A stretch of 64,000 bases of DNA from NCBI RefSeq assembly GCF_000295095.1, contig NZ_JH806632.1:586233-650232 (forward strand), given 5' to 3'. The notes below the pieces were generated by a model. It did not search any database, was not told the origin of the DNA, and saw only the letters and a list, made by a program, of their open reading frames with translations. A program made the position numbers and the translations under genes. Positions 1 to 64,000 of this stretch are shown in pieces. The DNA is from Actinomyces timonensis DSM 23838. Lineage in GTDB: Bacteria; Actinomycetota; Actinomycetes; Actinomycetales; Actinomycetaceae. Each line of letters starts with the position of its first letter. Within the stretch, counting starts at the first letter, position 1.

Positions 1-500
1 CGCGCCGGGGCACTGGAACGCGGCGACGCTGCGGAGCGCGGCGCCGAGGCACGCGAGGAGATGGGGGTGGAGGCCTTCCGATCCTTGGAGCGGGAGGCGA
101 GGGCGGCGAGGGCTCCCCTCACGGCGCCCATGGCCCCTCCGCGCGGGTGGCGCTGAGTGCTCAAGGCATTGGCGGTGCGGTCCAATCGCCCGCGGCGATT
201 CCCCCGGGAACCCATTCCAGGCGCGGTGCCGCTCCCCCGCGCTTGTCGCCCGGCGCTCCCCTTGCCCTGGGAGGACGTCTTCTTGGCGCGCTGGGCCCCG
301 ACGCGCGGATCCCCGCCCTTCTTGGCGGAGCCCTTCGCACCCCCAGAGGCCCGTGAGCGGGACGAGGCGCCGGACGCTCGCCCTTGGGAGGCTCCTCGAC
401 CGGAGGCGTGCGGGGAGCCCGCGGGACGTGGCTGGTCCTTCCCCCGGCCCTTGGCCGAGCGACCGCTGCTCCCACTGCCCCCTCTGCGTCCCTGTGCCAT
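1..500 (-). CDS. N-terminal part of a basic low-complexity protein (runs off the left edge)
   Basis: A minus-strand frame is open from the window edge to a stop at 606-608, with an ATG at 498-500. The visible 166 residues are rich in Gly, Ser, Arg, Lys and Ala (start MAQGRRGGSGSSGRSAKGRG), with no membrane segment, so this looks like a disordered, nucleic-acid-binding-like N-terminal extension. It lies downstream of mutY on the same strand. No convincing ribosome binding site precedes the ATG, and GTG at 528-530 is another possible start. I do not recognise the family. The opposite strand is also open in the mirror frame (ending at 156) and shares the same wobble positions, so base composition cannot decide between the strands. 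The minus frame is preferred because it is uninterrupted. Confidence 0.45.
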   Translation of the reverse strand, partial: MAQGRRGGSGSSGRSAKGRGKDQPRPAGSPHASGRGASQGRASGASSRSRASGGAKGSAKKGGDPRVGAQRAKKTSSQGKGSAGRQARGSGTAPGMGSRGNRRGRLDRTANALSTQRHPRGGAMGAVRGALAALASRSKDRKASTPISSRASAPRSAASPRSSAPA

Positions 501-603
501 GCGGCCGACTGTACCGCCCGGGCCTCGCACTCCCCGTGAGCGCCCCGCCTTGCCGGTGGCGTGTCCTGAGGCTCCTCGCGCGGGTCGATCGACAACGCCG
601 CCC

Positions 604-685
604 GTTCACGTTTGCTAGGTTCGACCGCTCACGTTTGCTAGGTTCGACCGCTCACGTTTGCTAGGTTCGACCGCTCACGTTTGCT
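604..685. repeat. 23-bp direct repeats, about 3.6 copies
   Basis: The unit begins GTTCGACCGCTCACGTTTGC and ends TAG. Complete copies lie at 619-641 and 642-664, a 21-base copy at 665-685, and a first copy lacking 8 internal bases at 604-618. There are no spacers, so it is not CRISPR. It sits between the 3' end of mutY and the next minus-strand gene. The 23-bp period is about two helical turns, which would suit stacked protein sites, but function is unknown. The rest of 501-787 shows no gene. Confidence 0.85.
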
Positions 686-787
686 GTATTCAGCTTCCTG
701 ACCAGGAGATATCAACCCGAGTAACCGGACCTGAGACGACGGCGGCCTCCGCGCGCCCCGTGGCTCATCACGGCAAGCGCTTTCCCG

Positions 788-1762
788 TCACGGCAGGCGG
801 TAGGTGGTGCCGGCGTCGTCGGTGGCGATGAGGCCGTCGGCCAGGAGGCCCGCAAGGGCCCGGGCGGGCTGGCCGGGATCGGCGTCGCCCCGCTTCGCCG
901 CGCCCGCGGCAGCGGCGAGCAGCGCCTCGGCGAGGACGCCGCGCCCGTCGTCGGCCTTCCGCAGGACCGTCATGATGAGACCTCGCGCCTGGCGGTCCGT
1001 GCCCGCCCAGGCCTGGGTCCTGCGCCTGCCCGCGTGCTCATCAGCAGGGCGCCCCACCGCCAGCCAGGCGCAGCGCCGGCGCCAGGGGCAGGCGCCGCAG
1101 TCCGGCTCGCGGGCCACGCAGACCAGCGCCCCGAGCTCCATGACAGCCACGGACCACTGGGCCGCCGTCGCGTCATCGTCGGGCAGGAGGGACTCGGCGC
1201 GCTCCCGCTCGGCGCGGCCCAGGTGGGGCGCGGGCAGCGCCTGGCCGCCCACGGCACGGGCAAGGACCCGGCGCACGTTCGTGTCCAACGCGAGAGCGCG
1301 GCGCCCGTGGGCGAAGGCCAGCACAGCCCCGGCCGTGTACTCCCCCACGCCGGGCAGGGCGAGGAGCGGCTCGCGCTCGGCGGGCAGCACGCCGTCGTGC
1401 TCGGCGACGACGACGGCGGCGCACTCCTTCAGGCGCAGGGCCCGGCGGGGGTAGCCCAGGCGGCCCCAGGCGCGCAGGACGTCGGCGGTGGGGGCGGCGG
1501 CGAGATCAGCGGGACCCGGCCAGCGGCGCTGCCAGTCCTCCCAGGCCGGGATCACGCGGGCCACAGGCGTCTGCTGGCTCATGACCTCGGACACGAGGAT
1601 CGCCCAGGGCGAGGTCCCGGGACGGCGCCAGGGCAGGTCGCGGGCGTGGAGGCGGTACCAGGAGACGATCTGCGAGACCGCGGCGTCGTCGCTCCCGCGC
1701 CCCGCCGTGCTCACCGTGCCCACCGGGCCTTGTCCGTCCACATCCGCCTCCTCGGCCCGCAT
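788..1762 (-). CDS. mutY: A/G-specific adenine DNA glycosylase MutY
   Basis: Base-excision repair enzyme that removes adenine mispaired with 8-oxoguanine. The 324-residue protein has the HhH-GPD fold: the segment SEVMSQQTP carries the catalytic Glu (about residue 59), the hairpin LPGVGEYTAGAV lies near 136-147, and the catalytic Asp of LALDTNVRRV is near 160. Four cysteines at about 215, 222, 225 and 231 in a C-x6-C-x2-C-x5-C pattern bind the 4Fe-4S cluster. The C-terminal NUDIX-like 8-oxoG domain of E. coli MutY is essentially missing, as in many short actinobacterial versions. ATG at 1760-1762 is chosen because upstream codons read as non-conserved, Pro-rich sequence and would overlap the divergent promoter region. 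Confidence 0.93.
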   Translation of the reverse strand: MRAEEADVDGQGPVGTVSTAGRGSDDAAVSQIVSWYRLHARDLPWRRPGTSPWAILVSEVMSQQTPVARVIPAWEDWQRRWPGPADLAAAPTADVLRAWGRLGYPRRALRLKECAAVVVAEHDGVLPAEREPLLALPGVGEYTAGAVLAFAHGRRALALDTNVRRVLARAVGGQALPAPHLGRAERERAESLLPDDDATAAQWSVAVMELGALVCVAREPDCGACPWRRRCAWLAVGRPADEHAGRRRTQAWAGTDRQARGLIMTVLRKADDGRGVLAEALLAAAAGAAKRGDADPGQPARALAGLLADGLIATDDAGTTYRLP

Positions 1763-1874
1763 CGTACAGGCGGGGCAGGGCACCACTGCGGGCGGCTCGT
1801 GTCCGGCTAGCCCCACCCCGCTTGGCCCGGCAGCCGGATACCGGCAGGATGAGCGCGCGAACCAGGATGGAGCT

Positions 1875-3219
1875 ATGACCACGACGACAGCGCCTCTGAG
1901 CGTCCCAGACAGTCCCAGCGCCCCGACCCGTCCCTCTCGGGCAACAGCGCGCCGAACCGCCGCCTATGCCGCCTACCTCTTCCTCGCATGGCCCGTCCAC
2001 CTCCTTCTCTTCATCACCGTCGTCGTGATGACCACCACGGGGGCCTCTCTCGCGTTCCTGGGCGGGATCGGCCTGCTCGGCCTCATCGGAGGCCATCTTC
2101 ATCGCCCGGCTCGGGGCGGCGGCGCAGCGCCAGGTGGGCACCAGCCTGACCGGGCGCGAGGCACCAAGCCTCATCTACTCCCAGCCCAACCCGGGCGACT
2201 CGACGCTGCGCCGCCTCCTCACCCCGCTGCGCGACCCGCAGTCCTGGCGTGACGTGGCCTGGGCCATCGTCAGCTTCCCGATCTCCTTGTTCACCTGGGC
2301 GATCACCGTCGTCTGGTGCGCCCTGATCGCCGTCGCCCCTGTCTCCCCGATCCTGGAGTACATCGAGTACCGGGTCGAGGAGCGCTGGCCGGGGGAACAC
2401 GACATCGAGCTCGGCCCCTCCGTGCTGGGCGAGCTGCTCGACCTGCCCCACCCGCATATCGCCGACGTCGTCATCACCATCATCGTCGGCGCGATCTGCC
2501 TGAGGAGCGCCCCTGCTGTCCTCGGCGGACTGGCCCGCATGCAGCTCGGCCACGCCGACCACATGCTCTCCCACTACGCGCGCGAGCATGAGCATGTCCT
2601 GCGCCTGCGGGAGTCGCGCCAGGCTGCGCACTCCGCCGAGGCGGCATCCCTGCGCCGCCTGGAGCGCGACCTCCACGACGGCCCCCAGCAGCGCCTCGTC
2701 CGCCTCAACATGGACCTCGCCCGTGCCAAGCGGCATGCCGGCAGCGACCCTGCCAGGGCCCAGGAGCTCCTCGACGCCGCGATGGCGCAGGCCCAGGACA
2801 CCCTCCTGGAACTGCGCCAGCTCTCGAGGGGAATCGCCCCGCCGATCCTCGTGGACCGCGGGCTCGAGGCCGCCATCATGGAGGCCGCGACGCGCTCAAC
2901 GGTCCCCGTCACGGTGAGGGCCGACCTGCCCGCGCTGCCGATGACCGCGGCCACCGCCGCCTACTACGTGGTCGCCGAGTCCCTGGCCAATATCAACAAG
3001 CACTCCGGGGCGAGCCAGGCGGCCGTCACCGCTGAGGCCGACGGCGGGCTCCTGCGGGTGATCATCACCGACGACGGCGTGGGAGGGGCCTCGACGGCCA
3101 AGGGCCATGGACTGGCGGGGCTGGAGCAGCGCCTGGCCGGTGTTGATGGCACACTGGGCATCTCCTCCCCCACTGGGGGCCCCACGATGATCGAGGCGGT
3201 GATCCCGTGCGAGTCCTGA
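1875..3219 (+). pseudogene. NarL-family sensor histidine kinase, frameshifted near its N-terminus
   Basis: Membrane sensor kinase paired with the response regulator that overlaps its end. The ATG at 1875 (preceded by GGAG) opens a frame encoding two membrane segments (around AYAAYLFLAWPVHLLLFITV and ASLAFLGGIGLLGLIG). At about 2088-2092 the coding signal moves to another frame that continues AIFIARLGAAAQRQVG, two more membrane segments and the kinase core. Removing one base in the GGAGG at 2088-2092 restores a 447-residue protein. The HisKA_3 box LERDLHDGPQQR has its His near repaired residue 267; the ATPase has ANINKHSG and DDGVGG. Without repair, translation could begin only at GTG 2134, losing half the membrane sensor. 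It may be a true pseudogene or a sequencing error. Confidence 0.82.
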
Positions 3220-3866
3220 TCGCCGACGATTCGATCCTCCTGCGCGAGGGCCTGGCGATGATCCTCGCCGACGAGGGCCACGAGGTGATCGCCAGCGTCG
3301 GCACCGGGGACGAGCTCGTGGCCCAGTGCCTGGCGCTGCGCCCGGACCTGACGATCAGCGACATCCGCATGCCCCCCTCGCATACCGACGAGGGTCTGCG
3401 CGCGGCCCAGCGCATCCGCGCCGAATGGCCCGAGGCCCCGATCCTCCTGCTGAGCCAGTACATCGTGCTCAGCTACGCCTCCGAGCTCCTGTCCAGTGGC
3501 ACGGGGCCCATCGGCTACCTGCTCAAGGACCGTGTCTCGGATATCGACTCCTTCATCAACGCCGTGGAGCGAGTGGCCGGGGGCGGCATGGTCCTCGACT
3601 CCGAGGTGGTGGCCCAGATCATGGGCCGGGGCCGGGCGAACGACCCCGTCGCCACCCTGACGCCCCGGGAGCGGGAGGTTCTCGAGCTCATGGCCGAGGG
3701 CCGCACCAACGCGGGGATCGCGGAGGCCATGGTGGTCACGGAGGGCGCGGTGGAGAAGCACATCCAGCGGATCTTCGCCAAGCTCGGGCTGCACGCCGAC
3801 GGCGGGGTCCACCGCCGCGTCGCGGCTGTCCTGGCCCTCCTGGGCCCTGGGTCGCCGGGGCGCTAG
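3207..3866 (+). CDS. LuxR/NarL-family response regulator
   Basis: DNA-binding partner of the preceding kinase. The 219-residue protein begins with a GTG that overlaps the kinase stop by 13 bases, so the two are translationally coupled. The receiver domain (about 1-125) has acidic residues D7-D8, phospho-acceptor D52 in TISDIRMPP, and conserved K107 in YLLKDRV. The C-terminal LuxR helix-turn-helix (about 150-210) contains LTPREREVLELMAEGRTNAG and VEKHIQRIFAKLGL. This pairing commonly senses envelope stress or signal molecules, but the input cannot be read from sequence. It is intact, so its regulon may now depend on cross-talk if the kinase frameshift is real. Confidence 0.93.
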   Translation: MRVLIADDSILLREGLAMILADEGHEVIASVGTGDELVAQCLALRPDLTISDIRMPPSHTDEGLRAAQRIRAEWPEAPILLLSQYIVLSYASELLSSGTGPIGYLLKDRVSDIDSFINAVERVAGGGMVLDSEVVAQIMGRGRANDPVATLTPREREVLELMAEGRTNAGIAEAMVVTEGAVEKHIQRIFAKLGLHADGGVHRRVAAVLALLGPGSPGR

Positions 3867-3890
3867 GCGCCGACCACGCGCCGGGTGGCC

Positions 3891-4487
3891 TCAGAGCTCC
3901 AGGAGCATCCGGGTGTTGCCCAGGGTGTTGGGCTTGGCACGGGCAAGGTCGAGGAACTCGGCGACGCCGTCGTCGTGGGAGCGGACGATCTCGGCGAAGG
4001 CGTCCGTGCCCACCGGCATCCCGGAGATCTCCTGGAAGCCGTGCCGTTTGAAGAAGCCGACCTCGAAGGTCAGGCAGAACAGGCGCTGGAGGTCGAGGGA
4101 CCGGGCCCGGATGATGAGGGAGCGCAGCAGCGCCGAGCCGACGCCGCGGCCGCCCAGACGGGGATCCACGGCCAGGGTGCGGATCTCCGCGATGTCGTCC
4201 CACATGACATGCAGCGCGCCGCAGCCCACGATCCGCCCCGGCTCGATCCCCGTGGGGCGCTCGGCCCCAGGCGCCGGCGGGAGCTCGGCGACGGTGAACT
4301 CCTGGACATCCTCGAAATAGGCGATGAGGTCCTTGGAGACGAGGATCCGCCTCTCGGCGAACGGTCGGACGAGCTCGGCGATCGCGCGCACATCCGCGGG
4401 CCGGGCCGGCCGCAGGATCGGCAGGTCCCTTGCGGCGGCGACAGCCGGACTGGTGGCGGCGGGCTGGTCATCAGGGGCGGAACTCAT
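3891..4487 (-). CDS. argA: Amino-acid N-acetyltransferase, actinobacterial ArgA type
   Basis: Catalyses the first step of arginine synthesis, acetylating glutamate with acetyl-CoA. It is a single GNAT domain (198 residues), unlike the longer E. coli ArgA. The acetyl-CoA loop is seen in TLAVDPRLGGRGVGSALL, and family-typical stretches are GCGALHVMWDD, CLTFEVGFFKRHGF, GVAEFLDLARAKPN and LGNTRMLL. These match what I recall of the mycobacterial enzyme Rv2747. The first about 22 residues are a variable tail. It is convergent with the response regulator and is not in an arg operon here, which is usual for this form. Confidence 0.88.
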   Translation of the reverse strand: MSSAPDDQPAATSPAVAAARDLPILRPARPADVRAIAELVRPFAERRILVSKDLIAYFEDVQEFTVAELPPAPGAERPTGIEPGRIVGCGALHVMWDDIAEIRTLAVDPRLGGRGVGSALLRSLIIRARSLDLQRLFCLTFEVGFFKRHGFQEISGMPVGTDAFAEIVRSHDDGVAEFLDLARAKPNTLGNTRMLLEL

Positions 4488-4568
4488 CGCCCCACCCTAC
4501 TCAGGACGGCCCAGTGGCCCAGATGAGGCCACTGGCTCTTCGCCCAGGCCGCGCGGCGCCGCTTCGCC

Positions 4569-5510
4569 TCAGCCAGCGAGGATGGCGGCGGCCGTGCGCG
4601 AATCGGTGACGACGGCGCTGGCGTACCCGGCGCCCAGGGCCACGCGCATCGGCAGCGCCTTGTCCTGGCCGTGGCCCACGAGGACGCGCCGGCCCGGGCC
4701 GGTGAGCGCCTCCAGGCCGATGGCGATGACGCGGTCCTCCACCTCGGGGATGACGGGCGCGCCGTGGGCGTCAACGAAGTGCGAGAAGAAGTCCGCCACG
4801 GCGCCCTTGGCGCGCAGCTGCTCCATCAGCCCCTCCTTGAGGTAGCCCGAGCGCACGAGGATGGAGTCGTCACGGATGGCGCCTGGCGAGTAGAGGATCG
4901 TGTCAGCGCTGGCGGCGTCGCGGAGGGTCTGGGCGATGGCCGGCTCCTGGCGCAGGCGCCGGGCCAGGTCGACGTCGCGCACGAGGGCGGGGGCCGGCAG
5001 GAGGCTGCCCATCCCCTGGCCCTTGCGGGCGATGAGGCTGATCGAGCGCATGACGACGTCGTCGTCATCGGAGCGGATGAGCCCGCCGAAGGCCTGGTAG
5101 ACCTTGAGACCGCTCGTCCAGCGGTCGGGCATCGCCTGGGCGACCGCGGCGATCGTGCGCCCCCAGGCCACGCCGAGGCTCGTCGGGCGGGGGCGCAGCC
5201 CGGTGAGGTAGTCGCCGGCCGCCGAGGCGACGACGGACCCGGCGGCGCCCGCCTCCTCCGGCGAGGCCACCACGATGGCGTCGACGACGTCGAAGGCGCC
5301 CCGGATCTGGTTCTCCAGGGAACGGTCGCGGGCATGCGGGTGGTTGATCGAGATGGTGATCATCCCGCAGTCGCGGGCCTCCTCCAGCAGCCGCCCGACG
5401 GTCCAGCGCGAGCACATGAGCCGATCGGCGATGGCGGCCTGCGTGAGGCGCTCGTAGTAGTAGAGCTCGGCGGCCCTCAGCATGAGGGCATCGCGCTCGG
5501 CGTCGCTCAT
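4569..5510 (-). CDS. SorC-family transcriptional regulator of the adjacent carbohydrate operon
   Basis: The 313-residue protein has an N-terminal helix-turn-helix (about 15-45: LTQAAIADRLMCSRWTVGRLL) and a C-terminal SorC sugar-phosphate-binding domain (SLGVAWGRTIAAVAQ, VYQAFGGL, ILYSPGAIRDDSILV). ATG at 5508-5510 is chosen because a GGAGG lies six bases upstream and the extension above it is not conserved-looking. It is the last gene of the seven-gene minus-strand operon, 144 bp after the AraB-like kinase, and the gap holds four 11-bp tandem repeats. EryD of erythritol operons belongs to this family, which fits a polyol-phosphate inducer, but the effector is unknown. Confidence 0.87.
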   Translation of the reverse strand: MSDAERDALMLRAAELYYYERLTQAAIADRLMCSRWTVGRLLEEARDCGMITISINHPHARDRSLENQIRGAFDVVDAIVVASPEEAGAAGSVVASAAGDYLTGLRPRPTSLGVAWGRTIAAVAQAMPDRWTSGLKVYQAFGGLIRSDDDDVVMRSISLIARKGQGMGSLLPAPALVRDVDLARRLRQEPAIAQTLRDAASADTILYSPGAIRDDSILVRSGYLKEGLMEQLRAKGAVADFFSHFVDAHGAPVIPEVEDRVIAIGLEALTGPGRRVLVGHGQDKALPMRVALGAGYASAVVTDSRTAAAILAG

Positions 5511-5593
5511 CGTCTTCCTCCCCAGGCGCTCGGGCGCTGCGCGGCCCGGCCTCACCGGTGCCGCGCAGCGCCCTCAGCATCTCCGCAGTGCCG

Positions 5594-5637
5594 CTGCGAT
5601 ATGACTGCGATCTCAGTGCGATCTGACTGCGATCTCA
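5594..5637. repeat. Four tandem 11-bp repeats upstream of the SorC regulator
   Basis: Consecutive units CTGCGATATGA, CTGCGATCTCA, GTGCGATCTGA and CTGCGATCTCA lie between the kinase stop and the regulator start. A period of 11 bp is close to one helical turn, so identical half-sites would face the same side of DNA, as expected for a cooperative operator. The position, about 84 bp upstream of the regulator ATG, suggests autoregulation or an internal promoter. Function is inferred. Confidence 0.8.
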
Positions 5638-5654
5638 CTGGCCGCCGGCCGGCG

Positions 5655-7373
5655 TCACTCGTCGCCGGCCCCCTCGGCCCGACGGCGCAGGGCGTCGGCG
5701 CGCAGCGCCTTGAGGGCGTGCATCGTCTCGTCTCCCCGCCCGAACAGGCCGTGCAGGTGGCGGTAGATCTCGTAGAGGCGATCGTACTGAACGGCCGCCT
5801 TCTCGTTGGGCTCGTAGACCTTCTCCGAGACACCTCCCATGGCGGTCGCCGCGGACGGCAGGTCCGGGTAGGCGCCCGCGGCGACGGCGGCGAAGATCGA
5901 CGAGCCGTGGGCCCCCGCCTGGATCGTGGAGGCGGTCAGCAGGCGCAGCCGCGTGATGTCGGCGTACATCTGCATGAGGAACTCGTCCTTGATGAGGCCG
6001 CCGGCCACGCGCACCTCGGTGACGGGCACGCCGTAGGCCTCGAAGTTCTCGATGATGACGCGCGCGCCGAAGGCGGTGGACTCCAGAAGCGCCCGGTACT
6101 GGTCCTCGGGGCGGGTCACGAGCGTCTGGCCGATCATGAGGCCGGTCAGCTGGGAGTCGACCAGCGGGGAGCGGTTGCCGTTCCACCAGTCGAGGGCCAC
6201 CAGGCCGTGCTCACCGACCTCCTGGTCCGCGGCCAGGCGGGCGAGGAGGGCGAAGATCGAGATGCCCTCGGACTCGGCCTGGATGAAGTAGGAGCGCGGC
6301 ACGTTGTTGTCGATGAACCAGGCGAAGGAGTCGCCCACGGCGGACTGCCCGGCCTCGTAGCCCCAGGTGCCCTCGGAGATGCCGCCGTCGACGACGCCGA
6401 AGACGCCCGGGACCTCCACGCACTCCTCGGCGGGCAGGACCCAGCAGGTCGAGGTGCCCAGGATCCCGGTGAGCTGGCCGGGGCGCACGGCGTTGACGGA
6501 GGCGGCGTGGACGTGGGCGTCGATGTTGCCCGCGGCCACGGGGGTGCCCTCGCGCAGCCCGAAGGCCTGGGCGTACTCGGCGGTGAGCCCGCCGACGGCC
6601 GATCCCAGGGCGGCGATCGGGTGGTTCATGCGGGTGGAGTAGACGTCGGCGAAGTCGGGGTTGAGGGCGCCCAGGAACTCCTCGGTCGGGTAGACGCCGT
6701 CCTGAAGCATCCGCTTGTAGCCGGAGTCGGAGGCCGAGTAGGCCAGGGTGCCGGTGAGCCGCCAGGTGAGCCAGTCGAGCATGTCGACGATCTCGCCGGT
6801 GGCGGCGTAGACGTCCGGGGCCTTCTCGAGGGTCTCCAGGGCCTTGGGCAGGAGCATCTCGGCGGACAGGATGCCGCCGTAGCGGGGCAGCCAGGCCTCG
6901 CCGCGCTTCTTGGCGAGCTCGACGATGCGGTCGGCCTGGCTCTGCGCGCCGTGGTGCTTCCACAGCTTGACGTAAGCGTGCGGGTTGTTCGCGAACTCCG
7001 GCTTCTCACACATGGGCACGCCGTCGGAGTCGGTGACGACGACGGTGGCGGAAGTGACGTCGAGCCCCACACCGATGATGTCGGCCCCGCGCACCCCGGA
7101 GGCGCGCACGGCGGCGGCGCTGGCGGCGCACATGGACTCCAGGTAGTCGCCGGGCACCTGGAGGGCGAACTCCGGGGGAAGCTCCCGGTTGTCCCCGGCG
7201 GTCAGGCGCCGGTCCATGATCGGGGTGGCGTACTCGCTCACGGCGTCGGCGAGGATCTCGCCGTCGGAGACCCGGGTGACGACGGCGCGCACGGACAGCG
7301 TGCCGAAGTCGAGGCCCAGGGTGTAGGTGCCCTCGGTGGCCGGGGCGGGGGGCGGGGTGTCGGTGGTCGTCAT
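5655..7373 (-). CDS. FGGY-family kinase, L-ribulokinase (AraB)-like
   Basis: ATP-dependent sugar kinase of 572 residues, the usual AraB length. The N-terminal phosphate loop is LGLDFGTLSVRAV (about 19-31). AraB-like stretches are FANNPHAYVKLWKHHGAQ, WLPRYGGILSAEMLLPKALE and IVDMLDWLTWRLTG. The C-terminal lobe has AGGLIKDEFLMQMYADI and AGAHGSSIFAAVAAG. ATG at 7371-7373 has AAGGAG upstream; an in-frame ATG 21 bases earlier overlaps that site and is rejected. AraA and AraD are absent, so arabinose breakdown is unlikely and the substrate may be another ketose or polyol. It is gene six of the operon, after a strong hairpin. Confidence 0.88.
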   Translation of the reverse strand: MTTTDTPPPAPATEGTYTLGLDFGTLSVRAVVTRVSDGEILADAVSEYATPIMDRRLTAGDNRELPPEFALQVPGDYLESMCAASAAAVRASGVRGADIIGVGLDVTSATVVVTDSDGVPMCEKPEFANNPHAYVKLWKHHGAQSQADRIVELAKKRGEAWLPRYGGILSAEMLLPKALETLEKAPDVYAATGEIVDMLDWLTWRLTGTLAYSASDSGYKRMLQDGVYPTEEFLGALNPDFADVYSTRMNHPIAALGSAVGGLTAEYAQAFGLREGTPVAAGNIDAHVHAASVNAVRPGQLTGILGTSTCWVLPAEECVEVPGVFGVVDGGISEGTWGYEAGQSAVGDSFAWFIDNNVPRSYFIQAESEGISIFALLARLAADQEVGEHGLVALDWWNGNRSPLVDSQLTGLMIGQTLVTRPEDQYRALLESTAFGARVIIENFEAYGVPVTEVRVAGGLIKDEFLMQMYADITRLRLLTASTIQAGAHGSSIFAAVAAGAYPDLPSAATAMGGVSEKVYEPNEKAAVQYDRLYEIYRHLHGLFGRGDETMHALKALRADALRRRAEGAGDE

Positions 7374-7420
7374 CGTCGTCGTGCTCCTTCGCATACAGGG
7401 TCTGTGGTTCGGGTGGAGGG

Positions 7421-7452
7421 GCCCGGCGCGGCCCCGCGGGGTCGCGCCGGGC
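7421..7452 (-). terminator. Strong hairpin between the AraM-like and AraB-like genes
   Basis: Ten-base arms GCCCGGCGCG (7421-7430) and CGCGCCGGGC (7443-7452) enclose a further self-complementary CCCCGCGGGG. There is no T-run, so it may be an RNA-stability or attenuation element within the operon rather than a full terminator. Confidence 0.55.
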
Positions 7453-7465
7453 CGGGCGGGACGCG

Positions 7466-8854
7466 TCAGTCCTGCTCCTTGTGGGGGTGGCGCCCCCAGT
7501 AGCCGTCCGCGCTGAAGAGGGCGTCGACGACGTCGTCGAGCAGCCCGAGGTCGGTCAGGGCGTCGAGGATCGTGTAGCGGGGCCGGATCATCTGCGCCTT
7601 GACGTGGGTGGCGCGGAAGCGGTCCATGTCGATCCCGATCATCTCGGGGTGGTAGGGGGCGCCCACGGCCTTGAGGCGGTCGGCCACCTCCTCGGGGGTC
7701 ATGAGCAGCGGGCGGACCCGCTCGACGACGCGCGGCCAGGCCTTCTTGATGAGGGCGATGCGCTCGCGCAGGGCGTCGCCGGTGAGGTTCTTGCCGACGG
7801 CGTGGCCGACGGCCTCCTGCGCGATGCGCGGGATGAGGGCCTCGCGCACGGCCGCCTCGATCTGCTCGTCGGTGCGGGCGCGCGCCACGACGTCGTCGGC
7901 GTCGATGGACTCCACGAAGTCGAGGCCGCGGTCGAGGATCTCCTGCCACATGGCGCACGAGGCGATGGTGCCGATCCCGACCTTCATGCCGTGCGACAGC
8001 GGAGGCTCCCAGTCCAGGCCGTGGCCCTCCATCTCCCACACGTGGGAGAACTGGTGGCCGGCGCCGGAGGCGGGGCGGGAGGACTGGGCGGCCTGCATGG
8101 CCAGGCCGGACATGATGTTGCCCTCGGCCAGGCCGCTGATCGCCTCGGCGTCGCCCGCGCCGATGCGCTCGGGGTCGGACAGGGCGTCGCGCAGCGGGCC
8201 CTGGACCAGGCCCCAGACGTAGTCGTCGATGGGCTCGATGCCGAGCTCGTCGGCGAGCACCCAGTCGGCGCCGGCGGGGACCTTCTCGATGAGGTCGCCG
8301 TAGCCGGTGGCGGTCAGGCGCTTGGGGGCGGCGGCGATGACGCCGAGGTCCGCCACGAGGCCCGCGGGCGCCGGGCAGTTGCGGGTGATCTTGAAGCCGT
8401 CCTTGGAGATCGAGGCGCCGAAGGACGCGTAGCCGTCCACGGAGGCGGCGGTGCACACGTTCATGTACGGCCGCTCGAGCTCACCCGAGGCCAGCTTGGC
8501 GATGTCGTTGAGCGTGCCCGAGGCGATGGAGCACACGATCGTGTCCTCCAGGGGCCGGATGTGCTCGCGCAGGATCTCGACGTTCTCGTAGCCGGCGTAG
8601 AGGGTGGGCGTGCCCGGGAAGATGTAGGGCTCGACGGCCTCCACCCCGGCGGCGGCCAGGGAGTCCACCACGGGCTGGCCCGCGGCGGCGAAGGTGTTCC
8701 CATCGGCGACGACGATGACGCGCTTGCCGGGGAAGAGGCGGGCGAAGAGGGGGCCCGCCTGGCCCAGGACGTCGTGGCCGAAGGCGATCTCCTTGGTGTC
8801 GGTCGCGGTGGCCAGGGCCTGGGTGATGAGGTCGGTGCCTGAGGGCTGTGTCAT
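7466..8854 (-). CDS. AraM-like NAD-dependent polyol-phosphate dehydrogenase (glycerol-1-phosphate dehydrogenase family)
   Basis: Metal-dependent dehydrogenase of the Fe-ADH_2 family (462 residues), related to B. subtilis AraM and archaeal glycerol-1-phosphate dehydrogenase. Visible landmarks are the nucleotide-binding segment VIVVADGNTFAAAG, SIASGTLNDIAKLAS (the GSGTxND-type loop), TAASVDGYASFGASISKDG, and metal-ligand candidates in GDLIEK, GAGHQFSHVWEMEGHGL and LSHGMKVGIGT. GGAAGG precedes the ATG. In this operon it probably oxidises a phosphorylated polyol made by a neighbouring FGGY kinase; true G1P dehydrogenase activity is the alternative. It lies 33 bp after the second kinase, in one transcription unit. 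Confidence 0.87.
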   Translation of the reverse strand: MTQPSGTDLITQALATATDTKEIAFGHDVLGQAGPLFARLFPGKRVIVVADGNTFAAAGQPVVDSLAAAGVEAVEPYIFPGTPTLYAGYENVEILREHIRPLEDTIVCSIASGTLNDIAKLASGELERPYMNVCTAASVDGYASFGASISKDGFKITRNCPAPAGLVADLGVIAAAPKRLTATGYGDLIEKVPAGADWVLADELGIEPIDDYVWGLVQGPLRDALSDPERIGAGDAEAISGLAEGNIMSGLAMQAAQSSRPASGAGHQFSHVWEMEGHGLDWEPPLSHGMKVGIGTIASCAMWQEILDRGLDFVESIDADDVVARARTDEQIEAAVREALIPRIAQEAVGHAVGKNLTGDALRERIALIKKAWPRVVERVRPLLMTPEEVADRLKAVGAPYHPEMIGIDMDRFRATHVKAQMIRPRYTILDALTDLGLLDDVVDALFSADGYWGRHPHKEQD

Positions 8855-8887
8855 GGTTGCTGCTTCCTTCCTGGGGTGCTCAGGAGT

Positions 8888-10450
8888 TCAGGCGAGGTGG
8901 TCGACCATCTCGTGGGAGAGGTCCCGCAGGCGCGGGTAGGTCTCCATGTACTTGTCGAGGTAGAACTGGTACTCCTCGTGGACCTCGGGGCGCGGCTCGA
9001 TGCGGTCGGTCTCGCGCACCATGTTGCGGGCGGCGTCCTGGATGGAGTGGTACTGCCCGGAGCCGACGGCGGCGAGCATGCACGAGCCCAGGACGACGGC
9101 GTCGCCGACCTCGGTCAGGGTGACGGGGACGCCGGTGACGTCGGCGTGCATCTGCATCCAGTCGCGGGACTTCGTGGCACCGCCGCAGGCGACGAGCTCG
9201 GTGGAGGCGAAGCCGGCGTCCTTGAAGGCCTTGAGCACGTGGGCGGTGCCGTAGCAGACGGATTCCTGGATCGCGCGGTAGAACTCCTCAGGCGTCGTGC
9301 CCAGGGTCAGGCCCCACACGATGCCGCGCGCCTTGGAGTCGGTGTACGGGGTGCGGTTGCCCTGGAAGTACTCGTTGATGATGAGGCCGTTGGAGCCGAC
9401 GGGCACGTTCGCGCTGCGCTCGTCGAGGATCTTGTAGGGGTTGTAGCCCAGGCGCTCGGCGGCGGCGGTGACGTCGCCGGCGAAGTTGTCCTTGAACCAC
9501 TTGAGCACGGAGCCCGAGGAGACCAGCCCGCCCTCGCAGGTGTACTGGCCGGGGATGACGCCGTCGGTGTAGCCGCCGAAGAAGCCCTTGCCGTGCAGGG
9601 GGTTGGGCGACTGGCCGGTGATGACGTGGGAGGAGCCGGTGATGACGGCGGTCTTGCCGGGCTCGACGACGCCCAGGCCGATCTGGCCCGCCCAGGCGTC
9701 CGGGCAGCCCTGCGCCACCGGGGTGCCGGGCAGCAGGCCGAGGTCCTTGGCGGCGGCGGTGGTCAGTCCGCCGACGGGCTCGCCGAGGTCGAGGATCCTC
9801 TCGGGGATCTTGTCGAAGACGTCGCCGCAGCCGATGTGCTCGTAGAACTCCACCGGCCAGCCGCCCTTGTCGCGGTTGTAGTACATGCGCAGCGCGGCGG
9901 AGTTGATGTTGAGAGTCCACTCGCCGGTGAGCTTGTAGTTGAGCCACTCGGGGGCGTCGACGAGCCGGTGCGCGGCCTTGTAGACCTCGGGCTCGTTCTC
10001 CTTGAGCCAGGCGGCCTTGAAGGGGTACCACTCCGCGGTGGCGCCCATGGTGCCGCCGCCGTTGTAGAGGCGGGCCCACTGGTCGATGGTCTCGGCTCGG
10101 GCGGCCTGCTCGGTGGCGCGCACGTCCATCCACATGATGGCAGGGCGCAGCTCGCGGCCATGGGCGTCCATGGCGACCACTGTCATGGTGGTGGCGTCGT
10201 ACGAGATGCCGGCGATGTGGCGACCGGGGATCCCGGTCTCGTTGAGGACCCGGTAGACGGAGGCCTTGAGGGCGTCCCACCAGTCCTCGGGGCTCTGCTC
10301 GGCCTGGCCGGGGCGGGGGTGGGTGGTGGTGTACGGGGTGGCGGCGAAGGCGATCGGGCGACCGGCGAGGTCGAAGATCGCGGCGCGGCAGGACTCCGTT
10401 CCGTAGTCGATGCCGAGCAGGTAGGGGCCTTCGTATCCGGGGCTGACCAT
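8888..10450 (-). CDS. FGGY-family carbohydrate/polyol kinase
   Basis: A second ATP-dependent kinase in the same operon, 520 residues. The N-terminal P-loop is LGIDYGTESCRAAIFDLAG (about 12-30), followed by the FGGY signature region ISYDATTMTVVAMDAHGREL and IMWMDVRATEQA. The C-terminal lobe has CGGATKSRDWMQMHADVTG and LGSCMLAAVGSG. It is clearly divergent from both the AraB-like kinase downstream and GlpK at 19.7-21.2 kb, so the operon carries two non-redundant kinases. GGAGA lies upstream of the ATG at 10448-10450. EryA-type erythritol kinases and pentitol kinases are FGGY proteins; which polyol or ketose is used cannot be read directly. Confidence 0.87.
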   Translation of the reverse strand: MVSPGYEGPYLLGIDYGTESCRAAIFDLAGRPIAFAATPYTTTHPRPGQAEQSPEDWWDALKASVYRVLNETGIPGRHIAGISYDATTMTVVAMDAHGRELRPAIMWMDVRATEQAARAETIDQWARLYNGGGTMGATAEWYPFKAAWLKENEPEVYKAAHRLVDAPEWLNYKLTGEWTLNINSAALRMYYNRDKGGWPVEFYEHIGCGDVFDKIPERILDLGEPVGGLTTAAAKDLGLLPGTPVAQGCPDAWAGQIGLGVVEPGKTAVITGSSHVITGQSPNPLHGKGFFGGYTDGVIPGQYTCEGGLVSSGSVLKWFKDNFAGDVTAAAERLGYNPYKILDERSANVPVGSNGLIINEYFQGNRTPYTDSKARGIVWGLTLGTTPEEFYRAIQESVCYGTAHVLKAFKDAGFASTELVACGGATKSRDWMQMHADVTGVPVTLTEVGDAVVLGSCMLAAVGSGQYHSIQDAARNMVRETDRIEPRPEVHEEYQFYLDKYMETYPRLRDLSHEMVDHLA

Positions 10451-10526
10451 CGTTGGTCTCCGTTCTGTGTCGTGCCTATGTCGTGGCGGTGGTGCGGTCG
10501 TGGTGGTGTGGGAGAGTCATGGGGAA

Positions 10527-11420
10527 TCAGGAGACGGGGTCGTTGTCCTCGCTCCAGCCGAGCTCGTCCCACAGCGCTGCGGGGATGAGGCGGTCGACGC
10601 GGTCGAGGATGAAGGTGGGCCGATCGGCGGGGTCGAGGGCCTGGGCCTCGGCGAGGGTGGACTCGCCGGTCAGGGGCATCGCCGAGCGCATGCCGGTGCG
10701 CACGGCCATCTGGATGTCGGTGCCGAGGCGGTCGCCGACCATCATGCAGCGCTCGGGGCGCACATCGAGGTCGCCGATGGCTGCCTGGAGCATCGAGGCG
10801 TTGGGCTTGCCGATGACGGTGCGGCAGGTGATGCCGGTGCAGGCCTCGATGGCGGCGATGATGGAAGCGCAGTCGGGCTCCCCGCGCCCTCCGGGGAAGG
10901 GGCAGAAGCGGTCGGGGTTGGTGGCGATGAGGAAGGCCCGCTTGTGGAACCAGATGGCGTCGAAGGCGATCTGGAGCTTGCGGTACTCGAAGGTGCGGTC
11001 GTAGGAGGCGATGACGATGTCGATCTCCTCGGGGTCCTCGCTCTGGGCGATGCCGGCCTCGGCCAGGGCCCGCTTGAGGGGCTCCTCGGCGATGGCGAAG
11101 ACGGTGGCATCGGGGTGGTTGGCCTTGAGCCAGCGCACGGTCGTGACCACCGTGTTGGCGATCTCCCCCACCGGTGTCGGCAGGCCGAGGCGCGCGAGCT
11201 TCTCGGCGTACTGGTCGGGGTCCTTGGTGGGGTTGTTGGACAGGAAGCGCACGGGGATGCCCCGGCGTCGGAGCTCGTTGATGAGGCGCTTCGCCCCGGG
11301 CAGGAAGTGATCACCGAGGTAGATGGTGCCGTCCATGTCGAAGACGTAGGCGTCGTAGAGCTCGGTCGGCCAGTCCTGGGCGGGCTCGGGGGCGGTGAGC
11401 GTGGGGCTCGTGGAACTCAT
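10527..11420 (-). CDS. HAD-superfamily phosphatase, NagD/AraL-like
   Basis: Small-molecule phosphatase of 297 residues. HAD motif I is FDMDGTIYLGD (about 29-39) with the nucleophile and acid/base Asp pair; motif II is FLSNNPTKD; the lysine motif is IGKPNASML; motif IV is MVGDRLGTDIQMA. The cap type places it with NagD and AraL. In B. subtilis the ara operon also pairs an AraL phosphatase with AraM, so this pairing is conserved even though araA and araD are missing here. A metabolite-repair or sugar-phosphate-relief role is likely. The first 20 residues are a variable Pro/Thr-rich tail. Confidence 0.87.
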   Translation of the reverse strand: MSSTSPTLTAPEPAQDWPTELYDAYVFDMDGTIYLGDHFLPGAKRLINELRRRGIPVRFLSNNPTKDPDQYAEKLARLGLPTPVGEIANTVVTTVRWLKANHPDATVFAIAEEPLKRALAEAGIAQSEDPEEIDIVIASYDRTFEYRKLQIAFDAIWFHKRAFLIATNPDRFCPFPGGRGEPDCASIIAAIEACTGITCRTVIGKPNASMLQAAIGDLDVRPERCMMVGDRLGTDIQMAVRTGMRSAMPLTGESTLAEAQALDPADRPTFILDRVDRLIPAALWDELGWSEDNDPVS

Positions 11421-11484
11421 GCGGGGCTTCCTGGAGTGTGCGGGCGGTTGGCGGATTGCGACGGCGGCGCGTGGGGGGCTTGGG

Positions 11485-11518
11485 GGTTGGGGGGACGGAG
11501 CGGGCCGTCCCCCAACCG
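11485..11518 (-). terminator. Intercistronic hairpin between membrane-protein and phosphatase genes
   Basis: Arms GGTTGGGGGGACGG and CCGTCCCCCAACC pair with one bulged base and a short loop. It lies just after the membrane-protein stop. With no clear T-tract it could partly terminate or stabilise mRNA, lowering expression of the downstream catabolic genes. Confidence 0.55.
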
Positions 11519-11527
11519 GGGCCGCGC

Positions 11528-12493
11528 TCAGACGGCGAGCAGGGCGATGTGGATGAGGGTGGTCATGATCCAGATCGTCCCGGCCGGCGGGTCGATGTGG
11601 GTGTCGCCGTAGTAGTAGGTCAGGCGCGCGATGACGAACTCGGCGACGAAGCCGGACATGATGCCGAAGACGATGCCGACCACCAGGGCGAGCCAGGCGT
11701 TGTCGGTGGCGAGCCAGAACTGGACGGCCGCCAGAGCGGCGATGATGGTGATGTGGTGGGTGACGTTGACCTTCTGGCCGGCCACGAGCAGGAAGATGCA
11801 CAGGGCGGAGAAGGCGAAGGGCAGGGCCTGGGCGCTGTTGACCACCGCCGTCGCCGCCGTCTCGGGCAGGTTGGCCTTGGCGTAGGAGGCCAGGACGATC
11901 CCCACGCCGGAGGCCATGAAGGCGGCGCCGAAGGCGACGGTGCCGAGCTGACCCGGCGTCTCCTGGTGGTCGAGCCAGCGGTGCGTGCCCTCGGGGGCGG
12001 TCGGGCCGTGGAAGATGCCGGTGGAGCCGAAGGCCAGGCGGGCGACGCAGCCGGAGATGAAGACGGTCAGGGCCACGGAGTCGGTGTGGGAGCCGAACCA
12101 CGGGATGAGGGCGATGAGGCGCTGGACGACCATGCCGGCCACGCCGAATCCGGCGGCGAGCCACAGGACCGTCGGGTCCTTGAGGCTGCCGAGCGGGGTA
12201 TCGATATCCCGCCCTGTGGCGAGTAATCCCTTCTTGGCGGAGTAGGCCGAGGCGGCGGCCGCCCCGGCGAAGGCGACGTGCGGGCCGAAGGCCGGGCCGA
12301 AGGCGACGTAGTCGAAGAAGAAGGTGCTGCCGGTGGTGGCGGCGATGCCGAAGCCGGTCAGGATCATCACGCCGGTGAAGCCGAAGGCGTTGTTCGGGCC
12401 CACGATGGCGCCGATGATGCCTCCCACGCAGGCTGCCAGGAGCCAGAACAGGTCCAGGTTGTCCAGCAGCGGCATTGTCATGTCAGGTGTCAT
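11528..12493 (-). CDS. Unrecognised polytopic membrane protein, transporter candidate of the operon
   Basis: A 321-residue protein made almost entirely of hydrophobic segments; I count about nine membrane helices (for example LFWLLAACVGGIIGAIVG, TVLWLAAGFGVAGMVVQ, VALTVFISGCVARLAFG, LGTVAFGAAFMASGVGIVL). Gly-rich stretches such as VGPNNAFGFTGVMILTGFG and the loop YYYGDTHIDPPAG may be family signatures. It has no ABC, PTS, MFS, TRAP or aquaporin motif that I recognise. It is the only membrane protein in a seven-gene catabolic operon, second gene after the isomerase, so substrate uptake is the natural guess. ATG at 12491-12493 follows AAGGAC; ATG eight bases into the protein-coding start is less likely. 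Confidence 0.8.
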   Translation of the reverse strand: MTPDMTMPLLDNLDLFWLLAACVGGIIGAIVGPNNAFGFTGVMILTGFGIAATTGSTFFFDYVAFGPAFGPHVAFAGAAAASAYSAKKGLLATGRDIDTPLGSLKDPTVLWLAAGFGVAGMVVQRLIALIPWFGSHTDSVALTVFISGCVARLAFGSTGIFHGPTAPEGTHRWLDHQETPGQLGTVAFGAAFMASGVGIVLASYAKANLPETAATAVVNSAQALPFAFSALCIFLLVAGQKVNVTHHITIIAALAAVQFWLATDNAWLALVVGIVFGIMSGFVAEFVIARLTYYYGDTHIDPPAGTIWIMTTLIHIALLAV

Positions 12494-12562
12494 GCTTCGT
12501 CCTTGAAGTGTTGGGTGGTTGGGCTGCGCTGTGTCAGAGCGCTCGGGAGGGTGGTTGAGGGG

Positions 12563-13021
12563 TCAGGCGCCGGTCTCGTAGGACTCCAGGGCGGCCACCT
12601 TGCGGGCCGAGGGCGACGAGGTGTCGAAGGTGTAGCCGAGCCACTCGCGCACGAGCCTGCGGGCGAGCTCGATGCCGATGACCCGCTGCCCGAGGGTGAG
12701 GACCTGCGCGTTGTTGGACTTGATGAGGCGCTCGACGGAGAAGGAGTCGTGGGCGACGCTGGCGCGGATACCGGGGACCTTGTTCGCGCAGATCGCCATG
12801 CCCATGCCGGTGCCGCAGAAGAAGAGGCCGCGGTCGGCGCCGCCGTCGGCGATGATGCGCGCGCCCTTGATGGCCACGTGGGGGTAGTCGGTGTGCTCGT
12901 CGGCGGAGACCCCGACGTCGATGACCTCGTCGACCCGGGGGTCTGCCTCGAGGTCCTTCTTCAGCGTCTCCTTGTAGTCGACGGCGGCGTCGTCACAGGC
13001 GACGACGATCCTGTATCCCAT
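12563..13021 (-). CDS. RpiB/LacAB-family isomerase, likely of the erythrulose-4-phosphate (DerI/EryI) branch
   Basis: A 152-residue aldose-ketose phosphate isomerase. The active-site cysteine loop is [20 protein letters not shown], with Cys near 69. Two histidines of authentic RpiB are replaced: CDH near the N-terminus is CDD, and the RQHN segment is [12 protein letters not shown]. From memory, the SNNAQ form is typical of the tetrose-phosphate isomerases DerI and EryI, which turn erythrulose 4-phosphate into erythrose 4-phosphate. GGAGG precedes the ATG at 13019-13021. It is the first gene of the operon, divergent from transketolase, an enzyme that consumes erythrose 4-phosphate. Ribose-5-phosphate isomerase is the alternative. 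Confidence 0.86.
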
Positions 13022-13148
13022 ATGCGGCCTCCTTGCTCGCCCGCGCCGTTCCCTGGGGTGCGTGCCGCGGTTCGGCGCGCGCAAGGGGACGCGGTGGTTC
13101 CATGCGTGTTTCTTATTCTGCTGAACGACGGCGCATTTGACGATCGCC

Positions 13149-13260
13149 TGCACACATGAGCAGTTGCCTCGTGAGCCCTGCCACAGAACGGCGGACCAGT
13201 GCTATCGTGCTCCGCCTCACATCCACGCCGACTCCCCTCGGCCCTACGCACATATGAGCA
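13149..13260. promoter_or_regulatory. Paired candidate operator sites between the operon and transketolase
   Basis: The 337-bp divergent gap (13022-13358) contains no gene. CACACATGAGCA (13151-13162) and CACATATGAGCA (13249-13260) are two near-identical sites 98 bp apart in the same orientation. One lies close to the isomerase side and one toward transketolase, so one regulator, probably the operon's SorC protein, could control both directions. No further core-promoter assignment is secure. Confidence 0.55.
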
Positions 13261-13358
13261 TCGAGGCGCTGGCGCTCTGCGCCGTGACGCGCTTCGTTAG
13301 TGTGTGACAGACAAGCAACACCGCCCCAGCCCACGGACCGCCGTCCTAGGAGGATCGC

Positions 13359-15449
13359 ATGACCACACACGCGCTGCTGACCGACCTCGATCACAAGGCC
13401 ATCGCCGTGTCCAAGGCCCTGGCGGCCGACGCCGTCGAGAAGGCCGGCTCCGGGCACCCCGGAACCCCCATCTCCCTGGCAGGCGTCGCCTACCTGCTCT
13501 ACCAGAAGGAGATGGCCTGCGACCCCGCCGACTCCAACTGGCTGGGCCGCGACCGCTTCGTGCTCTCCATCGGGCACGCCTCCCTCCTGCAGTACATCCA
13601 GCTGGCCCTGGCCGGCTACGGACTGGAGATCTCGGATATCGCCGCGCTGCGCACCTGGGGCTCCCTGACCCCGGGCCACCCCGAGTTCGGGCACACCGCC
13701 GGCGTCGAGACCACCACCGGCCCGCTGGGCGCCGGCATCTCGAACGCGGTGGGCATGGCCATGGCCGCGCGCCGTGAGCACGGCCTCTTCGACGCCGCCA
13801 CCCCGGCAGGCGAGTCCGTCTTCGACCACTACGTCTACACGATCGTGGGCGACGGCTGCCTCCAGGAGGGCGTCGCCTCCGAGGCCGCCTCGCTCGCGGG
13901 CACCCAGCAGCTGGGCAACCTCATCGCCATCTACGACGACAACGACATCTCCATCGAGGGCAACACGGACATCGCCTTCACCGAGGACCCCTCGGCACGC
14001 TTCGCCGCCTACGGCTGGCAGGTGCTCGACGTCGACTGGAAGGCCGGCGGCCAGTACCACGAGGACTACGACGCCCTGCACGCCGCCCTCGTCGAGGCGC
14101 GCGCCGACACCACCCGGCCCACCCTCATCCGCCTGCGCACGATCATCGCCTGGCCCTCCCCCACCAAGCAGGGCGACGAGTCCTCGCACGGCGCCAAGCT
14201 CGGCGCCGAGGAGGTCGCCGGGCTCAAGAAGGCCCTCGGGCTCGACCCGGAGGCCGACTTCCAGGTGCCCGCCGAGGTCCTGGAGCACACCCGCTCCCAG
14301 GCCGCCGAGCGCGCGGCCGCCCTGCGCGCCGACTGGGACGCCCGCTTCGCCGCCTGGAGCGCCGCCGCCCCGGAGGGCGCCGCGCTGCTGGAGCGCCTGC
14401 GCGCCGGCGAGCTGCCCGAGGGCCTCGATGCCGCGCTCCCGCGCTGGGAGCTCGGCGACGCCGTCGCCACCCGATCCGCCTCCGGCAAGACGCTCACCGC
14501 CCTGGCGCCCGTGGTGCCCGAGCTGTGGGGCGGCTCGGCGGACCTGGCCGGGTCGAACAACACGACGATGGCCGGGGAGCCGTCCTTCCTGCCCGCCTCC
14601 CTTGCGGTGGGCGAGGGCGACGGCCCCTATGGGCGGACCATCCACTTCGGCGTGCGCGAGCACGCGATGGGCTCGATCCTCAACGGCATCGCCCTGGACG
14701 GCCTGACCCGCCCCTACGGCGGCACCTTCATGGTGTTCTCCGACTACATGCGCCCCGCCGTGCGCCTCGCGGCGCTCATGGGGGTCGGCTCGGTGTTCGT
14801 CTGGACGCACGACTCCATCGGCGTGGGTGAGGACGGCCCCACCCACCAGCCCATCGAGCACCTGGCAGCGCTGCGCGCCATTCCGGGACTGGCCGTGGTG
14901 CGGCCCGGCGACGCCAACGAGACCGCCGCGGCCTGGGCGGAGATCCTGCGCCGTCGCCGCGAGCCGGCGGGCATCATCCTGTCGCGCCAGAACCTCACGG
15001 TCAACGCCTCCCCCGAGGCGGCCGCCGAGGGCGTGCGCCGGGGGGCCTACGTGCTCGCCGACGCCGTCGACGCCTCCGGGGCGAAGGCGGCCCCCGCCGT
15101 CGTCATCATCGCCACCGGATCCGAGGTGGGCGTGGCCATGGCCGCGCGCGAGCGCCTGGGCGCGGCGGGGACGCCGACCCGCGTCGTCTCGGCGCCCTGC
15201 CTGGAGTGGTTCGCCGAGCAGGACGAGGCCTACCGCGCCTCCGCGCTTCCCGAGGGCGCCGTGCGGGTCTCCGTGGAGGCCGGCATCGCGATGGGCTGGC
15301 GCGAGATCGTGGGCGACTCCGGGGCGATCGTCTCCCTCGAGCACTTCGGCGCCTCCGCGTCCGGGGCGCGCCTGTTCGAGGAGTACGGCTTCACCGGCGA
15401 GCACGTCGCCGAGGTCGCCTCCCAGGCCCTGGCCCGCGCCCGCGCCTGA
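13359..15449 (+). CDS. tkt: Transketolase
   Basis: Thiamine-diphosphate enzyme of the non-oxidative pentose phosphate pathway, moving two-carbon units between ketose and aldose phosphates. The 696-residue protein has full family length: ThDP pyrophosphate domain (DAVEKAGSGHPGTPISLAG; GDGCLQEGVASEAASLAG with the metal site; IYDDNDISIEG), pyrimidine domain (GVREHAMGSILNGIAL, THDSIGVGEDGPTHQPIEHL) and C-terminal domain. AGGAGG precedes the ATG. Its divergence from the kinase/isomerase operon suggests a dedicated transketolase for that pathway, though I cannot tell whether another copy exists elsewhere in the genome. Confidence 0.95.
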   Translation: MTTHALLTDLDHKAIAVSKALAADAVEKAGSGHPGTPISLAGVAYLLYQKEMACDPADSNWLGRDRFVLSIGHASLLQYIQLALAGYGLEISDIAALRTWGSLTPGHPEFGHTAGVETTTGPLGAGISNAVGMAMAARREHGLFDAATPAGESVFDHYVYTIVGDGCLQEGVASEAASLAGTQQLGNLIAIYDDNDISIEGNTDIAFTEDPSARFAAYGWQVLDVDWKAGGQYHEDYDALHAALVEARADTTRPTLIRLRTIIAWPSPTKQGDESSHGAKLGAEEVAGLKKALGLDPEADFQVPAEVLEHTRSQAAERAAALRADWDARFAAWSAAAPEGAALLERLRAGELPEGLDAALPRWELGDAVATRSASGKTLTALAPVVPELWGGSADLAGSNNTTMAGEPSFLPASLAVGEGDGPYGRTIHFGVREHAMGSILNGIALDGLTRPYGGTFMVFSDYMRPAVRLAALMGVGSVFVWTHDSIGVGEDGPTHQPIEHLAALRAIPGLAVVRPGDANETAAAWAEILRRRREPAGIILSRQNLTVNASPEAAAEGVRRGAYVLADAVDASGAKAAPAVVIIATGSEVGVAMAARERLGAAGTPTRVVSAPCLEWFAEQDEAYRASALPEGAVRVSVEAGIAMGWREIVGDSGAIVSLEHFGASASGARLFEEYGFTGEHVAEVASQALARARA

Positions 15450-15473
15450 CCCTCCCCTCCGCCCCCTCCCATC

Positions 15474-15586
15474 GAGACCGGGCGAACAGCACCGCGAGAC
15501 CGGGCGAACAGCACCGCGAGATGCGAAACCACGCGGCGATTCAGAATCTCGCGGTGCTGTTCGCCCGGTCTCGGATATAGGGGAGG
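15474..15586. repeat. Dispersed palindromic element, copy 1, in a convergent gap
   Basis: Two overlapping direct copies beginning GAGACCGGGCGAACAGCACC (15474-15499 and 15496-15521) face one inverted copy at 15547-15572, followed by GGATATAGGGGAGGG. The element fills the gap between tkt and the minus-strand regulator, where a bidirectional terminator is expected. A mirror-arranged copy lies at 63002-63117. Confidence 0.85.
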
Positions 15587-15587
15587 G

Positions 15588-16796
15588 TTATGGGGTGGAG
15601 GCGAGCTCGAGAACGGCGCGGGCGGTGGCGTCGTCGACGACGAGATCCGTGGCCACCCGCGCCCGCAGCGCCGCCAGCAGGGCGGGGGCCTTCGCCCTGC
15701 CCGCCACCACGCACAGGCGCCTCGGGATGCGGGCGAGCTGGGCGGGGGTGGGCCCGGTGGCCCGCGCGTTGAGGGCGATATCGCTCCACGAGCCATCGGC
15801 GCGCAGGAGCACCGTGCACACGTCGCCCACCACCCGCTCGCGGCGCAGCGCCACACGGTCGGCGCGGCTGACGTGCCCGCCCTCGTAGACCTGCGAGGGC
15901 AGGACGCCCTGGACCACCGACCCGACACCGAAGACCGCCAGGTCGGCGCTGCGCGCCAGCGCCAGCACCCGGCGCACGGAGCGCTCGGACCACATCGCCT
16001 CGCGCGTGGCCACATGGTCGAAGAAGGCCGGGACGGGGAAGGCCACCACGCGCGCGCCCAGCGCCTCGCCGACCCTCGAGAGCACCTCGCCGGCGCTGGG
16101 CCCCATCTCCATCGGGTCCGTGGCGCCGTTGAGCTGGACCACCGTCAGCCCCGGCACGGGCCGCGCGGGCAGGGCCGCGCTCACCTCTGACATGGTGGTG
16201 CCCCAGGCCACGCCGACGACGACGCCCCGGCCGCCCGCGCTCAGCGCGCCGCTCTGGTCGCTCGGGACGGCTGAGCCACCGGAGCCATCCGGGCCGCCCG
16301 GAGCGCCCGAGTCCCTCGGGCCGGCGGCCCCCGCGGAGCCGGCCTCCCCGGGCCCGCCGTCCCCGACCCCCTCAGCGCCGCCCCCGACGCCCGGGGCACC
16401 CGGCGCCTCGGCGGCCCGGCGCTCGGCCAGATCGGCGGCGAGCTCGACCATCCGGGCCGCGGCGACACCCGCCACCTGCTGGAGCCGATGGATCTCCGTG
16501 GCGCCCTCGCGCACGGGAACGATCTGGGCGCGCACCCCGAACAGGGACGCGAAGCGCCCCTCGATGGAGCCGGCGCCGCCGGGCTGGGTGAGCTCGATGC
16601 GCACGATGCCGGTGGCGCGGGCGCGCTCGAGGAGCCGGGAGACGGTCGAGCGCGACACCCCCAGGTGGTGGGCGATCACCTCCATGGTCTCGCCCTGCAC
16701 GTAGTACATCGACGCCGCCTCATACGCCCTGAGCAGCGCGGAATTCTCGCCCGAACCGTTGGGATTCCGCGGAGAATCGTCACTCCGAGTGGTCAT
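15588..16796 (-). CDS. SorC-family regulator divergent from glpD, with an internal low-complexity insert
   Basis: The helix-turn-helix is at about 35-65 (TMEVIAHHLGVSRSTVSRLL) and is followed by a SorC effector domain (VVVGVAWGTTMSEVSAALP, VVQLNGATDPMEM, FGVGSVVQG). Between about residues 125 and 190 the effector domain is interrupted by a Gly/Ala/Pro/Ser-rich stretch, unusual for this family. ATG at 16794-16796 has GGAGG upstream; the earlier in-frame ATG has none. It is divergent from glpD with a 16-bp inverted repeat between them, so it likely controls glpDFK and itself in response to a glycerol- or polyol-derived phosphate. 402 residues, long because of the insert. Confidence 0.85.
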   Translation of the reverse strand: MTTRSDDSPRNPNGSGENSALLRAYEAASMYYVQGETMEVIAHHLGVSRSTVSRLLERARATGIVRIELTQPGGAGSIEGRFASLFGVRAQIVPVREGATEIHRLQQVAGVAAARMVELAADLAERRAAEAPGAPGVGGGAEGVGDGGPGEAGSAGAAGPRDSGAPGGPDGSGGSAVPSDQSGALSAGGRGVVVGVAWGTTMSEVSAALPARPVPGLTVVQLNGATDPMEMGPSAGEVLSRVGEALGARVVAFPVPAFFDHVATREAMWSERSVRRVLALARSADLAVFGVGSVVQGVLPSQVYEGGHVSRADRVALRRERVVGDVCTVLLRADGSWSDIALNARATGPTPAQLARIPRRLCVVAGRAKAPALLAALRARVATDLVVDDATARAVLELASTP

Positions 16797-16820
16797 GTTC
16801 CTCCGCCTCGCGCACCGATT

Positions 16821-16870
16821 CTGCACGTTCGTGCAGACTGCTTGCCCATCCTCTCACAACCCTCAACGAT
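16821..16870. promoter_or_regulatory. Candidate regulator site and glpD promoter
   Basis: CTGCACGTTCGTGCAG (16821-16836) is an inverted repeat with 7-base arms, the form expected for a SorC operator, 25 bp upstream of the regulator start. Just beyond it, TTGCCC (16842-16847) and AACGAT (16865-16870) are separated by 17 bp and could be the glpD -35 and -10. A bound protein directly upstream of the -35 would suit activation. Inference from sequence only. Confidence 0.55.
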
Positions 16871-16947
16871 GTGTCGTAGGGAACAACCGCCACCCTGACA
16901 GCCGCGCCCGAGACGCAGCCGCTCACCGTCGAGACCGAGGAGCCACC

Positions 16948-18720
16948 ATGGCAAGCCCAGCCCCCGCACCCACACCACTGCGATCCACAGCCCTCAACCG
17001 GGAGCAGCGCGCCGAGGCGCTCGCCGCCCTGTCCGCGAACGGCCCCACGGACGAGCCGCTCGACGTCCTGGTCATCGGCGGTGGCGTCACCGGCGCCGGC
17101 ATCGCCGTCGACGCCGCCTCCCGCGGCCTGCGCACCGGCATCGTCGAGATGGGCGACTGGGCCTCCGGCACGTCGTCGTGGTCCTCCAAGCTCGTCCACG
17201 GAGGCCTGCGCTACCTCTACCAGGCCAACTTCGCCCTCGTCCACGAGGCCCTCACCGAGCGCGGCCGCCTCCTGACCAACAACGCGCCCCACCTCGTCAA
17301 GGCCCAGCCCTTCCTGTGGCCGCTCAAGCACCACTACGAGCGCACCTACTCCGCCGTCGGCGTGGGCATGTACGACGCCCTGGCCGTGGTCGGCGCCCGC
17401 GGGCACAAGACCGTGCCCATCCAGAAGCACCTGGGCAAGAAGGGCACCGCCGCCCTGGCCCCCGCCCTGGACACCAGCCACCTGGCCGGCTCCATCCGCT
17501 TCTACGACGCCCGCGTGGACGACTCGCGCCTCGTCATCGACCTGGTCCGCACCGCCGTCGGCCTGGGCGCTCACGCCGCCAACCGCACCCGTGTCACCGG
17601 CTTCCTCAAGGACGACGAGGGCCGCGTCACCGGTGTGGCCGCCACCGACCTCGCCAGCGGCAAGGAGATCGAGATCCGCGCCGCCCGCACCATCAACGCC
17701 ACCGGCGTGTGGACCGAGGAGGTCCAGGACATGGCCACCACCGAGGGCGGCCTCAAGGTCCTGGCGTCCAAGGGCATCCACATCGTCGTGCCCAAGACCG
17801 CCATCGACGCCGAGTCCGGCATCTTCCTGCGCACCGAGAAGTCCGTCCTCTTCATCATCCCGTGGCCCGAGTACTGGGTCATCGGCACCACGGACACCCC
17901 GTGGGAGGAGGACGTCGCCAAGCCGGTGGCCACCAGCGCGGACATCGACTACGTCCTGGAGCACGCCAACTCCGTGCTCACCCGCCCGATCCGCCGCGAG
18001 GACATCATCGGCGTCTACGCGGGCCTGCGCCCCCTGCTCCAGCCCCGCCTCAAGCCGGGCGCCGAGGCGGCCTCCACGAAGGTCTCCCGCGAGCACACCG
18101 TCACCCGCGTGGCCCCCGGCCTGACCGCCATCGCAGGCGGCAAGCTGACCACCTACCGCGTCATGGGCGTCGACGCCGTCGACCACGCGCTGGGCGAGGC
18201 CCTCGCCTACGCCCACCCCAGCCGCACCGAGAACCTGCCCCTCGTGGGCGCCGAGGGCTATGAGGAGATGGCCGGCCGCGCCGCCCAGCTCGCGGCGGAG
18301 CGCGACTGGACACTGGCGCGCATCACGCACCTGCTGGACCGCTACGGCGACGAGACCGCCGACATCCTCGGGCTCATCGACGCCGACGCCGAGGCCAAGG
18401 ACTCCCAGCGCCTGGGCGAGCCCCTGGCCGAGGCGCCCACCTACCTGCGCGCCGAGGTCGCCTGGGCCGTCACGCACGAGGGCGCCGAGCACCTTGAGGA
18501 CGTCCTGCTGCACCGCGTGCGCCTGGACCTGTCCCACCGAGACCGCGGGCTGTCCGCCGCCAAGGAGATCCTGGGGATCATGGCCCCGCTCCTCCATTGG
18601 TCTGACAACGACGCCGCGAAGGAGCTAGCCTCCTACACCGAGAGGGTCGAGCAGATCGCCGCCGCCGAGGCCGAGGCCACCGACGCCGACGCGGTCGCGA
18701 AGGTCACCCGACCCATCTGA
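16948..18720 (+). CDS. glpD: Glycerol-3-phosphate dehydrogenase, FAD-dependent
   Basis: Membrane-associated flavoenzyme that oxidises glycerol 3-phosphate to dihydroxyacetone phosphate and passes electrons to quinone. 590 residues. FAD-binding Rossmann motif DVLVIGGGVTGAGIAVDAAS is near 35-54, followed by SGTSSWSSKLVHGGLRYL; further family stretches are GVWTEEVQ, FIIPWPEYWVIGTTDTPWEE and GGKLTTYRVMG. The C-terminal DAO_C-type domain occupies about 400-530. ATG at 16948-16950 follows GAGGAG. First gene of glpD-glpF-glpK; the three together take up glycerol, phosphorylate it and oxidise it. Confidence 0.95.
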   Translation: MASPAPAPTPLRSTALNREQRAEALAALSANGPTDEPLDVLVIGGGVTGAGIAVDAASRGLRTGIVEMGDWASGTSSWSSKLVHGGLRYLYQANFALVHEALTERGRLLTNNAPHLVKAQPFLWPLKHHYERTYSAVGVGMYDALAVVGARGHKTVPIQKHLGKKGTAALAPALDTSHLAGSIRFYDARVDDSRLVIDLVRTAVGLGAHAANRTRVTGFLKDDEGRVTGVAATDLASGKEIEIRAARTINATGVWTEEVQDMATTEGGLKVLASKGIHIVVPKTAIDAESGIFLRTEKSVLFIIPWPEYWVIGTTDTPWEEDVAKPVATSADIDYVLEHANSVLTRPIRREDIIGVYAGLRPLLQPRLKPGAEAASTKVSREHTVTRVAPGLTAIAGGKLTTYRVMGVDAVDHALGEALAYAHPSRTENLPLVGAEGYEEMAGRAAQLAAERDWTLARITHLLDRYGDETADILGLIDADAEAKDSQRLGEPLAEAPTYLRAEVAWAVTHEGAEHLEDVLLHRVRLDLSHRDRGLSAAKEILGIMAPLLHWSDNDAAKELASYTERVEQIAAAEAEATDADAVAKVTRPI

Positions 18721-18725
18721 TCAGC

Positions 18726-18757
18726 GCGTGCGCCTGCTCAACCGAGCAGGCGCACGC
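18726..18757 (+). terminator. Strong hairpin between glpD and glpF
   Basis: Fourteen-base perfect arms GCGTGCGCCTGCTC and GAGCAGGCGCACGC with a four-base loop AACC. No T-run follows. It could act as a terminator, or as an mRNA processing or stability element that sets glpF-glpK levels apart from glpD. Confidence 0.65.
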
Positions 18758-18820
18758 CCCTCTCCCCGCCCCTGATAACCCTCACATGGCACGTTGACGT
18801 GCAGAAAGCGATTCCCTCCC

Positions 18821-19585
18821 ATGAGCCTGGCTCACATCTTCTTCTCGGAGTTCCTCGGAACTGCGATTCTCCTCCTCCTCGGTGCTGGCGTCGTCGCCAC
18901 GAACCTCCTGCCCAAGTCCAAGGGCAAGGGCGGCGGCTGGCTGCTCATCAACTGGGGATGGGGCCTGGCGGTGTTCGCCGGCGTCTACGTCGCCTACGAC
19001 ACCGGTGGCCACCTCAACCCCGCGGTGACCATCGCCAAGGTCGTCGGCCACATGTTCGACTCCGGCGTCACCCTCAACGGCCCGGCCCTGGATAACGGCG
19101 GCATCGCGGTGAGCGGCACCAACGTGCTCGTCTACATCGTCGCCCAGTTCCTGGGAGCCTTCGTCGGAGCCGTCCTGTGCTGGCTGACCTTCAAGCAGCA
19201 CTTCGATGAGGACTGTGACCCGGCCCTCAAGCTCGGCGTCTTCTCCACCGCCCCCGAGATCCGCTCCTACGGCTGGAACACACTGACCGAGGCCATCGGC
19301 ACCGCCGTCCTCATCATCTGGGTCTTCGTCTCCGGGCACACCCAGAGCGCCATCGGCCCGCTCGGCGTGGCCCTCATCATCGTGGTCATCGGCACCTCGC
19401 TGGGCGGCCCCACCGGGTACGCCATCAACCCCGCCCGTGACCTCGGCCCGCGCGTCGCCCACGCCGTGCTCCCCATCAAGGGCAAGGGCGGCTCCGACTG
19501 GGCCTACTCCTGGGTCCCGGTGGTCGGCCCGATCCTGGGCGCCATCGCCGGTACGGTGATCGTCTTCGCGGGCGGCCTCGCCTGA
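18821..19585 (+). CDS. glpF: Glycerol uptake facilitator (aquaglyceroporin)
   Basis: Channel protein of the MIP family, 254 residues with six membrane spans. Both half-helix signatures are present: HLNPAVTIAKV and INPARDLGPR. The Asp after the second NPAR is typical of glycerol channels rather than water-only aquaporins. ATG at 18821 is chosen because MSLAHIFFSEFLGTAILLL starts directly at the first membrane helix; an in-frame TTG at 18794 would add nine residues. No strong ribosome binding site is visible. It lies between glpD and glpK, with hairpins on both sides. Confidence 0.94.
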   Translation: MSLAHIFFSEFLGTAILLLLGAGVVATNLLPKSKGKGGGWLLINWGWGLAVFAGVYVAYDTGGHLNPAVTIAKVVGHMFDSGVTLNGPALDNGGIAVSGTNVLVYIVAQFLGAFVGAVLCWLTFKQHFDEDCDPALKLGVFSTAPEIRSYGWNTLTEAIGTAVLIIWVFVSGHTQSAIGPLGVALIIVVIGTSLGGPTGYAINPARDLGPRVAHAVLPIKGKGGSDWAYSWVPVVGPILGAIAGTVIVFAGGLA

Positions 19586-19592
19586 TCCTCGC

Positions 19593-19620
19593 CGGGGCGG
19601 CCCCGCCCGGGGCCGCCCCG
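19593..19620 (+). terminator. Hairpin between glpF and glpK
   Basis: Twelve-base arms CGGGGCGGCCCC and GGGGCCGCCCCG with loop GCCC. No T-tract follows, so read-through into glpK is likely and the structure may stabilise the upstream message. Confidence 0.6.
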
Positions 19621-19657
19621 CACCCCACCCCCTCACAAAGAAGTGAAAGGAAATCTC

Positions 19658-21184
19658 ATGACCGAGAAGAAGTACGTCCTCGCCATCGACCAGGGCACGA
19701 CGTCGTCGCGCGCCATCCTGTTCAACCACTCCGGCGAGATCGTCTCCGTGGGCCAGAAGGAGTTCACGCAGATCTTCCCCAACCCCGGCTGGGTCGAGCA
19801 CGACCCCGTGGAGATCTGGAAGTCCGTGCGCTCCGTCGTCGCCGACGCCCTGCAGAAGGCCGATACGAACCGCCACGAGATCGCCGCCGTCGGTATCACC
19901 AACCAGCGCGAGACCACCATCGTGTGGGACAAGAACACGGGCGAGCCCGTCTACAACGCCCTCGTGTGGCAGGACGTGCGCACCGGTGACATCGTCCGCG
20001 AGATCGCCGACGGCGACCCGGCCGGCACCGAGCGCTACCGCCAGATCACTGGCGAGAACGTCTCCACCTACCCCTCGGCCACGAAGATCAAGTGGATCCT
20101 CGACAACGTCGAGGGCGCCCGCGAGCGCGCCGAGGCCGGCGACCTGCTCTTCGGCACCCCGGACACGTGGGTCCTGTGGAACCTCACGGGCGGCGTCAAC
20201 GGCGGCGTTCACGCCACCGACGTCACCAACGCCTCGCGCACCCTCCTCATGGACGTGCGCACCTTGACGTGGCGCGAGGACATCTGCGCCGACTTCGGCA
20301 TCCCGGTCTCCATGCTCCCCGAGATCAAGTCCTCCTCCGAGGTCTACGGCCACGGCCGCAAGAATGGCCTCCTCGTGGACACCCCGATCTCCGGCATCCT
20401 GGGCGACCAGCAGGCGGCGACCTTCGGTCAGGCCTGCTTCGAGAAGGGCATGGCGAAGAACACCTACGGCACCGGCTGCTTCACGCTCATGAACACCGGC
20501 ACCGAGCCGGTCTTCTCCACCAACGGACTGCTGACCACCGTGCTCTACAAGCTCGGCGACGAGGCCCCGGTCTACGCCCTGGAGGGCTCGGTGGCCGTGG
20601 CCGGCTCGCTGGTCCAGTGGCTGCGCGACAACCTCGGCATGATCGTGAAGTCCTCGGACATCGGCGAGCTCGCCGCGAGCGTGGAGGACAACGGCGGTGT
20701 GTACTTCGTCCCGGCGTTCTCCGGCCTGTTCGCCCCCTACTGGCGTGACGACGCCCGTGGCGCGATCGTGGGCCTGACCCGCTACGTCACCAAGGCGCAC
20801 ATCGCCCGCGCGGTGGAGGAGTCGACGGCCTTCCAGTCGGCCGAGCTCATCGAGGCGATGAACGCCGACGCCGGTGTTCCGCTCAAGGAGCTCAAGGTCG
20901 ACGGCGGCATGACGGTGGACGACCTCGTCATGCAGTTCCAGGCTGACATCTCCGGCGTGGACGTCATCCGCCCGGTCGTCGCCGAGACCACCGCCCTGGG
21001 TGTCGCTTACGCGGCCGGCCTCGCGGTGGGCTTCTGGGCCTCCACCGACGATGTCATCGCCAACTGGCAGGAGGGCAAGCGCTGGACTCCGTCCATGGAC
21101 GCCGCTGAGCGCGACCGCACCTACCGCCTGTGGAAGAAGGCCGTGACCCGGACCTTCGACTGGGTGGACGAGGACGTGAAGTAA
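19658..21184 (+). CDS. glpK: Glycerol kinase
   Basis: Phosphorylates glycerol to sn-glycerol 3-phosphate, trapping it in the cell. 508 residues, normal for the family. Signatures: [20 protein letters not shown] at the N-terminus, [34 protein letters not shown], and [20 protein letters not shown] with [14 protein letters not shown]. The ATG at 19658 has GAAAGG seven bases upstream. Last gene of the glp cluster and followed by a strong hairpin. It is the third FGGY kinase of the window and the only one whose substrate is certain. Confidence 0.96.
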
Positions 21185-21231
21185 CCGCTCCTCCCCTGAT
21201 CGGCCGGCCCTGCTGTCCCTGCCGGCCCACT

Positions 21232-21263
21232 GAGGCCCCCGGCGCCCGCGCGCCGGGGGCCTC
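21232..21263 (+). terminator. glpK terminator-like hairpin
   Basis: Thirteen-base arms GAGGCCCCCGGCG (21232-21244) and CGCCGGGGGCCTC (21251-21263) close on CCCGCG. It lies 48 bp after the glpK stop, the right place for the end of the glp transcript. Confidence 0.75.
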
Positions 21264-21302
21264 CTCGCGCCCTCAGCCCCGCCCTGCCGTCTCGGCCCGC
21301 TC

Positions 21303-21376
21303 CCGCGCCCTCATCCTCGCAGTTCGAGGGCGCGGGAGCGGGCTGGGGGAGCGGGAGCGGGCTGGGGGAGCGGGAG
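21303..21376. repeat. Dispersed palindromic element (orientation A) followed by 19-bp tandem repeats
   Basis: The hairpin at 21303-21336 has arms CCGCGCCCTC and GAGGGCGCGGG around a core CATCCTCGCAGTT. The same core and stem recur in inverted orientation at 54321-54354. It is followed by two and a half copies of a 19-bp G-rich unit (GCGGGAGCGGGCTGGGGGA) up to about 21376. No gene lies in 21185-21432. Confidence 0.75.
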
Positions 21377-21397
21377 CAGCAACAGGCAGAGGCCCTC

Positions 21398-21450
21398 TTG
21401 CGAACTCGGCGTCACCTCCCTACGATTTAAGCGTGAACGCAAACGCTAAA
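21398..21450 (+). promoter_or_regulatory. Promoter and ArsR-type operator of the metal efflux pair
   Basis: TTGCGA (21398-21403) and TACGAT (21421-21426) are spaced by exactly 17 bp. The imperfect inverted repeat TTTAAGCGT (21426-21434) / AACGCTAAA (21442-21450) starts in the -10 and covers the expected transcription start, which coincides with the GTG at 21433. This is the classic place for an ArsR repressor to block its own transcription, and implies a leaderless mRNA. Confidence 0.65.
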
Positions 21451-21837
21451 CTTTCGCTCGTGCGAGACGGGGGCGCCACCCCGCTCTCCGCGATGAGCGA
21501 CGCCGAGACGCTGGAGACCGCCGAGCTCGCCGCCGAGGTCTTCTCCCTGCTCGCCGATGCCACCCGCATCCGCATCATCGCCCTGCTCGAGGAGGAGGGC
21601 GAGCTCTCCTCCGGTGTCCTGGCCGAGCGCACCGGCCGCAGCGCAGCCGCCGTCTCCCAGCACCTGGCCAAGCTCCGCCTCGGGCACATCGTCGCCTCGC
21701 GCAACGAGGGCTCCCGCGTCTACTACCGGCTCATCGACGAGCACGCGCGCATCCTCGTGCGCCAGGCCGTCTTCCAGGCCCAGCACGTCACCGGCAACCT
21801 GCCCGCCGACCACCGGATCGGAGTCGACCATGATTAA
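21433..21837 (+). CDS. ArsR/SmtB-family metal-sensing repressor
   Basis: Winged-helix repressor of 134 residues that is expected to release DNA when metal binds. The recognition helix region is GVLAERTGRSAAAVSQHLAKLRLG, then the wing SRNEGSRVYYRLIDEH. The alpha-3 cysteine box of CadC/ArsR (ELCVCDL) is absent (ELSSGVL here). His and Asp residues near the C-terminus (DEHARILVRQ, FQAQHVTG, ADHRIGVDHD) suggest the alpha-5 type of site used for Zn, Co or Ni. GTG 21433 sits at the predicted transcription start (leaderless); ATG 21493 would give a 114-residue form. It overlaps the ATPase start by 8 bases. Confidence 0.87.
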   Translation: MNANAKLSLVRDGGATPLSAMSDAETLETAELAAEVFSLLADATRIRIIALLEEEGELSSGVLAERTGRSAAAVSQHLAKLRLGHIVASRNEGSRVYYRLIDEHARILVRQAVFQAQHVTGNLPADHRIGVDHD

Positions 21838-23821
21838 CACAGCGCCCGAGCTCGTTGAGCCCACGCCAGTCGCGCTGAATGCGACGACGCCCTCCGCCGG
21901 ACCCTCGCCCTCCGCCGCGCCCGCGCCGGCAGGCCATCCAGCGCCGACCGAGGCCCACAGGCCTCTCCTGGAGCGCATCGAGGCCGCCGACGCCGCCCGC
22001 ATCGCCCTCGTCGCCGTCGGGGCCCTCGCCGCCTGGATCACCCGACTGGCGGGCGCGCCGGGATGGACGGTCGCGGCGATCGGCACGGCCACGCTGCTGG
22101 CCAGCTGCTGGCCCATCGTCGTCGAGGCCTGGGGGGACCTGCGCGAGCGGCGCATGAGCATGGAGCTGTCCATGCTGCTGGCCATCGTCGCGGCGGCCGC
22201 CATCGGGCAGTGGGGCTCGGCCCTGCTCATCGCCCTGTTCGTGCTCGTCGCCGAGGTCCTGGAGGACATGTGCATGGAGCGGGGGCGCGACGCCCTCACC
22301 GGCCTCATGAGCTTCCTGCCGAGCACTGCCCGTGTCATCATCGACGGCGAGGAGCGGGAGATCCCCCTCGACGACCTCGTCCCGGGCCAGGTCATCGCCC
22401 TGCGCCCGGGCGGTCGGGTGCCGGCCGATGGCGTCGTGCGCCGGGGCAGCGCCGACATCGACCAGTCCCGCATCACCGGCGAGTCCATGCCGGTGACCGT
22501 GGGGACGGGCGACCACGTCCCCGCCGGCTCGATCACCCAGGGGACCCTGGAGCTCGAGGTCACCAGGGCGGGCGAGGACTCCTCCTTCGGCCGGATCATC
22601 GCCGCCGTGCGCACCGCGCAGGACAGCCGCGCCCCCGTCCACCGCCTGGCGGACGTGCTGGCCGCCCGCATCATCTACCTGGCGCTCGGACTGGCGCTCA
22701 TCACCCTCCTCGTCACGCGGGACGCCCAGGCGACGATCTCCGTCGTCATCGCCGCAGGGGCCTGCGGCGTCGCGGCGGGCACGCCCCTGGCCGTCCTGGC
22801 AGCCATCGCCCGGGGCGCGCGCACCGGCGCCTTCGTCAAGGACGGCGCGCACCTGGAGATCCTGTCCGCCGTCGACACGGTGGTGCTGGACAAGACCGGC
22901 ACGCTCACCACCGGCGCGCCGCGCGTCGTCGGGCTGCGCCCCGCGAGCGGCGGCGCGGGCGCGGAGGACTCACTGCTGCGCCTGGCCGCGGCCGCGGAGT
23001 GGAACACAGAGCACCCCATCGGGCAGGCGATCGTCGAGCGGGCCCGCGAGCGCGCGCTGGACATCCCCTCCCCCGCCTCCAGCCGCTACACCCCGGGCAT
23101 GGGCGTCGAGGCACTCGTCGAGGGGCGGCTTGTGAGGGTCGGCCGCCTCGACGCCGACCAGGCGGCCCAGGTCGCGAACAGCCTCTCCTCGCCCACCGGC
23201 GCGGCCGGCCTGCCCGCCGGGACCACCGCCGTCCAGGTCATCGTCGACGGCCGCGCGGCGGGCATCATCCTCGTGGCCGACGAACTGCGCGAGGGATCGG
23301 CCCTCATGCTGTCCCAGATCCGGGACATGGGCCTCGATGTCCTCATGCTCACCGGCGACGCGCCGTCGACGGCCGCGCGGATCGGCGCCGAGCTGGGCCT
23401 GGCCCCCGAGCAGATCCGCGCGGGCCTGCTGCCGCAGGACAAGGACGCGATCGTCGGCGAGCTGCGGGCGGCGGGTTACCGGGTGGCCATGGTCGGCGAC
23501 GGCGTCAACGACGCCCCGGCCCTGTCCGCCGCGGACGTCGGCATCGCCATGGGATCGGGCACGGATGTGGCCCGCGAGGCGGGCGACATCGTCCTCGTGA
23601 GCTCCGACCCGCTGTCCCTGGCACGCACGATCCGCATCGCCCGCCGGGCGCGGGGCATCATCATGGCGAACTTCATCGGGACGATCGCCGTCGACGCCGT
23701 CGCGATGGGACTGGCCGCGCTGGGCCTGCTCGGGCCGATCGCCGCCGCGCTCGTGCACGTGGGCTCTGAGACCGCCTTCATCCTCAACTCGGCGCGCCTG
23801 GCCCCCGCTCCCCGGAGCTGA
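21830..23821 (+). CDS. P1B-type metal-transporting ATPase with an atypical membrane motif
   Basis: ATP-driven metal efflux pump of 663 residues, co-transcribed with the ArsR repressor. Motifs: TGES (actuator domain, RITGESMPVTVG), phosphorylation site DKTGT (VVLDKTGTLTTG), the HP dipeptide of heavy-metal pumps (WNTEHPIGQAI), and hinge VGDGVNDAPALSAADVGIAMG. The membrane CPC/CPH/SPC motif before TP is replaced: the segment reads AGACGVAAGTPLAV, so the usual Pro is Ala and only one Cys remains. The N-terminus (about 45 residues) is Pro/Ala-rich with no HMA domain. Metal specificity cannot be assigned; neighbouring regulator residues favour Zn/Co/Ni. I recall similar GACG-type pumps elsewhere but cannot verify. 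Confidence 0.87.
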   Translation: MINTAPELVEPTPVALNATTPSAGPSPSAAPAPAGHPAPTEAHRPLLERIEAADAARIALVAVGALAAWITRLAGAPGWTVAAIGTATLLASCWPIVVEAWGDLRERRMSMELSMLLAIVAAAAIGQWGSALLIALFVLVAEVLEDMCMERGRDALTGLMSFLPSTARVIIDGEEREIPLDDLVPGQVIALRPGGRVPADGVVRRGSADIDQSRITGESMPVTVGTGDHVPAGSITQGTLELEVTRAGEDSSFGRIIAAVRTAQDSRAPVHRLADVLAARIIYLALGLALITLLVTRDAQATISVVIAAGACGVAAGTPLAVLAAIARGARTGAFVKDGAHLEILSAVDTVVLDKTGTLTTGAPRVVGLRPASGGAGAEDSLLRLAAAAEWNTEHPIGQAIVERARERALDIPSPASSRYTPGMGVEALVEGRLVRVGRLDADQAAQVANSLSSPTGAAGLPAGTTAVQVIVDGRAAGIILVADELREGSALMLSQIRDMGLDVLMLTGDAPSTAARIGAELGLAPEQIRAGLLPQDKDAIVGELRAAGYRVAMVGDGVNDAPALSAADVGIAMGSGTDVAREAGDIVLVSSDPLSLARTIRIARRARGIIMANFIGTIAVDAVAMGLAALGLLGPIAAALVHVGSETAFILNSARLAPAPRS

Positions 23822-24049
23822 GACGCCCGCGACCGCGCCTGCCCCCGCGCGGGCCCGCCCGACCCCGGCGCCCCCGGAGCGCACCGCGCGCCGGGGATGT
23901 CGGGTACCCTCGTCTAGGACGTTCGTCCACTTGCCGCGCCCGGGCGACTCGGCGCGGCGCGATCCCCAGGCCCGCGGGGGCGCTCGGCGCAGCGCTCGCG
24001 CCCCTTTCCCCGGGCCCACTACTGACCAGCAACGACGCCGGAGGTCCTC

Positions 24050-25744
24050 ATGGCACCCGCCTTCCCCGCCAGCGCTGTCCCAGCGGTTCTCGCGACGGGC
24101 TTCACGCCGTCGACGAGCGCCGTCGGGAACAGCGTCTACCTCACCGCCCTCGTGGGACTCGTGCCCCTGGCGGCCTTCTTCATCCTCATGGGGGTGTTCA
24201 AGGTCAAGACCCACTGGTGCGCGCTCATCTCGCTGGCGATCTCCATGGCCATCGCCCTCTTCTTCGGGATGCCGGCGGGCCTGACGATCATGAGCGCCAC
24301 CCAGGGCGCGGTTTTCGGCCTCATGCCGATCGTCTACATCATCATCGCGGCAGTCTGGCTCTACAACCTCACCGAGTCCTCCGGGCGCAGCGCCGATCTC
24401 AAAGCGATCTTCAACGTCATCGGCAAGGGCGACCAGCGCGCCCAGGCGCTCATCATCGCCTTCTCCTTCTGCGGCCTCATGGAGGGCCTGGCGGGCTTCG
24501 GCGCGCCCGTGGCCATCACCTGCGCGCTGCTCGTGAGCCTGGGGGTGCCCAAGATCAAGGCGGCCGTGGCCACGATCGTCGGCAACGCGATCAACGTCGG
24601 CTTCGGCGCCATGGCCATCCCTGTGACCACCGCCGCCACCCTCGGCGGGCAGGACTCCGTGGAAGTCGCCACCCGGATGGGCCACCTCACCTGGATCTTC
24701 GCGACCTTCATCCCCCTGATCCTCCTGCAGATCCTCGACGGGATGCGCGGGATCAAGCAGCTGTGGCCGCTGGCGATCGCGATCGGCCTGGCCACCGGCG
24801 CCGGCCACTTCCTCGTCTCCTCGAGCTCCTACGAGCTCACCGCCGTGGCGGCCTCCCTGCTCGGCCTGGCCGCCGGTTATGTCTTCCTACTCGTGTGGTC
24901 GCCGACGACGCCCGAGGAGCTGCGCACCTCCGTGGCCGAGGAGGACAAGCCCGACGGGTCCCGTGTGGCGCTCGCCCTGCTGCCCTACGTGCTCGTCGTC
25001 GTCATCATCGCCATCTCCAAGCTGTGGAAGCTCGGCGTGGACCTGCCCGCCCTGTTCAAGTCCAAGGACCTGCCGATCCACTGGCCCGGCGTCCACGGCC
25101 AGCTGCTGGCCGCTGACGGCAGCGCCTCGCCCTCGGGCACCTACACCCTCCAGATCCTGTCCAACCCGGGCACCTGGATCTTCGTCACCGGAATCATCGT
25201 GGCGATCGTCTACGGCACCATCTCCTCCGACGGGCGCTACCGCACCTCCGTGGGCGCCATGTTCGCCGTCCTGCCCAAGACGATCCACAACCTGCGCCTG
25301 GCGATCCTCACGATCGCCTCCGTCATGGCGCTGGCCTACGTCATGAACTTCTCCGGGCAGACCACCGCGATCGGCGCGGCTCTGGCGAACACTGGGGCGC
25401 TCTTCGCATTCCTCGCCCCGATCCTGGGCTGGGTGGGCACCGCGGTGGCGGGCTCCGCGACCTCCGCGGGCGCCCTGTTCGCCAAACTGCAGGCGACCGC
25501 CGCGCAGGGCGCCGCCCTCGACCCGCGCATCCTGCTGGCCGCCAACACCATCGGCGGCGGGCTGGGCAAGATCGTCTCCCCGCAGAACCTGGCGATCGCG
25601 TCGACCGCCATCGACGAGCCCGGCTCGGACGCGGAGATCCTCAAGAAGGTCGCCCCGTACTCGATCGGCCTTCTCCTGCTCCTGTGCGCCCTGGTGTTCA
25701 TCGGATCCCAGGGCTGGATGGGCGCCTACATGCCGATCAACTGA
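24050..25744 (+). CDS. lctP: L-lactate permease
   Basis: Lactate/proton symporter of the LctP family, 564 residues with about 12-13 membrane helices. Family landmarks are SFCGLMEGLAGFGAPVAI, VGNAINVGFGAMAIPVTTAA, GQTTAIGAALANTG and ATSAGALFAKLQATAA, with the C-terminal GGGLGKIVSPQNLAIASTAI. GGAGG precedes the ATG. A small inverted repeat GGACG-TT-CGTCC at 23917-23928 upstream could be a regulator site. It supplies substrate for lutABC and lldD downstream; a two-gene cassette now separates it from lutA. The gap 23822-24049 has no gene. Confidence 0.94.
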   Translation: MAPAFPASAVPAVLATGFTPSTSAVGNSVYLTALVGLVPLAAFFILMGVFKVKTHWCALISLAISMAIALFFGMPAGLTIMSATQGAVFGLMPIVYIIIAAVWLYNLTESSGRSADLKAIFNVIGKGDQRAQALIIAFSFCGLMEGLAGFGAPVAITCALLVSLGVPKIKAAVATIVGNAINVGFGAMAIPVTTAATLGGQDSVEVATRMGHLTWIFATFIPLILLQILDGMRGIKQLWPLAIAIGLATGAGHFLVSSSSYELTAVAASLLGLAAGYVFLLVWSPTTPEELRTSVAEEDKPDGSRVALALLPYVLVVVIIAISKLWKLGVDLPALFKSKDLPIHWPGVHGQLLAADGSASPSGTYTLQILSNPGTWIFVTGIIVAIVYGTISSDGRYRTSVGAMFAVLPKTIHNLRLAILTIASVMALAYVMNFSGQTTAIGAALANTGALFAFLAPILGWVGTAVAGSATSAGALFAKLQATAAQGAALDPRILLAANTIGGGLGKIVSPQNLAIASTAIDEPGSDAEILKKVAPYSIGLLLLLCALVFIGSQGWMGAYMPIN

Positions 25745-25789
25745 GGCCCCCAAAGCGCGCCATCGGCGCCACCCGCCCCGCCTCCCCAG

Positions 25790-25823
25790 CCGTCCCCTCG
25801 CGCCGCCCGGCGCGAGGGGACGG
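25790..25823 (+). terminator. lctP terminator hairpin, first of a near-identical pair
   Basis: Fifteen-base arms CCGTCCCCTCGCGCC and GGCGCGAGGGGACGG with loop GCCC, followed by CACTTCTTC. Almost the same hairpin, same orientation, recurs at 26853-26882 on the other side of the ankyrin/DUF2185 pair. Confidence 0.75.
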
Positions 25824-25975
25824 CACTTCTTCAGCACACCGAGGGCTGCCGCAGCGGAGGACGGCATCCAATCCACAACGCCTCGACATGCGAGTCTCCT
25901 GGCCTGCCCCCGCGCCCAATCCGCCCTGGCCAGCAACTACCAATCACACGCGCACCCTCACCCTGAGAAGGAATC

Positions 25976-26505
25976 ATGAACACATTCCTCACCGCGAGGA
26001 TGAAGCACTCCCCGGAGGAGTTCTTCGCCATATATCAGTCCGGCGATGAGCACGAACTCTTCAACGGGAGGTCTTTGCTTCTGTACGCCTTAGGCAACGG
26101 CGACGCCCACACCCGCTACACCATCGCGGAGTTCCTCATCGGCCGAGACTGTCTCATCGGCCCCCTGGACCGCAGGGGCACACTTCCCTGCACGTCCTCT
26201 TCAGCCACTATGATCGCGACCTCAGCCGCGACCTGGAGATCGCCCGCTGGCTCATCGACCACGGCGTGGACGTCAACGCGCGCGACTACCGGGGGACGGT
26301 CGCCTTCTGCGAGCTCCTCATCAACGGCGGGACGGACGAGGAGCTCTCCGACCTCTACGACCTCCTCCTTTCACAACCCAACCTCGACCTGACCACACCC
26401 AACGTCTTCGGCTACACACCCATCGACCTCGCCGAATGCCGACCTCATCGCGCCACCCTCACCGCGCGCATGAAGGAGTACGTCCATGACCACCCCCACG
26501 CCTGA
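25976..26505 (+). pseudogene. Small ankyrin-repeat-like protein, frameshifted
   Basis: The ATG at 25976 opens about 66 sensible residues (MNTFLTARMKHSPEEFFAIY, ALGNGDAHTRYTIAEFLIGR, ending at CLIGPLDRRG). The signal then jumps frame in the GGGG at 26175-26178 and continues HTSLHVLFSHYDRDLSRDLE, WLIDHGVDVNARDYRGT and DLTTPNVFGYTPIDLAE, an ankyrin-like pattern. Adding one base restores a 176-residue protein. Its end overlaps the DUF2185 gene by 20 bases. Small ankyrin proteins of this kind serve as immunity or partner proteins near polymorphic toxins. Frame break could be biological or a sequencing slip in a G-run. Confidence 0.68.
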
Positions 26506-26824
26506 GTTCATCCACAACGCCGGAGGCTGCCTCGTCTCACGCAACATCCTCGAGAGCCGCGGCCACATCAAGTGGGCCATCCGCGAGCCCTCCGCCAACC
26601 CCGTCGACAACGGCTGGCGCATCCTGTCCGACGCCGACACCGATGACTTCCTCGCCAACCCGGACAACCTCGTCGTCGTCGACTTCAACACCGTCTGCGC
26701 CATCGAGCCCGCCCTCATCGGCATCTACACCCTGCCGGTGGGCGCGGACGTCCAGCTCGTCGTCCAGGACAACCGGCGCCGCTGGTATGACAACACGACA
26801 GGGCAGGAGATCCCCCTCCCCTGA
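26486..26824 (+). CDS. DUF2185 (Imm33-like) immunity-type protein
   Basis: A 112-residue soluble protein. The core NAGGCLVSRNILESRGHIKW, followed by GWRILSDADTDDFLANPDNL and FNTVCAIEPALIGIYTLPVG, matches my recollection of the DUF2185/Imm33-like family, whose members often sit beside toxins as antidotes. No toxin gene is visible next to it, so it may be an orphan defence against a neighbour's effector. It is co-translated with the preceding ankyrin gene and the pair is bracketed by duplicated hairpins between lctP and lutA. Functional assignment is by family only. Confidence 0.72.
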   Translation: MTTPTPEFIHNAGGCLVSRNILESRGHIKWAIREPSANPVDNGWRILSDADTDDFLANPDNLVVVDFNTVCAIEPALIGIYTLPVGADVQLVVQDNRRRWYDNTTGQEIPLP

Positions 26825-26852
26825 CAGCGCCCAAGCGGCGCTCCTGCTCCCC

Positions 26853-26882
26853 GTCCCCTTGCGCCGCCCGGCGCGAGGGGAC
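26853..26882 (+). terminator. Second copy of the lctP-type hairpin
   Basis: Arms GTCCCCTTGCGCC and GGCGCGAGGGGAC with loop GCCC; it differs from the 25790-25823 copy by one stem base, tolerated as G-U. It ends the immunity-like pair. No gene is seen in the remaining gap to 27160. Confidence 0.75.
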
Positions 26883-27160
26883 AGTCTCATTGAGGGCCGT
26901 CCCAGGAAAACCACACGACACGCGTTCGTAATACCCGCGCGGGAGGCACCGCCGTCGGCACCCGCAGCCCCCTGCCGCTGCCGGTTCTCACCCCGGGTTC
27001 GCGCCGGATTTCCGCAGCACAGCAAGCCTCCCGCCCTCACTGCCGACCGCCCGGACCCGAAGCCCGGCCATCGCGGTCACAGGGCAGGGACGAAGGCCCT
27101 AGGGTGGGGGCAACATCGGACAACGACGCCGCGAGTACAGAAGACAGGGAGGTCCTCATC

Positions 27161-27958
27161 GTGCGTATCGCGCTCTTCGCGACCTGCATCGCGGACACCA
27201 TGTTCCCGCAGGCGCCGCAAGCGACCGTCACACTCCTGGAGAGGCTCGGCCATGAGGTCGTCTTTCCCGAGGGGCAGGTCTGCTGCGGCCAGATGCATGC
27301 GAACACCGGGTATTTCAAGCAGGGCGCCAAGCTCATCCGCAACCATGTCAAGACCTTCGAGCCCGTGCTCGACGGCGAGTGGGACGCCATCGTCGTCCCC
27401 TCCGGATCCTGCACCGGGGCCACCCGGCACGAGCAGGCGCTCGTGGCCGAGCACGTCGGGGACCACGACCTGGCCACGCGGGCGGACGCCGTCGCCAAGC
27501 GGACCTACGACCTATCCGAGCTGCTCGTCGACGTCCTGGGACTGACCGACGTCGGGGCCTACTTCCCCCACCGCGTCACCTACCACCCCACCTGTCACTC
27601 GATGCGCATCGCGAAGGTCGGGGACCGCCCCTACGCGCTGCTGCGCGCCGTCGAGGGCATCGACCTCGTCGACCTGCCCGACGCGAATGTCTGCTGCGGG
27701 TTCGGCGGCACCTTCTCGATGAAGAACCATGAGACCTCCACGGCGATGCTCACCGAGAAGGTCGCCAATGTGAAGGCCACCAAGGCCGAGATCCTGTGCG
27801 CGGGCGACTACTCCTGCCTCATGCACATCGGCGGCGGGCTGTCCCGCCTGAACTCCGGGGTGCGGATCATGCACCTCGCGGAGATCCTCGCCTCGACGAA
27901 GGACGCCCCCTTCATCGGCAACGTGGCTTTCCAGGCGGATGCGGAGGTGGCCCGATGA
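27161..27958 (+). CDS. lutA: L-lactate utilisation protein LutA
   Basis: One of three subunits of the iron-sulfur L-lactate oxidation system that converts lactate to pyruvate. 265 residues with two CCG-type cysteine-rich domains: GQVCCGQMHANTGYFKQG in the first half, then HPTCHSMRI and NVCCGFGGTFSMKN in the second. Such domains bind Fe-S clusters in heterodisulfide-reductase-like proteins. GTG at 27161 is chosen: GGGAGG lies nine bases upstream and VRIALFATCIADTMFP matches the family start. Its stop overlaps the lutB ATG (ATGA). Confidence 0.94.
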   Translation: MRIALFATCIADTMFPQAPQATVTLLERLGHEVVFPEGQVCCGQMHANTGYFKQGAKLIRNHVKTFEPVLDGEWDAIVVPSGSCTGATRHEQALVAEHVGDHDLATRADAVAKRTYDLSELLVDVLGLTDVGAYFPHRVTYHPTCHSMRIAKVGDRPYALLRAVEGIDLVDLPDANVCCGFGGTFSMKNHETSTAMLTEKVANVKATKAEILCAGDYSCLMHIGGGLSRLNSGVRIMHLAEILASTKDAPFIGNVAFQADAEVAR

Positions 27959-29508
27959 GCCAGACATTCCTGGGCATGCCCGCGGGCGCGGGCCAGCAGC
28001 CTGAGAACCGCCCTCACACAGGGGGCTGGGTGACCACCGTCGACGTCCCCTCGGACCCGCTGCGCTGGGGCACCACCTTCACCAAGGGCGCCCACCGCAC
28101 GCTCCAGAACACGCAGATGCGCCGCAACCTCGGCCACGCCACCCGCACGATCCGAAACAAGCGCGCCATGCGCGTGGAGGAGATGCCGGACTGGGAGGAC
28201 CTGCGCGACGCCGCCTCCGCCGTCAAGAACGAGGTGATGAGCAACCTGCCCGAGCTCCTCGAGCAGTTCGAGGCCAACGTGACCGCCCGGGGCGGGATCG
28301 TCCACTGGGCGCGCGACGCCGCCGAGGCCAACGCCATCGTCACCGAGATCATCAAGTCCAAGGGCGTCGACGAGATCGTCAAGATCAAGTCGATGGCCAC
28401 CCAGGAGACCAACCTCAACGAGCACCTCAAGGCCGAGGGGATTTTCGCCAACGAGACCGACCTGGCCGAGATGATCGTCCAGCTCGCCGACGACATGCCC
28501 TCCCACGTCGTCGTCCCGGCGATCCACCGCAACCGCTCCGAGGTCCGCGGCATCTTCCTGGACCGCATGGGCGATGCCCCGGAGGACCTGTCCGACGACC
28601 CCAAGGAGCTCACGTCCGCCGCCCGCGCCCACCTGCGCAAGAAGTTCCTCCACGCCAAGGTCGCCGTCTCCGGCACGAACATGGGTGTGGCGGAGACCGG
28701 GACCGTCTCCGTGTTCGAGTCCGAGGGCAATGGGCGCATGTGCCTCACCCTGCCGGACACGCTCATCACCCTCATGGGCATCGAGAAGCTCGTCCCCCGT
28801 TTCCAGGACGTCGAGATCTTCTCCCAGCTCCTGCCCCGCTCGGCCACCGGAGAGCGCATGAACCCCTACACCTCCATGTGGACGGGTGTCACCGAGGGCG
28901 ACGGCCCCCAGGAGTTCCACCTCGTCCTCATGGACAACGGCCGTACCAAGGTCCTGACCGACCCGATCGGGCGCGAGGCCCTCCACTGCATCCGCTGCGG
29001 CTCGTGCATGAACATCTGCCCCGTCTACCAGCACACGGGCGGCCACGCCTACAACTCGGTCTACCCCGGGCCCATCGGCGCGATCCTCACCCCCCAGTTG
29101 ACCCAGGGCCTGGCCGACGACGATCCGGTCCACACCCTGCCCTACGCCTCCACCCTGTGCGGGGCCTGCGGCGAGGTGTGCCCCGTCAAGATCGACATCC
29201 CGACGATCCTCGTCCACCTGCGCGCCAGGACCGTCGACGTCAAGCGCAAGATCCTCCCCGACATGTGGGACGTGGCCATGGGGGCCACCACCCCGGTCAT
29301 GAAGAGCGGCAAGGTCTGGGCCACGGCGACGAAGGCCATCAAGGCGACGCGCCTCATCGACCGCGACGGCAAGATCGGCTCCCTGCCCTTCCCCGCCTCG
29401 ATGTGGACGGGCACCCGCGATGTGCCCGCCGCCCCGGCGGAGAGCTTCCGCGAATGGTGGAAGCGCACGCACCCGACGTCGACCGCGAGCAGCAAGGAGG
29501 CCAAGTGA
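27955..29508 (+). CDS. lutB: L-lactate utilisation iron-sulfur protein LutB
   Basis: Large Fe-S subunit of the LutABC lactate oxidation complex, 517 residues. An N-terminal LUD-type domain (about 60-310) precedes a ferredoxin-like region with two 4Fe-4S motifs: CIRCGSCMNICPVYQHTGGH and CGACGEVCPVKIDIP (around residues 343-410). The C-terminal part has a helical extension as in B. subtilis LutB. ATGA overlap with lutA and a one-base overlap with lutC make the three genes a coupled operon. It depends on iron, in contrast to LldD at 33.3 kb. Confidence 0.95.
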   Translation: MSQTFLGMPAGAGQQPENRPHTGGWVTTVDVPSDPLRWGTTFTKGAHRTLQNTQMRRNLGHATRTIRNKRAMRVEEMPDWEDLRDAASAVKNEVMSNLPELLEQFEANVTARGGIVHWARDAAEANAIVTEIIKSKGVDEIVKIKSMATQETNLNEHLKAEGIFANETDLAEMIVQLADDMPSHVVVPAIHRNRSEVRGIFLDRMGDAPEDLSDDPKELTSAARAHLRKKFLHAKVAVSGTNMGVAETGTVSVFESEGNGRMCLTLPDTLITLMGIEKLVPRFQDVEIFSQLLPRSATGERMNPYTSMWTGVTEGDGPQEFHLVLMDNGRTKVLTDPIGREALHCIRCGSCMNICPVYQHTGGHAYNSVYPGPIGAILTPQLTQGLADDDPVHTLPYASTLCGACGEVCPVKIDIPTILVHLRARTVDVKRKILPDMWDVAMGATTPVMKSGKVWATATKAIKATRLIDRDGKIGSLPFPASMWTGTRDVPAAPAESFREWWKRTHPTSTASSKEAK

Positions 29509-30158
29509 TGGACGCCCGCAGCGTGATCCTCTCGCGCGCCCGGGAGGCGATCTCCCGATCCCAGACCGCTCCGGCGGCCCCCGTCCCGCGCGCCTACACG
29601 CGCGTGGGCGCCAACCCTCCCGGCTCCGAGCCCGTCGTCGCCGAGATGGTGGAGAAGCTGGAGGACTACAACGCCACCGTGCGCGTGGAGGCGAAGGACG
29701 CCGGCATCCTCGACGCCATCGACGCCCTCCTCGCCGACGCGACAACAGTCGTGGTCCCCGCGGGGCTCCCGGAGGCCTACAAGGAGGTCGCGGCGCGCAA
29801 CGGCCGCACCGTCCGTGAGGACTCCCGCCAGGCCCCGATCCCCACGCTCGAGCTCGACGGGATCGACGCCGTCGTCACCTGCTCGCGCACCGCGATCTCG
29901 CTGTCGGGCACGATCTGCCTCGACGGCGAGCCCGACCAGGGGCGCCGCGCCATCTCCCTCGTGCCGGACCGCCACGTCATCATCCTGGAGCGCGAGTCGA
30001 TCCAGCCGACGGTGCCGCAGGCCGTCGACATCCTGGGCAAGAACCCGACCCGCCCGACCACCTGGGTCGCAGGGCCGTCGGCCACCAGCGATATCGAGCT
30101 CATCCGCGTCAACGGGGTCCACGGGCCCCGCAACCTGGGGGTCGTCATCGCGCACTGA
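29508..30158 (+). CDS. lutC: L-lactate utilisation protein LutC
   Basis: Third member of the lactate oxidation operon, a single LUD domain of 216 residues. Typical features are TTVVVPAGLPEAYKE, TCSRTAISLSGTI, RAISLVPDRHVIILERESI and the C-terminal AGPSATSDIELIRVNGVHGP, which is characteristic of LutC/YkgG. The ATG overlaps the lutB stop (TGATG), with AAGGAGG upstream. Followed by a strong hairpin that ends the operon. Confidence 0.95.
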   Translation: MDARSVILSRAREAISRSQTAPAAPVPRAYTRVGANPPGSEPVVAEMVEKLEDYNATVRVEAKDAGILDAIDALLADATTVVVPAGLPEAYKEVAARNGRTVREDSRQAPIPTLELDGIDAVVTCSRTAISLSGTICLDGEPDQGRRAISLVPDRHVIILERESIQPTVPQAVDILGKNPTRPTTWVAGPSATSDIELIRVNGVHGPRNLGVVIAH

Positions 30159-30210
30159 CCCACCCATGGCCCCGCCGGCCGGGATGAGATTCCTCGGCTG
30201 GCGGTGATAC

Positions 30211-30258
30211 CGGAGGCCCTGGCGCTCATCCCTGTCCCAGAGGGTGCCAGGGCCTCCG
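30211..30258 (+). terminator. lutABC terminator-like hairpin
   Basis: Perfect 13-base arms CGGAGGCCCTGGC (30211-30223) and GCCAGGGCCTCCG (30246-30258) enclose a 22-base loop. It lies 52 bp after the lutC stop. Confidence 0.65.
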
Positions 30259-30313
30259 CATGTTCCTCGCGCCGCATCCTCCCCCTCCCGCGATCCGCCT
30301 GTGACATGCCACG

Positions 30314-31174
30314 ATGGAGGGCATGGGCAGCCAGATCACAGCCGATCCCCCGCCCGGGGAGGGCCAGGAGCCTCCCCCGCAGGGAGGGACGGCCGGCGAG
30401 TGGCGCGGGGAACTGGGAGTGCCCGAGCGGCGCAAGGCGATCCTCGACCACCTCCGATCCAGCGGCGAGGCCGAGGTCTCCTCGCTCCCGGCGCTCTTCG
30501 GCGTCTCCCTGGAGACGATCCGGCGCGACCTGCGCGAGCTCGAGTCCACCCATGCGATCACCCGCACCTACGGGCATGTCGCCCTCGCCGAGGCGGGCAG
30601 CTTCGAGACCGGCCTGGAGTTCCGGCTCACCAACCTCACCGATGAGAAGAAGCGGATCGCGCGGGCCGCCGTCGAGAGGCTCGGAGGGGCGGACACGGTC
30701 TTCCTCGACGAGGGGTTCCAGCCGCTCCTCGTGGGCCGGGCCCTGCCGACGGACCACGACCTGACGATCATCACCGCCTCCCTGCACACAGCCCTGGAGA
30801 TGGCCCGCAGACCCCGCACGACGGTCATCTCGATCGGCGGGCGCATCCGCCCGCTGACCATGGCCACCGTCGAGAGGTGGGCCACCGCCATGCTCCGCGA
30901 CATGCAGCCCGATCTGGCGATCATCGGGGCCAACGGCGTGAGCCTCGACGGCTGGATGACAACGCCCGACCCCTCCGTGGCGGAGATGAAGGAGACCGCG
31001 CTGTCCGTCTCCTCCAGGGCGCTGTTCGTGGGCAGCCACACGAAGTTCGACAGCTCCACCCTGTGCCGCTTCGCGCATGCGCGCGCCTTCGAGCGCGTCA
31101 TCACCGGCACCGAGCTCGGCCGGCCCGCCGCGCGCCGCCTCATCTCCGCCGGGGCAAGACTGGTCCGGGCCTGA
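30314..31174 (+). CDS. DeoR-family transcriptional regulator
   Basis: The helix-turn-helix is near residues 35-75 (RRKAILDHLRSSGEAEVSSL; FGVSLETIRRDLRELE), and a DeoR-type sugar-phosphate sensor domain follows (LTDEKKRIARAAVERLGGAD, VISIGGRIRP, LAIIGANGVSLDGWMTTPD, VGSHTKFD). 286 residues including a Pro/Gly-rich N-terminal tail. Start is uncertain: ATG 30314 or ATG 30323, neither with an ideal Shine-Dalgarno. It is placed just upstream of a polyol dehydrogenase gene, with repeated GAACCGTTCA sites in between, so it probably controls that gene and perhaps lldD. Confidence 0.85.
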   Translation: MEGMGSQITADPPPGEGQEPPPQGGTAGEWRGELGVPERRKAILDHLRSSGEAEVSSLPALFGVSLETIRRDLRELESTHAITRTYGHVALAEAGSFETGLEFRLTNLTDEKKRIARAAVERLGGADTVFLDEGFQPLLVGRALPTDHDLTIITASLHTALEMARRPRTTVISIGGRIRPLTMATVERWATAMLRDMQPDLAIIGANGVSLDGWMTTPDPSVAEMKETALSVSSRALFVGSHTKFDSSTLCRFAHARAFERVITGTELGRPAARRLISAGARLVRA

Positions 31175-31260
31175 CGCTGAGGCCGGTCCGGACGCCAAGG
31201 GCGGCCCGACGCCGCGGGTGCGCCCGACGCCGCGGACTCGCCTGCCCGCCCACCGCCCTG

Positions 31261-31379
31261 GAACCGTTCACCCCACCGGCGCGAAACAGTCACCGGCGCG
31301 GCGCGCTCGCGCCCGAGCACAGCGGGCCCTATCTGCGACTCTGCCGATCCAGGAGCGAGCGGCGCCGTCGAACCGTTCA
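31261..31379. promoter_or_regulatory. Direct GAACCGTTCA sites upstream of the mannitol-dehydrogenase-family gene
   Basis: GAACCGTTCA occurs at 31261-31270 and again at 31370-31379, in the same orientation. DeoR proteins often bind direct repeats of such short sites. The gap 31175-31521 has no gene. Confidence 0.45.
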
Positions 31380-31521
31380 GCCGATTCGGCGAACCGGGCA
31401 CCGATACTCCCGGCCGCCTGCGTCATCCTGGACGTGACCGATCATCCGGACCGACAACGACATCCTGCCCCTCAGCCGGCAGCACCAGCCATGATCCGCG
31501 AACTCCACTGGAGGAGACACC

Positions 31522-33000
31522 ATGACCAATGAGACCGAGCAGACTGGGCCCACGACATCCCTCGCCGAGTCGCCCCTGGCCCCCACCTACGACCGCTCCG
31601 CGATCACGACCGGCATCGTCCACTTCGGCGTCGGGGGATTCCACCGCGCTCACCACGCCATGTACATGGATCGGCTCATGCGCGAGGGCAAGGCGCTGGA
31701 CTGGGGGATCTGCGGGGTTGGGCTGCTTCCCGGCGACGCCGCCATGCGCGACGCCCTCACCAGCCAGGACACGCTCTACTCGCTCACGCTCAAGCACCCC
31801 GATGGCCACCTCGAGCCCGCGATCATCGGCTCGATCCACCGCTACCTGTTCGCCCCCGAGGCCCGCGACGAGGTGCTCGACGTGCTGACCGCGCCGACCA
31901 CGCGGATCGTCTCCCTGACCGTCACGGAGGGCGGCTACAACATCGACGACGCCACCGGCGTCTTCCGCGCCGACGCCGAGGGGGCGGTCCACGACGCCGA
32001 GAACCCTCATGAGCCGGTGACGGCCTTCGGCTACATCGTCGAGGCGCTGCGGCGCCGCCGTGAGGAGGGCGTCGCCCCGTTCACGGTCATGAGCTGCGAC
32101 AACCTGCCGGGCAACGGGAAGGTGGCCCGCACCGCCGTCGTCTCCCAGGCGCGCCTGAGCGACCCCGAGCTGGCCGACTGGATCGACGCCAACGTCGCCT
32201 TCCCCAACTGCATGGTGGACAGGATCACGCCCCGCACCACCGACGAGGACATCGCCCTAGTCCGCTCCGAGCTCGGCGTCGACGACGCCTGGCCGGTGGT
32301 CGCCGAGCCCTTCACCCAGTGGGTGCTGGAGGATGAGTTCCCCGCCGGGCGCCCGCCCTACGAGGAGGTCGGCGTGCAGATGGTCGACGACGTCGTGCCC
32401 TACGAGCTCATGAAGCTCCGCCTGCTCAACGCCTCCCACCAGGCGCTCGCGCACTGGGGGCGGCCCCTGGGGATGACTTACGGCCACGAGGCGGCCGCCG
32501 ATCCGCAGATCGCCGCGTGGACCCGCGCCTACCTGGAGCGCGAGGCCCTGCCGACACTGCGCCCGGTGCCGGGCATCGACCTGCCCGCCTACGTGGACTC
32601 GCTGTTCGAGCGCTTCACGAACGCCGCGATCGCCGACACCCTGGCCCGCCTGGCCTTCTTCGGCCCCTCGGGCATGCCGAAGTTCGTGCTGCCCACGATC
32701 AGGGAGAACCTGGAGGCAGGGCGCTCGATCCGCCTGGGCGCTGCGCTGTGCGCGGCATGGGCCTGGTGCGCCGAGGGCGTCGACGAGGCCGGCCATCCGA
32801 TCCCCGACGCCCAGGACCACCTGGAGGACTACGGACAGCGCCAGCGCGACGGCGAGGAGGACGCGTTCCTCACCAACGAGGAGATCTTCTCCGGCCTGGG
32901 CTCCGACGAGCGATTCCGCTCCGCATTCCTCGCCGAGCTCGCCGCCATCAAGACCCAGGGCGTGCGCGCCCGGATGGAGGCCACCCTCAACGAGAGCTGA
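31522..33000 (+). CDS. Mannitol dehydrogenase family polyol 2-/4-dehydrogenase
   Basis: NAD-dependent long-chain polyol dehydrogenase of 492 residues that oxidises a free hexitol or pentitol to a ketose. The nucleotide-binding start is IVHFGVGGFHRAHHAMYMD (about 31-49). The catalytic Lys-Asn-His pattern is clear in ELMKLRLLNASHQALAHWG. Other family marks are SLTVTEGGYNID and TVMSCDNLPGNGKV. GGAGG precedes the ATG. It follows a DeoR regulator and precedes lldD. Mannitol 2-dehydrogenase and D-arabinitol 4-dehydrogenase are both in this family; sequence alone does not settle the substrate. A PTS or kinase is not beside it. Confidence 0.9.
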   Translation: MTNETEQTGPTTSLAESPLAPTYDRSAITTGIVHFGVGGFHRAHHAMYMDRLMREGKALDWGICGVGLLPGDAAMRDALTSQDTLYSLTLKHPDGHLEPAIIGSIHRYLFAPEARDEVLDVLTAPTTRIVSLTVTEGGYNIDDATGVFRADAEGAVHDAENPHEPVTAFGYIVEALRRRREEGVAPFTVMSCDNLPGNGKVARTAVVSQARLSDPELADWIDANVAFPNCMVDRITPRTTDEDIALVRSELGVDDAWPVVAEPFTQWVLEDEFPAGRPPYEEVGVQMVDDVVPYELMKLRLLNASHQALAHWGRPLGMTYGHEAAADPQIAAWTRAYLEREALPTLRPVPGIDLPAYVDSLFERFTNAAIADTLARLAFFGPSGMPKFVLPTIRENLEAGRSIRLGAALCAAWAWCAEGVDEAGHPIPDAQDHLEDYGQRQRDGEEDAFLTNEEIFSGLGSDERFRSAFLAELAAIKTQGVRARMEATLNES

Positions 33001-33111
33001 AACGCGCTGGCGAGGGGGCTTGTCCTCAACCGTGAGGCAGCCGACGCCCTGGCACCTGCCGTTGTCGCGGCGGGGCCAGGGCGCCCGCGTCCCCCCTCAA
33101 CGACAGGATGC

Positions 33112-33157
33112 ATAGGTAAGCCTTCCCTTGCTTTTTGAGGAGTCGGGGGAGCATACT
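33112..33157 (+). promoter_or_regulatory. DtxR/IdeR-like iron box overlapping a candidate lldD promoter
   Basis: ATAGGTAAGCCTTCCCTTG (33112-33130) matches 16 of 19 positions of the consensus TWAGGTWAGSCTWACCTWA. TTGCTT (33128-33133) and CATACT (33152-33157), spaced 18 bp, could be -35 and -10 of lldD, so the box overlaps the -35 and a bound iron regulator would repress. The regulator itself is not in this window. Confidence 0.55.
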
Positions 33158-33256
33158 TCGGCGTGCGCCAGGCCTAGACCAAGGTCCCAGCATCGTCCGA
33201 TCGCCGCAGCGGTAGCCGCCAGCCGCGGCACCATCACCCGACAAAGAGGTAGCCCC

Positions 33257-34525
33257 GTGGTGAAGCGCCAGTTCCCCCGACCGTCCGAGATCTTCGACCT
33301 CCTGCAGTTCAAGTCCCCCGACTTCAACGCGCGCCGTCGGCGCCTCGCCGCCGCACAGACGATCTGGGACCTTCGCACCATCGCCAAACGCAGCACACCC
33401 GCCGCCGCCTTCGACTACACCGACGGCTCCGCCGACGAGGAGATCTCCCTGCGCCGAGCCCGCCAGGCCTTCCGGGACATCGAATGGCACCCGGACATCC
33501 TGCGCCCCGCGCCGGAGACGGACACCTCCTGCGAGATCCTCGGAGGCCGCTCCTCCCTCCCCTTCGGCATCGCACCCACCGGTTTCACCCGTCTCATGCA
33601 GACCGAGGGCGAGATCGCCGGCGCCACCTCCGCGGGCGCCGCCGGCATTCCCTTCAGCCTGTCCACCCTGGGAACCACATCCATGGAGGATGTCGCTGCG
33701 GCCAATCCCGCCGGGCGCAACTGGTTCCAGCTCTACGTGACCCGCCAGCGCGACATCTGCTACGGCCTGGTCGAGCGCGCGCAGAAGGCCGGTTTCGACA
33801 CCCTCATGTTCACCGTGGACGTGCCCACCGCTGGCGCCCGCCTGCGGGACAAGCGCAACGGGTTCTCCATCCCACCGCAGATCACTGCGGGGACCGTCCT
33901 CAACACGGCGATGTACCCGCGCTGGTGGTTCGACTTCCTGACCACCCCGAAGCTCGAGTTCGCGTCCCTGTCCTCCACCGGCGGCACGGTGGGCGAGCTG
34001 CTCGACTCCGTCATGGACCCCACGATCTCCGATGACGACCTGTCGGTCATCCGCTCGATGTGGAAGGGCAAGATCATCGTCAAGGGAGTCCAGAACGTGC
34101 AGGACTCCAAGCGGCTCGTCGACCTCGGCGTCGACGGCATCCTGCTGTCCAACCACGGCGGGCGCCAGATGGACCGCGCCCCCGTCCCCTTCCGCCTCCT
34201 GCCCGAGGTCCTGCGCGAGGTGGGCAAGGACACCACCGTCATGATCGATACCGGCATCATGCATGGCCAGGACATCGTCGCAGCCGCCGCGCTCGGCGCC
34301 AAGTTCTCACTGGTGGGGCGGGCCTACCTGTACGGGCTCATGGCCGGCGGCCGCGCGGGCGTCGATCGCATGATCGAGATCCTGGACGATCAGATCGTGC
34401 GCACCATGCGCCTGCTCGGCGTGGCCACCATCGAGGAGCTGGAGCCCCGCCACGTCACCCAGCTCACCCGCCTCGTCCCCGTGCGCGCCCAGGTGGCCGC
34501 GGCGGAGGCCTCTCTCAGTCGCTGA
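33257..34525 (+). CDS. lldD: Quinone-dependent L-lactate dehydrogenase LldD
   Basis: FMN flavoenzyme that oxidises L-lactate to pyruvate and reduces quinone at the membrane. 422 residues. Conserved stretches: [70 protein letters not shown] and the active-site segment [17 protein letters not shown], with [16 protein letters not shown] at the end, closely matching what I recall of Corynebacterium LldD. GTG 33257 is chosen because it yields the family start [11 protein letters not shown] and follows AGAGG. It needs no iron, unlike LutABC, and an iron-box-like site lies upstream. Confidence 0.93.
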
Positions 34526-34599
34526 GAGACCCATCGGCTGCGAACCATCCCGGGGCCACCGAGGCCCCGGGCCAGCGCCATCGCCCGTTCTTTCTCACG

Positions 34600-34817
34600 C
34601 CAACATATCGGGAAACGAATTCGTTACTCCCCCAGGGGTACCGTACTTGAGGCACTCGAGCAGCCCTCGCCGATCGGCATCCTGGCAACGACCCGGTTGA
34701 GAACGCCTCGCTCGAGGCCGGGCCGCTGGAACATCAGCGGTCCGACGTCGCAGCGCGGCGACTCTTGCCCACAAGGCGGGAGCCACCGCGCCGTCTCACC
34801 CCCTCGAGGAGACAACC
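34600..34817 (+). other. Possibly structured leader upstream of the peptide transporter
   Basis: The gap 34526-34817 has no gene. It contains successive short inverted repeats (GAGGC with GCCTC around two CTCGAG palindromes at about 34650-34716; CCGCTG-GAACAT-CAGCGG near 34726-34743; GTCGC-AGCGC-GGCGAC just after) and a CCTGGCAACGACC motif. This could be a structured 5' leader, but no known riboswitch was recognised. Confidence 0.25.
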
Positions 34818-36386
34818 ATGACGACCGAGACCACCGCCTCGGCGACAGAGGGCCGGGCGCCCATCGCATCCCGATGGACGCCGTCGACCCTGCGCACCGG
34901 CCCGTCCCGGGAGGACCGCGGCATCTTCTTCGGCCACCCCCACGGACTGCCGTGGATGCTGAACGTCGAGATGTGGGAGCGCTTCTCCTACTACGGGATG
35001 CGCGCCATCCTGCTCTACTTCATCACCGATACCCTCGCCAACGGCGGCCTCGGCCTGAGCGACAACACCGGCCAGGTCATCCTCGCCGCCTACGGCGCCG
35101 CCGTCTATCTCCTGGCGATCCCCGGCGGCATCTTCGCCGACCGTGTCATCGGCCCGTGGCTGTCCACCCTCTACGGCGGCCTCATCATCATGGCCGGCCA
35201 CATCTGCCTGTCGATCCCCGTGGCGCCCCTGGCGTGGGTCGGGATCGTCTGCGTCGCCGTCGGGACGGGGTTCATCAAGCCGAACCTGTCCACGATCGTC
35301 GGCGGCCTCTACGACGATGACGACCCGCGGCGCGACGGCGGCTTCCAGCTGTTCTACATGTCCGTGAACGTCGGCTCCTTCTTCTCCCCGCTGGTGACCG
35401 GATGGCTCAAGGACCACTACGGCTACCACGCCGGCTTCGCGGCGGCCGCCGTCGGCATGGCCCTGGCCCTCGTGGCCTTCGTCTACGGGAGGCACAAGCT
35501 CTCGGCTTTCGCCTTCGACGTGCCCAACCCGATCCGGGGCTCAGCCCTCAACCGCCTCCTCGTGGGCTGCGCGGGCGCGGTGATCGGCTTCATCGCGCTG
35601 GCGGGCCTCATCTTCGCGATCACCCAGAACCTGTCCACGGCGATCGCCTACACGCTCTTCCTCGTGGCGACCGGCTCCTCGATCGCCTACTTCGTCGTCA
35701 TGTTCCGCTCCTCCAAGGTCAGCGCCGCCGAGCGCGTGCACCTGCGGGCCTACGTTCCCCTGTGGATCGGCGCCGTCCTGTTCTGGATGATCTTCGAGCA
35801 GGCCTCCGGGAAGATGGCGACCTTCGCCGACTCGAACACGGACGGGCAGACGCCGTTCTTCGGCTTGGCCTTCACCGCCGAGGCCTACCAGTCGGTCAAC
35901 CCGCTGACCATCGTCATCCTGGCGCCTGTGGCGGGGTGGATCTTCACCCGCAGGGCTGGCAAGTTCCCCTCGACAGCTGTCAAGTTCGCCTCCGCAGTGC
36001 TGCTCGTCGGCGTCTCGGCGCTCCTCATGGGGTTCGGCTTCGCCACCTGGCCGGGCGACGGGAAGCTGTCGCCCTGGTGGTTCCTCGCCTTCGTGTTCAT
36101 CGTCCAGACCATCGGCGAACTGTGCCTGTCCCCCGTGGGCCTGTCCACGACGACGGCGCTCGCCCCCAAGGCTTTCGCCTCCCAGGCGATGGCGCTGTGG
36201 CTGCTGGCGTCCTCCACGGGCCAGGGCGTCGCCGCCGTCGTCATCGAGCGCACCTCGGGGATCTCCGACTCGACGTACTACTACGGCCTAGGCGCCATCA
36301 CGATCCTCGTCTCGCTCGCCCTCTACGCGCTGGCCCCTTGGACGCAGCGCCGCATGGACGACCTCCACATCGCCACGCGCGACTAG
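34818..36386 (+). CDS. POT-family proton-coupled di-/tripeptide transporter
   Basis: Inner-membrane peptide/proton symporter of the PTR2/POT family, 522 residues, about 14 membrane helices. The helix-1 motif EMWERFSYYGMRAILLYF carries the ExxER proton-coupling residues; the PTR2 signature FYMSVNVGSFFSPLVTGWLK is in the N-terminal half, and GFIKPNLSTIVGGLYDDDD lies just before it. The C-terminal QTIGELCLSPVGLS with its conserved Glu matches the family. The 40-residue N-terminal tail is cytoplasmic. Stand-alone gene followed by a hairpin at 36458-36502. Close to DtpT/YclF-type carriers. Confidence 0.93.
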   Translation: MTTETTASATEGRAPIASRWTPSTLRTGPSREDRGIFFGHPHGLPWMLNVEMWERFSYYGMRAILLYFITDTLANGGLGLSDNTGQVILAAYGAAVYLLAIPGGIFADRVIGPWLSTLYGGLIIMAGHICLSIPVAPLAWVGIVCVAVGTGFIKPNLSTIVGGLYDDDDPRRDGGFQLFYMSVNVGSFFSPLVTGWLKDHYGYHAGFAAAAVGMALALVAFVYGRHKLSAFAFDVPNPIRGSALNRLLVGCAGAVIGFIALAGLIFAITQNLSTAIAYTLFLVATGSSIAYFVVMFRSSKVSAAERVHLRAYVPLWIGAVLFWMIFEQASGKMATFADSNTDGQTPFFGLAFTAEAYQSVNPLTIVILAPVAGWIFTRRAGKFPSTAVKFASAVLLVGVSALLMGFGFATWPGDGKLSPWWFLAFVFIVQTIGELCLSPVGLSTTTALAPKAFASQAMALWLLASSTGQGVAAVVIERTSGISDSTYYYGLGAITILVSLALYALAPWTQRRMDDLHIATRD

Positions 36387-36457
36387 CAGACTGCGCGGAG
36401 CCCGCGAGGCCTAGCGCCCCGACGGATTGCCCCAGTCTTGGCTGCTCCCGGCCCCGG

Positions 36458-36502
36458 CCCCGGCCCCGATCATTGGTCCCACGGACAGGATCGGGGCCGG
36501 GG
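36458..36502 (+). terminator. Terminator hairpin of the peptide transporter gene
   Basis: Fourteen-base perfect arms CCCCGGCCCCGATC (36458-36471) and GATCGGGGCCGGGG (36489-36502) with a 17-base loop, 72 bp after the transporter stop. Confidence 0.7.
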
Positions 36503-36568
36503 TCCGTTCAAACGCCCGGCCCTATACTCGTGGGCGTCCGATCCCCTCCCTACCCGATTAGCCCCCTG

Positions 36569-36907
36569 ATGACTCCCTCCCCCACCAGTGACGACGTCGC
36601 ACAGACGGCTTTCAAGAAGATCTGCCTCGGCGAGCGCTACGACGTCGACGATGTCGATGACGCCATGTCGCGGGCGACGGCGGCACTGCGCGCATGGGAG
36701 GCGAGGCACGCGCCGACCATCATGGCCTCGATGAGCGCCGCCACTGCCGGGAGGAGCATCCTGACCTCCCGCGAGCTGGTGAACATGCGCTTCGGCATCG
36801 TGCGCGTCCCCATGCGAGCGGGGTACGACGGGGAAGAGGTCGATGAGTTCCTCGACGAGGTGGCCGTGGCGCTCAAGGGGTGGGAATCCGAGGCTCCGCG
36901 CCTCTGA
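36569..36907 (+). CDS. Small protein with two DivIVA-like motifs
   Basis: A 112-residue soluble protein with two copies of the short DivIVA membrane-targeting-type motif: AFKKICLGERYDVDDVDDAM (about 13-32) and MRFGIVRVPMRAGYDGEEVD (about 74-93, followed by EFLDEV). In Wag31/DivIVA these segments precede coiled coils that bind curved membrane and recruit growth machinery; here no long coiled coil follows, so this may be an accessory or minimal polar-growth protein. A TATACT box at 36523-36528 could be its -10. No clear Shine-Dalgarno precedes the ATG. Confidence 0.75.
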   Translation: MTPSPTSDDVAQTAFKKICLGERYDVDDVDDAMSRATAALRAWEARHAPTIMASMSAATAGRSILTSRELVNMRFGIVRVPMRAGYDGEEVDEFLDEVAVALKGWESEAPRL

Positions 36908-37022
36908 CTGGCGCGGGTGCCCATCGCCGGGATGACTGCCCGGCTGCTGCCGAAGCGGCCACTGCCGCCCCCCCTCGCTGATCCGGGGCGCGCTTGTCAC
37001 GGGGCCGCGATAGCGTCGGGCC

Positions 37023-37697
37023 ATGCCACGCCGCGCTCCCGCGGGGCCCCGCCCGCCGATCGTCCCACCCCTCTCCCTGCCGAGCCTTGAGCCCCGCAGC
37101 GCCACCGACCTGCGGGCGGAGGCCTACCTGGACCTCGTCCGCATCACCGGCGCCCAGCTGGCGGGAGCCGACCTCCACAAACTCGAGCTCGACGCCTGCG
37201 AGCTCGCCGATGTCACCGCTGATGACGCACGGCTGACCGACTGGCGCGCCAGCGAGACCCGCCTGAGCCGCCTGCGCGCCTCCGGGCTCACGGCGCAGCG
37301 CAGCACCTGGCGCGAGGTCGAACTGGTGGATTCCCGTATCGGGGCGCTCACCATGTTCGACTCGGAGCTCCGGTCCTCGCGCATCGCCGACTGCCGCATC
37401 AGCTTCCTCAACCTCTCGGGCGCCACCCTGCTCGACGTCGTCGTGGCTGGCTGCCGCATCGATGAGCTCGACCTCACCGAGGCCTCGCTCATCCGGGTGC
37501 GACTGGAGGACTGCCGGATCGGGGTGCTCCGGCTGCGCGGGGCGCGGCTCGCCGACGTCGACCTGCGAGGCCTCGACATCGCGGCGCTGACGGAGATCGA
37601 CGACGCGGCCGCCCTGCGGGGAGCGACCATCGAGCCCGGCCAGCTACCGCTGCTCGCCCCGGCTCTGGCCAGCGCCGTCGGGCTGCGCGTGGTCTGA
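37023..37697 (+). CDS. Pentapeptide-repeat-like protein
   Basis: A 224-residue soluble protein. From about residue 45 to 200 it shows a five-residue rhythm with hydrophobic residues at the centre (LAGADLHKLELDACELADV, LSGATLLDVVVAGCRIDELD, LTEASLIRVRLEDCRIGVLR, LRGARLADVDLRGLDIAAL), expected to fold as a right-handed quadrilateral beta-helix. Some members mimic DNA and protect gyrase; most have no known job. The first 25 residues are Pro/Arg-rich. It is convergent with lysS, sharing a bidirectional hairpin terminator. Confidence 0.82.
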   Translation: MPRRAPAGPRPPIVPPLSLPSLEPRSATDLRAEAYLDLVRITGAQLAGADLHKLELDACELADVTADDARLTDWRASETRLSRLRASGLTAQRSTWREVELVDSRIGALTMFDSELRSSRIADCRISFLNLSGATLLDVVVAGCRIDELDLTEASLIRVRLEDCRIGVLRLRGARLADVDLRGLDIAALTEIDDAAALRGATIEPGQLPLLAPALASAVGLRVV

Positions 37698-37719
37698 GGC
37701 GGGGCGGCTACTGGCGTGT

Positions 37720-37753
37720 GATCCCGCCCCAGGCATTGGCCCGGGGCGGGATC
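37720..37753. terminator. Bidirectional terminator hairpin between the pentapeptide gene and lysS
   Basis: Perfect 11-base arms GATCCCGCCCC (37720-37730) and GGGGCGGGATC (37743-37753) with a 12-base loop, placed midway between two convergent stops. Confidence 0.8.
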
Positions 37754-37768
37754 AGACGCGCGCCGGGC

Positions 37769-39460
37769 TCAGCCGCGCTTGACGATCGGGAAGGTGATCG
37801 TCTCGCGGATCCCCTGGCCGGTGAGGGCCATGAGGAGGCGGTCGATGCCCATGCCCATGCCGCCGCAGGGCGGGAAGCCCTGCTCCATGGCGACGAGGAA
37901 GTCCTCGTCGAGGACCATGGCCTCCGGGTCGCCGTTGGCGGCGGCGAGGGCCTGCGCCTCGAAGCGCTCGCGCTGGATCACGGGGTCGGCCAGCTCGGAG
38001 TAGGCGGTGCCGAGCTCGAAGCCGCGCACGTACAGGTCCCACTTCTCCGTCAGGCCCGGCTTGGAGCGGTGGTAGCGGGTCAGGGGCGAGGTGTCCTCGG
38101 GGAAGTCGTAGACGAAGGTGGGTGCCCACAGGGAGTCGCCGACGGTCACCTCGAAGATGTCCTCGGCGATCTTGCCGGCCACCGCGTAGTCGTCGATCTC
38201 CAGGTCGAGCTTCTCGGCGATGCGGACGAGCTCGGCGCGGGGGGTGCCCACGGTGATCTCCTCGCCGACGGCCTCGGAGATGGAGGTGTAGAGGTCGATC
38301 TTCGCCCACTCGCCGGACAGGTCGTACTCGGTGCCGTCAGCGAGGGTGACGATCTCCCCGCCCTCGGGCAGGTCGAAGGCGTCGCGGGCGGCCTGCTGGA
38401 CGAGGTTGCGGGTCAGGTCCGCCATGCCGTTGTAGTCCGAGTAGGCCTCGTAGGCCTCCAGGGCGGCGAACTCCGGGGAGTGGGAGGAGTCGGCGCCCTC
38501 GTTGCGGAAGTTGCGGTTGATCTCGAAGACCCGGTCCACACCGCCCACGACGGCGCGCTTGAGGTAGATCTCGGTTGCGATGCGCAGGTAGAGATCCATG
38601 TCGAAGGCGTTCATGTGGGTGATGAACGGGCGCGCGGCGGCGCCGCCATGGATGACCTGGAGCATCGGGGTCTCCAGCTCCACGTAGTCACGGCGGTGGA
38701 AGTTCTCGCGCAGGGAGCGCACGACGGCGGCGCGGATGCGCACCATGTCGCGGGCCGCCGGGCGGGTGAGGAGGTCGAGCTCGCGGCGGCGCACCCGCTG
38801 CTCCTCGGAGAGCGTGACGGCCTCCCCGGCCTCATTGGTCCAGGTCTTGGGCAGGGGGCGCAGGGCCTTCGAGGCAATGCGCCAGGCGGGGACCTCGAGG
38901 GCGTCGTCACCAGCGGAGGCGAGGTCGGCGGCGTCGTGGCCCTCGCACAGGACTGGCTCGGCGAAGACGGAGAGCTCACCGCGGCGGGAGGTGCCCACGT
39001 GCCCGTGAACGAAGAGGTGGTCGCCGAGGTCCACGTCCGCCTTGAAGGCGGCGAGCGAGGAGTGGCCCTCGCCGGGCAGGGACTTGGCGGACAGCATCGC
39101 CTGCAGGGTGGTGCCGGCGCCGTCGGCCAGCGTGACGAAGCAGAGCTTGCCGGTGTTGCGCAGGAAGACGACGCGGCCGGCCACGCCCACGACGTCCTCG
39201 GTCTCCTCGCCGGTGGCCAGATCCGCGTACTTCTCGCGGACAGCGGCGATCGTGGTGGTGATGGGGAGCTGGACGGGGTAGGGGTCCCAGCCCTCGGAGC
39301 GCAGGCGCTCACGCTTGCCCGCGCGGATGGCGAACTGCTCGCCGGGGCTCGGCTCGGCCTTGGGCTGCTTCGACTTGCCCGACGCGGAGGGCTCGGCGGG
39401 GGTCGCAGGGGCGTCGGCCAGGGGGGATGCCTCGGGGGCAGTGGGGTTCTCGTCGATCAC
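37769..39460 (-). CDS. lysS: Lysyl-tRNA synthetase, class II
   Basis: Charges tRNA-Lys. 563 residues, with an about 50-residue Pro/Ala/Glu-rich N-terminal extension before the OB-fold anticodon-binding domain ([20 protein letters not shown]). Class II motifs: FVLETP-type motif 1 in [20 protein letters not shown], motif 2 [20 protein letters not shown], and motif 3 [16 protein letters not shown] at the end. The start is GTG (39458-39460). Downstream neighbour of panD, as is common in actinobacteria; a palindromic repeat cluster separates them. Confidence 0.96.
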
Positions 39461-39557
39461 GGCCCGAGTCTACGGCCCCGCCACGCGCGCTGGACCTGCC
39501 CACGGCGTGATCCGCGTCGGAGACAGGCCTCAGTGATCACCGACGGCGACATCGTCC

Positions 39558-39646
39558 ACCGACAGGTGCGCTCAGCACCGACAGGTGCGGTGAGAACGCA
39601 GCCGTCGGTGTTCGGCGCACCTGTCGGGGCTGAAGGCACCTGTCGG
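39558..39646. repeat. Double palindromic element between panD and lysS
   Basis: ACCGACAGGTGCG occurs at 39558-39570 and 39577-39589; the inverted form CGCACCTGTCGG occurs at 39616-39627, and GCACCTGTCGG at 39636-39646. Two direct copies facing two inverted copies could form alternative hairpins. The architecture resembles the elements at 15474 and 63002 but with a different sequence. Confidence 0.8.
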
Positions 39647-39657
39647 AAGAGAGGGGC

Positions 39658-40113
39658 TCAGGCGCGGGCGGTGGCCAGGGAGATGCCGGAGGGGCGCAGG
39701 CCCTGGAGACGGGCGGCCTCGGAGTCCACGGGCACGCCGCCGGGCTCGGCGGAGCGCTCGACGATCCGGTTCTGGGCGTCGACGAAGACGACACGCGGCT
39801 GGTAGGCACGGGCCTCCTCATCGCTCATCTGCCCGTAGGCGATGAGGATGACGACATCGCCGGGGCTGACCAGGTGGGCGGCGGCGCCGTTGACGCAGAT
39901 CTCGCCGCTGCCGCGCTCACCAGGGATGACGTAGGTCGAGAGGCGGTTGCCGTTGGTGCAGTCGCAGATGTCCACCCGCTCGCCGGGCAGGAGATCAGCG
40001 GCCTCGAGGAGCGCGGAATCCACGGTGATCGAGCCGACGTAGTCGAGGTCGGCCTGGGTCACGGTGGCGCGGTGGATCTTGGACGTCATCATCGTCCGGG
40101 TGCGGGTGCTCAT
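39658..40113 (-). CDS. panD: Aspartate 1-decarboxylase (pyruvoyl enzyme)
   Basis: Makes beta-alanine from aspartate for pantothenate. The family start [20 protein letters not shown] is clear, with autocleavage expected between Gly and Ser of YVGS to generate the pyruvoyl group. Further marks are [20 protein letters not shown] and [20 protein letters not shown]. 151 residues, slightly long because of a C-terminal tail. Start at ATG 40113; internal ATGs 21 and 24 bases later are alternatives. Follows panC in the same direction. Confidence 0.95.
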
Positions 40114-40196
40114 CGTGAATCAGCCTAGACGCCGGCGCGCGCGGGACCAGACCCCAAACGAGAGGTCTATACCACTATCGTCCGCGAGCGCGGGTG

Positions 40197-41150
40197 TCAA
40201 CGCGCGAGGGGAACGAGGGTGTTGTCGATGAGGCGGGTGGAGCCCACACGGGCCGCGAGCGCGAGCAGGCCCTGGTGGGGCTCCCCCGATCCCCGCCCAT
40301 CCGCGCCCTCGGGCAGCCCCAGCCCAGTGCCCGCCAGGTCCACGAAGGTCTCCGGATCAACGAGCGCGACGTAGTCGATCTCGACGCCGGGCGCGGCCTC
40401 CAGGTGGGACAGCGCCGCCTCGCGGATACGCGCCGCGCTCGCCCCCGCCGCGGCCGCAACGCGGCCGGCCTCCAGGGCAGCGGACAGGGCGAGCGCCTGC
40501 TGGCGCTGCTCGGCGCTCAAGTAGGCGTTGCGCGAGCTCATGGCGAGGCCGTCGGGCTCGCGGCGGATGTCCACCGGCACGATCTCGATCGGCATGGCGA
40601 GGTCGCGGACCATGGCGCTGACAATGGCGAGCTGCTGGGCATCCTTGCGCCCGAAGAGCGCCCACCGGGGGGCGGTGAGGTGCATGAGGGCGAGCACCAC
40701 CTGGCACACGCCGCCGAAGTGCGTGGGCCGGGTGCGCCCCTCCAGCACGGTCGCGATGGGGCCGGGGTCGATGCGCACCTGCGGCTCGCCTCCCGGGTAC
40801 ATGACCTCGGGCGTGGGCGCGAAGACGACGAGCCTGCCCACGCGCAGGGCGCCGCCCTCCCCCGTGAGCGCGCGGGTGAGCCCGGCGACGTCGGCCTCGA
40901 GGGTGCGCGGGTAGGCGTCGAGGTCCTCCCCGGGCGCGAACTGGAGGGGGTTGACGAAGATGGTGACGACGACGGTCCCGGCCTCCCCCACACGGCGGGC
41001 GGCCTCGGCGACGAGGTCGAAGTGCCCCTGGTGGAGGGCGCCCATGGTCATGACGACGGCGCGGGGCGCGGTATCGCCCTCGAGGGCGGCGGCGAGCTCG
41101 GCGCGGGTGCGGGCGAGGAGGGCAGGGGACGGTGCGGCGGTGCCAGTCAT
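40197..41150 (-). CDS. panC: Pantoate-beta-alanine ligase
   Basis: Condenses pantoate and beta-alanine using ATP. 317 residues. The HIGH-type motif is MTMGALHQGHFDLVAEA; FVNPLQFAPGEDLDAYPRTL follows; LFGRKDAQQLAIVSAMVRDL and the KMSKS-like MSSRNAYLSAEQR are present. ATG at 41148-41150 is chosen; the upstream in-frame extension is Pro/Ala/Arg-rich and not family-like. Between DUF2520 and panD in the usual actinobacterial order. panB is not in the window. Confidence 0.95.
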   Translation of the reverse strand: MTGTAAPSPALLARTRAELAAALEGDTAPRAVVMTMGALHQGHFDLVAEAARRVGEAGTVVVTIFVNPLQFAPGEDLDAYPRTLEADVAGLTRALTGEGGALRVGRLVVFAPTPEVMYPGGEPQVRIDPGPIATVLEGRTRPTHFGGVCQVVLALMHLTAPRWALFGRKDAQQLAIVSAMVRDLAMPIEIVPVDIRREPDGLAMSSRNAYLSAEQRQQALALSAALEAGRVAAAAGASAARIREAALSHLEAAPGVEIDYVALVDPETFVDLAGTGLGLPEGADGRGSGEPHQGLLALAARVGSTRLIDNTLVPLAR

Positions 41151-41261
41151 GGCACTCACACTACTGCGCGGCGGTGCACCGGCCCGCGCCGCCCTCCCCG
41201 CCGGCGCCGGGCCGCTCGCCAGCGGGCCAGCGCCCGACCTGGTCAATCGGACCGGCGCGGG

Positions 41262-42260
41262 CTACTCGTCCCCGGCCTGGCCAGCGACTCCCGAGGTTCC
41301 CGGAGCGCCCTCATCCAGCGCGCTCCGGATCGCAGTGGCCGGCTCGGCGCCGAGCATCCCCGTGGCCTCGCGGCGCTCCGTCGTGGCGCGGGCCAGCGCG
41401 CGGTAGGTGTCGGTGACGTCGTCGAGCGCGCTGCCCGTCTCATCGCGCAGAGCGCCGAGGGCGGCGAGGTGGCGGGTGATCGTGCCCGCGTCCCCCCGCG
41501 CGATGGGGCCGGTGAGGGAGGACTCCCCCTCGTGGAGGGCGCCGTCGAGGGCGGCGGTGAGCAGCGGGCGGAGGGTGGCGGCGCCGTCGGGGACGCCCGC
41601 GGCCTCCAGGGCGCGCACGGCCTGGGTGACGAGGGTGACGAGGTGGTTGGCGCCGTGCGCGAGGGCGGCGTGGTAGGCGGGGCGGGCGGCCTCCTCCAGG
41701 ACGAAGGGCTCGCCGCCGAGCTCAACGGCGAGGGCCTGGGCGATCGGCAGGACGGCGGCGGGCGCGGTGACCGCCATGGGGCAGCCGGTGAGGCGGGCGA
41801 CATCCGTGGACCAGCCGCCGAAGGTCATGGCGGGGTGGATGGCCAGGGGGATCGCCCCGCACAGGCGGGCGGGCTCGAGGATGGCGATTCCGTGCGTGCC
41901 GGAGGTGTGGACGACGAGCTGGCCGGGCTGCCAGCGGCGCAGGTCGGCCAGGCCCTGGACGAGGGGGCCGAGGGCGTCGTCGGGGACGGCGAGGAGGACG
42001 AGCTCCGCGCGCTCGACGATCTGCTCGACCTCCAGGACGGGGACGCCGGGCAGGAGCATCTCGGCGCGCTCGCGCGAGGCCTGGGAGACGGCGTGGACGC
42101 CGATGATCTGGTGCTCGACGGCGCGCAGCGCGGAGCCGAGGACCGCGCCGACGCGCCCGGCGCTGATGATCCCCACTCCGAGGCGGCCCGGGCGGGCGGC
42201 TCCCCCGCCCGGGGAGATGGGGGCCGGATCGGGGGCGTCGTGCGCTGATGCGTCGCTCAT
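41262..42260 (-). CDS. DUF2520 / Rossmann-like reductase-type protein next to panC
   Basis: A 332-residue protein with an N-terminal NADP-type Rossmann fold (LGVGIISAGRVGAVLGSALR, about 27-46) and a C-terminal helical DUF2520 domain (ARPAYHAALAHGANHLVTLV). It resembles pyrroline-carboxylate or ketopantoate reductases and lies directly upstream of panC, as the mycobacterial Rv3603c does. A ketopantoate reductase-like role in pantothenate synthesis is therefore plausible but not proven from sequence. Conserved VPDDALGPLV and HPAMTFGG segments are visible. Confidence 0.88.
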   Translation of the reverse strand: MSDASAHDAPDPAPISPGGGAARPGRLGVGIISAGRVGAVLGSALRAVEHQIIGVHAVSQASRERAEMLLPGVPVLEVEQIVERAELVLLAVPDDALGPLVQGLADLRRWQPGQLVVHTSGTHGIAILEPARLCGAIPLAIHPAMTFGGWSTDVARLTGCPMAVTAPAAVLPIAQALAVELGGEPFVLEEAARPAYHAALAHGANHLVTLVTQAVRALEAAGVPDGAATLRPLLTAALDGALHEGESSLTGPIARGDAGTITRHLAALGALRDETGSALDDVTDTYRALARATTERREATGMLGAEPATAIRSALDEGAPGTSGVAGQAGDE

Positions 42261-42335
42261 GGCCTGGATCGTCTCACGGCCGGCGGCGCCCCGCGCTCAA
42301 GCCGTGGGCCCGGGCCGTGCGCATAGCCCCCGCGC

Positions 42336-44108
42336 TCAGGCCACGCCCTCGGTGACGCGCGCGAGCCAGCGGTCGAGGTGCTCGTCGCGGCCCCGCCTCG
42401 CCGCCCGCGCGGCGATGAGTCCCGAGATCTCGGCGGTCGCGGCGGCGTCGAGGTTCGAGATGCGGATGGGGAAGAGGATGTCGACCGTGTCGAAGCGCAG
42501 GGTTGCCAGGCCTCGGCGCCGCGCGAGTGGGCCGGCGGTGACGCGGTAGGACTGGATGCGCTCGTAGGGGATGACGTTGACCCGCCGTGACCAGCGGTTG
42601 AGTCGCAGGATGACACAGGTGTCGGTCAGGGCGATCGCCTTGCGGCGCCAGGCGATCGGGTTGAAGAGGCGCGCGCGGCGCGGCACGCTGATGAACCCCC
42701 GCTCCGGGGCGCCGATGGGCGCGGCGGCGGGCCCGGCGCCGCCGTCGTCGATGCCGGTCAGGGCCGAGTCCAGGAGCCGATCCGGATCGGGGACGCCGAG
42801 GTCCGGGATGACGAGCCACAGGGCGCGCAGGGCCTGATCGCGCGCGCCGACGGGCAGGAGGCGGGTGAGGCGCTTGGTGGGATTGCCCTGCGCGGCCTCG
42901 GACTTGCTGAGGGCGCGGCCGGCGAGGGCGGCGTCCGCACGCCACCAGTCCTTGCGCCGCCACAGCAGGGACTGGGAGATCCCGACAGCGTGAACGCGCC
43001 CGGGGGGCAGGGTCATCGACGTGGCGTCGGTGAGGCCGTAGCGCATGCGGATGCCGGCGGGGGTCGCGGCGGCCCGGAATCCCCAGCCCTGGCTGAGGGT
43101 GTTCCAGACGACCGGCACCAGGGCGAGGGGGATGGCGATCGCCGTGGGGAGGAGGTCGAGAGCCGCGTCGGTCCCGGCGTGCCAGGCCAGGGCGATGAGC
43201 AGCCCGGCGTACAGCGGTACCGCGATGAGGAGGAGGATGACGGGCCCGGAGCGCAGGAGGGAGCGGATGAGGATCCCCGTGTCGACGACGTAGAGGGGGT
43301 GCTCGGCCTCCTCCAGGGTGCCCTCGGCGATACGGGGCGCGCCGACGATGTCCTCGAAGCCCTTGATCTCTGTGGGCCCTCCTGCGGGCCCGCTGGCGCC
43401 CGCTCCGACGCCCGTCGCGCCGTCGCCGGGCAGGGCGCCCGACGACGCCGAGGTGGTGGCGCCAGCGGCGAGTTCGAGGATCTCCCGGCGCAGCGCGCCC
43501 AGCTGGCGGGTGCGCAGGTAGCCGATGAGGACCTTGGAGTCGGAGCCGCCGGCGACCTCGACGGAGAGCTGCCCCAGGCCGACGATCCGCCCGAGCAGCG
43601 GGTGGGTGATGTCGAGGCTCTGGATGCGCGGCAGGCGGGCGATCCGCAGCTGCTTAGCGAGGATCCCCGTGCGCAGGTAGACGGCGTCGGCGTCGACGGC
43701 GTAGGTCATCGCGCGCCAGGACAGGAACGGGATCGTGAGGATCGCGAGGACGATGAGGCCCAGGACGATCCCGGCGCCGATGAGCCAGGTGGTGGGGTCG
43801 CCGCCGGAGGCCTCGGTGGCCCAGGCCTGCACGGTCTCGCTGTACTGGGCGGGGTCGACCTCGCGCAACTGGCGGTAGAGCTCGATGGCATGCTTGATGT
43901 CGTCCACCGCCTGCCAGGCGATGATGGCGAAGACGGTGGCGACGACCCTCCACCCGCGGGCGAGCGGGGTGATGGGGTGGACGTGGCGCCAGTGGAGGCC
44001 GGCGGGAAGACTCATCGAGCGCTGGCGGGAGCCCTTCGGCGCCCTCGCGGCCGCGCGCGAGGGACGGCGGGCGCGCCCGGGGCGGCTGGCCCTGGCGGCC
44101 CCGCTCAC
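42336..44108 (-). CDS. Membrane protein with bacterial PH domains, YdbT-like
   Basis: Large bPH2 protein of 590 residues. Pattern: two membrane helices, PH domain (SWRAMTYAVDADAVYLRTGI; RIARLPRIQSLDITHPLLGR), second helix pair (ILLLIAVPLYAGLLIALAW), PH-like domain, and a third PH domain near the C-terminus (LTDTCVILRLNRWSRRVNVI; PYERIQSYRVTAGPLARRRG). GTG at 44106-44108 overlaps the preceding gene's stop (GTGA) and is taken as the coupled start; ATG 44013-44015 would drop 31 basic residues. YdbS/YdbT-type pairs are envelope-stress-related in Bacillus; function here unknown. Confidence 0.85.
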   Translation of the reverse strand: MSGAARASRPGRARRPSRAAARAPKGSRQRSMSLPAGLHWRHVHPITPLARGWRVVATVFAIIAWQAVDDIKHAIELYRQLREVDPAQYSETVQAWATEASGGDPTTWLIGAGIVLGLIVLAILTIPFLSWRAMTYAVDADAVYLRTGILAKQLRIARLPRIQSLDITHPLLGRIVGLGQLSVEVAGGSDSKVLIGYLRTRQLGALRREILELAAGATTSASSGALPGDGATGVGAGASGPAGGPTEIKGFEDIVGAPRIAEGTLEEAEHPLYVVDTGILIRSLLRSGPVILLLIAVPLYAGLLIALAWHAGTDAALDLLPTAIAIPLALVPVVWNTLSQGWGFRAAATPAGIRMRYGLTDATSMTLPPGRVHAVGISQSLLWRRKDWWRADAALAGRALSKSEAAQGNPTKRLTRLLPVGARDQALRALWLVIPDLGVPDPDRLLDSALTGIDDGGAGPAAAPIGAPERGFISVPRRARLFNPIAWRRKAIALTDTCVILRLNRWSRRVNVIPYERIQSYRVTAGPLARRRGLATLRFDTVDILFPIRISNLDAAATAEISGLIAARAARRGRDEHLDRWLARVTEGVA

Positions 44109-44674
44109 AGGCCCGCCATCCTCTCCTCGCCGCGCTCGGCCAGGATCTGGCGCAGGCGCTCGGCCTCGGCCACGGGCAGGCCGTTGATGGTGGCATCGGT
44201 GGTGGCGCTTGCGGTGTGGAGCTTGACCTCGGCGATGCCCATGCGTCGCGCGATGGGGCCCTGGGACGTGTCGACGAACTGCATGCGGCCGTAAGGGATG
44301 ACCGACATGCGGCGCCACATGATCCCCTTGCGCCACAGGAGGTGCTCGCCCGCCAGGGCGTAGCCCATCGCCCGCACCTGGCGGGGGATCAGCCACGCCA
44401 GCCAGGCCAGGAGGAGGATCGCGACGCCGGTCCCCGCCCAGAACCAGGGGCTCACGAGGATCGCGGGGACGGCGAAGCCCCCGGCGAGCAGGAGCAGGAG
44501 CGGGACGACGGCCATGAGCCGGGCGGTGGCCAGGGAGGGCGAGACCGGGGAGAAGGAGATGCCGCGGGGGCTGAAGGGCCCGCCGGCGCCGGAGACGGCG
44601 TCGGTCAGGCGCGAGGGCCTGGGAGCGGCGGCCCGGCGCGGATCGGCCGGGCCCGGGATCGGTTGGGCGGTCAT
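44105..44674 (-). CDS. Small bacterial PH-domain membrane protein, YdbS-like
   Basis: 189 residues: a variable cytoplasmic tail, two adjacent membrane helices (LMAVVPLLLLLAGGFAVPAI and FWAGTGVAILLLAWLAWLI) and a bPH2 domain (MGYALAGEHLLWRKGIMWRR; SVIPYGRMQFVDTSQGPIAR). ATG at 44672-44674 is chosen because GAGGAG lies just upstream; an earlier in-frame ATG lacks a site. Translationally coupled to the larger PH protein. The gap to DUF3180 holds a small hairpin (44712-44733). Confidence 0.87.
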   Translation of the reverse strand: MTAQPIPGPADPRRAAAPRPSRLTDAVSGAGGPFSPRGISFSPVSPSLATARLMAVVPLLLLLAGGFAVPAILVSPWFWAGTGVAILLLAWLAWLIPRQVRAMGYALAGEHLLWRKGIMWRRMSVIPYGRMQFVDTSQGPIARRMGIAEVKLHTASATTDATINGLPVAEAERLRQILAERGEERMAGL

Positions 44675-44792
44675 GGATCTCCTCATGCTCACAAGAATCC
44701 TCATCATGCCCGAGGGGCGTCGGCGCGCCCCTCATCCCGCAGGAGGAATGAGGCGGATCACGGCGGCGCCCACGGGCTGGCAGGCGCGACGG

Positions 44793-45299
44793 TCAGGCGG
44801 TGGCCCCGGGCGTGGTGGTTCCCCCTCCTCGTATGGAGGCGGAGGGGTGGTCATCGTCGTCGTCGGAGGAGTCGATGGCGCACCAGTGCTCCACAAGGAG
44901 TCCGACGCCGCACCACGCCACGCAGGCGGCCAGGCAGAGCCCGCTGGTGAGGGCCAGGTCACTCATCGCGGGAGAGGCCGGGGCGAGAAGCGCGCAGGCG
45001 AGCCCCCCGGCGTAGACGCCGCCGATGCACGAGCCCGCGAGCGCGGAGGCCTGGGCGCCCGCGGCGGTGGCGGCGGCGCCGGTGGGGGTGATCCAGGTGG
45101 CCTGCCTGGCGCGCAGGCGCCTCACCGCGAGCCCGGCGATGAGGATGACGACGGCGATGATGAGGCCCGTCGCCGCGCCCCACGAGGTGACGGCGGGGAC
45201 CCAGCCGCGGCTGCGCAGGGTGAGATCGAAGGCGACCAGGGAGAGGACGGTCGTCGTGGCGAAGCACGCGAGGACCACCGTCCAGCGCGTGCGGCGCAT
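44793..45299 (-). CDS. DUF3180 membrane protein
   Basis: 168 residues with four predicted membrane helices (for example VVLACFATTTVLSLVAFDL, LIIAVVILIAGLAVRRL, LCLAACVAWCGVGLLVEHW) and an acidic C-terminal tail. DUF3180 proteins regularly follow folK in actinobacteria; their role is unknown. ATG at 45297-45299 overlaps the folB-folK stop (TGATG), so it is co-translated. Confidence 0.86.
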   Translation of the reverse strand: MRRTRWTVVLACFATTTVLSLVAFDLTLRSRGWVPAVTSWGAATGLIIAVVILIAGLAVRRLRARQATWITPTGAAATAAGAQASALAGSCIGGVYAGGLACALLAPASPAMSDLALTSGLCLAACVAWCGVGLLVEHWCAIDSSDDDDDHPSASIRGGGTTTPGATA

Positions 45300-47770
45300 C
45301 AGACCCCCTGCCCGCCCTGGCCGAGGACGTCCTCCCAGCCGGGCGAGGCCGACCATGTGTGGTCATCGGAGCGATGGGCGCCCTGGGCGGGCTGGCCGTC
45401 CTGGGCGGGCTGGCCGTCCTGGGCGGGCTGGCCACCCTGGCCCGGCACCTCCTCGATGATCGGCTCGGCGACCTGGGGCGCCTGGTCGGCGAAGGGGCTG
45501 GGGGCGGGCGGGGCGGGCGGCACCGGCGCGGAGGCGGACGAGGAGACCGGCACAGAGGGCGCTCCGGGCATCCCGGGGACGAAGGGCGCGGAGCCGGCGA
45601 CCGAGGGGTCGGCGGCGAGGGCGTCCTTGACCATGGAGGCGGGGACGGTCTCGCTGAAGGGCTCCTCCTCGTCCGCGACGAGGGCGGCCGAGGGGGCGGA
45701 CAGGAAGTCGGGGACGTCCTGCGACTGCGAGGCCTGCTCGCCATCGCCGTCATCCTGCGAGGAGTCGGCAAGGGCTTCAGCGGGCACGTACTGGCCGGTG
45801 GGGAGCTTGGGCAGGGCGTCGGAGTCGATCCAGTCCAGGGCGAGCCAGCGGATGCCGTCGCGGTCCGGGGCCTGGTCGGCGAGGGCGGCGACGCTCTGGC
45901 CGTCGATCTCGGCGAAGGCGTCCGCCTGGGACCAGGGCAGCAGCACGAAGGAGCGGCTGGCGGCGCGCGGGTGCGGGAGGGTGAGCTCGGGGTCGGCCGA
46001 GCGCAGGTCGGAGTAGGTGATGACGTCGGCGTCGAGGGTGCGCGGGCCCTTCGGCTCGAGGCGCACGCGCCCGGCGTCGGACTCCAGGCGCTGGCAGACG
46101 GCCAGGACATCCCTCGCGGACAGGGTCGTGTGGGCGAGGACCACCGTGTTGAGGTAGTCGGGCTGCTCGGCGGCGCCGGGCTCGATGACGGCGGCCGTGC
46201 GTGCCAGGGGGGCGATGGCCGTGACCTCGATGCCCTCGGCGCTCTGGAGGGTCTGGACGGCGCGGCGCAGGCTGGGGACGACCTCGCCGAGGTTGCCGCC
46301 CAGTCCGATGACCACGGGCACGGGGGCCGTGGGCGCCTCGGCGAGGGGGTCGACGGCGGGAACAGCCGGGATGGGGGCCTCCCCCACGACCGCCGCGTAG
46401 CCGGGCTCGGCAGCGGCGGGAGCGTAGCCGTGCCCGGCGTCCTCGGGCTGGGGCGCGGCGGAGGAGGAGTAATCGGCGCCGAGCGGGTAGCCCGCGCCCT
46501 CGCTGCCCTCACTGCCCTCACCGCCCTCGCTGCCGTAGCCGCCCTCACCGCCGACGGCGAGGGCCGGGGAGCCGATGGGGCCCCCGCCGGGCTGGGCGGG
46601 AGTGCCTGTGCCGATCCCGAACGGGGCCGGCACGGCAGAGTCGCCGACGAGGGCGGCGGCCTCGGGGGCGCTGGCGTCGTAGGAGGCGCCGTCATGGGTG
46701 TCATGAATGGGGGCGGCGCCGTCGAAGCCGGTCTCCTCTGCCCAGGTCTCCTGGGAGTCCTCGGGAAGAGCACCGCCGACGGGTTCGGCGGGGTTGAAAG
46801 GGGCGGCGTCCCAGGGCTGGTCCGCGGAACCGGACTGGAGGGGGGCGGGCTCGCCCGGCTCGCCCCAAGGGGCGTCGGTTGCCTCCGCATGGCCGGCGGA
46901 GGAGCCCACGGGGGCGAACGGCGCGGCCTCGCCGAAGGCGCCATCAGCGGAGGAGGAGAGGGCCTGGCCGAACTCGTCGGCCGCGCCAGCGCCCATGCCA
47001 GGGTCGGCGACGGGCGGGGCGGGGGCCTCGAACTGCTCGGGGACGCTGGAGTCCTGGGCGATCGGTGCCTCGGAGGCGCTGGCCCAGGAGTCGCCGACGG
47101 CGTCGAGCCTGCCGGCGAAGGCGCCCGGGAACGGAGGCGCGGCGCTGGCCGGCTCGGCGGCGTGGGCGCCGGTACCGGCCGAGGAGACGGAGGGCGCGGA
47201 CGGCAGCGGGAGCCCCGTGGGCAGCGGGGGCTCCGAGGCGATGGCAGCGGCCGCGTAGGGGGCCGCCGATGGGGCGGATGCCACGACGGGAGCGGATCCC
47301 ACGACGGGCGCGCTGGCCACAGCCGGGGCCGAGGAGACGGCTGGGGCGCTCGTCGCCGAGGAGAGCACGGAGGCCGCCGCCTCGGACAGGCGCGTGATGG
47401 TGACCGAGACGTCGTCGAAGGCGACCTCGAGGGGCGCGTTGGGCTTGTGGATCGTCACCTCGACGGCCATGACGCGCGGGAAGGCGAGGACTGTCTCGCT
47501 CACGCGCTCGGCGAGGGTCTCCAGGAGGGCCACCGGCTCCCCCTCGATGAGGGTGACCACCGCGTTGGCGACCGCCGAGTAGTCGACGGCGTCGTTGAGG
47601 GAGTCGGTCACCGCGGCGACGGCGGTGCCGCGCGGGCCGAGGTCGAGGGTGACGTCGGCGGTGAAGATCTGCCCCTCGGAGCGCTCGAAGGGGAGGACTC
47701 CGTGGTAACCGCGGGCGGACAGGCCGGTCAGGCGGATCCTGTCGGTCGAGGTGGAGGTGACGGTGCTCAT
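45299..47770 (-). CDS. folK: FolB-FolK fusion: dihydroneopterin aldolase and HPPK joined by a very long linker
   Basis: Two consecutive folate steps in one 823-residue chain. FolB occupies about 1-130 (GLSARGYHGVLPFERSEGQI, VDYSAVANAVVTLIEGEPVA). HPPK occupies about 485-650 (VVIGLGGNLGEVVPSLRRAV, LNTVVLAHTTLS, RVRLEPKGPRTLDADVITY, LPHPRAASRSFVLLPW). The about 355-residue linker is Ala/Pro/Ser/Glu-rich and predicted disordered. A further about 165-residue C-terminal tail contains GQPAQD repeats from a 21-bp tandem DNA repeat near 45375-45440. Linker and tail are unusual in size. ATGA overlap with folP and TGATG with DUF3180. Confidence 0.92.
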   Translation of the reverse strand: MSTVTSTSTDRIRLTGLSARGYHGVLPFERSEGQIFTADVTLDLGPRGTAVAAVTDSLNDAVDYSAVANAVVTLIEGEPVALLETLAERVSETVLAFPRVMAVEVTIHKPNAPLEVAFDDVSVTITRLSEAAASVLSSATSAPAVSSAPAVASAPVVGSAPVVASAPSAAPYAAAAIASEPPLPTGLPLPSAPSVSSAGTGAHAAEPASAAPPFPGAFAGRLDAVGDSWASASEAPIAQDSSVPEQFEAPAPPVADPGMGAGAADEFGQALSSSADGAFGEAAPFAPVGSSAGHAEATDAPWGEPGEPAPLQSGSADQPWDAAPFNPAEPVGGALPEDSQETWAEETGFDGAAPIHDTHDGASYDASAPEAAALVGDSAVPAPFGIGTGTPAQPGGGPIGSPALAVGGEGGYGSEGGEGSEGSEGAGYPLGADYSSSAAPQPEDAGHGYAPAAAEPGYAAVVGEAPIPAVPAVDPLAEAPTAPVPVVIGLGGNLGEVVPSLRRAVQTLQSAEGIEVTAIAPLARTAAVIEPGAAEQPDYLNTVVLAHTTLSARDVLAVCQRLESDAGRVRLEPKGPRTLDADVITYSDLRSADPELTLPHPRAASRSFVLLPWSQADAFAEIDGQSVAALADQAPDRDGIRWLALDWIDSDALPKLPTGQYVPAEALADSSQDDGDGEQASQSQDVPDFLSAPSAALVADEEEPFSETVPASMVKDALAADPSVAGSAPFVPGMPGAPSVPVSSSASAPVPPAPPAPSPFADQAPQVAEPIIEEVPGQGGQPAQDGQPAQDGQPAQGAHRSDDHTWSASPGWEDVLGQGGQGV

Positions 47771-48645
47771 CGAGGGTCCTTCCAGAGGGAGGCGGTGCGG
47801 ATGGCGTCCCGGTTGGCCGGGATCTCGTGGACTCTGACGGCCCACGCGCCGGCTGCGGCGGCGAGGGCGGTGGTGGCGGCAGTGGCGGCGTCGCGCCCGG
47901 TGGCCTCGGCCCCGCCCGGGGCTGCGGCGGCGAGGAAGCGCTTGCGGGAGGAGCCGATGAGGACGGGCAGGCCCAGGTCCTCGCGCAGGCGGGCGGTGGC
48001 GGCCAGGAGCTCCCAGGACTGCGGGTGGGTCTTGGCGAAGCCCAGCCCGGGGTCGACGACGATCTGCGACTCGCGCGCGCCCGCGGCCTCCAGTGAGTCG
48101 AGGCGCTGGCGCAGCTCGGCCTCCACGCCCTCGACGACGCCGCCCGGGTAGGCGGAGTAGTCGGTCAGGTCGTTCATGGTCTCCGGGGTGCCTCGCCAGT
48201 GCTGGCAGATGTAGACGGCGCCGGAGGAGGCCACGAGGGGGTGCATGGCGGGATCGGCGAGCCCGCCGGAGACGTCGTTGATGATGAGGGCACCGGCTTC
48301 GAGGGCGGCCGCGGCAGTGGAGGCGTGGATCGTGTCAACGGAGACGACCGCGCCCTCGTCCGCGAGCGCCCGGATGACGGGCAGGACGCGCGTGGCCTCA
48401 TCGGCCGGGGTGATGGGGGCGGCGCCGGGCCGGGTGGACTCCCCGCCGATGTCGAGGATGTCCGCGCCGTCGGCGATCATCTCGCGGCCGTGGGCGATGG
48501 CGGCCTCGGGGGCGAGCCAGCGGCCGCCGTCGGAGAAGGAGTCCGGGGTGACGTTGACGATACCCATGAGGAGGCACCGGCCGACGGCGAGCGCGGCGGG
48601 CAGCGGCTCGGGCCCGAGTCGGGGGGCGTCCTGATGGTCGGTCAC
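47767..48645 (-). CDS. folP: Dihydropteroate synthase
   Basis: Joins p-aminobenzoate to the pterin pyrophosphate; the target of sulfonamides. 292 residues, TIM barrel. Motifs: LMGIVNVTPDSFSDGGRWLA, ADILDIGGESTRPGAAPI, INDVSGGLADPAM, DPGLGFAKTHPQSWEL and IGSSRKRFLAAAAP. Start is GTG at 48643-48645. In related genomes folE lies directly upstream; here the ABC/two-component block has come between them, so folP probably uses its own promoter within 48646-48865. Confidence 0.95.
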   Translation of the reverse strand: MTDHQDAPRLGPEPLPAALAVGRCLLMGIVNVTPDSFSDGGRWLAPEAAIAHGREMIADGADILDIGGESTRPGAAPITPADEATRVLPVIRALADEGAVVSVDTIHASTAAAALEAGALIINDVSGGLADPAMHPLVASSGAVYICQHWRGTPETMNDLTDYSAYPGGVVEGVEAELRQRLDSLEAAGARESQIVVDPGLGFAKTHPQSWELLAATARLREDLGLPVLIGSSRKRFLAAAAPGGAEATGRDAATAATTALAAAAGAWAVRVHEIPANRDAIRTASLWKDPR

Positions 48646-48865
48646 CGCCCCAGGCTAACGGTTCTCAGGCCAGATGGGCTGTTTCACGGGCCACTGTGAG
48701 CGCCGGCTCCCCCACGGGGGCGCTCCGGGCGGCGCCGCGCGGGCATCCATCGAAAGGCTGAGACGGGCCAGTCAGACCCCTCATTCGCAGCATTCCCACG
48801 GATCACGCGCGCTTCTAGCGTGAGAAACAGCCGATCACCCACCGATCCGAGGAGTTGAGCGCCCC

Positions 48866-49624
48866 ATGAGCGTTACCGAATCGCAGCACATCACCGCGCC
48901 AGCGGGCCCCGTCGTCGAGGCCCGGGGCGTGACGAAGGTATACGGCCAGGGCGATGCCCGGGTCGTCGCCCTCGACGGCGTCAGCCTGGCCATCCGCCCA
49001 GGCGAGTTCGCCGCCATCATGGGCCCCTCCGGCTCCGGCAAGTCCACCCTCCTGCACTGCCTCGCCGGCCTGGACACCCCCACCGCCGGCCAGATCCTCA
49101 TCACCGGGGACGATCTGGCCGCCATGAACGACAAGCGGCTCACCCGAGTGCGCCGCGACAAGCTCGGCTTCATCTTCCAGTCCTTCAACCTGCTGCCCAC
49201 GCTGAGCGCGCAGGACAACATCCTGCTGCCCCTGCGGTTGGCCCACCGCAAGCCGGACAAGGCCTGGTACGACGCCGTCATCACCACCCTGGGCATCGGC
49301 GACCGCCTGACGCACCGCCCCACTGAGCTCTCCGGTGGCCAGCAGCAGCGCGTCGCGGTGGCCCGGGCCCTCGTGGGCCGGCCCGACGTCATCTTCGCCG
49401 ACGAGCCCACCGGCGCCCTGGACACCGCCTCGGCCGCCAACCTGCTCGAGACCCTCGTGCGCATGTGCGAGACCCTGGGCCAGACCATCGTCATGGTCAC
49501 CCACGACGAAGAGGCCGCGGCGACCACCAGCCGCATCATCCGCCTGCGCGACGGCCGCATCATCGACGACGCCCCCGTGCCCCGCCGCGGCGGCACCCAC
49601 GCCCTGGGACGGGAGGCCCGCTGA
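48866..49624 (+). CDS. MacB/LolD-type ABC transporter ATPase
   Basis: ATP-binding subunit, 252 residues. Walker [17 protein letters not shown] (about 53-68), Q-loop [13 protein letters not shown], signature [17 protein letters not shown], Walker [14 protein letters not shown] and H-loop [13 protein letters not shown] precedes the ATG. It overlaps the permease start (TGATG). Such ATPases drive mechanotransmission-type MacB or FtsX-like exporters of peptides, lipoproteins or antibiotics. The facing repeats GGCTGTTTCACG (48678) and CGTGAGAAACAGCC (48819) lie upstream. Confidence 0.93.
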
Positions 49625-52131
49625 TGCCCTCGATCCTCGATCTGCGGCGCACCGCCGCCGCCCTGCTCTCGGTGATCCTGTCCACCGCCCTCATCGCCGC
49701 CACCCTCGTCATCTCGGCCAGCTACACCGCCCAGTTGCGCTCCGCCGCCGCCCTGAGCCTGCGGGGAGCGGGCGTCGTCGTCTCTTCCGGGGGCGGCATC
49801 AACGCGCCCGGCCACCGCCCCTTCGATGACGCTCTGCGCGACCAGCTCGCCCAGATCGACGGCGTCGCCCAGGCCCGGGGCGAGCGCGCCCTGGAGGTCC
49901 TCTCCCTCGACGTGGCCGCCGCCCTCCAGGGCGCGACAGGCACGCAGGTCAACCTCGCCGACTCCCCCGAGCTCTCCGCGTACACGCGGCTGACCTCAGG
50001 GCGTCTTCCCACCGAGGCGGGCGAGACCGCGATCTCCTCCTCGCTGGCCGAGCAGAATGGGCTGGCCGTGGGGGACACCCTCAAACTGGCGGCCTTCAAG
50101 AGCGACCCGGGGACCAAGGCGTCCCTGAGGGTCGTGGGCGTGCTGGAGGTGGGGCCCGACGCGACGAGCGAGACCGGCCTGCACACCGCTTTCGTGGCGC
50201 CCCAGCAGTTCGACGCCCTCGGCATCGCCACGGAGTACAAGCACATCTACCTCACCCTGGCCCCCGGGGCCGACGCCGACGCCGTCATGCGCTCCGCTGA
50301 GGCGGAGGCCCGCGCCTACCAAGACAGCGCGATCGTGCGCTCGGCCGAGAAGACGATCACCGACCGCACCGCGGCGAGGGGCCAGGGGAGCAACCTCGCC
50401 CTCAAGACGCTGACCATCCTCAGCCCCCTGTGCGCGCTGGTGGCCGGGATCGTCATCATGACGGTTTTCACCACGCTCGTGGCGCGCCAGACCCGCTACA
50501 TCGGGCTCCTGCGCGCGGTGGGCGCCGGCCGTCGCCAGGTGATGATCGCGGTGCTGCGCACCGGTAGCGCGATCGGCCTTGCCGGTGCCCTCATCGGATG
50601 CGCTGTGGGCGCCGGGGCGGCGGCCGGGCTCATCGCCTCCGGAGCGCTCGGCGCCATCTCACCGGACAACCTCGCGATCCCGCCGGTTTCCCTGACCCTG
50701 GCGACAGCGCTCGGAGTGGGCGTCACCCTCGTGGCGCTCCTGCGCCCCGCGCGGCGGGCCGCCCGCGTCTCGCCGCTCGTTGCGCTCACCGGCGCGCCGG
50801 TCTCCCAGGAGCGGGCAACACGGGCGCGCCGGGCAGTGGCTGCCCTCGGCATCGTCGTCCTGGCACTCGGCGCGGGAGCCACGGCCCTGGGTGTGGCGAG
50901 CGGCAATCTGTACACGACCGCGGCTGGGGGCGCTCTCATGCTCCTCGGCGTCCTCGCGGGCCTGCCGCTGCTGCTCACCGCCATCGGCGCAGTGCTGACC
51001 AAGCTGATCCCCGTGGACAGGCTCCCCCTGATGCGCCTCGCGGCCCAGGGCATCCGGGCCGAGCCGCAGCGGGCGGCCGCCTCCGCAACGGCCCTGCTGG
51101 TCAGTGTGCTCGCCGGAGCCGTCCTCCTGACTGGTCTGGCCTCCTCGCGGTCCACATTCGACCGCATCAACGCGGAGCAGTCCCCCACGGATATCGAGGT
51201 CTACGGCGTCACCCCCGAGACGGACACGGCGGCCCTCACCCGGGCGGTGGACTCGACGGACGGGATCGAGGCCTCGGTCCTCGTCCCGGTGCTCACCCTG
51301 GGCGCGACCACTGAGGGCGGGACCGACGACGACCGCGACACCCTCACCGTGGAGGTCATCGACACTGCCGCCATCGCGCCAGTGACGCGCTCGACCCGCG
51401 GCCTGGAGGACCTGGCTGATGAGACCCTCATCGTCGGCGGGATCTACCAGATCCCCGATGGCTCGCGGGTCACCCTCACCGGCAGCGCCGGCAGCGTGAC
51501 TCTCACCGCCCGGGTCCGCGAGGGATGGGGCGCCGTCATCAGCCCCGGTGCTGCCTCGGAACTGATCGGGGACGCCCCGCGCGACTCCGTGCTGTGGGCG
51601 CGAACCCATGGCGACGGCTCGGACACCGCCCCTGGGGCGGCCCTGAGAGCCGCGCTCCGATCAGGCGCCTACGGGGAGCTCATGGTGCAGGACGCCGCCC
51701 TGGCCAGGAGCAAGACCCTCGAGTTCGTGGGCGACTTCACCGCAGTGGTTGGCGGCGTGTTCCTCCTGTCGCTGGTCATCACCCTGGTGGGGCTGGCCAG
51801 CACCACGGAGGTCTCCGTGCTGGAGCGCACCCGGCAGATCGGCGTCATGCGGGCGCTGGGCTCGCCCGCCTCCCAGGTACGGGGCCTCATCCTGGCCGAG
51901 AACCTGCTGCTCGCCCTCGTGGCGGGGCTCATCGGCGCGGGTCTGGGCACCGTGCTCGGGGGCGCTGCCACGGCTACCGTCTTCAAGGAGACCGAGGCCC
52001 ACGTGACGGTGAGCCTCCTGCCCATGGCGGGTGTGCTCGCCCTGGCCGTCGCGGTCGGGGCGCTGGCCTCCATGCGACCCGCGTCCAAGGCGTGCGAGGT
52101 GGCGCCTGTCGCCGCTCTCGCCGAGGACTGA
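49624..52131 (+). CDS. FtsX/MacB-like ABC transporter permease
   Basis: 835-residue membrane subunit. One N-terminal helix ([20 protein letters not shown]), a large extracytoplasmic MacB-type domain (about 45-250), an FtsX helix bundle ([40 protein letters not shown]), further helices, a second extracytoplasmic domain (about 515-695) and a final FtsX bundle ([20 protein letters not shown]). Full-length, duplicated architecture, as in actinobacterial exporters under two-component control. The RR/HK pair directly downstream supports an antimicrobial-peptide or envelope-stress efflux role; the substrate is unknown. Confidence 0.92.
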
Positions 52132-52172
52132 GGGCGATCCGGCTGGGCGCGCGGCGCCGTCGTCCTGCTCGA

Positions 52173-52210
52173 TCCCGGTGGGCCCCGTCAAGCGGCGGGG
52201 CCCACCGGGA
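52173..52210. terminator. Bidirectional terminator between permease and response regulator
   Basis: Perfect 14-base arms TCCCGGTGGGCCCC (52173-52186) and GGGGCCCACCGGGA (52197-52210), 10-base loop, between two convergent stops. Confidence 0.8.
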
Positions 52211-52215
52211 CGGCC

Positions 52216-52887
52216 TCAGCGGGCGGCGTCGCGGGCCTGGTGGACGGCGACGACGAGCTTGAGCCGCGAGGCCACCTGGAACTTCTTCATGAGGTGGGAG
52301 ACATGCGTTTTGACCGTCGCCTCGGAGATCACGAGGCGGGAGGCGATCTCCGCGTTCGAGTAGCCCTCGCACAGCAGGTCGAGCACCGCCTGCTCGGCGG
52401 CGGTGACGCCGGGCAGGGGCGGCGGGGCGGGCCGCATGTGGTGGGCGACGAGCCGGGAGGCGGTGGCCGGGGAGATCGTGGTGCCGCCGTCGGCCGCGGC
52501 GAGGACGGCCCTGATGATCTCCTCGGGGGCGCTGTCCTTGAGGAGGAAGCCGTTGGCGCTGGCGGACAGGGCGGTGAGCATGGCCTGGTCGTCGTCGAAG
52601 GAGGTCAGGACGACGACGGCGATGCCGGGGCGCTCCTGGCGGACCCGGCCGAGCAGTTCCAGGCCGTCCATGCCGGGCATGCGCACGTCGGTGAGGAGGA
52701 CGTCCACCGGGACGTCGCGCAGGAAGGCGAGGGCGTCGGCGGCGCGGGTGAAGGTGGAGGCGACCTCGATGCCCTCGTGGGTGGACAGGTAGGAGCGCAG
52801 GGCGGTGAGAACGAAGGGGTCGTCGTCGACGAGGGCGACTCGGACCACTGGGGAGCGGGGAGAGGCCTCCGGGGCGCGCGCGGTCAT
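52216..52887 (-). CDS. LuxR/NarL-family response regulator
   Basis: 223 residues. Receiver domain with acidic triad DDD at 21-23, phospho-acceptor D67 in LLTDVRMPG and K117 in GFLLKDSA; LuxR helix-turn-helix at about 160-215 (VTAAEQAVLDLLCEGYSNAE; ISEATVKTHVSHLMKKFQV). It is divergent from its histidine kinase, with 48 bp between the starts, and convergent with the ABC permease, so the three units form one module. Likely activates the exporter genes. Confidence 0.94.
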   Translation of the reverse strand: MTARAPEASPRSPVVRVALVDDDPFVLTALRSYLSTHEGIEVASTFTRAADALAFLRDVPVDVLLTDVRMPGMDGLELLGRVRQERPGIAVVVLTSFDDDQAMLTALSASANGFLLKDSAPEEIIRAVLAAADGGTTISPATASRLVAHHMRPAPPPLPGVTAAEQAVLDLLCEGYSNAEIASRLVISEATVKTHVSHLMKKFQVASRLKLVVAVHQARDAAR

Positions 52888-52935
52888 GGCAGGATGCTAA
52901 CGGCCTGTGAGCAGGCCGATGGGCAGGAGGAGCCG

Positions 52936-54264
52936 ATGAGCAGGACGGATGCGCGCAGCGGGGGCGCTGCGCGCCCCGCTGGCGAGGTGGGCGCGGCGCG
53001 CGCCGCGCGCGCGCTGGGAGGCGCGCGCGCCACTGCCGACGGAACACTGGCCGCCGCCCTGCGCCGCTTCCTCGCCCCCACGCGGCTGACCACCTGGGCG
53101 CCCAGACGGCGCACGCATCTGCTGTGCCTGGCCTGCGCGGGCCTGATCACGCTCGTCGAACTGGTGACTCTCTCTGGTCTCTCCAGCATCCCGGGCGGCC
53201 CGGGCCCTTGGCGCCCGCTCCTCGTGGTCGCCAGCGGCGTCGGCCTCGCGCTGGTCTCGCCCTGGCCCCTGCTGGGGTCAGCGCTCGCCCTGCTCTCGGT
53301 GGGCGTGGACTCCGCGGTTATCCCCGTCACCGTGTCGACGCTCGACCCGCTCCTCCCGCTCAAGGTGTGGCTGTGCGCCTCGGTCCTGGTCAGCAGGGGA
53401 TTCAACCGGGTGGTGGCCTACGGCATGGTGGTGATCGGCTCCTTGATGGCCGTCATCCCCGCGTGGCCGCGTCCCGGTGAGCCCTCGGCGCTGAGCCAGC
53501 ACGTCTACGCCGGCATTCTCGGGGCCGCCTGCCTGGTGGTCGCCGAGCTCCTGCGCCAGCCGCGCATGCAGGCCGAGGCCGCGTCCCAGCGCTATGAGGA
53601 GGACTTGGAGCGCCAGCGCCTCCTCGTCATCTCCGAGCTGCATGACACGGTGGTGCGCGACCTCACGCAGGCGGTCATGGTGGCTGAGCAGGCGCGCCTC
53701 GCACGGGGGCCCGGGGCGCCCATGGACCCCGAGCTGGCGGCGATGACGGCCTCGGTCCGCGCCGCCGTCGAGCAGCTGCGATCGAGCCTGAGGGCCCTGG
53801 GGTCGGCTGGGGGCGGCTCGGGGCTGGATGTTCTGGCCTCCTCGGCGCCGCGCCCGCTGGCCGAGGTGGTGGCCGATGCCAGGCGGCTCCTCGCGGCGCG
53901 CGGGATCGTCTTGGAGACGGCGGGGCTGGAAGCCTTGGAGGACTCGGCGCTCAGTCCGGGGCTGCGCCAGCAGTTGGCACGGGTGCTGGGCGAGTTGGTG
54001 GCCAATATGGCTAAGCACGCGGCGCCGGGGCCCGCGCGCCTCGTCGTCGAGCGCGATCGGCGGAGCCTGGAGGCGATGGCCTCCAACGCGGCGCTCCCCG
54101 CGGACGCGGCAGATGGCGGCGCTGGCGGGGCGATGGGCCCGGCGGTCTCCTCCGGCCTGGGGCTCGTGGGGGCGCGGCGGCGCGTGGAGGCCCTGGGCGG
54201 GACGCTGGACGTGTCCCGCACCCGGGATCGCTTCACCGCCGTCCTCTCCGTGCCGCTGGTGTAG
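52936..54264 (+). CDS. NarL-family sensor histidine kinase
   Basis: 442 residues: an Ala/Arg/Gly-rich cytoplasmic tail (about 1-55), five or so membrane helices (HLLCLACAGLITLVELVTL to AGILGAACLVVAELL) without a large external loop, then HisKA_3 box VISELHDTVVRDLTQ with His near 236, and an ATPase domain (LGELVANMAKHA; SSGLGLVGARRRVEALGG). The lack of an external sensor resembles intramembrane-sensing kinases that watch cell-wall antibiotics or their exporters. ATG at 52936 follows AGGAGG. Confidence 0.92.
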   Translation: MSRTDARSGGAARPAGEVGAARAARALGGARATADGTLAAALRRFLAPTRLTTWAPRRRTHLLCLACAGLITLVELVTLSGLSSIPGGPGPWRPLLVVASGVGLALVSPWPLLGSALALLSVGVDSAVIPVTVSTLDPLLPLKVWLCASVLVSRGFNRVVAYGMVVIGSLMAVIPAWPRPGEPSALSQHVYAGILGAACLVVAELLRQPRMQAEAASQRYEEDLERQRLLVISELHDTVVRDLTQAVMVAEQARLARGPGAPMDPELAAMTASVRAAVEQLRSSLRALGSAGGGSGLDVLASSAPRPLAEVVADARRLLAARGIVLETAGLEALEDSALSPGLRQQLARVLGELVANMAKHAAPGPARLVVERDRRSLEAMASNAALPADAADGGAGGAMGPAVSSGLGLVGARRRVEALGGTLDVSRTRDRFTAVLSVPLV

Positions 54265-54316
54265 ACGCGCCCTCAGCCCGCAGCCGCTACCTCGGCCCGC
54301 AGCCGCCGCCTCGGCC

Positions 54317-54360
54317 CGCCCTTGCGCCCTCAAACTGCGAGGATGAGGGCGCAAGGCGGG
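54317..54360. repeat. Dispersed palindromic element (orientation B)
   Basis: Arms CTTGCGCCCTC (54321-54331) and GAGGGCGCAAG (54345-54354 region) surround AAACTGCGAGGAT, the reverse complement of the core seen at 21303-21336. It lies between the kinase and folE stops, where a bidirectional terminator is expected. The remaining gap, 54265-54537, has no gene. Confidence 0.75.
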
Positions 54361-54537
54361 GGTGAGACAGCGGGACGGGGGGTGGGACGGTTTCTGCGGG
54401 CCGAGGGCGCAAGAGCGGCACCACGGGGCCTCCCCGCCAGTCAGGGCGCTTCGCAACAAGCCCTCAGCTCTATTGGAACTGGATAAAGCCGAGTAAGAAC
54501 ACTAACCCCTTCATCGGCAACGCGCGCGCCTACGCGA

Positions 54538-55106
54538 TCAGTGCCTCCCGCCCTGGATGAGGCTCATGGCCTCGGCGCGGGTGGCGGCGTTGCGCAGCTG
54601 GCCGCGCACGGCGGAGGTGACGGTGTTCGAGCCGGGCTTGCGCACACCCCGCATGGACATGCACAGGTGCTCGGCCTCGACGACGACGAGCACCCCGGAG
54701 CACTCCAGGCGCTCGACGAGCGCGTCGGCGATCTGGGCGGTCAGCCGCTCCTGGACCTGGGGGCGGCGCGCGTAGCCCTCGACGAGCCGCGCGAGCTTCG
54801 ACAGGCCGGTGACCCTCCCCAGCTCGCCGGGCAGGTAGGCCACGTGGGCGACGCCGTGGAAGGGCAGGAGGTGGTGCTCGCACACGGAGTACATGGGGAT
54901 GTCGCGCACGAGGACCATCTCGTGGTGGCCGACCTCGAAGACCCGCTCGACGTGCTTGCCCGGGTCCTCATCGAGGCCGGCGAAGAGCTCGGCGTAGGCG
55001 CGAGCCATCCTCTCGGGGGTGTCGCGCAGGCCCTCGCGGTCCGGGTCCTCGCCGACGGCGGCCAGGAGGTCGCGCACGGCGCGGCGCACGCCCTCGGCGT
55101 CGTAGG

Positions 55107-55110
<4 letters not shown>
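54538..55110 (-). CDS. folE: GTP cyclohydrolase I
   Basis: First enzyme of folate synthesis, converting GTP to dihydroneopterin triphosphate. 190 residues. Zinc and catalytic residues lie in [20 protein letters not shown] and [20 protein letters not shown]; the family region [20 protein letters not shown] and [15 protein letters not shown] are present. The ATG overlaps the ftsH stop (ATGA), so it is co-translated with ftsH. The rest of the fol genes start 5.9 kb away. Confidence 0.96.
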
Positions 55111-57236
<2,126 letters not shown>

Positions 57237-57851
57237 CGGCGGTGGGTCCCTTCGACGTACCCGAGTCGTCATTCTGGTCCGACGCTATCCCATGGGCGCG
57301 CGGATCACCTCACCCGGGGCGATCCCGTTCGCGCCGGGCGTGCGCGGGAAGCCGGAGGGAGGGGTGGGATGGGACAAGAGGGGGACGGGGCGGGCCGGGC
57401 CGGAGGTGTGGGCGGCGCGCGGGCGGCTTGCGGGCGATGACACGCTCAGGGCGGGGCCCGGCGTGCGAAACGTTGGAATGGCGCGGGCAGGGTGCGGGCC
57501 GTGAAGCCTCGTATGTGCATCGACGGGCCGTGTGCACACGGGAGCCCACGGGCGGGGAACGGGCCGACGTGATTCCAAGGAGAAGTCGGTCCCGCCGCGC
57601 GCCGAGCGTGCCGCTCGGCGCGCGGCGGGAGGAGGGCGCGAGCTGGCGGCGAATGCGCCTTCTGGCGCGCGGAGCCTGCTGACGAGTCGGGGGGCGACGA
57701 TAGCCGAGAGGTTCCGGATGTCTTAATGCACCTTCTGGCGCGTGGCGCCTTCTGCCCCCACCCCTCCGCCCCCCTGCTGACCAGGGTCGATGCGACGGAT
57801 CGCGCAGGCGGCACCCGGGTAGCGCGAACGCCGGGCCCTATGTCGACACAG
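57237..57851. other. Gene-poor gap upstream of ftsH with a perfect 18-bp-stem hairpin
   Basis: No convincing gene in 615 bp. It holds a perfect hairpin at 57591-57629 (arms CCCGCCGCGCGCCGAGCG and its complement, loop TGC), a 14-bp palindrome CCGTGTGCACACGG at about 57527-57540, and repeated CCTTCTGGCGCG near 57656 and 57730. The ftsH promoter must lie here, but I cannot place it securely. Confidence 0.5.
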
Positions 57852-58767
57852 GGAGGCTTATTCATAGGGGTGTTTAGGGTGTTTTGTTGGTAATAGCGTG
57901 TCGCTAAGCAGGGTCGCGGCTTGCTCTTGAGAGAATCTTTGGCGCTTAAGCCAATCCAACCAAGAAGCAAACCGCCATGACGAATAGTAGCACGAGAATC
58001 CCTCGGTGTGAGGTTATGGGCCTGTGCGAGGCCATTTTCGCCGAGAACCCCGATCTGCCGGTCTTCGGGGCGAGGGTGCTGGGGCTGTTCCTGTGCGTGC
58101 GCCTGACCCTGATCCTGGCTGCGGCACAACCTGCCCCAGGAGCTGCTCGCCGAGCTCTGCGGCGTCTGGCAGGCCACCGTCTTTCGCGTCATCAGCGCCT
58201 GCACGCCCCTGATTGCCGCATGCCTGAACGGCAGTGCTCCAACGGTGGAGGACCTGGATGCCACGGCCCAGCTGATCATCGACGGCGCCCTGCCTCAGTG
58301 CTGGTCCTGGAAGGACCACTGCGAGCTGTACTCCGGTGAGCACAAGACCACGGGGCTGAGCGTCCAGGTGGCCTGCGCCCTGTCAGGGGCCCTGGCCTGG
58401 GTGTCCGACCCCCAGGACGGATGCGCGCACGACGCTCAGGCCCTGCGCCGCGGCGGCCTGCTCGACGTGCCCGCCACCGACCTGCCCGACGGGGCGTCAC
58501 CACCCAGGCGTATTGGCGACAAGGGGCGCATCGGACTGGGCGTGATCACCCCGAGAAGAAAACCCGCGAGACTTCCCCCCCGCCCAGACGACAAGGCCTG
58601 CAACCGGGCCGTCAACCAGATTCGCCACAAGATCGAACGAGTCATCGCCAACATCAAGACCTGGAGAGTCCTGCGCACCGGCTGCAGAAGACCACCGGAA
58701 ACCTTCCCGGAAACCATCACCGCAGTCCTCGGACTCATATTCACCTACACCCTATGAATAAGCCTCC
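57852..58767 (+). mobile_element. IS5-like insertion sequence
   Basis: A 916-bp element bounded by perfect 18-bp inverted repeats: GGAGGCTTATTCATAGGG at 57852-57869 and its complement at 58750-58767. It carries one DDE transposase and is clearly lower in GC at its ends than its surroundings. No target-site duplication could be recognised, so one flank may have been deleted. It sits between ftsH and hpt, genes that are normally adjacent or nearly so. Confidence 0.88.
57977..58757 (+). pseudogene. IS5-family (DDE_Tnp_4-like) transposase in two frames
   Basis: An N-terminal helix-turn-helix part (ATG 57977, MTNSSTRIPRCEVMGLCEAI) shifts by one base at about 58110-58120 into LRHNLPQELLAELCGVWQAT and the catalytic domain. 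DDE residues are visible: AQLIIDGALPQCWSWKD, the Asp of DGCAHDAQAL, IGDKGRIGLGV, and the Glu of KIERVIANIKTWRVL. Deleting one base gives 259 residues, normal for the family. Related IS427-type elements use programmed frameshifting, but the shift seen is +1 and no slippery run is obvious, so decay or error is likelier. The stop lies in the right inverted repeat. Confidence 0.78.
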
Positions 58768-58932
58768 TTGGCTCCGGAAAGCTTCACATTGCCTTACGAC
58801 CCCAATATGATTCAGTGGGATGACTACACTCAGGAGTCATATGGATATAACCGTCACGACCGCGCGGCTACGGCGGCGGACAATACTTCCGCAACCAGCC
58901 CGGTCAGGCGGAGAGGGCCGCGCCGCCGATAG
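58768..58932 (+). pseudogene. Possible 3' remnant of a foreign gene cut by the IS element
   Basis: Immediately outside the right IS end a frame reads LAPESFTLPYDPNMIQWDDY and TQESYGYNRHDRAATAADNT, then stops at 58930-58932. Its Tyr/Asn/Asp content and low-GC codons differ from the host genes, suggesting an acquired gene whose 5' part was lost. Function unknown; it could be chance. The gap up to hpt has nothing else. Confidence 0.3.
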
Positions 58933-59025
58933 CCTCCCTGCCGAATCTCACGGCTCTTCGAGCCGCGTCACCATCGACCCTCGCCGTCGACGCCACCGGG
59001 CCGATGCCGCGAGGGTCTGTCTGCC

Positions 59026-59580
59026 TCAGCCCCCGTAGACCTCGGGGCGGAGGGTCGCGATGAAGGGAAGGTTGCGGTAGCTCTCGGCGTAGTCGAGGCC
59101 GTAGCCGACGACGAACTCGTTGGGGATGTCGAAGCCCACGTAGGTCACGTCGACCTCCACCTTCACCGCCTCCGGCTTGCGCAGGAGAGTCGCGATCCTC
59201 ACGCTCGCCGCACCCCGGGAGGTGAGGTTCCCCAGCAGCCAGGACAGGGTGAGCCCGGAGTCGATGATGTCCTCCACGATGAGCACGTGCCGGCCGGTCA
59301 GATCCGTGTCGAGATCCTTGAGGATGCGCACCACACCGGAGGACTTCGTGCCCGAGCCGTAGGACGAGACGGCCATCCAGTCCATCGGCGCGCTGCGGCG
59401 CAGGCGCCGCGACAGGTCCGCCATGACGTACACGGCGCCCTTGAGCACGCCCACGAGCAGCAGGTCCTTGCCCGTGTAGTCGGCGTCGATCTTCTCGGCC
59501 ATGTCATCCAGACGGCTCTCGATCTCCTCGCGCGAGATCAGCACCTGCTGGAGGTCGGTTCCCATGTCGGCAGCATCCAT
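59026..59580 (-). CDS. hpt: Hypoxanthine phosphoribosyltransferase
   Basis: Purine salvage enzyme that makes IMP or GMP from hypoxanthine or guanine and PRPP. 184 residues. The PRPP-binding motif is VLIVEDIIDSGLTL; the N-terminal LLVGVLKGAVYVMADLSRR and C-terminal YVGFDIPNEFVVGYGLDYAE are typical. ATG at 59578-59580 is chosen: GGAGG lies eight bases upstream, within the end of the preceding gene. An ATG at 59598 would add six residues. tilS would be expected between the zincin gene and hpt but is not present. Confidence 0.95.
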   Translation of the reverse strand: MDAADMGTDLQQVLISREEIESRLDDMAEKIDADYTGKDLLLVGVLKGAVYVMADLSRRLRRSAPMDWMAVSSYGSGTKSSGVVRILKDLDTDLTGRHVLIVEDIIDSGLTLSWLLGNLTSRGAASVRIATLLRKPEAVKVEVDVTYVGFDIPNEFVVGYGLDYAESYRNLPFIATLRPEVYGG

Positions 59581-59584
59581 GCCC

Positions 59585-60862
59585 TTATCCTCCCTCATTC
59601 ACGCCCGCTGCGCTTGACCCGCCCCCGACCCGCTCCAGCCAGGCCTCGGGGCTGGCCAGCTCGGCCGCCGTCGGCAGCGCCCACGGCGACGCCCAGGCCC
59701 GGTTGAGTCCCTCGTGGCCCGCGAGCGCGACGACGCCCCGCGCGAATCGCGCCGCTTGCGCGCCGTGGAGGAGCCGCCCGCGGGCCAGCGCAGCGAAGGG
59801 GCCCCTTCCACCGCCCTGTCCACTGGCCCGCTCGGGCGGCAGAGCGGCGTCGGCGTCGAGCACCGCCCGGAGCAGGTGCGCCGAGGGGATGCGGGCGGGG
59901 GTGACGCCGTCGAGGGCGGCCTGGGCATGGCCCTCCAGGAAGGCGAGAGTGGAGCGCAGCTCCGCCAGGCCCGCGACCTCGGCGATCCCCCTCGTCTCCC
60001 CCAGCCCAGCGGCGCCGGCGATCGCGGCGATCCGAGCCAGTCCCCCGCCCCCGGGCTGGGCCCCGACGACGGCGCCCAGTACCTCGCGCGCCCGCGCCAC
60101 GAGGTAATCGGCCAGCCAGGGCGCGGCGGCGAGCTGGACGGTATGAACGGTCTCGTGCATCGCCACCCAGGTGGCCAGGTCGGCGAGGTCGAGGCCGTGG
60201 CGGCGCTGGAGGGAGAGGACATTCGGGGCCACGAGGAGGAGGCGCGGGCGCGACCCCGGGGCGGCGGCACCAGTGGGATCGCCAGAAGCGGCGGTGACGC
60301 GGGTGTCGGTACCAGTGACACGGGTTTCGGCGTCAGCGTCGTCGTCGGTATCGGCGGGGGCGGCAGGATCGGCGCTGATCGTCGCGGCCGGAACCGCGGG
60401 CAGCACCTGCCCCAGCAATCGGGTGGAGAGCGCGCCGAGCGCCGCGCCCACCTCCCAGGCAGCGGCCGCGCGCGCCGCGCCACCAGCGGCAGGTGCGGGC
60501 ACGCCGTCGAGAAGGCGCTCCAGGAACCCAGCGGTGGCGCGCACGAGGCCCGCGCGGTCCACGACGAGCACCTGAACGGCGGCCGCCTCCCGGGCCGCCC
60601 GGCCAAGGCCCGTCATCTCGCCGACCCGCCCCGGGGCCTCCGCAGCGCCGCGCCGCAGGAGCTCCACCACGGCGCTGCGGGCGGCCCGGGGCACCCGCGG
60701 CCCAGCGGCAGGGATCACGGTCCGGGCGGCGGCCTCCACGCGGCTCCAGTCCACGAGGCCCCGCGCCGTCGACGGCTCGCCAGCGGCCCTGGGACTGCCA
60801 GCGCTCCTGAGCCCGCCGGCGGCCCCGGAGGCCTCGCGCCGCGCCCGCGGCCCAGGGGCCAT
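59585..60862 (-). CDS. DUF2342 zinc-dependent metalloprotease-like protein
   Basis: 425 residues. The zincin motif AMHETVHTVQLAAAPWLADY carries HExxH with a His-Glu-Thr-Val-His core. Flanking stretches VDWSRVEAAARTVIPA and LLLVAPNVLSLQRRHGLDLA match the DUF2342 (TIGR03624-like) family found between dacB and tilS/hpt in actinobacteria. Biological role is not established; earlier annotations tied the family to coenzyme F420. An Ala/Thr/Asp-rich insert (about residues 190-220) is specific to this protein. ATG overlaps the dacB stop (TGATG). Confidence 0.9.
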   Translation of the reverse strand: MAPGPRARREASGAAGGLRSAGSPRAAGEPSTARGLVDWSRVEAAARTVIPAAGPRVPRAARSAVVELLRRGAAEAPGRVGEMTGLGRAAREAAAVQVLVVDRAGLVRATAGFLERLLDGVPAPAAGGAARAAAAWEVGAALGALSTRLLGQVLPAVPAATISADPAAPADTDDDADAETRVTGTDTRVTAASGDPTGAAAPGSRPRLLLVAPNVLSLQRRHGLDLADLATWVAMHETVHTVQLAAAPWLADYLVARAREVLGAVVGAQPGGGGLARIAAIAGAAGLGETRGIAEVAGLAELRSTLAFLEGHAQAALDGVTPARIPSAHLLRAVLDADAALPPERASGQGGGRGPFAALARGRLLHGAQAARFARGVVALAGHEGLNRAWASPWALPTAAELASPEAWLERVGGGSSAAGVNEGG

Positions 60863-62262
60863 CAGCTGCCGGCCAGCTTCACCACGAAGTCCTCATCCAT
60901 CGCGGCGCGGGCGTTGCCCAGGCCCCCGGAGGCGAAGCCGTCGATGATGACGGAAAAGACGAGGAGGCGGCCGTTGGACGTCACCATGATCCCGGCGAGG
61001 GAGGACGTCTGGTCGAGCGATCCGGTCTTGGCGCGCACGGTCCCGGCGCCCGCCTGGGAGACGAGGCGGTCGTTGAGCGTGCCGTCAAGGGCGCCCACGG
61101 GGAGGTCGGCGATGAGGGTGCGCCCGGCCGTCCCGCCGTCGGGGCCCGCGGCCTTGAGGAGGATGGAGGTGAGCAGGCTGGCGGGGATCTTGTTGCCCTT
61201 GGCCAGGCCGGAGCAGTCAAGGAGGGTGACGCCGTCGACCGGGAACCCGTCGGCGGACAACTGCGCCTTGACCGCCTCGGCAGCGCCCGCGAAGGTGGTC
61301 GGCTTGCCCGCGGCGGCGGCGACGAGCCTGCCCTCGACCTCGGTCATCGTGTTGTCCGAGGCCTTGAGGGAGACGCTCAGGATGTCCGCCAGCGGCGCGG
61401 AGGAGACCGAGGCGAGGTCGGTGGCGCCGTCGGCGGCCTGCCCCCGGCTCACGCCCGAGACGGTGATGCCGGCCTCCTGGAGGTGCTTGGAGAAGGCCTG
61501 GGCGGCGTCGTTCGCGGGGTCCGCGGGGTAGGCGTGGGAGTCGTGGTAGGCGCTGACGTCGACCATGATCGGCTGGATCGGCGCGACGAAGGACTCGTTG
61601 CCGGCCTCCCAGTCGCTGGACCACTTCTGGTCCTCGGGGAAGAGGGTGTCATCGAGGGTGACCGCCACGGAGGTGATGCCCTGGGCCTTGAGGCTCTCAG
61701 CCGTGGAGCGGGCGAGGTCCCCCAGTCCCGCGCGCCCGACGACGGCGTTCGGGTCGCCCTTGTCATCAGCCATGAGGACATCCCCACTGCCGATGAGCGT
61801 GACGGTGGGTGATGAGGAAGAAGCGCCCGAGAGGACTGCGCGGGTGCTCAGGGTGTGGTCCGCGCCGAGGGTGCGCAGCGCCGCCCAGGCGGTGAGGAGC
61901 TTGTTCGTGGAGGCCGGGGTAAGGGGGGTGTCCTGGCTGGCGCCCGCGATCTGCTGCCCGGAGGCGACGTCGACGACGCTCACGGCGGTGGTGGCGCCGG
62001 CCACGCGGGAGTCCCCGGCCAGGGTGGAGGCGTAGCCGGCCACGGCGGAGCCGTCGGGCATGGGAGCGGAGGAGTCGTAGGGGGCGACGGTCGCGCCAGC
62101 GGCGCCGTCGAGGGAGGCGGCGGTGGGGAAGGCCGCCGGGCGGCCCGCGCCGGTGACGGTCAGGGGCCCGGGCACGATGTCGAGGGCGTCGGCGACGCCG
62201 TAGTAGCCGCCGACGACGAGGAGCGTCGCGGCGGTGAGGGCGGCGGTCGTGATGCGGCGCAC
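60862..62262 (-). CDS. dacB: D-alanyl-D-alanine carboxypeptidase / endopeptidase (peptidase S13)
   Basis: Penicillin-binding protein of the DacB class that trims peptidoglycan stem peptides. 466 residues: N-terminal signal anchor (ITTAALTAATLLVVGGYYG), then the active-site triad motifs SxxK (TPASTNKLLTAWA), SxN (LKASDNTMTEVEG) and KTG (RAKTGSLDQTSSLAGI). GTG at 62260-62262 is preferred because GGAGG lies four bases upstream and the anchor begins at once; ATG at 62355 would add 31 residues. Divergent from ppa. Confidence 0.93.
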   Translation of the reverse strand: MRRITTAALTAATLLVVGGYYGVADALDIVPGPLTVTGAGRPAAFPTAASLDGAAGATVAPYDSSAPMPDGSAVAGYASTLAGDSRVAGATTAVSVVDVASGQQIAGASQDTPLTPASTNKLLTAWAALRTLGADHTLSTRAVLSGASSSSPTVTLIGSGDVLMADDKGDPNAVVGRAGLGDLARSTAESLKAQGITSVAVTLDDTLFPEDQKWSSDWEAGNESFVAPIQPIMVDVSAYHDSHAYPADPANDAAQAFSKHLQEAGITVSGVSRGQAADGATDLASVSSAPLADILSVSLKASDNTMTEVEGRLVAAAAGKPTTFAGAAEAVKAQLSADGFPVDGVTLLDCSGLAKGNKIPASLLTSILLKAAGPDGGTAGRTLIADLPVGALDGTLNDRLVSQAGAGTVRAKTGSLDQTSSLAGIMVTSNGRLLVFSVIIDGFASGGLGNARAAMDEDFVVKLAGS

Positions 62263-62468
62263 GGCGCCTCCGATCTGTTGCCAGCTGGTGTGCTCGATCA
62301 GGCCGGCGCCAGGCAGTCCGCCGGGATGCGGACGGGAGACGCCGTCGTAGTCCACACTAGTGCCATCGTGGCCAGCCCTCCCAGAGCTGCGCCGCCCCGT
62401 CCGCAGCCGCGGGGAGTGCCGGTCTTGCCCGGGATTCCATCGGATCGCACGAGAGTCAGGAGCACAGC

Positions 62469-62960
62469 GTGGAGTTCGACGTCACCATCGAGATCCCCAA
62501 GGGGAACCGGAACAAGTACGAGATCGACCACGAGACCGGCCGCATCCGCCTCGACCGGATGCTCTTCACCTCCACCCGCTACCCGGACGACTACGGCTTC
62601 ATCGACGAGACCCTCGGCGAGGACGGCGACCCGCTCGACGCGCTCGTCCTCCTGGAGGAACCTACCTTCCCCGGCTGCGTCATCCGCTGCCGCGCACTGG
62701 GCATGTTCCGCATGCGCGACGAGAAGGGCGGCGATGACAAGGTCCTGTGCGTGCCCGCGGCGGACCAGCGTGCGTCCTGGCGCACGGATATCGAGGACGT
62801 CAGCGAGTTCCACCGTCTGGAGATCCAGCACTTCTTCGAGGTGTACAAGGATCTGGAGCCGGGCAAGAGCGTGGAGGGCGCCCACTGGGTGGGGCGAGAC
62901 GAGGCCGAGGCGGAGATCCGCCGCTCCTACGAGCGCGAGCAAGAGCACCGCGCCCACTGA
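62469..62960 (+). CDS. ppa: Inorganic pyrophosphatase, family I
   Basis: Hydrolyses pyrophosphate and so drives biosynthetic reactions. 163 residues. [20 protein letters not shown] at the N-terminus, the catalytic Asp cluster [14 protein letters not shown], and [20 protein letters not shown] are typical of the soluble bacterial enzyme. GTG start at 62469. Its placement divergent from dacB is standard in actinobacteria. Confidence 0.95.
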
Positions 62961-63001
62961 GTGCTCCTCTGAGCGCCCACTAATTCGCCTCTCTTATCAC
63001 C

Positions 63002-63117
63002 GAGACCGGGCGATCAGCACCGCGAGACCGGGTGGTTTTCCACAGATCGGAATCTCGCCGTGCTGTTCGCCCGGTTTCGGCGTGCTGTTCGCCCGGTCTC
63101 GGTTATAGGGGAGGGCG
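63002..63117. repeat. Dispersed palindromic element, copy 2, in a convergent gap
   Basis: One direct copy beginning GAGACCGGGCGATCAGCACC (63002-63027) faces two inverted copies (63053-63078 and 63079-63100), followed by GGTTATAGGGGAGGG. This is the mirror arrangement of the element at 15474-15586 and again lies between convergent stops (ppa and the NlpC/P60 gene). Confidence 0.85.
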
Positions 63118-63122
63118 ATCGA

Positions 63123-64000
<878 letters not shown>

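Follow-up and report, generated by a model that had tools for sequence, protein, structure and literature searches.

A gene cluster of actinomycetes and propionibacteria that is probably for the use of erythritol and related sugar alcohols

Introduction

Which substrate is handled by the seven genes that stand divergent from the transketolase gene of Actinomyces timonensis DSM 23838? The window analyzed here is a 64-kb stretch of this genome. A first-pass annotation had proposed a phosphorylative route for C4 or C5 polyols that is unlike eryABCD and feeds a dedicated transketolase, in an organism lacking araA and araD. The phosphorylative route and its connection to transketolase are retained below, while the dedicated role of the transketolase and the absence of araD are given up. 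Judged by its genes, the cluster probably serves actinomycetes and propionibacteria in the use of erythritol and related sugar alcohols.

Layout of the locus

Open reading frames and profile searches confirmed all eight genes where the first-pass annotation had placed them (Table 1), and the seven-gene operon that it described stands. The minus-strand order is rpiB, membrane protein, HAD-IIA phosphatase, FGGY kinase, AraM-like dehydrogenase, araB and SorC regulator; all are co-directional, with intergenic gaps of about 33–144 bases, and divergent from transketolase. Between 4300 and 15700, no sigma-70-type promoter was predicted and one terminator was found (2.1 in shuffles). The 64-kb window contained no tRNA gene and no known RNA family at gathering thresholds. 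The second candidate regulator site of Table 1 also occurs upstream of rpiB in Pauljensenia hongkongensis. The genes glpD, glpF and glpK adjoin the set in the window and in three other genomes of the genus (G033, G004 and G036).

Table 1. Features of the A. timonensis locus, in window positions, with proposed roles
Feature	Position	Strand	Evidence
Transcriptional regulator of the SorC family, sugar-binding; probably controls the operon in the manner of EryD	4569-5510	-	Pfam Sugar-bind 5.5e-48
Second FGGY kinase, 572 aa, AraB type within the ribulokinase family; would serve a pentitol/pentulose branch	5655-7373	-	TIGR01234, NF003154, tree
AraM-like dehydrogenase (Fe-ADH_2), 462 aa; would oxidize polyol phosphates with NAD	7466-8854	-	Pfam Fe-ADH_2 5.6e-29
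FGGY kinase, uncharacterised subfamily; proposed tetritol (erythritol) kinase	8888-10450	-	FGGY_N + FGGY_C, own clade
Phosphatase of the HAD-IIA class, NagD/AraL-type; would relieve an excess of sugar phosphate	10527-11420	-	TIGR01460
Membrane protein of a family that Pfam does not model; candidate transporter of polyols	11528-12493	-	no profile match
RpiB-type sugar-phosphate isomerase; proposed EryI/DerI-like role	12563-13021	-	TIGR02133
Candidate regulator site GCACACATGAGC	13150-13161		rpiB-tkt intergenic region, 5/5 aligned genomes of genus
Candidate regulator site GCACATATGAGC, near-palindrome	13248-13259		4/5 aligned genomes of genus
Transketolase; entry point to pentose phosphate pathway	13359-15449	+	TIGR00232, 751 bits (cut-off 682.25)

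The divergent transketolase gene was the single match in its own genome. The description of a dedicated transketolase is wrong, this being the genome's sole copy.

Identity of the encoded proteins

The FGGY kinase has 25.7% identity to EryA of Rhizobium leguminosarum (E = 1e-14) and falls in its own clade with its cassette orthologues, apart from EryA, which forms a long row in that tree. Both results rule out membership of EryA. The protein reaches the cut-off of none of the 12 NCBIfam models listed and is nearer to AraB than to GlpK, both in identity and in the tree. The second kinase that the first-pass annotation had recognized is indeed of the AraB type. With a query that lacked its first 56 residues, it exceeds the cut-offs of both ribulokinase models, TIGR01234 (586.5 bits against 583.25) and NF003154 (605.9 against 428), and it groups with Escherichia coli AraB at 100/100. 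E. coli AraB is said to phosphorylate ribitol and L-arabitol as well.

With respect to the AraBAD arabinose pathway, AraB is present in the window and AraA is lacking. A search of the genome gave no araA match; the same search recovered the gene from 5 of 14 controls, which included E. coli and B. subtilis. This part of the first-pass claim holds. The other part does not: an AraD-type epimerase gene lies at 573.9–574.7 kb of the contig (G000:C1), about 12 kb before the window. Its product is 64.7% identical to the AraD of locus L076, which passes an L-ribulose-5-phosphate 4-epimerase subfamily model.

The AraM-like profile matches solved glycerol-1-phosphate (G1P) dehydrogenases, with 9h4x as the best (3.5e-46). 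Residues D140, H267, H271 and H288, which we take to be metal ligands, are kept in 20/20 aligned AraM-like rows and align with Asp and His of 9h4x. Since the score against the G1P dehydrogenase equivalog was 178.2 bits with a cut-off of 413, that assignment is rejected and the protein should not be called a G1P dehydrogenase. There is no EryB flavin dehydrogenase (GlpD-like) in the operon; the nearby GlpD stands with glpF and glpK. An AraM-type enzyme in the place of EryB, as first proposed, agrees with this finding and with the Fe-ADH_2 match of Table 1. Two further absences from the operon were also correctly noted. No ABC transporter is encoded there, and neither is EryH; a genome search and a tree identified one triose-phosphate isomerase (TIM) in the genome, of the housekeeping kind.

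RpiB passes the actinobacterial Rpi model TIGR02133 (179.1 bits against 168.2), fails the D-erythrulose-4-phosphate isomerase (DerI) model (138.2 against 240) and is 40% identical to R. leguminosarum EryI. The phosphatase exceeds the TIGR01460 cut-off (111.2 bits against 100.15); AraL, its namesake, has a housecleaning role. The SorC regulator, with 27.5% identity to R. leguminosarum EryD, carries the Sugar-bind domain expected of the regulator of an eryABCD-type pathway. For the membrane protein, no Pfam family was found at 1e-3, no NCBIfam family at 1e-5 and no PDB match up to E = 10. The best Pfam E-value among 24 homologues was 0.032, and an internal repeat is weak (hhalign probability 5.9%).

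Recurrence across genomes

All seven genes recur with the transketolase in four other genomes of the genus (G033, G004, G036 and G032), each with the SorC regulator at the operon end; therefore the arrangement is not due to chance. The first-pass annotation had anticipated a conserved set, and it is found across Actinomycetaceae and Propionibacteriaceae. The best 80 named loci from a search with the FGGY kinase were surveyed. Kinase, phosphatase and AraM-like gene occur together in 55 of these 80, and in 46 of the 55 the latter two both lie within 1.5 kb of the kinase. The membrane protein is found in 42/80 and AraD in 20/80; of 10 genomes that bear the set, two gave no match to AraD. EryA and EryC were the best match for no gene in the 80 loci. 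EryB-like genes are present in four (two Rubrobacteraceae and two actinobacterial MAGs), DHAK-family genes in ten, and two RpiB-like genes share one stretch in two loci (L088 and L116). In Acidipropionibacterium jensenii DSM 20535, the set is accompanied by ZnADH, DHAK, AraD and TKT genes. For the plasmid collection, where six matches were examined among 40 listed of 1132, only Rubrobacter carried most of the set. A Shinella plasmid has a kinase of 40% identity in a polyol-type region with an EryB-like gene and a TpiA gene; the TIM adjoining the EryB-like gene falls with E. coli TpiA in a nine-row tree.

Propionibacteria and growth on polyols

Propionibacterium freudenreichii DSM 20271T carries, in a row, a DHAK-family gene, an EryH-type TIM, DeoR, RpiB, the membrane protein, NagD, FGGY kinase, AraM, AraB and TKT. 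Gene by gene, the set is 68–82% identical to the Cutibacterium or window query. The nine-row tree joins the TIM to R. leguminosarum EryH with support of 100/100, both members of this pair being among its four long rows, and the genome has a second TIM besides it.

This strain is described as growing on erythritol and adonitol, and a 2015 study records that 21/21 P. freudenreichii strains ferment both (PMC4437456). As far as the available text of that study goes, no erythritol genes were found, and a locus of two araB genes, araM and araL was filed under arabinose (PMC4437456). By content and place, we take this locus to be the same gene set. The strains of Acidipropionibacterium covered by an excerpted source, A. 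jensenii included, are said there to ferment erythritol, adonitol, and L- and D-arabitol. Ancrocorticia populi sk1b4T, which has the kinase, phosphatase, AraM, AraB and membrane protein with no RpiB found at the locus, is listed as unable to use i-erythritol and adonitol, although the panel in question also scores glucose as negative. Arcanobacterium haemolyticum 11018T is likewise listed as negative for erythritol and adonitol, the gene set having been seen in a different strain, ET43. Since the phenotyped species are few and related, the link with polyol growth is correlative. Among the matches listed from the open literature, no title or abstract connects this gene set with erythritol. Further sources cited, as excerpts, are PMC3035375, PMC6612551, PMC6920887, PMC2909200, PMC4619572 and PMC3245297.

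Proposed pathway

From gene content, conservation, kinase lineage and the EryH-type, DHAK-family and AraD genes that accompany the set in some relatives, we infer every substrate, direction, transport step and regulatory step that follows. The locus is read as a regulated catabolic operon for short polyols, with erythritol as the main route and a probable pentitol side branch, feeding transketolase; the probability of this reading is put at about 0.55. Erythritol would enter through the membrane protein and be phosphorylated by the FGGY kinase, probably to D-erythritol 4-phosphate, and the AraM-like NAD enzyme would oxidize the phosphate ester to an erythrulose phosphate. The product would be L-erythrulose 1-phosphate if the site and handedness of G1P dehydrogenase are kept, or D-erythrulose 4-phosphate if C2 is oxidized. 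RpiB, assisted where necessary by triose-phosphate isomerase or an enzyme of the EryH type, would lead to D-erythrose 4-phosphate for use by the divergent transketolase. On the side branch, AraB would phosphorylate a pentulose or a pentitol such as ribitol or L-arabitol, and the resulting phosphate would reach D-xylulose 5-phosphate via AraD or D-ribose 5-phosphate via RpiB. The phosphatase may clear excess sugar phosphate and SorC may sense an intermediate.

The operon reading is supported by the occurrence of the same gene set in an erythritol-using propionibacterium, for whose species the erythritol genes went unfound in the available text of the 2015 study. Also in its favour are the polyols fermented by Acidipropionibacterium, the AraA, AraD, DHAK-family and EryB-like counts of the 80 loci, and the position of the sole transketolase. 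Several observations count against it: RpiB passes the ordinary Rpi model only, the window genome has one housekeeping TIM, A. populi and A. haemolyticum 11018T are negative for both polyols, AraD was not matched in every set-bearing genome, the EryH pair of the TIM tree is made of long rows and the Shinella TIM falls outside it, and an EryH-type gene lies near the kinase in only 1 of the 80 best loci.

A more specific version is tentative and somewhat doubtful as a whole. Enzyme work of 1968 on propionibacteria reportedly described an erythritol route in P. pentosaceum, presumably a synonym of A. acidipropionici, with L-erythrulose 1-phosphate as an intermediate. EC 2.7.1.27 is said to have been defined on P. 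pentosaceum with D-erythritol 4-phosphate as the product. The cluster might be the genetic basis of that pathway and a mirror of the Brucella route: a non-EryA FGGY kinase would act on the other end of erythritol to give D-erythritol 4-phosphate, an enzyme of the archaeal-type G1P dehydrogenase family, with the handedness to match, would give L-erythrulose 1-phosphate directly, and the membrane protein would found a new polyol transporter family. By stereochemistry, the AraM-type enzyme could make this product; were it to do so directly, EryB and the epimerase EryC would not be needed. One paper, as excerpted, lists Brucella-type EryA under EC 2.7.1.27 with D-erythritol 4-phosphate, which misfits the mirror image. 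The later naming, in which the EryC substrate is D-erythrulose 1-phosphate, is followed here (PMC10733421).

Alternative readings

An unlikely alternative is that pentitols (ribitol, L-arabitol) alone are used. Both kinases would act on C5 polyols or pentuloses, AraM would give pentulose phosphates, and RpiB and AraD would give ribose 5-phosphate and xylulose 5-phosphate. This agrees with the ribose-5-phosphate isomerase model passed by RpiB, with the AraD gene found in 19 of the 33 AraB loci among the best 80, and with the adonitol fermentation attributed to the same propionibacteria; however, AraB is missing from the stretch covered in 24 of the 55 loci that combine the kinase with the phosphatase and the AraM-like gene, and the EryH-type TIM, DHAK-family and EryB-like genes of some relatives point to tetritols.

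It is improbable that the set is linked to glycerol, the kinase making sn-glycerol 1-phosphate and AraM dihydroxyacetone phosphate as a mirror of the adjacent glp operon. While the kin of AraM are G1P dehydrogenases and glp genes adjoin in four genomes of the genus, RpiB and transketolase would have no place, the kinase lies closer to AraB than to GlpK, and of the best 80 loci 6 have a GlpD-type gene close to the kinase and 5 a GlpK-type gene. Slightly less probable again is a relation to the arabinose genes araB-araL-araM of Bacillus, of which the set would be a variant; the P. freudenreichii locus bearing these names was annotated that way in 2015. The araB, araL and araM namesakes are all present, and an araB from another P. 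freudenreichii locus, in pieces, is 46–53% identical to that of the window, but araA has no match in the genome and is found in 0 of the 80 best loci. Least probable is polyol-phosphate synthesis that serves as a redox sink or supplies envelope polymers, with AraM reducing and the phosphatase freeing the polyol; known AraM/G1P dehydrogenases work in the reducing direction and the phosphatase is present in 62/80 best loci, but two ATP-dependent kinases and a SorC regulator would seem to fit poorly.

Significance

If the operon reading is true, a pathway so far characterized only through its enzymes would gain genes, both in dairy propionibacteria and in relatives such as Cutibacterium and Actinomyces, and erythritol and ribitol use would be easier to predict from genomes. 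The AraM/G1P dehydrogenase family would extend to sugar-alcohol catabolism, a candidate transporter family would be added and an arabinose annotation corrected. P. freudenreichii, a food bacterium, would be the best test organism.

Comparison with known systems

The eryABCD, EryH and EryI names used for the R. leguminosarum pRL12 locus are presumably correct, being assigned from gene order where the record gives product names. This system shares with the window an FGGY kinase, an RpiB-type isomerase, a SorC-type regulator and, by proposal, erythrose 4-phosphate as the end. The window kinase belongs to another FGGY clade, and its operon lacks EryB, EryC, EryH and an ABC transporter while adding the AraM-type dehydrogenase, AraB, the phosphatase and the adjoining transketolase. 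Bacillus subtilis has the gene order araB, araL, araM, and AraB, an AraL-type phosphatase and an AraM-type dehydrogenase are common to both sets; the window lacks araA and adds a second kinase, RpiB and the new membrane protein.

The tetritol route of EltD, LerK, LerI and DerI is reportedly at home in Mycobacterium smegmatis. In its available description, DerI provides the D-erythrulose 4-phosphate isomerase step and a dehydrogenase acts before the kinase (PMC10733421); the window instead encodes an AraM-type enzyme alongside FGGY kinases. In P. freudenreichii, steps resembling those of LerK and LerI may fall to the products of the DHAK-family and EryH-type genes. The araB-araB-araM-araL locus of that species bears the arabinose label and, in the available text, no link to erythritol (PMC4437456). 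The erythritol/adonitol/L-arabitol locus of Sinorhizobium meliloti is built of eryA, lalA-rbtABC and ABC transporter genes rather than of AraM and AraB genes, and as described there a single locus with one kinase serves both C4 and C5 polyols (PMC3599248).

Operon organization and conservation

The first-pass annotation described a polyol operon divergent from a transketolase gene. All of its genes were located with the content and orientation described, separated by gaps of about 33 to 144 bases, and 337 bases separate rpiB from the start of the transketolase on the opposite strand. The operon is real and conserved. The seven genes and the transketolase are all present in four further genomes of the genus (G033, G004, G036 and G032).

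Features of the Actinomyces timonensis window and of two other loci in its genome (window positions unless a contig is named)
Feature	Position	Strand	Content or remark
Polyol operon	13021 down to 4569	minus	rpiB, membrane protein, HAD-IIA phosphatase, FGGY kinase, AraM-like dehydrogenase, araB, SorC regulator
Candidate 12-base site GCACACATGAGC	13150		between rpiB and transketolase; kept in 5/5 genus genomes aligned
Candidate 12-base site GCACATATGAGC	13248		between rpiB and transketolase; kept in 4/5 genus genomes aligned
Glycerol operon	15588-21184		SorC-type regulator, glpD, glpF, glpK; adjoins polyol operon
Consecutive genes	24050-34525		lactate permease, Lut-type iron-sulfur proteins, DeoR regulator, mannitol-dehydrogenase-family protein, FMN-dependent dehydrogenase
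L056	G000:C1 570-581 kb (about 5-16 kb before window)		XylB-like kinase, DhaK/DhaL-type genes, AraD, SorC regulator; by eye, MFS transporter, decarboxylase-like and amidohydrolase-like genes
L055, second polyol-type locus	G000:C1 150-158 kb		FGGY kinase, zinc dehydrogenase, DeoR, class II aldolase (PSSE motif), sodium-symporter-like protein (by eye), GpsA-like pieces matched in separate stretches

The set is patchy inside the genus, with the membrane protein in 8 of 37 genomes, A. timonensis included, and in none of the other 22 genomes of the same search. AraM-like matches (E 1e-60 or better) were found in 61 of 213 genomes of the organism's family and in 83 of 198 of the family of a Cutibacterium genome, counts that reach down to paralogues of about 38-50% identity and so give a maximum for the operon.

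Some members of the genus show the set decaying or split. One locus (L049) keeps fragments of rpiB and the FGGY kinase, another (L051) has AraM in two pieces, and in genome G024 (L050, L160) the rpiB-membrane-phosphatase-FGGY genes are separated from AraM, AraB and GpsA-like genes. Partial sets at L049-L051 adjoin glp genes, and the glp neighbourhood is also kept in G033, G004 and G036. The G032 locus diverges from the window as a mosaic (FGGY kinase 94%, membrane protein 57% and AraB 77% identical), hinting at gene exchange.

Distribution among FGGY kinase loci

Named genomes were scanned with the FGGY kinase, the best 80 of 132 relatives were kept, and gene content was scored by tblastn with identity thresholds set by the analyst; 14 of these loci span less than 12 kb, where absences may reflect contig ends. 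Among these best 80, the phosphatase was present in 62, an AraM-like gene in 60, RpiB in 47, the membrane protein in 42, AraB in 33, transketolase in 22, AraD in 20 and AraA in none. The FGGY kinase, phosphatase and AraM-like gene co-occur in 55 loci, and in 46 of these the latter two are both no more than 1.5 kb from such a kinase; no AraB was found in the locus stretch examined for 24 of the 55. RpiB, the membrane protein and AraB are also present in 26 of the 80, and transketolase in addition in 12. EryB-like genes occur in 4 loci and dihydroxyacetone-kinase-family (DHAK-family) genes in 10. Full or partial sets are carried by Cutibacterium avidum and namnetense, Acidipropionibacterium thoenii and jensenii, Propionibacterium australiense and acidifaciens, Varibaculum, Mobiluncus, Trueperella and Schaalia, and more distantly by Rubrobacter.

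A GpsA-like NAD dehydrogenase lies near these kinases in 26 of the 80 loci (e.g. L084:1616-2704). Both of two examples scanned fell below the glycerol-3-phosphate dehydrogenase cut-offs, and the enzyme might act on mirror-image polyol phosphates. Plasmid 2 of Rubrobacter radiotolerans (L137) bears a polyol super-cluster of transketolase, three FGGY kinases, DHAK-family, phosphatase, AraM-like, RpiB, GpsA-like and GlpD/EryB-like genes. In two alphaproteobacterial loci (L140, L142), distant FGGY kin (about 40%) stand beside 2-oxoacid-dehydrogenase-type genes, an ABC transporter and SDR enzymes.

Protein families and candidate regulatory sites

The FGGY kinase failed to reach the cut-off of any of the 12 NCBIfam models matched and is 25.7% identical to Rhizobium leguminosarum EryA. 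In a 29-row tree, in which EryA is a long row, the kinase and its orthologues form their own clade inside a larger group with AraB and away from EryA. NCBIfam models and the tree both place AraB in the ribulokinase family. From profile matches, the AraM-like protein groups with glycerol-1-phosphate dehydrogenases and has retained the Asp and His residues of that family in all 20 rows, yet its score is far short of the equivalog cut-off. RpiB shares 40% identity with EryI but passes the ordinary actinobacterial Rpi model. The membrane protein matched no Pfam family, NCBIfam family or PDB chain; roughly eight stretches of it are hydrophobic, its internal repeat is weak, and H246, H247, E285, H299 and D301 are among its invariant residues (24 rows).

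With 0.07 matches expected, a generalised pattern of the 12-base sites gave 3, falling on 2 sites, and none elsewhere in the window, a count that is partly circular since the pattern was drawn from the rpiB-transketolase region itself. A stricter pattern with one mismatch gave 2 matches, and 8 of 100 shuffles reach as many. One copy precedes rpiB in Pauljensenia hongkongensis (L060), and another lies past the SorC gene in G036. As none was found in the remaining loci scanned, among them L161 of the same genus, the sites represent a candidate operator limited to a few close relatives.

Propionibacterial carriers and phenotypes

In Propionibacterium freudenreichii DSM 20271T, genes for a DHAK-family protein, a protein like triose-phosphate isomerase (TIM), DeoR, RpiB, the membrane protein, phosphatase, FGGY kinase, AraM-like protein, AraB and transketolase follow one another in one direction. 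The TIM-like protein paired with R. leguminosarum EryH (100/100) apart from actinobacterial housekeeping isomerases, in a nine-row tree with four long rows that include both members of the pair; it also passes the NCBIfam triose-phosphate isomerase model (299.4 bits vs 293), and the genome has a second TIM. The TIM beside an EryB-like gene in Shinella grouped with E. coli TpiA in the same tree.

Erythritol and adonitol are reported to support growth of DSM 20271T (PMC4619572) and to be fermented by all 21 P. freudenreichii strains of one study (PMC4437456). The latter study assigned an araB-araB-araM-araL locus to arabinose and reported finding no genes for erythritol. From its content and place, we take that locus to be the set. 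Tested Acidipropionibacterium strains, A. jensenii included, are reported to ferment erythritol, adonitol and L- and D-arabitol (PMC6920887); in both A. jensenii DSM 20535 and A. thoenii DSM 20276 the set is accompanied by AraD, transketolase, a zinc alcohol dehydrogenase and a DHAK-family gene.

Other phenotypes count against the proposal. In Ancrocorticia populi sk1b4T the locus combines the kinase with the phosphatase, AraM, AraB and the membrane protein, and no RpiB was found there; this strain is reported negative for i-erythritol and adonitol, with glucose also negative in that panel. Both polyols likewise test negative in A. haemolyticum 11018T; the strain in which the set was observed is a different one, ET43.

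Proposed pathway

The gene content fits a route in which two ATP-dependent kinases, a polyol-phosphate-type dehydrogenase, an isomerase and transketolase would feed polyols into the pentose phosphate pathway. The first-pass idea of a polyol route finds partial support, and two of its arguments needed correction. The transketolase is not dedicated, being the only one in this high-GC genome (2.93 Mb, 4 contigs). Of araA and araD, both claimed absent, AraA indeed has no match in the genome. An AraD sharing 64.7% identity with that of cassette locus L076 is present about 12 kb before the window, with a XylB-like kinase, an MFS-type transporter and a DhaK gene as neighbours.

Of ten set-bearing genomes chosen by the analyst, eight gave a match to AraD at E 1e-20 or better; two of these are Cutibacterium genomes whose top hit, at 52% identity, could be a different class II aldolase. 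The absence of a match in the remaining two of the ten counts against the pathway. AraB and AraD without AraA suggest entry from pentitols or pentuloses, not arabinose. A single transketolase reaction uses erythrose 4-phosphate together with xylulose 5-phosphate, which would link this branch to a tetritol branch.

All substrates are inferred. P. freudenreichii, the EryH-type gene next to its set, and the EryB-like and DHAK-family genes of other loci make erythritol the strongest candidate. In D-erythritol 4-phosphate, by the Fischer convention, the phosphate-adjacent carbon shares its handedness with that of sn-glycerol 1-phosphate, and oxidation there yields L-erythrulose 1-phosphate, a compound reportedly named in the title of a 1968 study of P. 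pentosaceum by Wawszkiewicz. The FGGY-type kinase would form D-erythritol 4-phosphate, the AraM-like enzyme would convert it to L-erythrulose 1-phosphate, and isomerases would carry this to erythrose 4-phosphate. As an alternative to isomerisation, cleavage of erythrulose 1-phosphate to formaldehyde and dihydroxyacetone phosphate is described as suggested for erythritol catabolism in P. pentosaceum (PMC10733421); the operon offers no explanation for such a cleavage.

For the isomerisation route, LerI and DerI are reported to convert L-erythrulose 1-phosphate to erythrose 4-phosphate, with EryC required only when starting from the D-form (PMC10733421). A TIM search and tree identified no EryH-type gene in the A. 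timonensis genome; AraM may instead oxidise C2, or triose-phosphate isomerase or RpiB may take that step, and TpiA and LerI are said to have possible activities in common (PMC10733421). The operon would represent an altered form of phosphorylative polyol catabolism and provides a testable claim on an old propionibacterial pathway. Compared with the known erythritol pathway, whose EryA a 2011 survey of the kinase family detected only in Alphaproteobacteria (PMC3245297), passage through L-erythrulose 1-phosphate would explain the missing EryB and EryC.
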